Assembly: GCA_013151445.1 (NCBI GenBank)
Contig: JAADIG010000008.1
Span: 1 to 32,859 of the forward strand
DNA: 32,859 nt
Direction of reading: 5' to 3'
DNA from: Actinomycetota bacterium
Lineage (GTDB): Bacteria > Actinomycetota > Acidimicrobiia > Spongiisociales > UBA5794
Part shown: one piece after another, positions 1 to 32,859 of the stretch
Layout of the letters: every line of letters begins with the position of its first letter
How positions within the stretch are numbered: position 1 is the stretch's first letter
Notes under the pieces: model-generated
What the model saw: only the letters and a program-made list of their open reading frames with translations
Told to the model about the DNA's origin: nothing
Databases searched by the model: none
Translations under genes and position numbers: made by a program

Positions 1-1785
1 TGACACCCCAGTCAGGGTGAGAGCGGCTGGGATCACATCATCGACGGTGACACCGGTTGCGGTGTCGGGGCCGTTGTTTGTTGCAGCCACCGTGTAGGTA
101 AACGTGTCGCCGGGTAGTGGGGTTGCATTGTTTGTTGTTTTCGTGACCGCAATGTCAACGAGGGGAACTCGTAGCTGCGCACTAGCGGAGTTGTTGCCAG
201 CAACGGGGTCGACAAGATCGTTGCTGAGCACCGAGGCAGTGTTGACGATGTCCGAACCGGCAGTTCCTGTGTCGACTGTTGCGATGATCGTGAGTATCGC
301 CGACGCACCGGTTGGGAGCGCTCCGACCGTCCACGTCGACCCAACGTACGAGCCGTTCGTGGCGGACGCCGAAACGAGCGTAAGACCCGGCGGCAGTCCA
401 TCCGAAATCGCGACACCCGTGGTATTGGTTGGCCCGCTGTTGATCGCCGTCACCGTGTAGGTGATCGTGTCGCCCGGATTGGGCGTTGCGTTGTCGATGG
501 TCTTTGAGATGGCGAGGTCTGCGCCCCGCACTGTGAGAGAGGCTGAGGCAGTGTTGTTCATCGCGTCGACATCGAGGCCGGAGCCGCCGCTCTTCGTTGC
601 GGTGTTGACGATGGTGTTCCCCACCGTTCCCGCATCGACCGTGGCGGTAACCGTCAGCGTCACCGTGGCACTGCTCGCGAGAGTGCCAACGGCCCAGATT
701 CCGGTACCGGCGTTGTAAGTGCCCTGGGTCGCTGCGGCAGAGGCGAACGTGACCCCGACCGGGAGCGCATCGGTCACCTGGACACCGGTGGAGGTGTCGA
801 CCCCGTTGTTGGTTGCGGTCACTGTGTACGTCACAGTGTCACCAGGGTCGGGTTGGGGATTGTCGACGGACTTGCCGATCGCGATGTCAGCAGCCTGGAT
901 CTGCGACTCGAGAATGAACGAGGACAGCAATACAAAGTCGTTGCCCGAGGACATGCGGAGCTGGGTCGATGTTGCTCCGGCAGTAAGAGCGCCAGCGGGG
1001 ACCGCCATCGTGTCCATGTCGATGGCGATACCGGTCGACGAGTTCCACTGATTGTTACCGGAACTCGTCACGGTGCCGTTGACCCGGAAGCGTTCCCTGA
1101 ACCCGTTGCGCGATCCGCTGAGCCCGGCATCACCCTCGTAGAGGAGTACCTCGATTGCGCCCGTCGCACTCGGCGCCAGCGGTCCATGTGACACGGTGAC
1201 CGTGGTTTCACTGCCGTACACGATTTCGAGGCCGGAGTAGAAGTTGAGCTGAGAGACCGGCTCGGTCGGGTCCTCGTAAAAGACATAGATGGTGGCGCTC
1301 TTCATCACTGTCGAATACGTGCACCATGGTGCCCCGGTCGCCGAAGTGATATCGGCAATAGTGAATGTGCCACCGGCGGTCGTGACCAGAGACGTGATGT
1401 TCGTACGGGTCTGGAAGTAACCCTCGGTCGGATCGAAGAAGTCAGTGACTGCGACTCCCGATACCGGGGTCCCGTTCACTGTTGCGGTTGTGTCGGCAGT
1501 GTTACCCGATGCTGCCCACACAAGGTAGGCGGTATCGATTGTGGCACCGGCCGGCGCTGCCGGAAGGTTGATCGTGGCGCTCGACGCCACCGAGCACGCA
1601 CCCGTCATGAATGATGTGCTGGCGTTGTAGAAGCCGATGCGGCCCTGGAAGGTCTGTACGGAGGCGGGGACGATTGCTCCCGCGCTGGGTGTTCCAGCGA
1701 TCAACCCGACGGCGACGAGCAGTAGCGTAAGTATCAACGCTAAGGCTCGGCGCACCGAGGATTCTGTGACGTGGCCACCCACCAT
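1..1785 (-). CDS. Secreted DUF11-repeat surface protein (C-terminus beyond window)
   Basis: The minus-strand frame is open from an ATG at 1785 to base 1, giving 595 residues without a stop, so the gene is cut by the left edge. Residues 1-37 form a signal peptide: basic RR, a hydrophobic run (LALILTLLLVAVGLIAG), and a likely cleavage at SAGA. Residues about 38-295 are a beta-rich domain I cannot name. Three DUF11-type repeats of about 122 residues then begin near residues 298, 421 and 545, each opening with a form of ADIAxxKxxxNxxPxPGDTxTYTV. DUF11 repeats usually make stalk-like Ig-fold segments of large extracellular proteins. Nothing visible here gives a ligand or anchor; that would lie in the missing C-terminus. 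The repeats also create long antisense frames on the plus strand, which are not genes. Confidence 0.82.
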   Translation of the reverse strand, partial: MVGGHVTESSVRRALALILTLLLVAVGLIAGTPSAGAIVPASVQTFQGRIGFYNASTSFMTGACSVASSATINLPAAPAGATIDTAYLVWAASGNTADTTATVNGTPVSGVAVTDFFDPTEGYFQTRTNITSLVTTAGGTFTIADITSATGAPWCTYSTVMKSATIYVFYEDPTEPVSQLNFYSGLEIVYGSETTVTVSHGPLAPSATGAIEVLLYEGDAGLSGSRNGFRERFRVNGTVTSSGNNQWNSSTGIAIDMDTMAVPAGALTAGATSTQLRMSSGNDFVLLSSFILESQIQAADIAIGKSVDNPQPDPGDTVTYTVTATNNGVDTSTGVQVTDALPVGVTFASAAATQGTYNAGTGIWAVGTLASSATVTLTVTATVDAGTVGNTIVNTATKSGGSGLDVDAMNNTASASLTVRGADLAISKTIDNATPNPGDTITYTVTAINSGPTNTTGVAISDGLPPGLTLVSASATNGSYVGSTWTVGALPTGASAILTIIATVDTGTAGSDIVNTASVLSNDLVDPVAGNNSASAQLRVPLVDIAVTKTTNNATPLPGDTFTYTVAATNNGPDTATGVTVDDVIPAALTLTGVS

Positions 1786-1877
1786 TATCGTCTCGCTTTC
1801 GCGTGTGTCGTGTCTTCATACGACCAAGAAAGCGAGCCCGTCGGGAAAGGTGCGAACGATTCCGCCGGGATACGATC

Positions 1878-1904
1878 TTGGCATCACCAGTTGTGGCGTA
1901 GAAT
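1878..1904 (+). promoter_or_regulatory. Possible promoter for thiI
   Basis: TTGGCA (1878-1883) and TAGAAT (1899-1904) are separated by 15 bp, slightly short for a housekeeping sigma factor. They lie about 80 bp before the thiI ATG, in the gap between divergently transcribed genes. Weak call. Confidence 0.3.
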
Positions 1905-1984
1905 CGGGTTAGATCCGGGGGACCTTGAGAAGTTTCGGACCCTACCCGACACCGGACCGACCCCTACCCGACAACGGAGTTCGT

Positions 1985-3250
1985 ATGAACACCAGCGAAA
2001 AACCATCAGATGATGACGTGCTGGCAGTGGTCGCTCATGTCACGCTGTCACCCGAGATCTACCTGAAATCGGCCACGGTTGGTCGAAAGTTTGCGAAGAA
2101 GCTTCGCAAGAACATGAGAGCTGCCCTGGGGCCGATCAACGTCGAGATGCGCCAGCTCGGTACTGCCCGCCTCGAAATCAAGACATCGGATTACAAAACG
2201 GTCGCCGACCGTCTTGCACGGGTCTTTGGAATCCACTCGATCGCCCGCGTACAGACATTCCGCTTCGAGACACTCGACGACCTGGTGGACACGCTCACAC
2301 CGCATACCCAGCCCCTAGTTGTTGGAAAACGATTTGCGGTTCGAGTGCGGAGACGCGGTGCCCACGAGTGGCGCGGCGCCGACCTTGAGCGCGCCCTTGG
2401 CGCGGCTCTGTTTCCCGCTTCGGACGGCGTCGACCTCACCAACCCGCAAGAAACTGTCCAGGTTCGTATCGAGGGCCAGCGCGCCCATGTGTTACTCGAC
2501 CGCATTGAAGGTGCCGGTGGCATGCCGCTGGCGAGCCAGGGGCGGGCGCTCGTGCTCCTGTCCGGTGGGTTCGATTCGCCGGTCGCGGCGTGGTCATTGA
2601 TGCGCCGCGGCGTCGCCGTTGAGTTTGTGCACTTCAAACTTGAATGTTCCCAATCAGATCATGCTCTCGCTGTCGGCCAGCAATTGTGGAGCGAGTGGGG
2701 AATGGGTAGCAGGGGCCGTGTGCACATCCTTGAGTTCCAACCGGTGAAGGATGCGCTGCGCGAGCAACTCGACCCGAGACTCCGCCAGATCGTATTGAAA
2801 CGTCTCATGATGATGGCCGGTGACGGTGTTGCGGCCCGTCTCGGAATCCCCGTGCTCGCGACGGGTGAAGCGATCGGCCAAGTCTCCTCGCAGACGTTCC
2901 CCCACCTTGTTGAGTTAGACCAAGCAATCGAACGACCCATTTTTCGTCCTTTGCTCACTGTTGATAAGAACACCATTGTGCAGACGTCGCGGCGAATTGG
3001 CACGTTCGATCTGTCCTCGCGAGCCGTGGAGGTCTGCGACCTATCAGATGGCCACCCCGTTGCAACCCGGGCCAAACATCGCGATATCGTCGATGCGGAG
3101 GGCAAGCTCGGGGCGACGATTGTTGACGATGCGCTCGACCAATGGGAGGTGGCGGATCTCAGCGCATGGCTGCCGGGTGAGCCGTTGCGCAAATTCGATC
3201 CAGCTATCGATTCGCCCGCCTGGTTGCGCGACGGTGCGGCCCAACCGTGA
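1985..3250 (+). CDS. thiI: tRNA 4-thiouridine sulfurtransferase ThiI (no rhodanese domain)
   Basis: ThiI adenylates and thiolates uridine 8 of tRNA and, in some bacteria, feeds sulfur to thiamine thiazole synthesis. I chose the ATG at 1985 because GGAG (1976-1979) precedes it; the frame extends upstream to a TTG at 1925 but without support. The 421-residue protein has an N-terminal ferredoxin-like/THUMP region (about 10-165), a PP-loop ATP site SGGFDSPVA (193-201), and the family segment ATGEAIGQVSSQT (about 292-304). C351 in VEVC aligns with the E. coli Cys344 region. E. coli ThiI has 482 residues with a C-terminal rhodanese domain carrying the persulfide Cys456; this protein stops before it, so another protein must deliver sulfur. 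The stop overlaps the next gene by GTGA. Confidence 0.93.
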   Translation: MNTSEKPSDDDVLAVVAHVTLSPEIYLKSATVGRKFAKKLRKNMRAALGPINVEMRQLGTARLEIKTSDYKTVADRLARVFGIHSIARVQTFRFETLDDLVDTLTPHTQPLVVGKRFAVRVRRRGAHEWRGADLERALGAALFPASDGVDLTNPQETVQVRIEGQRAHVLLDRIEGAGGMPLASQGRALVLLSGGFDSPVAAWSLMRRGVAVEFVHFKLECSQSDHALAVGQQLWSEWGMGSRGRVHILEFQPVKDALREQLDPRLRQIVLKRLMMMAGDGVAARLGIPVLATGEAIGQVSSQTFPHLVELDQAIERPIFRPLLTVDKNTIVQTSRRIGTFDLSSRAVEVCDLSDGHPVATRAKHRDIVDAEGKLGATIVDDALDQWEVADLSAWLPGEPLRKFDPAIDSPAWLRDGAAQP

Positions 3251-4407
3251 CGGACGCTGCCATCGCACTCGGGTTGAACCCGTCTCTTTCGGTGTGGATC
3301 AGCATCGGGTTGCTCGTGTTGGGCACGATCCTGATCTTCGGCACGTTGCTCTCTGCGGTTCGTACCGTCATCTTGCCGCGGGGGACTACCTCAATGTTGA
3401 ATCGAATTGTGTTCCGGGTCGGGTTTCTCGGTTTCGCCACGGCTGCGAGGAGACGCCGAACGTATGAAGGTCGGGACCGGGTCATGGCCCAGTTCGGGCC
3501 GGTCAGCCTGGTGTTGCTCGGCATGGTGTGGCTTGCGGCGGTGGCGAGCGGCTACAGCCTGGTGTTCTGGGCAACGGGGGCGGACTCTCTCTCCGCCGGC
3601 GCAGTGCTGAGCGGATCGTCAATAACAACGCTTGGGTCCGCACCACCGGCATCCGGTATTCATCAGGCCCTGAGTTACTCCGAGGCAACGCTCGGATTGT
3701 TCCTTGGGGCACTGATGATCACGTACTTGCCAACGCTGTACAGCGTGTTCTCGCGACGCGAGGTCCAGGTAGCGACCCTCGAAGTCAGAGCCGGCACTCC
3801 ACCGTCTGCCGGTGAGTTCCTCGTGCGCTACCACAACCTGGGATGGCTTGATCGCCTCGACGAAGTGTTCCTTGAATGGGAGCGTTGGTTTGCGGAACTA
3901 GAGGAGTCGCACACTTCCTATCCGGTACTCAACTTCTTTCGTTCCCCGGAACCCGACCGGTCATGGGTGACCGCGGCTGGAACGGTTCTCGATGCCGCTG
4001 CTTTGACCAGAGCCTGTGTTGATGTCTCCTACCCGAAGGGTGCGGCTGCGGTGTGCATCCGGTCCGGTTACCTGGCACTGCGGCGGCTCGCCGACTTCTT
4101 TGGAATCGGATACGAGGCGAATCCCCTCCCGACCGACCGCATCGCAGTGGCACGCTCGGAGTTTGATGAGGTCTGGAACGCACTGCGCGCGGCCGACGTA
4201 CCCCTCGTGGCGGACCAGGACCGGGCGTGGACGGATTATGCGGGTTGGCGGGTGAACTATGAGTCACTCATCTTGGACTTCGCCGAGATCACCATGGCTC
4301 CCTACGCACCGTGGACTTCGGATCGCTCGTCGTTGAGTCATCAGCTCCCGCGGATCACCCGTTTCGGGGCCCCACCGGGAGAGTCGATTCCCTACAGCGG
4401 GACCTGA
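3247..4407 (+). CDS. Membrane protein with K+ channel-like pore region
   Basis: This 386-residue protein starts at a GTG overlapping the thiI stop by four bases, so translation is probably coupled. Hydrophobic segments lie at about 16-40, 84-108 and 146-168. Between the last two, SGSSITTLGSA (122-132) sits where a two-helix K+ channel has its pore helix and TVGYG filter; spacing and the preceding Ser/Thr pattern fit, but the filter itself is not canonical. The remaining roughly 215 residues are soluble, probably cytoplasmic, and end in a Tyr/Pro-rich segment (YESLILDF...APYAPW). I know no function for this soluble domain. The protein could be a divergent channel or an unrelated membrane protein; the family call is an inference from pattern only. 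Confidence 0.6.
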   Translation: MTDAAIALGLNPSLSVWISIGLLVLGTILIFGTLLSAVRTVILPRGTTSMLNRIVFRVGFLGFATAARRRRTYEGRDRVMAQFGPVSLVLLGMVWLAAVASGYSLVFWATGADSLSAGAVLSGSSITTLGSAPPASGIHQALSYSEATLGLFLGALMITYLPTLYSVFSRREVQVATLEVRAGTPPSAGEFLVRYHNLGWLDRLDEVFLEWERWFAELEESHTSYPVLNFFRSPEPDRSWVTAAGTVLDAAALTRACVDVSYPKGAAAVCIRSGYLALRRLADFFGIGYEANPLPTDRIAVARSEFDEVWNALRAADVPLVADQDRAWTDYAGWRVNYESLILDFAEITMAPYAPWTSDRSSLSHQLPRITRFGAPPGESIPYSGT

Positions 4408-4525
4408 TTCGTCGCTCCGCCCTGGTCGGCTGCGGCCGCCACCGGCCAAACGTGCTCTCTTATGCGACAATCTGTGTAACGCTAGGTCGTAGCAGTCCCC
4501 GCGTCTGCTGCCGAGGAGCCACCAC

Positions 4526-5419
4526 ATGCAACAACAAAGATTTGCGTCCATCCGTGAACGGATGGTCGGAGAGACTGGAGTTGTCATGTTGATCGGACCG
4601 CGTGATACGGGGAAAACAACCCTGGGGCGTCTGCTTATCGCCGACGCGCTCGATGCTGGGCTGCGCTGTGCGTTGGTTGACGCAGATACCGCTCGGTCGT
4701 CGGTCGGCCCGCCGGCATGTGTCGGACTCAGATTCGTGTCGTCGTCTGAGGATCTCGACAACATCGCGAAAGCGGATGCCCTGCGCTTCGTTGGATCGAC
4801 CCACCCGCGCGGTGTCGTCCTGCCTCATGTGGTTGCGGTGGCGGCGTTGGTTGCCCAGGCCCGCGAGCGTGCGGAACTGATCGTTGTCGACACGACGAGC
4901 GCGGTTGCCGGAGTAGTTGGGCAAACGCTGAAATACCATCTTGCAGAACTCGCACAACCATCGGTCATCATTGCGCTCCAGCGAGGGACCGAGATGGATG
5001 CGATCGTTGGCATGTTGCGGCGGTTCCTGTCTGCGCGCGTTGCCGTGCTGGAACCCGAGGTTCAGGTAGTGCCTGCCGGGCCTGTTCAAGCAGCGGAAGA
5101 ACTCGCTGCCGCGTTTCGCAGGGAGCTATCACCACCGCTACCGCGGTGGCGTGTGCAGCCAACGGTATTCGCACCGACGCTCCCCGACGGGTTCGAACTG
5201 GAACCTCTCGACGGCACCATCGTCGGGATCCAAAACTCCAGTGGTGAGTGCCTCGGTCTCGGTGTCCTTGACCACGACGGTGACACTCTTCGAGTCGCGA
5301 CTCATCACGGAGAGTCCATGAGTGGGCTCAGGGTCGGGTCGCTCAAGGTGGACCTCACGACGTTCGCCACGACCCGCATCCGGCTACGAGAACTCTTCTT
5401 CGGGCTTTCTGCTTCTTGA
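4526..5419 (+). CDS. Clp1/Grc3-like polynucleotide 5'-hydroxyl kinase (P-loop)
   Basis: The ATG follows GAGGAG at 4513-4518. The 297-residue protein has a Walker A motif GPRDTGKTT (24-32), then VDADTARSSVGPPACVGL (51-68), the counterpart of the Clp1/Grc3 signature DxDxGQSxxxPPG, with Gly-Gln changed to Ala-Arg. FVGSTHPRG follows, matching the family TSPxG segment, and LIVVDTTS is the Walker B strand. The order and spacing fit the CLP1_P kinase domain, which phosphorylates 5'-hydroxyl ends of RNA or DNA. The C-terminal 90 residues look like a small beta domain. The GQ change means activity cannot be assumed. It stands about 120 bp after the channel-like gene, likely with its own promoter. No RNA repair ligase is adjacent. 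Confidence 0.7.
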   Translation: MQQQRFASIRERMVGETGVVMLIGPRDTGKTTLGRLLIADALDAGLRCALVDADTARSSVGPPACVGLRFVSSSEDLDNIAKADALRFVGSTHPRGVVLPHVVAVAALVAQARERAELIVVDTTSAVAGVVGQTLKYHLAELAQPSVIIALQRGTEMDAIVGMLRRFLSARVAVLEPEVQVVPAGPVQAAEELAAAFRRELSPPLPRWRVQPTVFAPTLPDGFELEPLDGTIVGIQNSSGECLGLGVLDHDGDTLRVATHHGESMSGLRVGSLKVDLTTFATTRIRLRELFFGLSAS

Positions 5420-5456
5420 CGAATGTGCCGGTGGTACCCGAGCGCTAACAATTCAC

Positions 5457-6065
5457 CTAGTGGACCGCCTTGTCAGCGGACATCACGGCGAAGCCTGCCT
5501 CAGTGTCATGGACACTAAAGATACGACGCCCCGGTTGGATTGCACCCTGGATGGTCGAAATGTTCAATCCCATGGCGCGCCAGCGCAATGCAACGCCCTC
5601 CAGCGGTTCCTCACAGACCAGCGTGACCCCATAAATCGCCGGGTTACGAACCGGCGACTCGACGACCTCGACGAGCGGACCCGCCCGAAAGAATGCCGCT
5701 GGTCGACCCTTGACCTTCATTTGCAACCGCGGATCGAGGCCCGCCTCAGCAAAAACCACAATCGCCTCGTCGAGTGATGGGACGAGCAGGACGACGTGGT
5801 CAACAGCCCACCCTGCAACATGTGTCGGCTCCTGTAGGGCAGTGTCGGTGTCCTCAACGGCAGGTATGTTGAAGGTCGGAGCGGTCTCGGACCAGCTCCA
5901 TGCCGGATCACCAGTCACGAGATGTACGGAGCGCCCCACCCACTGGCTCGGGAATCCAAACGTTTCCCACGGCAGTGGGAGCTGGAGTGTGGTCAGATGT
6001 TGTGCAGGGATGAGATCGGCCTCGGGTAGCGACCCAGGGGATTGTACTGAGGAGAGACCCGACAT
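5457..6065 (-). CDS. VOC/glyoxalase-fold protein
   Basis: This 202-residue protein starts at ATG 6065. Residues from about 88 (VDHVVLLVPSLDEAI, then FxxAGLDPR and FFRAGPLVEVVE) show the beta-alpha-beta pattern of the vicinal oxygen chelate superfamily; a second paired module would follow with YGVTLVCEEPLEGVALRWRAMGL. The VDHVVLLV His and the VEVVE Glu stand where VOC metal ligands usually lie. The first 85 residues resemble no domain I recognise. Substrate is unknown: the superfamily includes lyases, dioxygenases and resistance proteins. The gene stands alone, convergent with the kinase gene and separated from the upstream operon by about 240 bp. Confidence 0.7.
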   Translation of the reverse strand: MSGLSSVQSPGSLPEADLIPAQHLTTLQLPLPWETFGFPSQWVGRSVHLVTGDPAWSWSETAPTFNIPAVEDTDTALQEPTHVAGWAVDHVVLLVPSLDEAIVVFAEAGLDPRLQMKVKGRPAAFFRAGPLVEVVESPVRNPAIYGVTLVCEEPLEGVALRWRAMGLNISTIQGAIQPGRRIFSVHDTEAGFAVMSADKAVH

Positions 6066-6255
6066 ACCGCAACCAACGGTCCCGCACTTCCCTTAACGAG
6101 GATTCCTTGGCGCAGCACCTCGGGTCTCTACTTGGAACCTACCGAAGCCTCAAATCGTGTTCAACCCCCCTGTAAACGCGGTTACTTGCGGTCAAGCACT
6201 ATCGCGAGTCGTGATCCGGGCAACAAACTCGGGGGAAAGGGCACTCCGGCGGCTG

Positions 6256-6287
6256 TTATCCACATATCCACAGCCGGTTGTGCACAA
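6256..6287. promoter_or_regulatory. Cluster of DnaA-box-like sequences
   Basis: TTATCCACA (6256-6264) is the exact consensus DnaA box. ATATCCACA (6264-6272) is a one-mismatch direct copy, and the palindrome TTGTGCACAA (6278-6287) contains a one-mismatch TTGTCCACA-type box. The first two are enclosed by CGGCTGT/ACAGCCG arms (6250-6256 and 6270-6276), so the segment could also form a hairpin downstream of the ybjN-like gene. No dnaA, dnaN or AT-rich unwinding element is near, so it could be a DnaA titration site, a terminator or chance. Confidence 0.35.
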
Positions 6288-6305
6288 CAGCCTGGGACAA
6301 GTATT

Positions 6306-6734
6306 TCACCGCGATCTTTCGCGACCCGGTCGGGCGGCCTCCACACACTGGTGAAAGAGACGTTCAACGCCGTCATGGACCGCACCGACGACGACACCAA
6401 GCATGTCCTGATCAACGGAACCAGCGGGAACTCGCCCCGTGAGATAGATGTCATCGCGTCGGTCGAACGAAACCAGGGCTGGCCAGCTCGTGTGGTTGAA
6501 CTTCAGGAAGCGACGATGCAGTGTTGGATCATCGAGACGGCCGAACAGATACGCCTCGAACCGCAGGGTGATCTCGCCACAATCGAACCAGATCGTCGTT
6601 GCCTCGCGACAGTCCTGGACGATGCGCACCCCGCGACGTCCCTCAAGCTCACCCGCCCAGACAATGCCCGACTCCGGGTCGGTCGCCCACGCAGACGTTG
6701 TTGTGGCGACGAAATCCCACAGTGGCCGGTTCAC
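6306..6734 (-). CDS. YbjN-domain protein, last gene of the mshA operon
   Basis: A 142-residue soluble protein starting at a GTG that overlaps the mshA stop (GTGA). Its composition (beta strands with Trp, e.g. TIWFDCGEITLRFEAYLFG, then a helical C-terminus) fits the YbjN / type III chaperone-like fold. The position agrees with established gene order: in mycobacteria a YbjN-family gene follows mshA directly. The molecular role is unknown; YbjN-type proteins are usually taken as chaperone-like or stress-related. Family assignment rests on context as much as on sequence. Confidence 0.65.
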   Translation of the reverse strand: MNRPLWDFVATTTSAWATDPESGIVWAGELEGRRGVRIVQDCREATTIWFDCGEITLRFEAYLFGRLDDPTLHRRFLKFNHTSWPALVSFDRRDDIYLTGRVPAGSVDQDMLGVVVGAVHDGVERLFHQCVEAARPGRERSR

Positions 6735-7954
6735 AGGGCCTTGATCCCGTCATACAACTCAAGGAGTCGGTCCACCGTCTTCTCCCAGGAGAACTTGTGG
6801 GCGTTGGCGATCGCCTGGAGCTGCATGTGGGCATGGTCGTCGGGAGAAGAGAGGGTTTTGTCGATGGCCGCGGCGAACGCACTCGGCGAGTGCCCGTCGA
6901 TTAGGATCCCCGACTCCCCATCGGTGACAACGTACGGAAGGCCGCCGACGCTCGAAGCAATCACAGGCAGACCGCATGCCTGCGCCTCGGCCGCGACCAA
7001 TCCGAACGATTCACTGCGGCTCGGCATCAACAGGAGATCGGCACCGCGGTAGTAGGCGGGGAGGCGCTCGTGGGACTCCGGGCCGGTGAACGTCACGCGG
7101 TCGGCAATACCGAGGTCGGTCGCCAATGTCTGCAGCATGGCGAGTTCACTGTCACCTGCCGGACCGCTCGGTCCGCCGACGATCACGAGACGCACGTCAT
7201 CGATGCCACGGTGTGCGACCTCAGCCGTGGCGGCCACTGCAATGTCGAAACCCTTCAATGCCTGGATACGTCCGACACACAGCAGTGTCGGTTCATTGCC
7301 CCATCCCAAGGTTTGTCGCGCTTCATCCCGGCTACCGGGTGAAAACAGTGTGTGGTCTATTCCCGGAGGACTGATGCACAGGCGTTCGGGGGTCGCCCCG
7401 TAGTGGTCAAGGAGGTCGTCGAATTCATACGGTGTCGAAGCGACAACGCAGTCGGACTGCGCAATGGTGTTGAACTCGATGCCCTTGCGGATCTCCGATG
7501 CCGCAGGTTCGTCATCGCGGCGGTTGACATCTTTGACTCTCCCGAGAGTATGGAACGAGTTGGCCAGTGGGATTCCGAGGCGGTTCTTCAGACGGACGCC
7601 GGTTCTGCCGCTCAACCAGTAGTGGGAGTGTATGAGGTCGAACGTCAAACCCGACTCGTCGATCCAACGTTCAACACCGTCACCAAATTCATCGACGTGC
7701 TGCACCATATCGGCCATCGGTATTGGTCTTGTCGGTCCGGCTTCGATGCGAACGACGGTGTACAGCGGCGACACTTCTGCATCGATCGGCACCCCGGCCT
7801 GGCAGGCTCGTGTGAACACGACCACATGGATACCGTGCTCGGCCATCACCTGGGATAGCTCATCGATGTAGACGTTCATCCCGCCGGCGTTCCCAACTCC
7901 GGGTTGAAGCCGTGGCGAGGTGTGCATGCTGATAACGGCGAGTCGCGAAATCAT
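6731..7954 (-). CDS. mshA: MshA-like glycosyltransferase (mycothiol biosynthesis)
   Basis: MshA transfers N-acetylglucosamine from UDP-GlcNAc to 1L-myo-inositol 1-phosphate, the first committed step to mycothiol, the actinobacterial low-molecular-weight thiol. The 407-residue protein opens with HTSP..QPGVGNAGGMNVY, the MshA signature in the GT4 family. The C-terminal nucleotide-sugar domain has PSRSESFGLVAAEAQACGLPV, the E-x7-E motif. Length and architecture are normal for MshA (GT-B fold, two Rossmann domains). It overlaps the acetyltransferase gene upstream by ATGA and the YbjN gene downstream by GTGA. A different GT4 enzyme is possible, but signature and neighbour both favour MshA. mshB, mshC and mshD are not in the window. 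Confidence 0.87.
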   Translation of the reverse strand: MISRLAVISMHTSPRLQPGVGNAGGMNVYIDELSQVMAEHGIHVVVFTRACQAGVPIDAEVSPLYTVVRIEAGPTRPIPMADMVQHVDEFGDGVERWIDESGLTFDLIHSHYWLSGRTGVRLKNRLGIPLANSFHTLGRVKDVNRRDDEPAASEIRKGIEFNTIAQSDCVVASTPYEFDDLLDHYGATPERLCISPPGIDHTLFSPGSRDEARQTLGWGNEPTLLCVGRIQALKGFDIAVAATAEVAHRGIDDVRLVIVGGPSGPAGDSELAMLQTLATDLGIADRVTFTGPESHERLPAYYRGADLLLMPSRSESFGLVAAEAQACGLPVIASSVGGLPYVVTDGESGILIDGHSPSAFAAAIDKTLSSPDDHAHMQLQAIANAHKFSWEKTVDRLLELYDGIKAL

Positions 7955-8868
7955 GTTGTCGCCTCGACAACAAAAAGGTCGCGGGCGGACGCGCCCATGC
8001 GGAACTTATAAACCTCGTCCCCTTTGAGGAAGTCGAAGACCTGGATGCCTTGGTCGATGACGTGTTCGATGAGCAGGTCCAACAAGACCACGCCGGGAGC
8101 ACCCTCTGCGAACTCTGGTTCGAGCGCAGAGTTGTACAGGTAGTAGCCGTCGGATTCGAAAAACCCGAACGCCATGGCTGCGATGTCCCCGGATGCTGTG
8201 CGTAGCGCACACATGGTGGCGTCGGCACGTTCGTGGAGTCCGGCGAAGAATGCTTCCATGTCTTGGGTCATGAACTCACCTTTGTCACCGAAGGCCTTTC
8301 GGTGCATTTGGGCAAACGTCGTGACGCTGTCGTGACCGGTCACCGTCGTCAGCGTCGGCTCGCCGAAGTGTTCGACGAAACGACGGCGTTTGCGACGCAC
8401 CTCGTGACGCTGTTTCTTGGAGAGCGACGCCAGCCATTCGTCGCGGCTGGAACCCAGTGTCATGACGGCTGCGACCTCGTGCACCCGTTCTGTCACGTCG
8501 AGGGATGCCGCCTCGATGGCCTCGCGTACCACCACCGCGGCCTCGCGAGGAAGCGAGTCGAAGATGAGTCGCATGCCTGTGGGGAGCTTCTCAACCCACG
8601 AACCGAGCACCTCCACGACTTGTGGCCCCAGAGGTGCGTGGTAGTCGGTGACGTCGGCGTGTCCGGCGAAAGTCACGGTGTTTCCGTCAATGATCATCGG
8701 GATCAGCGTGTCGTCGGACGACACGAGTTCAAGCTCCCCGGAGGGGAAGTGGCTGCGCCACACGTCGAGCCATGGCGTCTTCGGGAAGGGTCCCACGCGT
8801 GGTGCTACGGGTGCCGCGTCGAAGAGCGGTGATGCCATCCGCGTGTTGGCAGATATCGGATCAACCAT
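7951..8868 (-). CDS. CelD/BioF2-type GNAT acetyltransferase (Acetyltransf_6)
   Basis: I chose the ATG at 8868, which overlaps the asparaginase stop by eight bases; the frame continues upstream to 8949 inside that gene. The resulting 305-residue protein has the pattern of the CelD/FemAB-like acyltransferases: a basic SKKQRHEVRRKRRRF helix in the middle, YYLYNSALEPEF, a helix around the acetyl-CoA site (LLDLLIEHVIDQGI) and a terminal FDFLKGDEVYKFRMG, matching the family FLxGDExYK motif. The substrate is unknown. Its ATGA overlap with mshA suggests a shared process, but it is not the two-domain MshD. Members act in polysaccharide or peptidoglycan modification. Confidence 0.75.
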   Translation of the reverse strand: MVDPISANTRMASPLFDAAPVAPRVGPFPKTPWLDVWRSHFPSGELELVSSDDTLIPMIIDGNTVTFAGHADVTDYHAPLGPQVVEVLGSWVEKLPTGMRLIFDSLPREAAVVVREAIEAASLDVTERVHEVAAVMTLGSSRDEWLASLSKKQRHEVRRKRRRFVEHFGEPTLTTVTGHDSVTTFAQMHRKAFGDKGEFMTQDMEAFFAGLHERADATMCALRTASGDIAAMAFGFFESDGYYLYNSALEPEFAEGAPGVVLLDLLIEHVIDQGIQVFDFLKGDEVYKFRMGASARDLFVVEATT

Positions 8869-9808
8869 GGTTAGCACCGTCAAACGTTGGTTCGTAGGCC
8901 CCCTGTGGGGTGCCACCCCCGAGTGTCGCGGGCCTGGCAACGTCCGCAAGGGCCGTCAACGCAGCCGCGGAAAGAAGACCCAAACGTCGTGCTCCTTCGA
9001 TAAGTAATACAACGGCGATGTCTTTGTCTCCAGACCAACTCTTGGCGGCGATGCCGATACCATTTCGACCAGCGGCAATGAGGCCCGCAGCCCCAACCTT
9101 TAGCGGCCCATCCCACCAGGCTCCGACCTTTGCATCGGGGCGCTCGCTACCGCTTGACAGCGCGGCGTAACGATGACTGGCTGTGGCAGACTCAAGAAAA
9201 CGCTGATCAGATGACAGGATAGCGAACGTTCGTGCGGCCCCTGTCAGGGTTGTTCGCAGGACCGGGGCTCCACATCCGTCGACACCGGTCGGCATCGGGT
9301 CGACTCCCGAGACGTCACGGGTGAGGGCGACGACGCGCTGCTGAAGGGGGTGATCTGGAGACAGGTAGGAGCCGAGCGGCCAGCCCTGTGCGGTGCAGGC
9401 ACGGAGCCATGCAGCGTGTTTGCCCGAACAGTTGTGGAAAAGTGGGCGCGGGTTTCGATGACCGGCTGCAACGACCAGATCCCTGGCTGCCGGGCCGAGA
9501 GGCCAGTCGGGTGGACATCGGAGATCAGCTTCACTCAGCCCGACGTCGTGCAGCATCTTTCGTATCGTGGCGAGGTGGGTCGGCCATCCCGAGTGGGATG
9601 AGCATGCGACGGCGAGTTGCTCGGGGGCGAGATCGGCGCCGGCCTCTTGGGACACGGTGGCCTGGATGAGCTTGATCGCGGACCGCCAGTAGAACATCGG
9701 TTCGATGGTGCCCCAGGTAGCGATCACCGATCCGTCGCTGCGGGTGGCGACGACTCCTCCGTCATAAACAGTTTCGACAACACCGTTGCGCACGGCACGG
9801 GCCAGCAT
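8861..9808 (-). CDS. L-asparaginase II family protein (PF06089 type)
   Basis: The 315-residue protein from ATG 9808 begins LARAVRNGVVETVYDGGVVA, typical for the family start, and contains CSSHSGWPTH, HNCSGKHAAWL, GVDGCGAPV and PxxxGGGTPQGAYE-like segments conserved in the Rhizobium-type asparaginases. These hydrolyse asparagine to aspartate and ammonia and are unrelated to E. coli AnsA/AnsB. Usual length is about 320-340, which supports this start over the upstream in-frame ATG at 9883, which would overlap the previous gene by 68 bases. It begins 7 bases after the stop of the RsiG-like gene and overlaps the acetyltransferase gene by 8 bases. Cytoplasmic: no signal peptide. Confidence 0.85.
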   Translation of the reverse strand: MLARAVRNGVVETVYDGGVVATRSDGSVIATWGTIEPMFYWRSAIKLIQATVSQEAGADLAPEQLAVACSSHSGWPTHLATIRKMLHDVGLSEADLRCPPDWPLGPAARDLVVAAGHRNPRPLFHNCSGKHAAWLRACTAQGWPLGSYLSPDHPLQQRVVALTRDVSGVDPMPTGVDGCGAPVLRTTLTGAARTFAILSSDQRFLESATASHRYAALSSGSERPDAKVGAWWDGPLKVGAAGLIAAGRNGIGIAAKSWSGDKDIAVVLLIEGARRLGLLSAAALTALADVARPATLGGGTPQGAYEPTFDGANHG

Positions 9809-9815
9809 GGGTTGC

Positions 9816-10361
9816 CTACGAACTTTGGAGTAACTCGTCCACGCTTGTGAGACCGTCGCGGTACCTGCGGGCAAGTTCGTCATTGATAATTTCATGGGCG
9901 GAAAACACTGTCCGCCGATCCTTTGAGACCACGCGTTCGACGGTCGTAAGGCTGCTACGAATCTCTTCGAGCTCTACGTCACCGAGCAGGGGGAGCTTCG
10001 TTAGAAAGTCGTCACCGAGTACACGATCCACTGTGCGGCGACCGGAATCGGGGATCTCGGGAGCGTCGATAGGGAGTGATCGAGCCATCCCGGTGCGCCT
10101 TGGATCTGGCATCTCGCTCGCCAGGATCTCGGGAAGAGCCTCAATGAGGCTGCGAGTTTCTTCGCCTGAGCGTCTTCGGATCTCAAAGTCCAAGAGATCG
10201 AGACGGCCGTGCAGGAGGCGACGGTAGTAGGACAGTTCTGTGTCGAGGTCGTTGCAGAGTTTACGTTTCTCGCGCAGCGAGTCCATATCGGCGTCGGCGA
10301 GTCCTTCCACGAACGCGGGATCCTGCACGGTATCGATTCGGCGTCTGTGACTCTCTGGCAT
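9816..10361 (-). CDS. RsiG-like anti-sigma factor family protein
   Basis: I chose ATG 10361 (181 residues) because GGAG lies six bases before it. Two long helices are predicted, each with an RsiG-type c-di-GMP motif. RsiG of Streptomyces, the anti-sigma factor for WhiG, carries E(X)3S(X)2R(X)3Q(X)3D in two helices. Here helix 1 has D40-S44-R47-H51-D55 within ELSYYRRLLHGRLD, a close match to the family; helix 2 has E142-S146-R149-F153-E157 within VERVVSKDRRTVFSAHE, with Q and D replaced. The protein may bind c-di-GMP asymmetrically or have lost binding. No sigma factor gene is in the window. It is 29 bases after the M23 peptidase gene and 7 before the asparaginase gene. Confidence 0.68.
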   Translation of the reverse strand: MPESHRRRIDTVQDPAFVEGLADADMDSLREKRKLCNDLDTELSYYRRLLHGRLDLLDFEIRRRSGEETRSLIEALPEILASEMPDPRRTGMARSLPIDAPEIPDSGRRTVDRVLGDDFLTKLPLLGDVELEEIRSSLTTVERVVSKDRRTVFSAHEIINDELARRYRDGLTSVDELLQSS

Positions 10362-10390
10362 TACTTGTCTCCGGATGGTGTACCCGTAGG

Positions 10391-11494
10391 CTAACAACTC
10401 GCCCGCAATGTTGGGTACGGGTTCTTCCACTGGCCGCCAACGGCCTGCATCTGGAAGTGGACGTGCGTTGGTGTTGTGATGGCATTTCCCGAGTTCCCAT
10501 TGTACCCAATGAGTTGACCACCGGTAACCCGATCTCCGTTCTTGAGACCCGAGGCATATCCCTCAAGATGGGCGTAGTAGAAGCGCATGCCGTAATCGGT
10601 TGTGAGATAGATCGTCACCCCACCGAGACCACCGGTTCTGAGACGCACGGTGCCGCTGCCGGCGGCGATCACGGGTTTGTTCCTGGCGTTGAAGATGTCC
10701 GTACCCTGGTGAGTACGTCCACCGGAACGGGGGAAACCCCAGTCGTTGATGAATGAGGCACCGGGTAGGGGACAGAAGAAGTTCGGTGTTGCTTCCGGTG
10801 GGAAACCGCCAGCGACACCGCGTTTCTTGGCGGCTTCAAGTACCTTGAGCCTGGCCTGTTCCTTGTTGTAGGCGCTGATCGCCTCGCGGGTTTCTGTGCT
10901 GGCTGACTGGAGGGCTGCGGCCTTGAGTTCGCTGGTCTTGTCGAGGGCGATCACCAGCTCTTCGCTTCGGTTCTGGATCTCCGCAACTCGGAGACGGTCC
11001 TCGTCGAGCACGACTTTGAGCTTGCCCGCCTCGGCGGTGATTGCGGTGTAGCTCTGGAGTTCAGCAATCTCGCGCTCTGCGGCGCGTTCGAGAAGGAGCT
11101 GCGCCGTCATCAGATCTTGGATAGACCCGGCTTCGAGTGCGAGCCCGACAAACGTTGAGTTGGTGTTCGACGTGTAGGACTCGAACAGGAGCGTCTCGGC
11201 GCGATTCTTGAGGATCGACGCTTCACTCTCGTAGGCCCTGATCTGATCGATGAGGCGAGTTGTCTTGTAGGTGAGTTCTTCAAGTTCGGCGTTGATGAGC
11301 AGGTACTCGGTCAGGGCCTCATCGTGACGGGCCTCCGCTTCCTTGTAGTCATCAAGGGCGGTGTGCTCAATATCGCGGGCGCGGTCGATCTGCTCCTGGG
11401 TCTGTGCCAGGGCCCCTGTCGGAATTAGGAGGAACAACGCGAGGGCAGCGGACGCAAGGGCGCGTCCGCGTACCAGGCGAAAGGAGATCGTCAT
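10391..11494 (-). CDS. Secreted coiled-coil M23 (LytM) peptidase
   Basis: From ATG 11494 the protein has 367 residues; upstream in-frame starts would precede the signal peptide and lack support. Residues 1-31 are a signal peptide (ALASAALALFLLIPTGALA, cleavage before QTQ). Residues about 35-230 are a long, Glu/Lys/Ala-rich coiled coil as in EnvC and NlpD-like proteins. The C-terminal LytM domain keeps its zinc ligands: H262 and D266 in HQGTD, and H344/H346 in HVHF, so it should be an active peptidoglycan endopeptidase rather than a dead activator. It is the first gene of the operon leading to mshA and diverges from crcB across a 187-bp gap where a promoter must lie. It ends with an odd Cys residue. 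Confidence 0.9.
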   Translation of the reverse strand: MTISFRLVRGRALASAALALFLLIPTGALAQTQEQIDRARDIEHTALDDYKEAEARHDEALTEYLLINAELEELTYKTTRLIDQIRAYESEASILKNRAETLLFESYTSNTNSTFVGLALEAGSIQDLMTAQLLLERAAEREIAELQSYTAITAEAGKLKVVLDEDRLRVAEIQNRSEELVIALDKTSELKAAALQSASTETREAISAYNKEQARLKVLEAAKKRGVAGGFPPEATPNFFCPLPGASFINDWGFPRSGGRTHQGTDIFNARNKPVIAAGSGTVRLRTGGLGGVTIYLTTDYGMRFYYAHLEGYASGLKNGDRVTGGQLIGYNGNSGNAITTPTHVHFQMQAVGGQWKNPYPTLRASC

Positions 11495-11681
11495 CTGCGC
11501 AAGCTTAGCGATACCGGGTACGAATGCAGGTTCTTCGGGCCGGGGAACAACTACTTCGGCTTTGGCACATTGCCCGATTCCGCGTTCCGGCACCCGCTGG
11601 ACCGGCTCGTTTGGAAGATGCGGGCGAAGAACCGTCAGCGACGGTGATTCTCGGGGACCCGGAGCGAGCTAGCCTGCATCC

Positions 11682-12053
11682 ATGCGATCTTTCCTGTTTG
11701 TCGGGGCCGGTGGTGCTGTGGGTAGCGCGATGCGGTACTGGGTGACAAAGACATGGCCTGCGACGGGTGTTGGGTTTCCAGTCGGCACCTTCCTGGTGAA
11801 TGTTCTCGGATCGGTAGTACTCGGTTTCATGGTCGGGTATCTTGGCGCGTCTGCTCACCCGGATGTTCGGCTCGGGCTGTTTGTTGGACTTCTCGGCGGG
11901 TTCACAACATTCAGCACCTTTGCGGTCGAGTCGGGGGATCTCTTCCGTGGCGGTTTCGCCGGCACCGCCGCGCTCTACATCACTGTGTCGGTCGTCGTTG
12001 GACTGATCGCCGCCGTGATCGGCATCCAGGCCGGCGATATGATTGCCCGATGA
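11682..12053 (+). CDS. crcB: Fluoride channel Fluc/CrcB
   Basis: A 123-residue, four-helix membrane protein with all family landmarks: GAGGAVGSAMRYW at the N-terminus, GTFLVNVLGSVVLGF in helix 2, and GLLGGFTTFSTFAVES in helix 3, including the Phe box and the central TTFSTF break. Fluc proteins are dual-topology dimers that export fluoride. GGAG at 11661-11664 is too far away to be a good ribosome site, so initiation may be leaderless or weak. I looked for the crcB/fluoride riboswitch in the upstream 187 bp and could not recognise it. A 26-codon frame overlaps its stop by ATGA. Confidence 0.93.
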   Translation: MRSFLFVGAGGAVGSAMRYWVTKTWPATGVGFPVGTFLVNVLGSVVLGFMVGYLGASAHPDVRLGLFVGLLGGFTTFSTFAVESGDLFRGGFAGTAALYITVSVVVGLIAAVIGIQAGDMIAR

Positions 12054-12130
12054 GCACCGCGACCGCCGACCTAGTGGAACGTATCCCCGATGACCTTCAG
12101 TCTTGGTGGGTCGTGGCCTGTCGTCGGTAG
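12050..12130 (+). CDS. Possible 26-residue small protein coupled to crcB
   Basis: An ATG overlapping the crcB stop (ATGA) opens a frame of 26 codons ending in TAG. The peptide begins MSTATADLVERIPDDLQSWW and ends in a basic CRR. The stop-start overlap, as used by true pairs throughout this window, is the only support. It may be the remnant of a longer gene lost by truncation, or chance. Confidence 0.3.
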   Translation: MSTATADLVERIPDDLQSWWVVACRR

Positions 12131-12154
12131 AGGGACGTCTCCGGCGGCTGATGC

Positions 12155-13156
12155 CTAGAGAAACCAGCGGGCGGCCATCCAAAATGCGGCGACACCGACG
12201 GTCATCGAGTCGAGGCCTGTGAGGCGACCGGGTGATGTGGTGGTGTGGAGCACCTGATCGGTGCGAATAAGCGAGCCAATGGACCTCCCGGCGATCATGC
12301 CGAGGGCCGTGATGACGGCGACGAGTGCCGCCGCCGGCATCGAAATCCCCTTTGTAAGGAACGTTGAAGCGATGCCACCGATGAGGGCGGCACCGAGCGT
12401 CGCCGTATTGGCATCGAACGTGGAGACCTGTGCAGTCGGGTTGGTCTGACGGGTCGCAATCCAGACACCGAGCCCCGTCAGCCCGGCAACGAGCAGAAGC
12501 ATGCGGGTTTGTTCGAGCGAGGTGATGCGCACCATAACGAGGGACCCGCTGGCCAATGTCCCAACGACGGACAACGTTGCCGTGTGCGAAAGGTTTGCGA
12601 GGTTGCGATGGTTCGACCCGGTCACGGCCCATGCCATTGGCACGATTGCTGCTACCGAGACGGCAACGGCGACACCAACATAACCCCAGGCCCACGCAGC
12701 GTTGGCACCAAGGGCGGAGCCGATCATCGCCGCGGCCACGTTCACCCGTGCACCCCGTGTGCGCATCGTCTCGCTGACATCCCATACCCATCCGAGTACA
12801 CCACCGACTGCGAGGACGACCCATATGCCCGTACTCAATGTCAGGCCGAGCGCAAAGATACCCAGCACCGCGGCGGACAACACACTGTCGAGCGAGGGGG
12901 TGTTCGTCGATTGGGTGAGGGCACCTCCGGACACAGGAGGAATTAGCGCGATTTCGTCGCCGCTGCCTACGCGAGCGTCTCGGTTGGTCGGTTCACCGTT
13001 GAGCCAGGTCTGGGCGGTCGCAAGCCCCGCGAGGAAAACCTCACCGAACTGTGCTGCGGCCTGATCGAGCACCTCCCCGACAGTGTCGGCGTCGATATCG
13101 ACTGAAGATGTTCCTGCAGCCTCCCTGAGGGAAGCAAAGAGTCGTAGGGTCGCCAC
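12155..13156 (-). CDS. MoaD/ThiS-like domain fused to CdsA-like membrane domain
   Basis: The GTG at 13156 has AAGGA six bases upstream. Residues 1-78 are a MoaD-type beta-grasp domain: FASLREAAGTSS, WLNGEP, GDEIALIPPVSGG, with the terminal diglycine at G77-G78. Instead of stopping there the frame continues into about 255 residues with roughly eight hydrophobic helices. Near the end, AGRSIGSLIRTD and SPGRLTGLDSM resemble the CdsA (phosphatidate cytidylyltransferase) stretch PGHGGxLDRxDS, but with catalytic charges lost. No alternative start with a ribosome site lies at the junction. A sulfur carrier needs a free C-terminal Gly-Gly, so cleavage after G78 would be required for that role. The membrane-domain assignment is tentative. 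Confidence 0.65.
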   Translation of the reverse strand: MATLRLFASLREAAGTSSVDIDADTVGEVLDQAAAQFGEVFLAGLATAQTWLNGEPTNRDARVGSGDEIALIPPVSGGALTQSTNTPSLDSVLSAAVLGIFALGLTLSTGIWVVLAVGGVLGWVWDVSETMRTRGARVNVAAAMIGSALGANAAWAWGYVGVAVAVSVAAIVPMAWAVTGSNHRNLANLSHTATLSVVGTLASGSLVMVRITSLEQTRMLLLVAGLTGLGVWIATRQTNPTAQVSTFDANTATLGAALIGGIASTFLTKGISMPAAALVAVITALGMIAGRSIGSLIRTDQVLHTTTSPGRLTGLDSMTVGVAAFWMAARWFL

Positions 13157-13221
13157 TGTGGTCCTTGTTCTGAGACGGCAAGAATAGTGCCTCGACCGGT
13201 CTCAAGTTGTTTTCCGCCGAT

Positions 13222-14460
13222 CTATGGCCGAATCGTTGTCCGAACCTCACCGAAACCGATGCGCGGGGCTCCGCTGTCACCCGAGTGGCCGCGGATCAGT
13301 ACCTCGTCTCCGTCGAGGAGAAAGGACCGCTGGCTCCCGTCGGCAAGTGTGATCGGCTCTGCTCCGTTGTGTGTGATTTCGAGCAGGCAACCCAACGAGT
13401 CGGGGGTGGGGCCTGAAATCGTCCCTGATCCGTAGACGTCACCGGGATTAATGGCCGTACCGTTGGATGTGAGATGGGCTAGTTGCTGTGCCATCGACCA
13501 GTACATGTGGCGAAAGTTGGAGTCCGAGACCCGTGTTCCGTTGAGATCAACGCTGAGCGCAATATCAAATCCACCCTTGTTCGGTGTGGCGAGATGGGGC
13601 AGTGGTGTGGGTTCCTGGTCTGACAGGGGAACTCTGGCGTGCGCGAGGGCTTCGAGTTGCACGATCCAGGGTGCCATCGACGTCGCAAACGACTTTGCGT
13701 TGAACGGCCCGAGCGGTCGGTACTCCCACGCCTGCACGTCCCGAGCGGACCAATCGTTGAGGAGAGCGAGACCGAAGATGGTGTTCTCGGCGATCTCGAC
13801 GGGAATCGGTTTGCCATCGTTCGCTGGGCCGGTGACGAACGCCATCTCGAGCTCGAAGTCGAGTTTCTCCGTCGGGCCAAAAACCGGACCATCGGGGCGT
13901 GGAAGCTGCCCGTCTGGTCGGCGTAGGGCCGTCCCCGAGACCGATATTGTTGATGCCCGTCCGTGATACGCGACGGGGAGTTGACGCCAGTTTGGTAGCA
14001 ACGGTTCGTCGTCGGGACGAAACATGCGACCGACGTTGGTTGCATGGTGAATCGACGAGTAGAAGTCAACGAAGTCACCGACAGCGACGGGAAGATGCAT
14101 CGATACATCGGCCCGCGTTACGAGGGCCGAGTCGGCAACATCCGCAAGGCCTGCCGTGTCGTCGGTGAGGAGATGCGACAGTCGCGTGCGAACACGCTGC
14201 CAGGTGGGGTTGCCGAGAGCGAAGTATCGGTTCAGTGTCGATGCCGCGAACACGTCTACCGGGAGACCAAGCCCGTCGAGCAAGCCTCGTTCGTGGGTCA
14301 CCGCCAGATCAACGATCGCATCGCCGATCGCTATGCCGCAGCGAGTCCCATCCGTGTTGCTAAAGACACCGAACGGGAGGTTCTGAACGGGAAAGTCGGA
14401 GCCGTCGGGGATCGGGACCCACGATTCGAGGGAGGGCTCCAGGGTGGGATTCGGAGTCAT
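13222..14460 (-). CDS. fahA: Fumarylacetoacetase
   Basis: This enzyme hydrolyses 4-fumarylacetoacetate to fumarate and acetoacetate, the last step of homogentisate catabolism. The 412-residue length is normal. It shows the N-terminal SH3-like part and the catalytic domain with DFVDFYSSIHHATNVGRMFR, LPVAYHGRASTI, KLDFELEMAFV (metal-binding Glu) and LLNDWSARDVQAWEYRPLGPF, all highly conserved in FAH. Its ATG overlaps the stop of the upstream gene by ATGA and it is the last gene of the operon. Catalytic and metal residues appear intact. Confidence 0.95.
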   Translation of the reverse strand: MTPNPTLEPSLESWVPIPDGSDFPVQNLPFGVFSNTDGTRCGIAIGDAIVDLAVTHERGLLDGLGLPVDVFAASTLNRYFALGNPTWQRVRTRLSHLLTDDTAGLADVADSALVTRADVSMHLPVAVGDFVDFYSSIHHATNVGRMFRPDDEPLLPNWRQLPVAYHGRASTISVSGTALRRPDGQLPRPDGPVFGPTEKLDFELEMAFVTGPANDGKPIPVEIAENTIFGLALLNDWSARDVQAWEYRPLGPFNAKSFATSMAPWIVQLEALAHARVPLSDQEPTPLPHLATPNKGGFDIALSVDLNGTRVSDSNFRHMYWSMAQQLAHLTSNGTAINPGDVYGSGTISGPTPDSLGCLLEITHNGAEPITLADGSQRSFLLDGDEVLIRGHSGDSGAPRIGFGEVRTTIRP

Positions 14461-15401
14461 GTGGGTCCTTTCGGAAGCAGGCCAAGCGCCCGCAGTTCGT
14501 CGGTAGGCTCATCAAAACTACAGCTTCCGTACGATGGGAATCGAGTCGTGCGAATCCGTTGCAGGGACGGTACGTCGAGGAGGACGTCGCCAACGGAAAT
14601 GCCGGTCATGCCAACGGGGAATCCGCTGTCCGCGGTGACGTCGAGCGCAGCGATGATCGTGTCTCGCGACGCACCAACGTCAGCAAGCGCTACCGCGACG
14701 AGCAGGTTTATGAAACCGTGACGTTGCACACCAAGTTCATGCCAGGTGTGGTGGTACGGATGATGCAGCCCTGCGGTGGCCTTGAAGGGCACCCCGCTCG
14801 CGGCACAACCGATGACGAAGTCGGCCACCTCCGCTGACGACGGAAAGGCCTCGCTCGTTGTGCCGCCGGTGCGCAGTTTCGCTCCGAGTAGACGATGACG
14901 ATCAGCTGATGCCGCGGCGATCATCGGCAGAACCACACCAAGCCTGGCCCGCCATTCAGGAGTGCGAGGAATCTCGAAGAAGGGAACGATCGTGGGAGAT
15001 ATCGCACATACGGCATCGACGAAACCGTACAGCTCTGACACAGAGTCGGGGCCATCAATGTCGACGGGAAGCGGCACCTCAGCAAAGACAAACTGGACTG
15101 CGGAACCCATCTCAGCGGACATCACCTGCGTTGATGCAACAGCGCTTCCGAGGTCACCGTCGAGGATCACAGCTATCGGCCAGGTCGGTTCTCCTCTTCG
15201 CATCGTTGGTGCGAGTACGGATGCGAGTTCCACGAGGCGGCTCGCTGGCACGATAAACCGTGCCGCGATCCAGGAGTCGGGGGATTCTCGTATCGAGCGA
15301 TACTCCGCGACGGCATCGGCCATGGAGAGCGATGCCGGTGGGAACAGGCCGGCGTAGTCGATGAGACCTTCAAGGAGGACTCGGCGAGCGTCAACAAACA
15401 T
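14457..15401 (-). CDS. Conserved protein of unknown function in the homogentisate operon
   Basis: This 314-residue soluble protein starts two bases after the hmgA stop and overlaps fahA by ATGA, so it is made with both enzymes. I recognise no named family. Striking segments are DYAGLFPPA (15-23), KLRTGG (175-180), FKATAGLHHP (206-215) and a His cluster HHPYHHTWH (213-221) that could bind metal. Alternating strands and helices suggest a TIM-barrel-like fold. The operon holds homogentisate dioxygenase and fumarylacetoacetase but no glutathione-S-transferase-type maleylacetoacetate isomerase. This protein therefore occupies the position of the missing isomerase, which is an inference from context only. 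It could equally be regulatory or a hydrolase. Confidence 0.7.
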   Translation of the reverse strand: MFVDARRVLLEGLIDYAGLFPPASLSMADAVAEYRSIRESPDSWIAARFIVPASRLVELASVLAPTMRRGEPTWPIAVILDGDLGSAVASTQVMSAEMGSAVQFVFAEVPLPVDIDGPDSVSELYGFVDAVCAISPTIVPFFEIPRTPEWRARLGVVLPMIAAASADRHRLLGAKLRTGGTTSEAFPSSAEVADFVIGCAASGVPFKATAGLHHPYHHTWHELGVQRHGFINLLVAVALADVGASRDTIIAALDVTADSGFPVGMTGISVGDVLLDVPSLQRIRTTRFPSYGSCSFDEPTDELRALGLLPKGPT

Positions 15402-15403
15402 TG

Positions 15404-16561
15404 TTATTTCGTTCGCCAGGTTGTCAGATACGCCGGGTCCTCGCAGTCGAACCCTGAGGTTCCAATATCCAGCGGGCGGAAAGTGTCGATCATGACTGCG
15501 ATTTCCTCTGTTCCCGCCTTGCCGAGGCCAGCCTCGACCGACCCTGGTTGGGGCCCATGAGTATGCCCGGCGGGGTGTAACGACAGTGAACCCTGGGCAA
15601 TGCCCGAGCCCTTGCGGGACATGAAATCGCCATCCATGTAAAACAGGACCTCGTCGGAGTCAACGTTGGCGTGGTGATAGGGGACCGCGATGGCATCCGG
15701 GTGATAATCGTACAACCGTGGCACGAACGAACAGATGACGACATTGGGTGCCTCGAATGTCTGGTGAACGGGTGGTGGCTGATGGATTCTGCCGGTGATG
15801 GGTTCGAAGTCATATACCGAGAGTGTGTGTGGGTACAAACAGCCATCCCAACCAACGACATCGAAGGGGTGGTTCTCGAACACGAAACGCGACAGACCGC
15901 CACGGTGTTTCACCAGGACCGGCACTTCCTCACCGTCTTCGAGCAGCGGCTCGCTGGGTCCGTGGATATCTCGTTCGCAGAATGGTGCGTGTTCAAGGAA
16001 CTGGCCCGCCCGCGACAGGTAGCGCCGCGGAGGTGTGACGTGGCCCGTTGTTTCCAGGATGAGCGCACGAACCGTCTCCGAAGTGATGACCCAGCGATGG
16101 ATCGTTGACGCCGGGATGACGACGTAGTCACCGGTCTTGAATGCCAGCCTCCCAAACGTTGAATCGAGGTAACCATCGCCCTCCTCGATGAATACCAGTT
16201 CGTCGCCGATCGCGTTCTTATAGAGGTCCGAAGATGTCGAGACGTGGGCGTAGGAGATTCGACAGTCGTCGTTCCCCATCAGCAGATGGCGGCCTGCGAC
16301 AAGGTCCGAGGTAACGCCGAGTTTGTGAGAGCGGAGGTGGCGGGGGAGCAATGGTGTGTTGCGATGCAGTGCTTCGTGCTCGCTTGACAGTGATTCGATA
16401 CTGACAAGCGCAGTGGGACGGGTCTTGTGATAGAGCAGTGCCGAGTCGAAGGCGAAGCCTTCTTCGCCCATCAGCTCCTCGGTGTAGAGAGAACCGTCGG
16501 GCTGTCTAAAGATCGTGTGGCGCTTCGGTGGTACGTCTCCGACGGAGCGGTAGTGGGGCAC
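15404..16561 (-). CDS. hmgA: Homogentisate 1,2-dioxygenase
   Basis: It opens the homogentisate ring with O2 to give 4-maleylacetoacetate. The GTG at 16561 is preceded by AAGGAG inside the end of the regulator gene. The 385-residue protein is shorter than the animal enzyme (about 445) but keeps the cupin core: VPYHHANVDSDEVLFYMDGDF supplies the His and Glu iron ligands and SLHPAGHTHGPQPG the second His. HPFDVVGWDGCLYPHT and FEAPNVVICSFVPRLYDYHPDA are family segments. The gap to the regulator stop is two bases, so the genes are one transcript. Confidence 0.93.
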   Translation of the reverse strand: MPHYRSVGDVPPKRHTIFRQPDGSLYTEELMGEEGFAFDSALLYHKTRPTALVSIESLSSEHEALHRNTPLLPRHLRSHKLGVTSDLVAGRHLLMGNDDCRISYAHVSTSSDLYKNAIGDELVFIEEGDGYLDSTFGRLAFKTGDYVVIPASTIHRWVITSETVRALILETTGHVTPPRRYLSRAGQFLEHAPFCERDIHGPSEPLLEDGEEVPVLVKHRGGLSRFVFENHPFDVVGWDGCLYPHTLSVYDFEPITGRIHQPPPVHQTFEAPNVVICSFVPRLYDYHPDAIAVPYHHANVDSDEVLFYMDGDFMSRKGSGIAQGSLSLHPAGHTHGPQPGSVEAGLGKAGTEEIAVMIDTFRPLDIGTSGFDCEDPAYLTTWRTK

Positions 16562-16563
16562 GG

Positions 16564-17295
16564 CTATCTCCTTACAAGATCTTGATGCAGTAGGACGGTG
16601 GTTTCGTTGGCGGACAGCTGACGGGTCGCATGCGAGGCCGCCGCGACGATTGCGCCCGCGAGTTCGCCGAGGTGAGAGACTCGCTGAGATGGTGCGACGA
16701 TACCGATCGAAGCGATCGCAGCGCCGGTGGTGTCAAGAATCGGAGCCGCAACTCCAGTGACCCCCCGCTCAATCTCATCGTGTGACACCGCATAACCCCG
16801 TTTTCGAATCGATCGAATCTCGCCAAGGAGGGACGCGGAGGTGGCGAGTGCGTCGCGGTCGGGATGAAATGCAAGGATCGCACGCCCGTGGGCTCCCACG
16901 GTGAGTTCGTAGGCAGAACCGACGGCGTAGTCGATCCGAACCATGCGACCGAGCGCCATCACCTGGTCTGCGGCGACGGCTTGGTTGCCAACAGGTAGGG
17001 CCACGAGTGCGGTTTCATTCCAGGTGGCGGCAAGGTTCGTGAGTGTCGGTCGCAATGCGTTGACCAGGGCACCGGTGGCGCGGTGAGCGAGTTCGAGTAC
17101 ACCACGGCCGAGGACCCACCCGGCCTCATCCCGATACACCATGTCGAATTGTTCAAGAGAATGCAGGCACCGCAACACCGCCTGCCGGCTTGTTCCGAGG
17201 TCGAGGGCGAGGCCGGTTGCGGTCGGATTCGGCGCATCGGGAACGCGGCGGAGAACCTCGAGGGCGAGGTTGACAGTTTTCGACGATTCGGCCAT
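16564..17295 (-). CDS. IclR-family regulator of the homogentisate operon
   Basis: I chose ATG 17295 (243 residues); the frame extends to 17439 but that would cover the operator. The N-terminal winged helix-turn-helix spans about residues 8-65 (VNLALEVLRRV, TATGLALDLGTSRQAVLRCLHSLEQFDMVYRD), and the C-terminal effector domain contains YELTVGAHGRAILAF, RKRGYAVSHDEIERGVTGVAAPILD and ASIGIVAPSQRV, typical of IclR. IclR proteins respond to small aromatic or organic acid ligands; homogentisate or a pathway product is likely from context. As the first gene of the operon it probably controls its own synthesis through the palindrome just upstream. Confidence 0.9.
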   Translation of the reverse strand: MAESSKTVNLALEVLRRVPDAPNPTATGLALDLGTSRQAVLRCLHSLEQFDMVYRDEAGWVLGRGVLELAHRATGALVNALRPTLTNLAATWNETALVALPVGNQAVAADQVMALGRMVRIDYAVGSAYELTVGAHGRAILAFHPDRDALATSASLLGEIRSIRKRGYAVSHDEIERGVTGVAAPILDTTGAAIASIGIVAPSQRVSHLGELAGAIVAAASHATRQLSANETTVLLHQDLVRR

Positions 17296-17315
17296 GTGGC
17301 AAGCGTAGAACGTAC

Positions 17316-17351
17316 GTCCGAAAATCGCAATCAACCGTCCGTATATCGGAC
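17316..17351. promoter_or_regulatory. Probable IclR-type operator pair
   Basis: GTCCGTATATCGGAC (17337-17351) is an inverted repeat with perfect 5-bp arms around an AT-only centre, the usual IclR operator size. A second GTCCG half-site, with AAAATCG after it, begins at 17316, exactly 21 bp (two helical turns) from the first. Both lie 21-56 bp before the regulator ATG, in the place expected for autoregulation. Confidence 0.6.
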
Positions 17352-17554
17352 AGTCACCTGATCGGATGAACCATTTGGGCCCACGATTCGGGGTGCGATA
17401 AGCGGGGCCGGGGAATGAGGACATTCGTTCGTGGGTCATACTTGTGCGGTAGACAGGGAACTAGCCCTTTCGACCAACCAAAAACGGGTCTATCGGTGTG
17501 CCCCGAAGTGGCCTACGGTGGTTACGGGTGCGGTAAGGAAAAGGAAGTGCTGGT

Positions 17555-18271
17555 GTGGCAGCGCAAGTAAAGTCGCCAAACGTAGTCATCCCGTTGCAGG
17601 CCCTCTTTGAGGTCATGAGCGACGGGGTCTTAATCACTGATGCTCGCGGGCAGCGGTCGTACGCTAATCGCGCGCTCAATGAACTAGTCGGGGGTGATGC
17701 CCGCGCTCCCTTCGGATCGGTCGAACCGCCCGTATGGCTCTCGGAGGATCAACATGACCGCTACCAGGCGCTCGTTACATCCGTCAGCAAGGGTGGCCTC
17801 CATGATGCGACGTTGTCCTTGGAGTGGACCATTTTGTGCGAGGGTGGTCGACAGCGGCCCGTGTCGATTCAGCTCATCCCGATGAACGGTGCCGGGTCGA
17901 GCATCGCAGCCTTGCTGTGGCTCGTGATCCCCTCCGAACCCGACCTTGCCGTCAGCGGCCCGGGGCGGCTCGCACATCTGGAGGAGTCTCTGCGGCGCAT
18001 CGCAGCCGAAGTAACCCGAGCTGGACTCGACGTTTCTCACGTGATCAACACCAATTCGTTGGATCATGAAGAGCTTGCGGTGCTGTCGCGACGCGAACGC
18101 GAAGTGCTCCAACAACTCCTCGACGGTCACCGTGTTGTGTCGATCGCCAAGAAGTTTGAAGTATCCGAGCACACGGTGCGCAACCACATCAAGTCAATGT
18201 TCCGCAGGCTCGACGTCCACTCGCAGGCAGAGTTGGTTTCTTTGGTCCGCGACCTTCAGACTGGTGGCTGA
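17555..18271 (+). CDS. PAS-LuxR transcriptional regulator
   Basis: A 238-residue protein from a GTG with AAGGAAG (17540-17546) eight bases upstream. Residues about 10-125 form a PAS-like sensory domain (LFEVMSDGVLITDARGQRSYAN, a standard PAS opening). A linker with helical character leads to a LuxR/GerE helix-turn-helix at about 178-235: LSRREREVLQQLLDGH, IAKKFEVSEHTVRNHIKSM, RRLDVHSQAELV. There is no receiver domain, so it probably senses a ligand, redox state or light directly. It is the first gene of a tight plus-strand set with HMG-CoA lyase 28 bases downstream. Confidence 0.9.
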   Translation: MAAQVKSPNVVIPLQALFEVMSDGVLITDARGQRSYANRALNELVGGDARAPFGSVEPPVWLSEDQHDRYQALVTSVSKGGLHDATLSLEWTILCEGGRQRPVSIQLIPMNGAGSSIAALLWLVIPSEPDLAVSGPGRLAHLEESLRRIAAEVTRAGLDVSHVINTNSLDHEELAVLSRREREVLQQLLDGHRVVSIAKKFEVSEHTVRNHIKSMFRRLDVHSQAELVSLVRDLQTGG

Positions 18272-18299
18272 CGCCCCCGCCGGCACTACTCTTCCCCCT

Positions 18300-19214
18300 A
18301 TGGATGTGCAGCTTGTAGAGGTCGGGCCCCGCGACGGGCTCCAAAACGAAGCCGTAATTCTTGACACCGAGACCAAGGTATCGCTGATCGACAAGCTTGT
18401 CGACGCCGGTGCGACCCGCATTGAGGTTGCGTCATTTGTGCATCCAAGGCTCGTCCCCCAAATGGCCGACGCCGAGGCCGTCTGCGAGGCATTGGCGGGT
18501 CGCCCCGATGTTTCCTACATCGGACTTGTGCTCAACCAACGCGGACTCGAACGCGCTCTCGAGACGAACGTGAACGAAGTGAACATGGTCGTGGCGGCTA
18601 GTGAAGGGTTCAACCAGGCGAACCAACGCACCCGAGTCGCGGATACATTGGCGGAAATTGAACGCATGGTTCCAATCGCAAGAAGTGCGGGCCGGTCAGT
18701 TTCAGTGACGATTAGCGTCGCATTCGGCTGCCCATTTGATGGCGAGGTCGATCCCAACCATGTCGTCGACCTTGTCCGTGCGGTGGCCGCGACGGGCCCA
18801 GATGAAGTCGCGCTTGGCGACACAATCGGTGTCGCTGTACCCAGTGACGTGACAGTGCTTGTCCCGCGGATACAGGCTGTCCTCGATGGAGTGCCGCTCA
18901 GATTGCACTTTCACGACACCCGTCGCACGGGTCTTGGCAACGTCGCAGAGGCCCTTCGTCTCGGTGTGCGCACCATCGACGCTTCCGTTGGTGGCTCGGG
19001 AGGATGCCCCTTTGCGCCGAAAGCGACAGGCAACGTCGCCACTGAAGATGTGTTGTACCTGCTCGACCGCTCCGGTTTCAGTCATGGACTCGACCCGGGT
19101 GCTGTGGTTGCCACGGGTCGCTGGTTGGGGACCCAGCTTGGCGTCGATCTTCCTGCGGCGATCGCACATGCCGGCATGTTCCCCGTCGGCCAGGGTCCCA
19201 CGAGTCTGGAGTAA
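18300..19214 (+). CDS. mvaB: Hydroxymethylglutaryl-CoA lyase
   Basis: It cleaves HMG-CoA to acetyl-CoA and acetoacetate, ending leucine breakdown. The 304-residue TIM barrel starts at ATG 18300; no clear ribosome site is visible, and a GTG at 18264 is an in-frame alternative overlapping the previous gene. VEVGPRDGLQNE carries the catalytic Arg-Asp pair (R11, D12), LHFHDTRRTGLGN the metal-binding His pair, and GGSGGCPFAPKATGNVATED the signature loop with the active-site Cys. Acetoacetate is also released by the fumarylacetoacetase encoded nearby. The related family includes other acyl-CoA lyases, so substrate is likely but not certain. Confidence 0.87.
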   Translation: MDVQLVEVGPRDGLQNEAVILDTETKVSLIDKLVDAGATRIEVASFVHPRLVPQMADAEAVCEALAGRPDVSYIGLVLNQRGLERALETNVNEVNMVVAASEGFNQANQRTRVADTLAEIERMVPIARSAGRSVSVTISVAFGCPFDGEVDPNHVVDLVRAVAATGPDEVALGDTIGVAVPSDVTVLVPRIQAVLDGVPLRLHFHDTRRTGLGNVAEALRLGVRTIDASVGGSGGCPFAPKATGNVATEDVLYLLDRSGFSHGLDPGAVVATGRWLGTQLGVDLPAAIAHAGMFPVGQGPTSLE

Positions 19215-19224
19215 CGTTCTCGTC

Positions 19225-20070
19225 ATGTCCGATCCTGTCTCATTTCTTTCCGACCTCGGTCACACGCCGGAGCATATTGGTGCGGTCCATGGTGTGGTTG
19301 CCCGTATCGATCCCGCGGTCACCGTTATCGACATCACCCACCAGATTCCAGCAGGGAACATTCGAGCCGGTGCGCTCGCACTGTTGCGTACCGTGCAGTA
19401 CATGCCACGCGGTGTCGTGCTCGGCTCCGTGATGCCATCGCCCACGCCCCTGATCGCAGCTCAAACACCGGTCGGATTCTTCGTCGGCCCCGACAATGGG
19501 CTTCTCGCCCCGGCGGTTGCGATGGTGGGCGGAGCCGACGTGATTGTTGCCCTGGAGTCCGATGACTTCCGGATTCCATCGTCGGGTGCGGTGCTGACCG
19601 TACGCGACATCCTTGCTCCGGCAGCCGCGGCACTCGCGTCGGGACAGGCCACGATCACCGATCTCGGCCCCCATCGGGACCCCGAGTCGGTGAACCCGCT
19701 CATCCTTCCCCTCGTTGAGCACAGCGGTGGTGCCGTTGTTGGTGAGGTGCTGTGGGTGGACGGGACCGGGACCGCACAATGCAACGTTTCCCCTGAAGAT
19801 CTGGCCATGGTGGGGATCGTCGAAGGTGATGATGTCATCATGAGAATCGGGGCCGTTGAGCACAGGATTTCGTGGCACGACGACCTGATGCAGGTCGCCG
19901 AGACCGAGGGGCGGCTCTTTGTCGATCCGTTCGGTCAGATTGCCGTCCACGTTCGCAACGGTGCAGCGACCGAGTCGTATCCGCTCGACGAACGGGTTGC
20001 AGTCACGTTCCTGAAACCGGAGAGCGGGACACCGGTTTCGCTGAGTGGACTTCTCAGATCAGCCGATTGA
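19225..20070 (+). CDS. SAM hydrolase / hydroxide adenosyltransferase family protein
   Basis: A 281-residue protein starting at ATG 19225, 10 bases after the lyase gene. Members of this family (formerly DUF62) use water to split S-adenosylmethionine into adenosine and methionine; relatives are fluorinase and chlorinase. The N-terminal domain shows FLSDLGHTPEHIGAVHGVV, VIDITHQIPAGNIRAGA and VGFFVGPDNGLLAPA, and the C-terminal beta domain follows with GEVLWVDGTGTAQCNV. The usual second Asp of the first motif (DFGxxD) is Glu or Pro here, so substrate handling may differ. No halogenation genes are near, so the hydrolase assignment is preferred. Confidence 0.83.
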   Translation: MSDPVSFLSDLGHTPEHIGAVHGVVARIDPAVTVIDITHQIPAGNIRAGALALLRTVQYMPRGVVLGSVMPSPTPLIAAQTPVGFFVGPDNGLLAPAVAMVGGADVIVALESDDFRIPSSGAVLTVRDILAPAAAALASGQATITDLGPHRDPESVNPLILPLVEHSGGAVVGEVLWVDGTGTAQCNVSPEDLAMVGIVEGDDVIMRIGAVEHRISWHDDLMQVAETEGRLFVDPFGQIAVHVRNGAATESYPLDERVAVTFLKPESGTPVSLSGLLRSAD

Positions 20071-20105
20071 TCCGGACCCACTCGGGGGTGTCGTTGCTGA
20101 AATCC

Positions 20106-20207
20106 CTACACGAGCCCACGCATGAAGATGTTGATGACAAACGCACCCATGATGAGAGCAAGTAACACAACAAGGACGAGAGAGGTGGCTGGGCGCATGC
20201 GTGACAT
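20106..20207 (-). CDS. Possible 30-33 residue single-pass membrane protein
   Basis: A short minus-strand frame from ATG 20207 (33 residues) or ATG 20198 (30 residues) begins MRPATSLVLVVLLALIMGAF and ends VINIFMRGLV. It is one hydrophobic helix with a basic start. The regular hydrophobic pattern and stop position look like a true mini-protein, and it diverges from the glutaredoxin-like gene by only 15 bp. No ribosome site is visible. Function unknown. Confidence 0.4.
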   Translation of the reverse strand: MSRMRPATSLVLVVLLALIMGAFVINIFMRGLV

Positions 20208-20222
20208 TGTAGCGGTGAGAGT

Positions 20223-20489
20223 ATGACACCTCGCCCCCACGTAACGTTTGTGACGCGCCAGCGATGCTCGATCTGCGACGACCTCCACGACAGGACATCC
20301 GCCCATGCGGCACGCCTTGGGATCGACGTGGTCACCGTGGACGTCGACTCCGATACGGCGCTGGTCGAGCGCTACGGGAACAGCGTTCCTGTGATACTCC
20401 GAGAAGACGGCACCGTGCTTGCGGCCGGCCGGGTGTCAACCCCCAGTCTTCTGGTTGCTCTCGTCTCCGCCAAGAGGTCCTCGGCCTGA
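20223..20489 (+). CDS. Glutaredoxin-like thioredoxin-fold protein next to rex
   Basis: An 88-residue thioredoxin-fold protein with a CSIC redox motif near the N-terminus (VTFVTRQRCSICDDL), followed by the cis-Pro strand NSVPVILREDG. It matches the short glutaredoxin-like family (DUF836 type) that commonly stands before rex in actinobacteria. It probably exchanges disulfides with mycothiol or a reductase, not glutathione. The gene ends 43 bp before the rex start and likely shares control. Confidence 0.82.
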   Translation: MTPRPHVTFVTRQRCSICDDLHDRTSAHAARLGIDVVTVDVDSDTALVERYGNSVPVILREDGTVLAAGRVSTPSLLVALVSAKRSSA

Positions 20490-20530
20490 GGGCGTGGATT
20501 CTGCTGGTCCTTGCTGAGCTATCCTCTCGC

Positions 20531-20548
20531 TTGTGAAAAACATCACAA
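20531..20548. promoter_or_regulatory. Rex operator overlapping the rex start codon
   Basis: TTGTGAAAAACATCACAA fits the 18-bp Rex consensus TTGTGAA-N4-TTCACAA with a single mismatch (A for T at the seventh base from the right end). The rex GTG start (20533-20535) lies inside the left arm, so bound Rex would block its own transcription or elongation. This indicates autoregulation by NADH/NAD+ ratio. Confidence 0.75.
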
Positions 20549-21168
20549 TCCCATCAGCGACAATCTCGCGTTTGCCGGTATACCTTCGGTCACTCGGTGA
20601 TATGCCGCCGAGCCAGGCGACGATCAGCTCCGAGCAGCTCGCCCAGATCGTCGGGTTGAATTCCGCTCAAGTCCGTAAGGATCTCTCCTATTTGGGAGCT
20701 GCCGGTGTGCGAGGTGTCGGATATGGGGTTGCCGAACTCAGGGTGGACCTTCGCGAGGCTCTCGGCCTGACCCACGGGTATGGGGTTGCCATCGTGGGAG
20801 CGGGGAACCTCGGGGCGGCGCTGACGAACTACGGCGGCTTCGAGGCATGGGGGTTCGAGATGAGTGCCATCTTTGACACCGATAGCGAAAAGATTGGTAG
20901 TCGCATCGGAGATTTGGTGATCGAGGACCTCAACGACCTCCCTCGGATCGTGGAGCAGCGCGACATCGCAATCGGGATCGTGGCGACCCCGGCGAGTGGT
21001 GCTCAGGATGTCGTGAACCGATTTGTCGCTTCGGGGGTGCGATCGATCCTTAACTTTGCTCCCTCGATCGTTCAGGTGCCCTCCGACGTTGTAGTGAGAC
21101 GAGTCGATCTTTCCACGGAACTCCAGATACTCACCTATCACTTGCACCACGATGAGGCGACCGGGTAA
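20533..21168 (+). CDS. rex: Redox-sensing transcriptional repressor Rex
   Basis: Rex binds DNA when NAD+ is high and releases when NADH rises, controlling respiratory genes. The 211-residue length is standard. The N-terminal winged helix (ISRLPVYLRSL, SSEQLAQIVGLNSAQVRKDLSYLG) is followed by GVRGVGYGVAEL and the NAD-binding Rossmann start VAIVGAGNLGAAL; the C-terminal swap helix ends the protein (ELQILTYHLH). The GTG start lies within its own probable operator. The convergent respiratory operon downstream is separated by a shared terminator. I found no second clear Rex site near the respiratory promoters. Confidence 0.95.
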   Translation: MKNITIPSATISRLPVYLRSLGDMPPSQATISSEQLAQIVGLNSAQVRKDLSYLGAAGVRGVGYGVAELRVDLREALGLTHGYGVAIVGAGNLGAALTNYGGFEAWGFEMSAIFDTDSEKIGSRIGDLVIEDLNDLPRIVEQRDIAIGIVATPASGAQDVVNRFVASGVRSILNFAPSIVQVPSDVVVRRVDLSTELQILTYHLHHDEATG

Positions 21169-21218
21169 CGATCCGGCTATCGGTTCACCCGTACATAAGC
21201 GGCTTGCCCGCACATACG

Positions 21219-21243
21219 AAAGACGCCGGATTCGGCGTCTTTT
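21219..21243. terminator. Bidirectional terminator between rex and the respiratory operon
   Basis: AAAGACGCCG (21219-21228), loop GATT, and CGGCGTCTTT (21233-21242) make a perfect 10-bp stem with T-runs reading both ways. It lies about 50 bp after rex and about 30 bp after the end of the convergent membrane protein gene, serving both. Confidence 0.9.
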
Positions 21244-21270
21244 CTTATTGTCAAACGAATCGGGTGGACG

Positions 21271-21771
21271 TTAGATGTCCGATTCCTTTTCGTATTTGTC
21301 GAGGGCGACGACAAACATGACAAACAGGATAAGTGAGGCAACGGCAAGACCGATCGCCGGAATCCTGATTTCGATTGACCCGAGGCCAACGACACTTGAG
21401 GGGCGGAGACCACGTGGTGCGTAGACGACAAAGAGCATGGAGCCGATCGTGAGCCACCCGAAGAGGGCGGCACCGGTCACGAGCATCCCAAGTCGTTTGC
21501 CGAGATTGGTGTAGACCAACAGGAAACCCGATCCAACGAACGCCACGATCGACGTGATCGCGACGAGGATACCGCGAGCGGCAGTCGAGAATGTGGTTGT
21601 TGCACCCGACTCGTCGACCGACTTGAACAGTTTGGTGTAGATATCGCCGACGAGTCCGCGAGCTGCCGGGATGAATGCCAGAAACGAGATGATGATGGCA
21701 ACAACACCGAGCTTTTCAAGGCCCGTCAGGCCACTTTCGTCGCGGTGGATGCGTAGGGCGAGCCGGATCAC
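21271..21771 (-). CDS. Four-helix membrane protein, last gene of the bc operon
   Basis: A 166-residue protein from a GTG overlapping the dihaem cytochrome stop (GTGA). Hydrophobic segments lie at about 20-42, 66-88, 96-118 and 137-157; loops carry no metal-binding motif. The N-terminus, RDESGLTGLEKLGVVA, resembles a prepilin peptidase site (Gly before L-T-G-L-E with Glu at +5 and a hydrophobic helix after it), though three further helices make a pilin unlikely. I know no family. Its fixed place at the end of a cytochrome bc operon suggests an accessory subunit or assembly factor. Confidence 0.72.
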   Translation of the reverse strand: MIRLALRIHRDESGLTGLEKLGVVAIIISFLAFIPAARGLVGDIYTKLFKSVDESGATTTFSTAARGILVAITSIVAFVGSGFLLVYTNLGKRLGMLVTGAALFGWLTIGSMLFVVYAPRGLRPSSVVGLGSIEIRIPAIGLAVASLILFVMFVVALDKYEKESDI

Positions 21772-23357
21772 ATTGACCTCTCGTAGATAGCTATGAGCTC
21801 GATGTCGCGTTGGGTGAGCATTTTTCCGAAACCGGGCATCCGCCCGGTACCGAGACCGTTGACGCCGTAGGATTGACCCGCATCGGTTCCCTTGAGGATG
21901 AGCTTCACGTGGTCCTCAAGCCTCAGGAACTGCTGGTTCGCCTTGCCGCCGAGAAGCGACGGACCCCAGGCACCCGAGCCTGGCTTCTGCTCATATCCAA
22001 CACCGGCCGAATACCCCCCGGTATGACAGCGGGCGCAGAAGGCGTTGTACAGCCCGACCGCACGCTCGGCCTCGTCCGCAGAAAGACCGGTGTCGGCTGC
22101 TACCTGGCCGAAGTCGACGAACCACTGCCGGTCGGACGCCGCCTGAACGAGATACTCCATTGACGCCAGTGCGGTTGCCTCAAACGCCTCGTTGCGTTCC
22201 GCCGTAACCTGGAGGTTGACATGGCGGGCGCCGAACACCGTGAGGAACGAATCGACGGCATCGATGTCCTTGATCGGGGAGCCGGAGGCTGCGGTGGTTG
22301 AGTAGGCGTTTGTCGGATCGAGGATGATGCTGAGTTGTGGACTCTCGACGAAGACGATTTCGCCCTGGGAGTTCACGGTGCGGGTCTGAAGCTGTTCGAA
22401 CGCGACCTTTGACATGTCGTTGAACAAGGCTTCCGCCTTGTCTGTGATACCGTCGCGATCGGTATCCGTGCCGGGAGACCCACATGCTCGGTCGACAAGA
22501 GCGGCCGATGCGTTGGTGCATGTTCCGTCACCACCGAGAACGGCACTCAGCCGCTCCGGGAAGTCGCTGATGGGGGCGAAGCGTGATGGCGCCTCAGCAA
22601 TATCGTCGATCAGGGCCTGTTGCTCGAGAATGAGGGTGGCGAGCGCCTCGTCACCGGTAGCCATACGGTTGAGGGCGGCTTGTACTGCCGGTTCTATTTT
22701 CCTGAGAACGTCGCCCTGGGTGATCTCGAACGACTTGATGTACGCCATCACCTGCTCGACCTCTTGCCAGGTCATTGCGCCACCGCCGGGTATACCGTTT
22801 GCGGGCATTGGCGTTCCCTGGCGACCGTGGTTGATGATATTTTGAATCTCAAGATCGTTAAAGCGGTAGAAGATGTCGTTGAGCGACGGTGCCCCCCACG
22901 ACACGCCCAGACCAGAGCGGGCTTCGACAAACGGGGCTCCACCGCCGACACCAAGGTCGGCGTGACAGTTTGCGCAGGAGAACTCATTGAACCAGCGTTC
23001 GCCCTCGTCGACATTCCTGTCCTGGAGCGCCTCCGCAGCGCTGATCTGACGCCCCGACTCGTTGACGTAGTAGATGGGGAGGACAAGAGCGAGTACTGCC
23101 GCGGCAACCATCGCAGCTCGCAGCACACGATTCAGTTTGGTGGTTTCGAGTTCATCGTCCGACAGATACGGCTGGAGGTTCAGTGCAGTTTCTTCCCCAC
23201 CCGACGACGGACGTGCGGCGATCCACAACCAGGCCACCCACGCAATAAAGACTGCGGCAGCAACGATGAGCAGGATTGCACCGATCCCCACATTCGGAGG
23301 GCCGGTGCGCGTAGGGCGCGCTTCGACAAAGTAGTACAGCGCTTGGATGGGTGTCAC
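21768..23357 (-). CDS. Membrane-anchored dihaem cytochrome c subunit of the bc complex
   Basis: The GTG at 23357 overlaps the Rieske stop (GTGA). Two helices (about 25-48 and 80-98) come first, unlike QcrC, which has one C-terminal anchor. Haem c sites are C128-x-x-C131-H132 (CANCH) and C441-x-x-C444-H445 (CARCH); likely axial Met residues sit in GTPMPANG and GRMPGFG. Between them are about 300 residues including DTDRDGITDKAEAL, an EF-hand or thrombospondin-type calcium loop, and Cys residues that could pair. It probably takes electrons from the Rieske centre to the periplasmic acceptor. The two cytochrome modules are far apart in sequence, so this may be a fusion of two ancestral monohaem proteins. 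Confidence 0.85.
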   Translation of the reverse strand: MTPIQALYYFVEARPTRTGPPNVGIGAILLIVAAAVFIAWVAWLWIAARPSSGGEETALNLQPYLSDDELETTKLNRVLRAAMVAAAVLALVLPIYYVNESGRQISAAEALQDRNVDEGERWFNEFSCANCHADLGVGGGAPFVEARSGLGVSWGAPSLNDIFYRFNDLEIQNIINHGRQGTPMPANGIPGGGAMTWQEVEQVMAYIKSFEITQGDVLRKIEPAVQAALNRMATGDEALATLILEQQALIDDIAEAPSRFAPISDFPERLSAVLGGDGTCTNASAALVDRACGSPGTDTDRDGITDKAEALFNDMSKVAFEQLQTRTVNSQGEIVFVESPQLSIILDPTNAYSTTAASGSPIKDIDAVDSFLTVFGARHVNLQVTAERNEAFEATALASMEYLVQAASDRQWFVDFGQVAADTGLSADEAERAVGLYNAFCARCHTGGYSAGVGYEQKPGSGAWGPSLLGGKANQQFLRLEDHVKLILKGTDAGQSYGVNGLGTGRMPGFGKMLTQRDIELIAIYERSM

Positions 23358-24223
23358 AGGCAGGATGGTCCTTGTGGGTAGGCGACGCTTTTCACCGGTG
23401 CTCGTGAGGTTTCGATGATCGTCCCGGTATCGATGATGAGGTTATTTTCTGCGTCGATAGTAACCCTGAACCGGTCCATGTTGCGAGGTGCGGGACCCTC
23501 GATGTATTCGCCGTGAAAGTTGTATTTAGAGCCGTGGCACGGACACTCGAATCCCTGGGACGGGAGACATTCGGGGACGCGACAGCCGAGGTGCGGACAG
23601 CGATGCCAGATCGCCATTATCCCTGGCTCGGCGCCTGCCCCAACGATCACCGTATCTGCGACATCCGCCAGGATGGACTTCGACACGTCACCGCGAAACG
23701 GCACAATCCAGGCCTGGGCCGCAGGAATCGGTTTCGGTTTGATCGTACCGTCGCTCTGAATCACTTCGGCGCGCAGGTCATCAATATTGCCGGCGGAGAC
23801 TGGGGTTCCAAACCCGCCCTTGAGTTTCGGCCACAGGAAGGCGAGCGACGCCAGACCGAAAAAGCCGAGTGAAGCTCCGAAAAAGCCCAGGATCGCCCGG
23901 TTGAAAAACATTCGGCGGTTGACGCCATATTCCTCGGCAGAAATAGTCTCGCGTTCCATGAGAGGATCGGGTATTGGTTCGGTGTCTTCGGGAGTCTCTG
24001 CGAGAACGACCGTTGCAGAACCGGTTTCGTCGGTCGATGCCGCCGCTCGTGCGCGTGCCGCAGCCTTGCGTGCCGCCCGTTCTGCCTTTGCGGCCCGGCG
24101 GTCGAACGACCCGGTGACGGGACCAGCGCTGGGTCCCCTGTTGAGTGCGACGCTCAAAACGGCCGCAACGACCAGGAGAGTGACCAGGGCGATACCGATT
24201 ATGAAAGTGGTTTGAGCATCCAT
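23354..24223 (-). CDS. Rieske [2Fe-2S] subunit of the bc complex
   Basis: A 289-residue protein with cluster motifs C209-x-H211-LGC214 and C227-P-C229-H230: the two Cys/His pairs bind the cluster and C214 and C229 can form the usual disulfide. GEYIEGPAPRNMDRF follows as in classical Rieske proteins. A first helix lies at about 5-27, a Lys/Ala-rich stretch (AAKAERAARKAAARARAAAS) at about 44-63, and a second helix at about 112-130 before the soluble domain, resembling actinobacterial QcrA with extra N-terminal helices. The ATG overlaps the cytochrome b stop by one base (TGATG). Confidence 0.93.
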   Translation of the reverse strand: MDAQTTFIIGIALVTLLVVAAVLSVALNRGPSAGPVTGSFDRRAAKAERAARKAAARARAAASTDETGSATVVLAETPEDTEPIPDPLMERETISAEEYGVNRRMFFNRAILGFFGASLGFFGLASLAFLWPKLKGGFGTPVSAGNIDDLRAEVIQSDGTIKPKPIPAAQAWIVPFRGDVSKSILADVADTVIVGAGAEPGIMAIWHRCPHLGCRVPECLPSQGFECPCHGSKYNFHGEYIEGPAPRNMDRFRVTIDAENNLIIDTGTIIETSRAPVKSVAYPQGPSCL

Positions 24224-25056
24224 CAGAAGTCGAAAAATATCCCATCTACCCAGGGGAACGTGAAGTTGAATCCCGGGCCTCGGAAGAACGAGCCATAGGT
24301 TGTGAGAATGGCTGCCCCCATGACGAAGAATGTAAAGATCATGATTGCTAATTTTCGGTCGGACGGTCGGACCGAAGGGTTCCGATCGAGATACGGAATG
24401 AACGCCAAACCGGCCAATCCGTAACCTGGAATAATAATACCAGCAACCATTGGATCAAAGTAAGACAGCAATTCCTGCAATCCGAGGAAATACCAGGGCG
24501 CTTTCGACGGGTTCGGTTGCTGGTTGAAGTTCGCAAACTCCAACAACGGCGCATCGACGTAGATCGAGAATACGAAGAGCAGGCCGGTGAGCACCAGCAA
24601 TGCGACAAACTCGATAGCGAGAAGATGTGGCCAGGTATTCACCTTGTCGGCCGGTTCACGCTTCGTCTGTTGGATCGCACCCGCCTTGACGACGGTCAGC
24701 AGACGTTGTGTGCGGACACCCTCGGGAATCGTGGGAATCGGGGCCGGGGATCCGGCCGCCACGGGTGCAGTCCCGGCAGCCGCCACGGGTGCGGCCCCAG
24801 GCTCACCTGGTATTGGCGTGCCATCCTTTTTCGCCCTGGCGATCATCGCCCGGCGCAAAAGATCCTCGGGGACGCCAAGGTCGGCAGACTCCTTCGCCAG
24901 GTCGCGAACCGGTCCCGAACCCGCCGATGGTGCTCCAGCAGCTGGGGGAGGTGCTTCACCCTTTAGTTCGGCGAGAATCTCCTCGACTGGGCGCCCGGTT
25001 GCCTTGGCCTTTGCCTCGGCCGAGCGACGAAGAAGATGTTCTGGTAGTCCTGCCAT
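24223..25056 (-). CDS. Cytochrome b C-terminal (subunit IV-like) subunit with N-terminal tether repeats
   Basis: ATG 25056 has AGGAGA six bases upstream. Residues about 140-277 are a three-helix cytochrome b C-terminal domain like subunit IV of b6f. The Qo motif is KAPWYFLGLQELL instead of PEWY, a variant I associate with menaquinol-type complexes. Uniquely, the first 110 residues hold two copies of a small helical motif: GLPEHLLRRSAEAKAKATG (3-21) and GVPEDLLRRAMIARAKKDG (61-79), joined and followed by Ala/Pro/Gly-rich linkers. A third copy is in the cytochrome c encoded at 29173. The arrangement suggests a flexible docking segment. No haem ligand is expected in this half. Confidence 0.9.
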   Translation of the reverse strand: MAGLPEHLLRRSAEAKAKATGRPVEEILAELKGEAPPPAAGAPSAGSGPVRDLAKESADLGVPEDLLRRAMIARAKKDGTPIPGEPGAAPVAAAGTAPVAAGSPAPIPTIPEGVRTQRLLTVVKAGAIQQTKREPADKVNTWPHLLAIEFVALLVLTGLLFVFSIYVDAPLLEFANFNQQPNPSKAPWYFLGLQELLSYFDPMVAGIIIPGYGLAGLAFIPYLDRNPSVRPSDRKLAIMIFTFFVMGAAILTTYGSFFRGPGFNFTFPWVDGIFFDF

Positions 25057-25064
25057 CGTGTCTC

Positions 25065-25838
25065 CTAGAGCGGCCCTGAGATACCGCCATCTTTACGGAC
25101 CCGCCAAAAGTGGACGGCCATAAAGATGACGATGACGAACGGTAAGAACAGAACATGGAGCACATACCAACGGAGCAAGGTGTCCGGGGTGATTTGTGTA
25201 CCACCGATCAGGGCGAAACTGACCTGGTCTCCAATCACCGGTGCGTAGCGTCCCATGTTGGAACCCACGGTGACGGCCCAAACAGCAAGTTGGTCCCACG
25301 GCAGCAAGTAGCCGGTGAAAGACAGCAACAGCGTGAGCAGCAACAGCACGATGCCGACAACCCAGTTGAACTCCCGTGGCGGCTTGTACGCCCCGTGGTA
25401 GAACACCCGTGCCATGTGGAGGAACACCGTGAGCACCATTGCGTGTGCTCCCCAGCGGTGCATATTTCTCACCACTTGACCGAACGTTACGTCGGTTGCC
25501 AATGCCTGGATATCGAGGAACGCCTGCGGTGACGTCGGCCGATAATAAAACATCAAGAAGATACCGGTGATCGTCAGCAGGATGAACAGGAAGAAACTCA
25601 ACCCACCCAGGCACAACGTATAGGAGAGGCGAACACCGTGGCGCTTCACCTTCACTGGATGAAGGTGATAGAGCACGTTGTTCATGATCACGTATGAACG
25701 ATTTCGTGGTGTATCGGAGTACCCGTCACGAAACGGCGAGCCGGGTCGGAAAATGCTCGACCATGCCTGACTGGACCTGATGTGTTGTCCAGTCTCGGCA
25801 AGCTTTGACATGATGCCGCCTTTGTCTTTGCCGCTCAC
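25065..25838 (-). CDS. Cytochrome b6-like subunit with extra haem cysteine
   Basis: The GTG at 25838 has AGGAG a few bases before it. The 257-residue protein holds the four-helix haem-binding half of cytochrome b. Haem ligands are H127/H228 and H141/H243, spaced 14 and 15 as in b6. [12 protein letters not shown] places C76 exactly 51 residues before the first ligand, as Cys35 is in chloroplast b6, where it fixes haem c(n) by one thioether. [36 protein letters not shown] and [10 protein letters not shown] are all b6-like. The subunit oxidises menaquinol with the partner encoded 8 bases downstream. Confidence 0.95.
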
Positions 25839-25867
25839 CTATGCTCCTCGTCTGCTGCTCTCTCATG

Positions 25868-25883
25868 CGGCGCCGCGGCGCCG
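25868..25883. promoter_or_regulatory. 16-bp perfect GC palindrome between ferredoxin and cytochrome b genes
   Basis: CGGCGCCGCGGCGCCG is its own reverse complement. It occupies the only sizeable gap (65 bp) inside the bc operon. As RNA it would fold into a short stable hairpin, possibly for processing, attenuation or differential expression of the ferredoxin pair against the cytochromes. It could also be a methylation or restriction-rich accident. Confidence 0.4.
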
Positions 25884-25903
25884 GAAATCTTGCTATTCAT
25901 CGG

Positions 25904-26347
25904 CTACCAACGGATCCCGTACATGTAGCCATTCTTGAAATCTCGTTCCCCAGTGTCGTGCTCCCAGGGTGCCGTTTCAAACTCGGCGAGTTTATCGGAG
26001 ACCGACCCGGAAAACTTGCCGAGGCTGATGACACCGGTTGGGCAACGGTCGATACATAGTTGGCAACGGGTGCAAACGTCCTCGTCGACGATGAAGAACC
26101 CACCGTTATCGGGGTTGTCCTCGGGGTGGTCGACATTGACACCCTCCGATATGGCATCGAGGGAGAGGAAATGGATACATTTCCATGGGCAGATGTCCAC
26201 GCAGCCTTCGCAGATGATGCACTCGGCCTCGTTGATGTGGAGGAACTGCTTCGGTTTGACGGCGTTGACAAGGTACGCCCCTTCAACGACCGCCAGCTGG
26301 TAGTCGTCGCGAATTGGGGGTAGGTCCTGCCAGACATCGTTCGCCAT
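25904..26347 (-). CDS. 2x[4Fe-4S] ferredoxin in the bc operon
   Basis: A 147-residue soluble protein with two complete cluster motifs: C43-x2-C46-x2-C49-x3-C53-P and C92-x2-C95-x2-C98-x3-C102-P. The first resembles CIICEGCVDICP; an extra C57 follows. The region between the motifs (about 55-90) is long and acidic. No twin-arginine or other export signal is present, so it is likely cytoplasmic, on the side of the cytochrome b haem c(i) position. It begins three bases after the upstream membrane protein gene. Ferredoxin subunits are not standard in bc complexes; it could feed or draw electrons at the N-side quinone site. That role is inferred. Confidence 0.9.
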   Translation of the reverse strand: MANDVWQDLPPIRDDYQLAVVEGAYLVNAVKPKQFLHINEAECIICEGCVDICPWKCIHFLSLDAISEGVNVDHPEDNPDNGGFFIVDEDVCTRCQLCIDRCPTGVISLGKFSGSVSDKLAEFETAPWEHDTGERDFKNGYMYGIRW

Positions 26348-26350
26348 GTC

Positions 26351-26959
26351 CTACTTCTCCTGCTTCACCATCGGTCGACCGAATGCAGAGATCGGAGTTA
26401 CCGGACCGGTTTCGCGGCGCTTCTTTTCGTAGGTCTGCCACTTCGACATCGCTACCGGGACCGCAATGAGCAGGTTTCCGGTTAAGCCGGCAACGATGAC
26501 CTCCTTGAGAACGGCGTAGGAGATGGAGATATCGTTGTTGAGTGCGAGAATTCGTGGGACGGTGAACAGGGTCTTCTGTGATGACCAGTCGAGGTCCGCT
26601 TGAGCAATCGTGAGGAGTTGGTTCGGAATGACACCGAAGAGGAGCATCATGACCGAGGTGAATACGAAAGCTCCGATCGCCGCACGCGCCCAGGTGAGTG
26701 GACGCCGGTAGAGGAAAGCGAGCGAGATCCCACCGAGGATCATGAAGACGCCGCTCACCGAGATGGTCTGGACAAGAGCACGTATTGCCCAACCGCGGGG
26801 CACCGCGGGGTAGAGCTCCCGCCCGACTGAGTCAGTGGCGGGAAGTGACACGAAATGCGAGGCAACCGCTCCTGCAAGACCAGTGAAAGCACCGACAACG
26901 GCTATCGCCACACCAGCGAGGAGAAACATCCGCAGTTGCTTTGTGCTCAGGGCAATCAC
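26351..26959 (-). CDS. Four-helix membrane protein, first gene of the bc operon
   Basis: A 202-residue protein with helices at about 12-34, 61-83, 93-113 and 148-172 and a basic cytoplasmic tail. I recognise no family and no metal-binding motif. The start is uncertain: a GTG at 26959 lies inside AGAGGTGAT, itself a good ribosome site, so true initiation may be at the CTG at 26950 five bases beyond it, or at ATG 26929 without support. Its stop is three bases from the ferredoxin ATG. It may anchor the ferredoxin to the membrane complex. Confidence 0.72.
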   Translation of the reverse strand: MIALSTKQLRMFLLAGVAIAVVGAFTGLAGAVASHFVSLPATDSVGRELYPAVPRGWAIRALVQTISVSGVFMILGGISLAFLYRRPLTWARAAIGAFVFTSVMMLLFGVIPNQLLTIAQADLDWSSQKTLFTVPRILALNNDISISYAVLKEVIVAGLTGNLLIAVPVAMSKWQTYEKKRRETGPVTPISAFGRPMVKQEK

Positions 26960-27059
26960 CTCTTCGTGTGTCGTTTGGAGATAGGGCCTCGGATCCCTAC
27001 CGGTTGTGTCGGCACGCGCATTCTACGCATGAGAAGGCCCGGGGGAAATTCATGCCCTT

Positions 27060-27088
27060 TTGACCATCGCCTCGAAGGATATGACAAT
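27060..27088 (+). promoter_or_regulatory. Candidate promoter of the CcoN-CcoO-like gene
   Basis: TTGACC (27060-27065) and GACAAT (27083-27088) are 17 bp apart, matching the -35 and -10 consensus at five and four of six positions. It lies about 90 bp before the ATG, in the divergent gap shared with the bc operon. Confidence 0.4.
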
Positions 27089-27138
27089 GCCCACAGCGCG
27101 AGGGTTGACTCATCTCTCGAGTAACCGGGGACTAGGCT

Positions 27139-27151
27139 GTCACGTCGTGAC
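27139..27151. promoter_or_regulatory. Inverted repeat GTCACG-T-CGTGAC upstream of the CcoN-CcoO-like gene
   Basis: A perfect 6-bp inverted repeat around one central base, 27 bp before the ATG and 51 bp downstream of the candidate -10 box. Size and symmetry suit a dimeric regulator acting as a roadblock. It does not match the Rex or CRP consensus. Confidence 0.35.
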
Positions 27152-27177
27152 CTGCCTGGGTCTCCAACACGGCGTAC

Positions 27178-29163
27178 ATGCCCACAGATAGCGATACGAG
27201 GACAACGAACACGGTGACCGCTGAAACCAGTTCAGTCGACGACACATCAATGGCGATGCCGGATCGGCCAGATAGCCAGGTCGGCGACACGAGCGCAAGG
27301 CCCTTCGCCTTGCTTGCAATTATCTTTCTGGCAATTTCCGCAGTGCTCGGAGCAGTCGCTGCGGTGTCGCTCGCTGAACCTGCGGTCACGGGAAACGTCT
27401 CTTTCCTCTCCTACGGACGGTTGTATCCCGCTGCCACCAACCTATTTGTCAACGGATGGCTCACCCTCGGGTTCATCGCTGTAGCGATGTTCCTGGTGCC
27501 GCGAGTCGTTAAGCGGCCACTGGCATCACGGGGCCTGAGCGTGATCGGCGCTTCGCTCTACTCGGTCGGAGTCATCGCTGGATCGGTCGCTGTCCTCCTC
27601 GGCCGCGGCGACGGTAAGGTCGGGTTCGAGGCACCGTGGTACATCGACCTCACGATGTTCATCGGAGTTCTGCTCGTCTCGCGGTCCATCGGTGTCACGG
27701 TACGTAAACGTGCGGACAGAAGCTCGATCCCCCCGAGTGCACTCTTCCTGACGGCCGGAATCATTTGGCTCACTCTCGCCTTGCTTGTCGCACTTCCCTT
27801 TGGTGGCGGCCCGACACAGGGCCTTGGCGGCGTGCTGCAGAACATCTTTGCTCGCGGCGCCGTTGTCGGACTTTGGCTTACCTCCGCTGGTTTCGGTGTC
27901 ACGTACTACGTCGTCCACCGGATCACGGGTGCTCCGCGGCGCTCGACGGATCGAACCGTCCTGGCCGCTTTCTGGTCGGTTGCGGTTGCGATGCCCTTCT
28001 ATGGGGCGACCCAAATCACCCACTCGGTACTTCCGAACTGGCTGGAAACGCTCGGTGCAATGTTTGCGATCGGTGCGATTCTGCCTGCACTGATTCTTGC
28101 GAGTTATGTCGCCGGTCTGGTGCGGTCGCGGATCGACAACGTTTCTGATGCCGTCACCCTGAAATGGCTGTCGCTGGGGACGGCGAGCTTTGTTGCCTTC
28201 ATCGGACTCACCGCTCTTGGCACTATTCGTTCGGTAGCGAGTGTGACCCAGTTGACTCCCTGGACTTCCGGAGTGGAGTTCCTTGCGCTCGGCGGAGCCT
28301 TTACGGCTTGGCTGGTTGCGTTCTACCGGCAGGCCGGTCCCGACTTTTTGGGCAGGGCGATTCCCGATGGTATTTCCGAGGGCCATCTCCGGCTGACCGC
28401 GCTGGGAGTGGTCGGATTCTCGGTCTCGTCAATGGTGGCGGGTTTGGCATCCGGCTACGCATGGATCGGTGCCGCCAATTCCGCCGACGTCGGTGTGACC
28501 GGCGTCGACTTCTCGCTCTCCAGCCAACCGACACTCGTCACCCTGGGTGTTCGCGGTGCGTCGATGGCGCTTTTTGCACTGGGTGCTCTGTTTTTCGCCG
28601 TGTCGGTCTTTGCTTCCCGGGCATCGGCGAGTCCGGTGCCGACTGTCGACGATCTTGATGATGGGTTAGACGTTTTGTCTGGTGCGCCCGTTGGGTTCGC
28701 CAAACTCGCCGGATCGGCCGTTGGGTTGTTCGCCATCGCAGCAGCGGTTGTGTGGTTGATCCCATCGACGGAAGTGAACCCGAGCGAGGGCACGATCCTT
28801 GGCGACACTGTGCGGGTGGAGTCGTCCGAAGCGTTCGCCGCTGGCAAGGAAGTGTATTTCCAAGAGGGTTGTGCTGTCTGCCACACCCAGCAGGTGCGCC
28901 CCATCGTGACAGACGTCGATCTGGGAGCGGTGAGCCTCTACGGCGACTACGTCAACGAGGACACGGTGCCGTTGGGTTTGATGCGTATCGGTCCCGACCT
29001 CATGCATGTGGGATCCGGTGATCAGACAGGATCGGTTGTTTTCCTTCGAGACTATCTTGCAGATCCTCGGTCCGAGCGACCCTGGTCCACCATGCCAAGT
29101 TACGGGTACCTCTCCGAAGCAGAATTGGAAGCGCTCGCGACGTACCTAGCCGGGCTCAAGTGA
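27178..29163 (+). CDS. CcoN-CcoO-like fusion lacking oxidase haem and copper ligands
   Basis: This 661-residue protein resembles cbb3 oxidase CcoN (about 40-510, roughly twelve helices) joined to CcoO (about 515-661). CcoO-like features are a helix at 519-537, C565-x-x-C568-H569 in EGCAVCHTQQVRP, RIGPDLMHVG and M639 in TMPSYG: one haem c. In the CcoN part all six ligand positions have changed: A86 in GRLYPAATN (normally GRLxPLHTN), G227 in GAVVGLWLT (HNAVGFFLT), T278-Q279 in GATQITHSVLPNW (GPHHLHYTALPDW), and V366 and F368 in SGVEFLALG (GHVHSGALG). Only three His remain in the membrane part. It cannot hold haem b, haem b3 or CuB in the known way and so should not be called an oxidase. It diverges from the bc operon. 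Confidence 0.85.
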   Translation: MPTDSDTRTTNTVTAETSSVDDTSMAMPDRPDSQVGDTSARPFALLAIIFLAISAVLGAVAAVSLAEPAVTGNVSFLSYGRLYPAATNLFVNGWLTLGFIAVAMFLVPRVVKRPLASRGLSVIGASLYSVGVIAGSVAVLLGRGDGKVGFEAPWYIDLTMFIGVLLVSRSIGVTVRKRADRSSIPPSALFLTAGIIWLTLALLVALPFGGGPTQGLGGVLQNIFARGAVVGLWLTSAGFGVTYYVVHRITGAPRRSTDRTVLAAFWSVAVAMPFYGATQITHSVLPNWLETLGAMFAIGAILPALILASYVAGLVRSRIDNVSDAVTLKWLSLGTASFVAFIGLTALGTIRSVASVTQLTPWTSGVEFLALGGAFTAWLVAFYRQAGPDFLGRAIPDGISEGHLRLTALGVVGFSVSSMVAGLASGYAWIGAANSADVGVTGVDFSLSSQPTLVTLGVRGASMALFALGALFFAVSVFASRASASPVPTVDDLDDGLDVLSGAPVGFAKLAGSAVGLFAIAAAVVWLIPSTEVNPSEGTILGDTVRVESSEAFAAGKEVYFQEGCAVCHTQQVRPIVTDVDLGAVSLYGDYVNEDTVPLGLMRIGPDLMHVGSGDQTGSVVFLRDYLADPRSERPWSTMPSYGYLSEAELEALATYLAGLK

Positions 29164-29172
29164 CGTAGGACT

Positions 29173-30015
29173 ATGGAACAGCTACTTAACAAGATCTCTG
29201 AACAGTACGGATACCCGGCGGACCTCGTCGCCCGAGCCGCAGCAGCTCGTGCCCAGGTCGAGGGAACGAGTCGCGAGGTAGTTGCCGCCCGTTGGGCAGG
29301 CGAAGAGGCTCCGGCCGCTGGGGAGACCACTCCCGTGGCGGCCGCACCCGTCGCCGCGGTGGCTGCACCGGAGTCGTCTTCGGGACTCGATGTCGAAGTT
29401 CTCGAACCGCTCGACGAGTCGGAACCAGTTACGGAAGAACCCGAGCACGGTGTGCAGGATTCCGGCCCCACATCGGTGGGAGGGCTGGCCCGTTGGTTGG
29501 CCGTGGCCGCGATCATCATTCCCATCGTGGCGTTGACGTATGCATTCATCGCTCCCGATGGACCGGCGTGCGGAGCTTCGGGGCAGCTTGATGTCGATCC
29601 CGCCACGGGTCTTGCCGTCGGTTGTGATGGCAGCGCATATGGGGCGGGCGCCGTCGACTTCTTCGCTCTCGGTGAAGAGGTGTACGTCGCGAAATGCGCC
29701 GCATGCCACAGCGCAGACGGAAGCGGTGGTGTCGGCCCAGCGTTTGTCGGGGGAGCCATCATCGACACTTTCCCTGGCGACATGTGTGTTGATCAAAAGG
29801 AATGGATCACCCTCGGCTCAAATGGTTGGCTGGGGCAAAACGGTGACACCTATGGGGCGAACGCGAACGCTGTTCTGTCGTTCTCTGGTGTGCCGATGCC
29901 CGGGTTTGCTTCGTTGACTTCCGAAGAGTTGTCGGCGGTAGCAATCTTTGAACGAGTTTCCTTTGGCAACGAGTCCATCGACGATGCCAAGGCCGTCTGC
30001 ATTTCGGGCGAGTAG
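29173..30015 (+). CDS. Membrane-anchored monohaem cytochrome c with N-terminal tether motif
   Basis: A 280-residue protein starting 9 bases after the CcoN-CcoO-like gene, with AGGA just before the ATG. Residues 13-31 (GYPADLVARAAAARAQVEG) match the repeat of the cytochrome b C-terminal subunit, followed by an Ala/Pro-rich and then acidic linker (about 44-100). One helix lies at 106-127, so the tether is cytoplasmic and the cytochrome outside. The haem site is C175-x-x-C178-H179 (KCAACHSADGSGG), with an axial Met in VPMPGF. Extra Cys residues (C133, C151 and two near the C-terminus) may form disulfides. It resembles a small CcoP-like or c-type electron carrier bound to the bc complex. Confidence 0.88.
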   Translation: MEQLLNKISEQYGYPADLVARAAAARAQVEGTSREVVAARWAGEEAPAAGETTPVAAAPVAAVAAPESSSGLDVEVLEPLDESEPVTEEPEHGVQDSGPTSVGGLARWLAVAAIIIPIVALTYAFIAPDGPACGASGQLDVDPATGLAVGCDGSAYGAGAVDFFALGEEVYVAKCAACHSADGSGGVGPAFVGGAIIDTFPGDMCVDQKEWITLGSNGWLGQNGDTYGANANAVLSFSGVPMPGFASLTSEELSAVAIFERVSFGNESIDDAKAVCISGE

Positions 30016-30022
30016 TTCCACA

Positions 30023-30054
30023 ATCGGGACCCGTGGCGACGTCATGGGTCCGAT
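30023..30054. terminator. Stem-loop after the cytochrome c gene
   Basis: ATCGGGACCC (30023-30032) pairs with GGGTCCGAT (30046-30054) in nine base pairs with one bulged G and a 13-base loop, eight bases after the stop codon. No U-run follows, so it may stabilise the mRNA end rather than terminate by itself. Confidence 0.45.
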
Positions 30055-30101
30055 GAGCGCACACCCCTCGGGCAGACCGTAACCCAGGTTGAGTTAGGCA
30101 C

Positions 30102-30127
30102 TGCAACCCTTCCTCTTTTTGGTTGCA
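30102..30127. other. Inverted repeat TGCAACC/GGTTGCA before the secreted protein gene
   Basis: Perfect 7-base arms around a pyrimidine-rich 12-base centre (CTTCCTCTTTTT). It lies 74-99 bp before the next ATG; it could be a terminator whose U-run is in the loop, or an operator. Confidence 0.3.
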
Positions 30128-30163
30128 CATGACACGCTCAGGAACATATAGTCAATGGTCCAT

Positions 30164-30180
30164 CCAGTATTTGCTACTGG
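30164..30180 (+). other. 5' leader hairpin before the secreted protein gene
   Basis: CCAGTA, loop TTTGC, TACTGG: a perfect 6-bp hairpin ending eight bases before the strong ribosome site AAGGAGG (30189-30195). It could tune translation initiation. Confidence 0.35.
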
Positions 30181-30200
30181 GCTCGATCAAGGAGGACCTG

Positions 30201-30917
30201 ATGATGGGTAATCAGCGACTAGTGGGAACCGCACCGATGCGGGACGGGATTAAGGGCGCTGGTGAAAAATCGCTTTGGCTGTGGACAGTCTTTGCGATGC
30301 TTGTCGCCACATTGATGGTGCTGCCGGCACCGTCGGCATTTGGCGCCCAAAGTGCAGGGACGGTGAGCGGGACAGTGGAGCGCAACGGTCGGCCGCTGGC
30401 CGGCGTCGAGGTGTATCTCGGTGTCCTTGCCGATTCGTCGAACCCAACCGCACAAGATCTGTACACCTGCACCAACGCCCAAGGCGAGTTTGAGTTCCCG
30501 AACGTACCTTTCGATCGAAGTCTGGTGTCCGCGACTGGACCCGAAGTGCAGCCAGCGATTCCCTGTGCGAACCGCAAGTTTGTTACCCGCGGCGGTTTCC
30601 CGCTCGTGCCGCAACGGTTCGACGGGCAGAACGCCGGGGTCTCCGATCAGTTCAGTCTGAGCGAAGCGCAACCAACGAAGGTCCTGACATACGACGTGAT
30701 TCGTCTGCCGACGCGGAACCGGTACCTCGTGTTTACGGCGCGGGCTTCCCTGTTTGCGTTCTACGACCTCGGAAGACCGGACCTGGCGACCTTCTTCATC
30801 AATCGTTACTCCCAGCGGGTCCAGCGTCTCGTTGACGCCGGGCGGATCAGCGGGGAACAAGCGGACATCCTTCTAGCGTACGGTGATGTCATACGACTTG
30901 TCATCAGCATCGGCTAG
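30201..30917 (+). CDS. Secreted protein with carboxypeptidase-regulatory/SpaA-like domain
   Basis: The ATG at 30201 follows a strong AAGGAGG; an upstream in-frame TTG at 30123 is less likely. The 238-residue protein has a signal peptide with an extended basic start and hydrophobic core (LWLWTVFAMLVATLMVLPAP), cleavage likely after AFGA. Residues about 52-110 (AGTVSGTVERNGRPLAGVEVYL, then a DLYTCTNAQGEFEFPNVPF strand pattern) are a prealbumin-like carboxypeptidase-regulatory fold. C-terminal helices (about 185-238) have no second membrane span. It follows the respiratory genes by 185 bp with its own leader and may be unrelated to them. Role unknown. Confidence 0.75.
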   Translation: MMGNQRLVGTAPMRDGIKGAGEKSLWLWTVFAMLVATLMVLPAPSAFGAQSAGTVSGTVERNGRPLAGVEVYLGVLADSSNPTAQDLYTCTNAQGEFEFPNVPFDRSLVSATGPEVQPAIPCANRKFVTRGGFPLVPQRFDGQNAGVSDQFSLSEAQPTKVLTYDVIRLPTRNRYLVFTARASLFAFYDLGRPDLATFFINRYSQRVQRLVDAGRISGEQADILLAYGDVIRLVISIG

Positions 30918-30944
30918 CCGTCGGTCGGACCGCCAACTAAACCA

Positions 30945-30978
30945 CCACGACGCACACCTCCACAGGGTGTGCGTCGTG
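30945..30978. terminator. Strong 13-bp stem-loop between the secreted protein and reductase genes
   Basis: CACGACGCACACC (30945-30957), loop TCCCACAG, GGTGTGCGTCGTG (30966-30978): a perfect 13-bp stem. It lies 27 bp after the upstream stop. There is no U-run, so it is probably a Rho-assisted or mRNA-stabilising structure. Confidence 0.65.
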
Positions 30979-31078
30979 TCGCGAACGGGGTCGGCGAGGC
31001 CGTCCGCACCGCGGCACTTCGCCGCTGTGCTCTCCGGCACAGCAATTCCGTCCGTCGCAGGGAAACTAGGCTTGCTCC

Positions 31079-32326
31079 ATGTCGACATCCGTCTCACATC
31101 CCGATGTTCTTGTGGTTGGCGGTGGCCCGGGCGGTTGTGCCGCGGGCTACTGGCTGGCGCGCAAGGGGGTATCGGCTCTTGTTGTTGAAAAGAAAACCTA
31201 TCCACGCGAAAAGACGTGTGGCGATGGGCTTACCCCGCGGGCGATAAAGCAGTTGCTCGACATGGATTTCGACTTCTCGGTACCTCAGATACACCGGATC
31301 AAGGGGTTGCGAGCGTACGCAGGTGACCTCATGTTGGAAATGCCGTGGCCGGAACGAACGTCGTATCCAAACTGGGGAGCCTCGATTCGCCGTTCGGATC
31401 TCGACGGCGCCGTGGCACACCTCGCCGAAAAGCAGGGGGCCGAAGTTCGCCAGGCGACCGAGGCCATCGCCGTCGTCGAGGACAAGCGGCTGGTTGGTGT
31501 CGACCTGAAATCGGCAGACGGGTCCATCGAGCGAGTATTCCCGAGGGTGGTCGTCATCGCTGACGGATCTCTCAGTCGCTTCGGTCGCGCACTGTCCACC
31601 GAGCGTCGCAAGGACTACCCGTTCGCGCTTGCGGTCCGCACATACTATGAGTCACCGAATTCGGCCGATGAGTACATCGAGAGTCAGCTCGACATTCGCG
31701 ACGTGCGGGGCCGATCCCTGCCGAGTTATGGATGGGTGTTCCCACTCGGCGATGGGACAATCAATGTTGGCGTCGGTGCGCTGTCGACGTTCAAGGGGTG
31801 GAAGGACGTCAACACGTCACACATGCTCGAAGCGTATGTCGCCGGGCTTCCCGACCATTGGAAGGTCTCGGGGGTCGACGCCCTGCAACCGGCGACCGGC
31901 GGGAAACTCCCAATGGCGATGTCCGTCGGACCGAAGGTCGGTGCAAACTGGTTGGTCATCGGCGATGCCGCGGGTGCCATCAACCCATTCAATGGCGAGG
32001 GGATCGACTACGCCTATGAGACGGGCCGACTGGCCGCCGATGTGATCGTTGAGGCGTTGGCGGCAGACGATCTTGCGCTGCTATCTCGTTACGCGCAGGT
32101 ACTCGAGGATGAGTATGCCGCCTACCACAAGGTGGCGAGGTTGTTCGTGAAGATCATCGGGAACCCTTCGGTTATGAGAGGACTCACCCAGGTCGGTCTG
32201 CGCTCGCGACCGCTCATGGAATGGACGCTTAAGGTGATGGCCAACCTCCTGGAGCCCGAGGAGTACGGGATGACCGAACGCGTTTACAAGGCGATCGAAA
32301 AGGTAGTGAGGATCGTCCCCGGTTAG
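31079..32326 (+). CDS. Geranylgeranyl/menaquinone reductase-like FAD enzyme
   Basis: A 415-residue flavoprotein with the FAD-binding start VLVVGGGPGGCAAGYWLARKG, the KTCGDGLTPRA motif of the geranylgeranyl reductase family, and GDAAGAINPFNGEGIDYAYE near residue 305, binding the flavin ribityl/pyrophosphate. Mycobacterial MenJ, a close family member, saturates one isoprene unit of menaquinone. Near the bc operon this suggests tailoring of the menaquinone side chain, but archaeal-type lipid or carotenoid substrates are possible. No clear ribosome site; ATG 31079 fits the family start. It ends 12 bases before the dehalogenase remnant. Confidence 0.87.
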   Translation: MSTSVSHPDVLVVGGGPGGCAAGYWLARKGVSALVVEKKTYPREKTCGDGLTPRAIKQLLDMDFDFSVPQIHRIKGLRAYAGDLMLEMPWPERTSYPNWGASIRRSDLDGAVAHLAEKQGAEVRQATEAIAVVEDKRLVGVDLKSADGSIERVFPRVVVIADGSLSRFGRALSTERRKDYPFALAVRTYYESPNSADEYIESQLDIRDVRGRSLPSYGWVFPLGDGTINVGVGALSTFKGWKDVNTSHMLEAYVAGLPDHWKVSGVDALQPATGGKLPMAMSVGPKVGANWLVIGDAAGAINPFNGEGIDYAYETGRLAADVIVEALAADDLALLSRYAQVLEDEYAAYHKVARLFVKIIGNPSVMRGLTQVGLRSRPLMEWTLKVMANLLEPEEYGMTERVYKAIEKVVRIVPG

Positions 32327-32338
32327 ACCGGTGCTCCG

Positions 32339-32807
<469 letters not shown>

Positions 32808-32816
32808 AAGTGCGGC

Positions 32817-32837
32817 ACCTATCTCGCCCGGATAGGT
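32817..32837. terminator. Stem-loop after the dehalogenase remnant
   Basis: ACCTATC (32817-32823), loop TCGCCCG, GATAGGT (32831-32837): a perfect 7-bp stem ten bases after the TAA. It may be the original terminator of the dehalogenase gene or serve a gene beyond the right edge. Confidence 0.4.
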
Positions 32838-32859
32838 CGAGAAGTCATCCCGGCTGACG

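Follow-up and report, generated by a model that had tools for sequence, protein, structure and literature searches.

MoeB chemistry needs a free Gly-Gly. How, then, could a MoaD-type sulfur carrier function when 255 further residues follow its second glycine? The question is raised by a gene in the window (the whole stretch of 32,859 nucleotides analyzed here) that joins a MoaD-like domain to a polytopic membrane domain. In the encoded protein the Gly-Gly is internal and not a free C terminus, and the free C-terminal Gly-Gly that marks MoaD/ThiS proteins could be attained after cleavage only. Either the carrier is cut from its membrane partner, or it remains tethered to it.

Architecture and distribution of the fusion gene

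The gene and its parts are as follows:

12155 to 13156, minus strand: fusion gene (MoaD-like domain, linker and predicted CdsA-fold membrane domain), 333 amino acids plus stop, GTG start
12923 to 13156, minus strand: MoaD/ThiS ubiquitin-fold domain, residues 1-78, ending PPVSGG (PF02597, 45.5 bits; VIA-align match to MoaD 6jbz_B)
12923 to 12928, minus strand: codons of Gly77-Gly78, putative cleavage site after Gly78 (Gly-Gly in 96 of 96 fusions)
12893 to 12922, minus strand: linker, residues 79-88, variable and predicted to be disordered (column entropy; pLDDT below 50)
12158 to 12892, minus strand: predicted CdsA-fold membrane domain, residues 89-333, nine helices (Z 16.4 to 4q2e_A; hhalign; signatures absent)

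The match to PF02597 (ThiS) spans residues 5-78 at 45.5 bits against a Pfam cut-off of 22.5, and all 39 members of the fusion alignment match the same family at E <= 0.1. Against the NCBIfam moaD equivalog (TIGR01682, cut-off 66.15) the fusion scores 46.9 bits and a standalone MoaD ortholog 53.9 bits, both below the threshold. An AlphaFold2 model of the whole fusion, built from ten sequences (mean pLDDT 85), consists of a ubiquitin-like part at residues 1-75, nine helices at 89-332 and, between them, residues 76-87, which include the Gly-Gly and have pLDDT values under 50; the best VIA-align match for the MoaD half is 6jbz_B (Z 13.9, 77 residues). The PF02597 match and the minus-strand reading frame bear out a preliminary description of this locus, which had recognized a MoaD-type domain with an internal Gly-Gly at residues 77-78, and the membrane part that it placed after this domain is likewise present in the model, with nine helices in place of the roughly eight it had counted.

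The fusion was matched in 58 of 60 relatives, at identities down to about 30% and in records titled mostly as Acidimicrobiia MAGs; the two relatives without a match are 56% and 82% complete. Within a class sample of 296 genomes it occurs in 91 of the 95 genomes of its own order, 88 of them at full length. Two of the three partial matches (G266 and G304) lie near contig ends, and the third (G264) is apparently the same locus as L135, whose reading frame is broken within the membrane domain. Outside the order, all matches listed in the class sample end by query residue 99 and so comprise the MoaD part only, and in a phylum sample the membrane domain was matched in 7 of 396 genomes, all from the order itself. 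The preliminary description had raised the prospect that close relatives would lack the fusion; since 58 of 60 carry it at such low identities, chance or misassembly is ruled out, and an assembly or annotation artefact, for which the oddity of the fusion itself and the single frame-broken record speak and nothing more, can hardly account for a gene found in those relatives and in 91 of 95 own-order genomes from many assemblies. Two observations on the samples may be added. Three records titled Armatimonadetes and Bifidobacterium breve (L120, L165, L169) carry Acidimicrobiia-type MoaD genes and are probably mislabelled metagenome bins. Family f12 of the class sample has genomes of about 1 Mb, with neither a MoaD nor a JAMM match among the members listed.

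The double glycine and its split relatives

Conservation at the junction was measured in an alignment of 57 fusions, which excludes G036 (matched in two pieces) and the duplicate L059, and in a set of 96 that adds 39 more, picked by place and not by motif, and excludes the partial G264, G266 and G304; the frame-broken L135 was aligned as read and excluded from the structure alignments. Gly-Gly is kept in all 96 aligned fusions, which settles the doubt, voiced in the preliminary description, that the pair might not be conserved. PPVSGG is found in 95, the exception reading PPVAGG. Among the 57 fusions, residues 73-78 (PPVSGG) have an entropy of 0, and the adjoining residues 79-90 have a mean column entropy of 3.09 bits, the highest of all regions measured. 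All four glycine codons are in use at both Gly77 and Gly78 across the 96 fusions and GGAGG occurs at just 21 of the 96 junctions, which rules out the Gly-Gly as a Shine-Dalgarno sequence. Within 12 codons after the Gly-Gly, stops are present in the +1 frame in 27 of 96 fusions (background fraction 0.339) and in the -1 frame in 6 of 96 (background 0.102); release of MoaD by a frameshift to an early stop is unsupported. Because all glycine codons are used and out-of-frame stops are not enriched over background, the alignment indicates that the Gly-Gly is under selection at the protein level, and recoding at the junction is unlikely. With an invariant double glycine buried at the join, the carrier is probably cut free before use.

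The closest relatives outside the order are standalone MoaD proteins. Among 70 loci of the standalone type, 36 stop exactly at the GG of PPVSGG, 32 carry 1-20 extra residues and 2 run into RsiG. Because the search pattern that located these loci included PPVSG, the motif is not independent evidence there; the lengths and tails are. The two that run on (L183:8001-8720 and L190:1924-2646) represent a second MoaD fusion, in frame to an RsiG-like domain and with PPVSGG kept at the join. At L183 both Pfam domains are over their cut-offs (the RsiG part being PF22802), and RsiG comes next in the conserved gene cluster to which MoaD belongs. The recurrent short tails and this separate fusion are what one would expect if MoaD were routinely trimmed in the class. 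They suggest that MoaD generally has its C terminus trimmed there, which would provide JAMM with a clear substrate, open to testing, in genomes without CysO.

The cluster itself is represented in the window by three genes:

10391 to 11593, minus strand: M23 peptidase family neighbor, downstream, conserved (PF01551; 32 of 36 fused loci examined)
9816 to 10430, minus strand: RsiG-like conserved neighbor (PF22802, 67.1 bits; synteny)
6731 to 7954, minus strand: MshA-like glycosyltransferase, conserved neighbor (TIGR03449, 406.9 bits, under the cut-off of 462.5; synteny)

Genes for RsiG, the MshA-like protein or both lie downstream in 57 of the 70 standalone loci, and because this context is shared, fused and standalone MoaD are positional orthologs. 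Directly downstream of MoaD, 19 of the 70 loci have a polytopic open reading frame, which in several cases overlaps the MoaD stop. Seven of these frames (L136, L154, L166, L167, L173, L192, L199) were too long or diverged at the end and were excluded from a profile; the profile of the other 12 aligned by hhalign to the fused membrane domain with a score of 45.9 (E 7e-6, 200 columns) and to CdsA with 39.1, the best control reaching 25.4. A class search with an alignment of 8 of the 12 retrieved 28 genomes at E < 1e-30, none of them from the order, plus 3 with weaker matches. A MoaD place is available among the matches listed for 21 of the 28: in 20 both genes lie together on one strand, and in the remaining one (G277) they are on two contigs, each near its contig's first base. 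Because MoaD and the membrane gene are adjacent outside the order, gene order and sequence indicate that two separate, often abutting genes became one gene in this order; a single fusion event at the order's base is the probable origin.

A predicted CdsA fold in the membrane half

When the full model is searched with VIA-align, the top structure for the membrane half is CdsA 4q2g_B (Z 16.4); a model of the membrane domain on its own (pLDDT 88) returns CdsA 4q2e_A at Z 16.4 and rmsd 3.9 over 227 residues, the next unrelated structure having Z 6.1. CdsA is absent among the matches listed for Foldseek alone. At the profile level, hhalign aligned the membrane domain colinearly with the membrane part of the genome's own CdsA, scoring 31.5 over 226 columns. 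Among 57 polytopic controls the highest score was 20.5, over 29 columns, and the reversed sequence gave 11.5. The preliminary description had noticed a degenerate CdsA-like end, correctly, and the predicted resemblance in fact extends over the whole membrane domain.

The two proteins would thus share the nine-helix fold of CdsA (PF01148), whereas the catalytic features of the enzyme are missing. The motifs that we took to be CdsA signatures (S-x-[LIVMF]-K-R-x4-K-D, HGG and K[TS]xEG) are found in 0 of 96 fusions, and PF01148 (CTP_transf_1) matches none of the 39 alignment members; an unfused membrane homolog at L138 scores 19.9 against that family, under the cut-off of 24. A normal CdsA is encoded elsewhere in the genome (G000:C3, 151.6 bits), which together with the absent signatures rules out the fusion as the cell's CDP-diacylglycerol synthase. 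The positive-inside rule is partly consistent with the predicted topology, loops 2 and 4 being positive and loop 5 as well. As modeled, the membrane half looks like a CdsA-fold pseudoenzyme that has lost its catalytic signatures and that, it seems, belongs to an undescribed family of such proteins linked to a sulfur carrier.

Partner genes and the fate of the carrier

The window's genome is 98% complete and has no PF02597 match other than the fusion. The same genome has one MoaE (E 3.3e-35), one MoeB carrying a rhodanese domain at its N terminus (PRK08762, 554 bits against a cut-off of 449) and one Prok-JAB protein (G000:C120; 57.1 bits, cut-off 25), whose sequence contains the full JAMM motif, which we take to be E / HxHx7SxxD. 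The preliminary description had advised looking for JAMM-type proteases or MoeB nearby: both are encoded in the same genome and neither is adjacent to the fusion, nor was a JAMM gene found adjoining the fusion in the loci seen. The fusion is likewise the sole PF02597 match in 31 of the 60 relatives (at E 0.01), 22 of which have MoaE, MoeB and JAMM together. MoaE is present in 53 of the 60, and MoeB went undetected in three. JAMM was found in 88 of the 95 own-order genomes of the class sample; it is almost universal in the class, including where MoaD requires no trimming, and therefore its presence does not discriminate. JAMM abuts MoeB in three genomes with no ThiS match but the fusion (G044, G051 and G056).

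We consider it likely that the gene encodes a MoaD precursor that is cut after Gly78, most probably by JAMM, and that feeds molybdopterin synthase through MoaE. The product would begin with the sulfur carrier MoaD, its first 78 residues, and continue into a membrane protein of predicted CdsA fold. A protease, most likely the single JAMM metalloprotease of the genome, would cut after Gly78; the freed Gly-Gly end could then be adenylated and thiocarboxylated by the rhodanese-MoeB, and MoaE would use the thiocarboxylated MoaD for molybdopterin, the membrane domain being left behind in the membrane. Fusions of MoaD to MoaE and to MoeB are already known (PMC11237513). The mycobacterial MoaD-MoaE precedent that the preliminary description invoked is MoaX of Mycobacterium tuberculosis, for which PMC4326299 describes cleavage after Gly82 as needed for activity and the first glycine as required for cleavage. 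In Deinococcus radiodurans, the MoaD-MoaE protein DR2607 is cut by JAMM, a step reported as needed for its activation in PMC8832034. Like the present protein, both have MoaD first and an internal Gly-Gly, and both must be cut after it; there, however, the partner is MoaE, whereas here it is a membrane protein of predicted CdsA fold, with MoaE encoded by a gene of its own. A mycobacterial MoeZR serves several carriers (PMC3227635). No MoaD-CdsA fusion or pair was found in the literature searched, which was covered in part, and we class the fusion as a new form of processed MoaD fusion in which the CdsA-fold partner is new. If this reading is right, the whole order would offer a natural example of a bacterial ubiquitin-like protein that is obligatorily produced as a precursor, as are ubiquitin and SUMO in eukaryotes, and that is joined to an unrelated membrane protein, not to its own enzyme partner.

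A further likeness is to the CysO-Mec-CysM system of mycobacteria, in which a JAMM protein acts on a ThiS-type carrier. The JAMM gene is followed by genes for MBL, RNase PH and Ham1 (G000:C120; L200:1560-4442), an arrangement that resembles the mycobacterial mec region, here minus cysO and cysM. The systems differ in that the window's genome has no CysO and the fusion is the sole ThiS-type protein found there.

An alternative hypothesis, which we regard as rather unlikely, is that some other protease cleaves the carrier. Seven of the 95 own-order genomes carry the fusion but gave no JAMM match, and four of these seven (G014, G023, G046, G262) are at least 90% complete; the paper on mycobacterial MoaX did not identify the protease that acts there (PMC4326299). 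However, the genomes with no JAMM match are all drafts, in 50 to 380 contigs, and both the adjacency of JAMM and MoeB in genomes with the fusion alone and the direct JAMM precedent in Deinococcus (PMC8832034) argue for JAMM.

A permanently tethered module is also unlikely. The ubiquitin-fold domain would then be a non-carrier with a docking or regulatory role on its membrane protein, never cut, like the YukD-like domain of EccD in ESX secretion. That actinobacterial domain, fused to 12 helices, provides a precedent for a ubiquitin-fold domain on a polytopic membrane domain (PMC1779556), and Foldseek weakly matches ESX core-complex chains (6sgz_E, prob 0.75, TMq 0.21); in addition, 27 of the 60 relatives have a second PF02597 match, some weak, that could serve as the working carrier. 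In contrast to EccD, the present domain is of the ThiS/MoaD type with an invariant Gly-Gly and a CdsA-like membrane half, and the neighbors identified beside it are M23, RsiG and MshA-like genes, not ESX genes. A tethered module would have no need to keep PPVSGG invariant ahead of a free linker, and the exact stop at GG in 36 of the 70 standalone positional orthologs speaks against it, as does the status of the fusion as sole PF02597 match in 31 of 60 relatives, including the window's genome, with MoaE and MoeB mostly kept. The preliminary description had offered cleavage and a permanent tether as two options; because the fusion and its Gly-Gly are conserved, and JAMM and MoeB are present in the genome, cleavage is favored over the tether.

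It is conceivable, if improbable, that the MoaD-CdsA pair forms a membrane sulfur-relay or modifier system. On this speculation, the CdsA-fold pseudoenzyme would act as a dedicated membrane receptor for MoaD, fused to it in this order and encoded next to it in others; MoaD activated by MoeB would pass sulfur or itself to a membrane-bound target, and JAMM would be the releasing enzyme. Such a system would be a case of a prokaryotic ubiquitin-like protein acting at the lipid bilayer.

Lastly, the carrier could be cleaved and its main acceptor be something other than MoaE, such as cysteine synthase or another sulfur pathway, which we think very improbable. MoaE was not detected in 6 of the 58 fused genomes, which leaves room for another acceptor; three of the six (G014, G024, G051) are at least 90% complete, each in fact at least 94%, and keep the fusion, and MoeB and JAMM are likewise present in G024 and G051. 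Against this stands MoaE in 53 of the 60 relatives. A role as the carrier for thiazole synthesis is unsupported: the ThiG matches, in 56 of 60 genomes, are without exception partial and mostly cover model positions 165-230 of 247, which we read as another TIM barrel.

Two other genes of the window may be recorded. At 14457 to 15401 on the minus strand, a 314-amino-acid protein without a Pfam match adjoins a fumarylacetoacetase and a probable homogentisate dioxygenase, a name that we assign presumptively, and the trio recurs beside the fusion in several relatives. At 4526 to 5419 on the plus strand lies a CLP1-type P-loop protein (PF16575, 82.9 bits), found here in a bacterium; the family is best known from RNA processing.

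Follow-up and report, generated by a model that had tools for sequence, protein, structure and literature searches.

Textbook schemes of tyrosine breakdown show maleylacetoacetate being converted to fumarylacetoacetate by a glutathione-dependent isomerase, the zeta-class glutathione S-transferase (GST) MaiA/GSTZ1 (EC 5.2.1.2, TIGR01262), which stands in the pathway between homogentisate 1,2-dioxygenase (HmgA) and fumarylacetoacetase (FahA) and in which glutathione is the adding thiol. In the gentisate pathway, cis-trans isomerisation of a maleyl ketone, chemically the same task, is carried out without glutathione by the DinB/MDMPI maleylpyruvate isomerase, which depends on mycothiol. For maleylacetoacetate itself, a glutathione-independent isomerase was reportedly described in Gram-positive bacteria by Hagedorn and Chapman in 1985; the activity is thus already known but its gene, as far as we found, is not, and we know of no gene that has been assigned to it.

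Glutathione-independent activity on maleylacetoacetate in a Bacillus strain is also recorded, with maleate as the product, in the part of the 2022 review PMC9338888 that cites Crawford (1976), and a maleate product fits hydrolysis of the cis isomer, not isomerisation. In B. thuringiensis, where the operon reads hppD-fahA-hmgA, the genes for maleylacetoacetate isomerisation could not be identified according to a 2018 paper (PMC6193087). Here we describe an uncharacterised gene, termed X, as a specific candidate for the decades-old orphan Bacillus activity.

A gene between hmgA and fahA

The window (the whole stretch of actinomycetotal DNA analysed, 32,859 nucleotides) contains a homogentisate operon and, apart from it, a mycothiol biosynthesis gene:

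16564-17439, minus strand: IclR-family regulator, first gene in the operon (PF01614, 66.4 bits, over the cut-off)
15404-16561, minus strand: hmgA, homogentisate 1,2-dioxygenase of a divergent bacterial type (PF20510, 29.8 bits)
14457-15401, minus strand: gene X, uncharacterised protein of 314 amino acids with an ATG start (open reading frame and translation)
13222-14460, minus strand: fahA, fumarylacetoacetase (TIGR01266, 497 bits, cut-off 375.3)
6731-7954, minus strand: mshA, D-inositol-3-phosphate glycosyltransferase (TIGR03449, 406.9 bits, slightly below the cut-off of 462.5)

The first-pass annotation of this DNA had described X, without giving a strand, as lying between hmgA and fahA with a 2-base gap on one side and a 4-base overlap on the other, and this is the arrangement found: hmgA is upstream of X on the minus strand, 2 bases away, and the 3' end of X overlaps fahA by 4 bases. 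The hmgA product scores 29.8 bits against a PF20510 cut-off of 20.2 and just 48.5 bits with TIGR01015, and is 49-59% identical to the homogentisate 1,2-dioxygenases named by RefSeq at two plasmid loci (L165, L166). No zeta-class GST isomerase is encoded in the homogentisate operon of the window, as had been noted, and the absence extends to the window's genome (98% complete), in which TIGR01262 has no match at E<=0.01. The mshA gene, which the first-pass annotation had also noted in the window, would imply that mycothiol is the cell thiol of the organism.

Searches of X against Pfam, NCBIfam and PDB sequences gave no credible match at E 1 to 10, and neither TIGR01262 nor any GST model of NCBIfam or Pfam matched it up to E 1. 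Its relatives on plasmids are annotated as 'hypothetical protein' by RefSeq. An identity as amidohydrolase (PF04909) was considered and set aside: the match is weak and confined to 4 of 53 family members (best E 3e-4), the other 49 have none, and the fold search leads to deoxyribose-phosphate aldolases (DERA). Comparison with the closest relative (L002, 77% identity) gave dN 0.13 and dS 1.29, and this dN/dS of about 0.10 indicates a constrained coding gene under purifying selection.

Several other features of the window deserve record. A few genes away from the homogentisate operon is a gene (18066-19214, plus strand) for hydroxymethylglutaryl-CoA lyase, another enzyme that produces acetoacetate. 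Positions 12155-13156 (minus strand) encode an unusual fusion of an N-terminal MoaD-like ubiquitin-fold domain with a remainder resembling a multi-pass membrane protein. A respiratory cluster occupies 20533-29163. Its b-type cytochrome (25065-25838) exceeds the cut-off of ExtP, a model from the selenite/tellurite operon, and it further encodes an ExtQ-like protein, a Rieske protein and a fused protein of 661 aa (27178-29163) that resembles cbb3-type oxidase subunits I/II. The gene for the redox regulator Rex is near by (20533-21168).

Linkage to the homogentisate pathway and occurrence relative to maiA

Relatives of X, spanning 23-77% identity, were found in at least six phyla and almost entirely inside homogentisate operons. 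They occur in genomes of the window's phylum, Planctomycetota, Rhodothermales (Bacteroidota) and Gemmatimonadota, and on plasmids of Bacillota (Priestia), several actinobacteria and one cyanobacterium (Kovacikia), the 24 X-bearing plasmid records comprising Streptomyces (11), Priestia (6), Pseudonocardia (2), Rhodococcus (2), Nonomuraea (1), Kovacikia (1) and Tsukamurella (1). No relative was found in the phages searched, nor did the structure model of X match any BFVD viral structure at E 0.001. The first-pass annotation had tied X to mycothiol; the family extends to Bacillota, Bacteroidota, Planctomycetota, Gemmatimonadota and a cyanobacterium, so that mycothiol is not what its members share, and that link is not supported.

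Linkage of X to hmgA, fahA or hppD is conserved across phyla. In all 18 search loci that hold a complete X and its flanks (L001-L019 without L013), fahA adjoins X. Where both genes could be reached, in 72 loci, X precedes fahA on one and the same strand in all 72, at most 300 bases away in 71; these 72 loci were fetched with short flanks, so the count describes linked copies. Looser arrangements also occur: X stands beside hppD and hmgA with fahA far off in genome G475, X is 3 kb from fahA in some Bacteroidota, and for five X genes (four from Planctomycetes and one from genome G279) no pathway gene was recognised within about 6 kb. On the Priestia aryabhattai plasmid p-LAD4 (L165, NZ_CP072477.1, 83232-94146) the order is hppD-X-fahA-hisC (aminotransferase)-hmgA-permease, a tyrosine cassette that is complete save for an isomerase and in which X fills the sole empty slot. 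An Lrp/AsnC-type regulator lies near this cassette. The divergence of X correlates with that of fahA (r 0.80; best of 1000 permutations 0.15), a parallel that partly reflects shared species history. Given that relatives in several phyla adjoin fahA and that dN/dS is low, the X locus is more than a chance arrangement. We regard X as almost certainly an enzyme of homogentisate (tyrosine/phenylalanine) catabolism.

X was compared with maiA across fahA-bearing genomes. In the sample of the window's phylum, 34 of 296 genomes carry fahA, 15 of these 34 carry X and none has maiA over cut-off; all 15 genomes with a full-length X fall among the 34 (hypergeometric P ~3e-16). A further 78 fahA-bearing genomes from three phyla included 66 with X and one with maiA, that one without X. 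Together, the 112 fahA-bearing genomes tested for both genes, from four phyla, comprise 81 with X, none with both and, despite the textbook schemes, just one with maiA over cut-off (G604). By phylum, X was present in 30 of 30 fahA-bearing Gemmatimonadota beyond the seed, in 11 of 12 Planctomycetota (seed included), where the exception is the maiA genome, and in 29 of 74 Bacteroidota, a count that includes lower-ranked genomes since the 30 best-scoring fahA genomes alone over-represent X. Plasmids follow suit: fahA was found on 119 plasmid records, those listed being mostly proteobacterial, and X on no proteobacterial record; for Streptomyces and for Priestia, the number of records with fahA equals the number with X (11/11 and 6/6). 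This is the pattern that non-homologous replacement of the glutathione enzyme predicts.

We consider it probable that X is a maleylacetoacetate isomerase working without glutathione or another thiol cofactor, the reaction being suggested by genomic context. An isomerase of non-GST type, perhaps thiol- or metal-dependent, had been proposed for this gene from the window alone; the occurrence of homologues in homogentisate operons, and the absence of maiA over cut-off from every X-bearing genome tested, sustain the first part of that proposal; the mycothiol and metal parts are not supported.

Many fahA-bearing genomes have neither gene. Within the window's phylum, 19 of the 34 lack X and none of the 19 has maiA over cut-off; among Bacteroidota, 45 of 74 lack X, and maiA was absent from all 11 of these that were tested for it. 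Examples are G361, G376, G031 and G017 (L182-L185), and G031 has hmgA, fahA and hppD in a row with no isomerase gene among them. Because such genomes are numerous, the maleylacetoacetate step must be doable in another way, with thiol-driven spontaneous isomerisation, another isomerase or tolerance on the part of FahA as candidates; and because the step is evidently doable without X, X need not be an isomerase.

This last point bears on a reading that we judge unlikely, namely that X acts in the homogentisate pathway by clearing a side product (succinylacetoacetate, quinone-acetate or an imine adduct, for example) or by helping FahA, with isomerisation left to spontaneous or thiol-driven chemistry. 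It draws on the many genomes without both genes and on the glutathione-dependent non-enzymatic bypass in mice described in the part of PMC9338888 that cites Fernandez-Canon (2002). An accessory protein would, however, serve every pathway, yet X is missing from the proteobacterial fahA plasmids; it is also missing from the sole maiA-bearing fahA genome, as a replacement would be, and the isomerase step is the only one that the Priestia cassette lacks. Far less probable still is that the actinobacterial isomerase is a mycothiol-dependent DinB-type protein encoded elsewhere in the genome and that X is unrelated to the step. Mycothiol-dependent maleylpyruvate isomerases are known in actinobacteria, and on two Streptomyces plasmids a protein with such a domain is encoded about 4 kb away from X-fahA, but X also sits beside fahA in four phyla that are not known to use mycothiol (Bacteroidota, Planctomycetota, Gemmatimonadota and Bacillota), and the ten genes scanned next to X-less fahA in five genomes include no DinB domain and no alternative isomerase.

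Predicted fold and conserved residues

An AlphaFold2 model of X built from six sequences is an alpha/beta TIM barrel over its full length (pLDDT 88.9, pTM 0.89), and a second model from the same six sequences, led by a Phycisphaerae relative, agrees (pLDDT 87.7). The best Foldseek matches in the PDB are deoxyribose-phosphate aldolases (E 2.6e-5). Structure comparison by VIA placed DERA first for the first model (Z 16.4, rmsd 3.6, 227 aligned; first non-DERA 13.0) and gave DERA a Z of 15.7 for the second, where pyruvate kinase barrels reach 13.8. X is thus predicted to have a DERA-type TIM barrel; matches to such barrels are frequent, and sharing a fold does not by itself show function. Profile comparison with DERA by hhalign was not significant (E 0.42 and 0.15, probability <1%); its short aligned pieces pair K175 with K167 once and K207 with K201 in both comparisons, pairings that are likewise not significant alone. 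No DeoC or LacD family model matched any of 53 X members.

The conserved positions, counted in alignment columns of 53 X relatives, include the following:

15357-15359, minus strand: codon of Asp15 on strand 1, invariant in the 53 relatives and at the likely position of DERA Asp16
14862-14879, minus strand: KLRTGG motif, residues 175-180 (Lys175 in 51/53, Arg177 in 53/53)
14760-14786, minus strand: FKATAGLHH motif, residues 206-214 (Lys207, Thr209 and Gly211 each in 53/53)
14517-14528, minus strand: GSCS motif, residues 292-295, on strand 8 (Cys294 in 52/53, Gly292 in 53/53)

In addition, Glu143 is present in 53/53 and residue 108 is Glu in 52/53 and Asp in one, its match to DERA Asp102 following from strand order only. 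The model places Lys175 on strand 6 (173-177), where E. coli DERA has its Schiff-base Lys167, and an imine role for Lys175 is putative; Lys207 falls on strand 7 (206-209), where DERA has Lys201, and GSCS on strand 8 (291-293), apparently where DERA has GASS (Gly-Ala-Ser-Ser). Along strands 1, 4, 5, 6, 7 and 8, Asp15, Glu108, Glu143, Lys175, Lys207 and GSCS of X would accordingly correspond to Asp16, Asp102, Glu141, Lys167, Lys201 and GASS of DERA.

The first-pass annotation had singled out KLRTGG and FKATAGLHHP as conserved-looking loops, which in the 53 relatives they are to a high degree, and had taken them, together with a histidine cluster, HHPYHHTWH, as signs of an enzyme that might depend on a metal or a thiol. 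His213 and His214 of that cluster are conserved (52/53), but His217 (CAC, 14751-14753) is unique to X of the window, with Arg in 51/53 relatives and the codon CGT in L002, the nearest of them (77% identity), which also has Asn in place of H221. With just two of its histidines conserved in the 53 relatives, a metal site built from this cluster was rejected, and the predicted barrel with conserved lysines likewise weakens the idea of metal dependence.

In predicted fold and lysine pair X resembles a class I aldolase, and a cleaving role must be weighed: X might be a lyase or hydrolase acting on maleylacetoacetate, or an aldolase-type enzyme with a related diketone as its substrate, in which case the pathway would skip the isomerase. 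The Bacillus route to maleate and acetoacetate given by the review PMC9338888 points the same way. Such a route would make fahA superfluous, yet fahA is nearly always paired with X, and we hold cleavage to be improbable.

Two copies depart from the conserved pattern. X of L009 (1501-2430, plus strand), from the window's own family and next to fahA, has Lys175 replaced by Ala, His213 by Asp and Cys294 by Arg, and X of L021 (1387-2328, minus strand), also next to fahA, has lost both lysines. These copies are possibly decaying or altered. The residue losses may mean that function was lost where a thiol suffices or that a mechanism based on these residues is wrong; the occurrence in operons of copies such as that of L009, without Lys175 and Cys294, also counts towards a side-product or FahA-assisting role.

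Proposed mechanism and comparison with known systems

If X is the isomerase, it would act on the maleylacetoacetate that HmgA produces and supply FahA with its substrate, fumarylacetoacetate. From the residues we tentatively propose a lysine-imine mechanism, which we rate as somewhat less likely than its converse. Lys175, aided by Lys207, Glu108, Glu143 and Asp15, would form an imine with the ketone at C4 of maleylacetoacetate. This would polarise the conjugated C2=C3 bond, making it a strong Michael acceptor, to which Cys294 (or water) would add reversibly at C2. Rotation about the C2-C3 bond, elimination of Cys294 and hydrolysis of the imine would then yield the trans isomer, with the conserved Arg and His residues perhaps holding the substrate carboxylates. 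The lysine and cysteine pair would in this way do the job that glutathione does in the zeta-GST isomerase. The titles of PDB entries 7p76 and 9fd8 describe engineered DERA variants that form imines with unsaturated aldehydes and serve as catalysts of Michael additions, so the scaffold is capable of such chemistry.

The full proposal, to which we give slightly under an even chance, is that X represents an unrecognised family on a DERA scaffold, present in at least six phyla, which performs cis-trans isomerisation through a lysine imine and an internal cysteine and supplies the gene of the orphan glutathione-independent isomerase. If true, it would show an aldolase scaffold in an unusual role, that of cis-trans isomerisation, and 'hypothetical protein' annotations and pathway gaps would be corrected in many genomes. 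We found no paper in the literature searched naming both maleylacetoacetate isomerase and deoxyribose-phosphate aldolase.

For each of MaiA, DinB and DeoC, defining features were looked for in X and found missing, in the case of DeoC the match to its sequence family, and X is therefore assigned to none of them. MaiA/GSTZ1 shares with X the proposed reaction and the place in the pathway but is glutathione-dependent and has a GST fold, whereas X is unrelated in sequence, is modelled as an alpha/beta barrel and is proposed to act free of glutathione; the thioredoxin-like and all-helical GST fold is not what the X model shows, its best PDB matches being barrels. The DinB/MDMPI maleylpyruvate isomerase is a mycothiol-dependent four-helix bundle, whereas X is a predicted barrel that also occurs outside mycothiol users, and no MDMPI_N or DinB Pfam match was found in 53 X members.

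DERA (DeoC, a class I aldolase) is the closest solved fold and, like X as modelled, has lysines on strands 6 and 7, an Asp on strand 1 and Gly-x-x-Ser on strand 8; by strand order alone, an acid on strand 4 would also correspond. It differs in having no significant sequence similarity to X, in Asp102 where X has Glu108, in a strand 8 Ser where X has Cys, and in the absence from the aligned DERAs of the His213-His214 pair and Arg177 conserved in X; its context is nucleoside catabolism, that of X aromatic catabolism. The glutathione-independent isomerase activity of Gram-positive bacteria has both the reaction and the cofactor independence proposed for X, and Bacillus megaterium, now Priestia megaterium, has plasmids on which X and fahA occur together, an analogy from which we infer that X may be the gene behind that activity.
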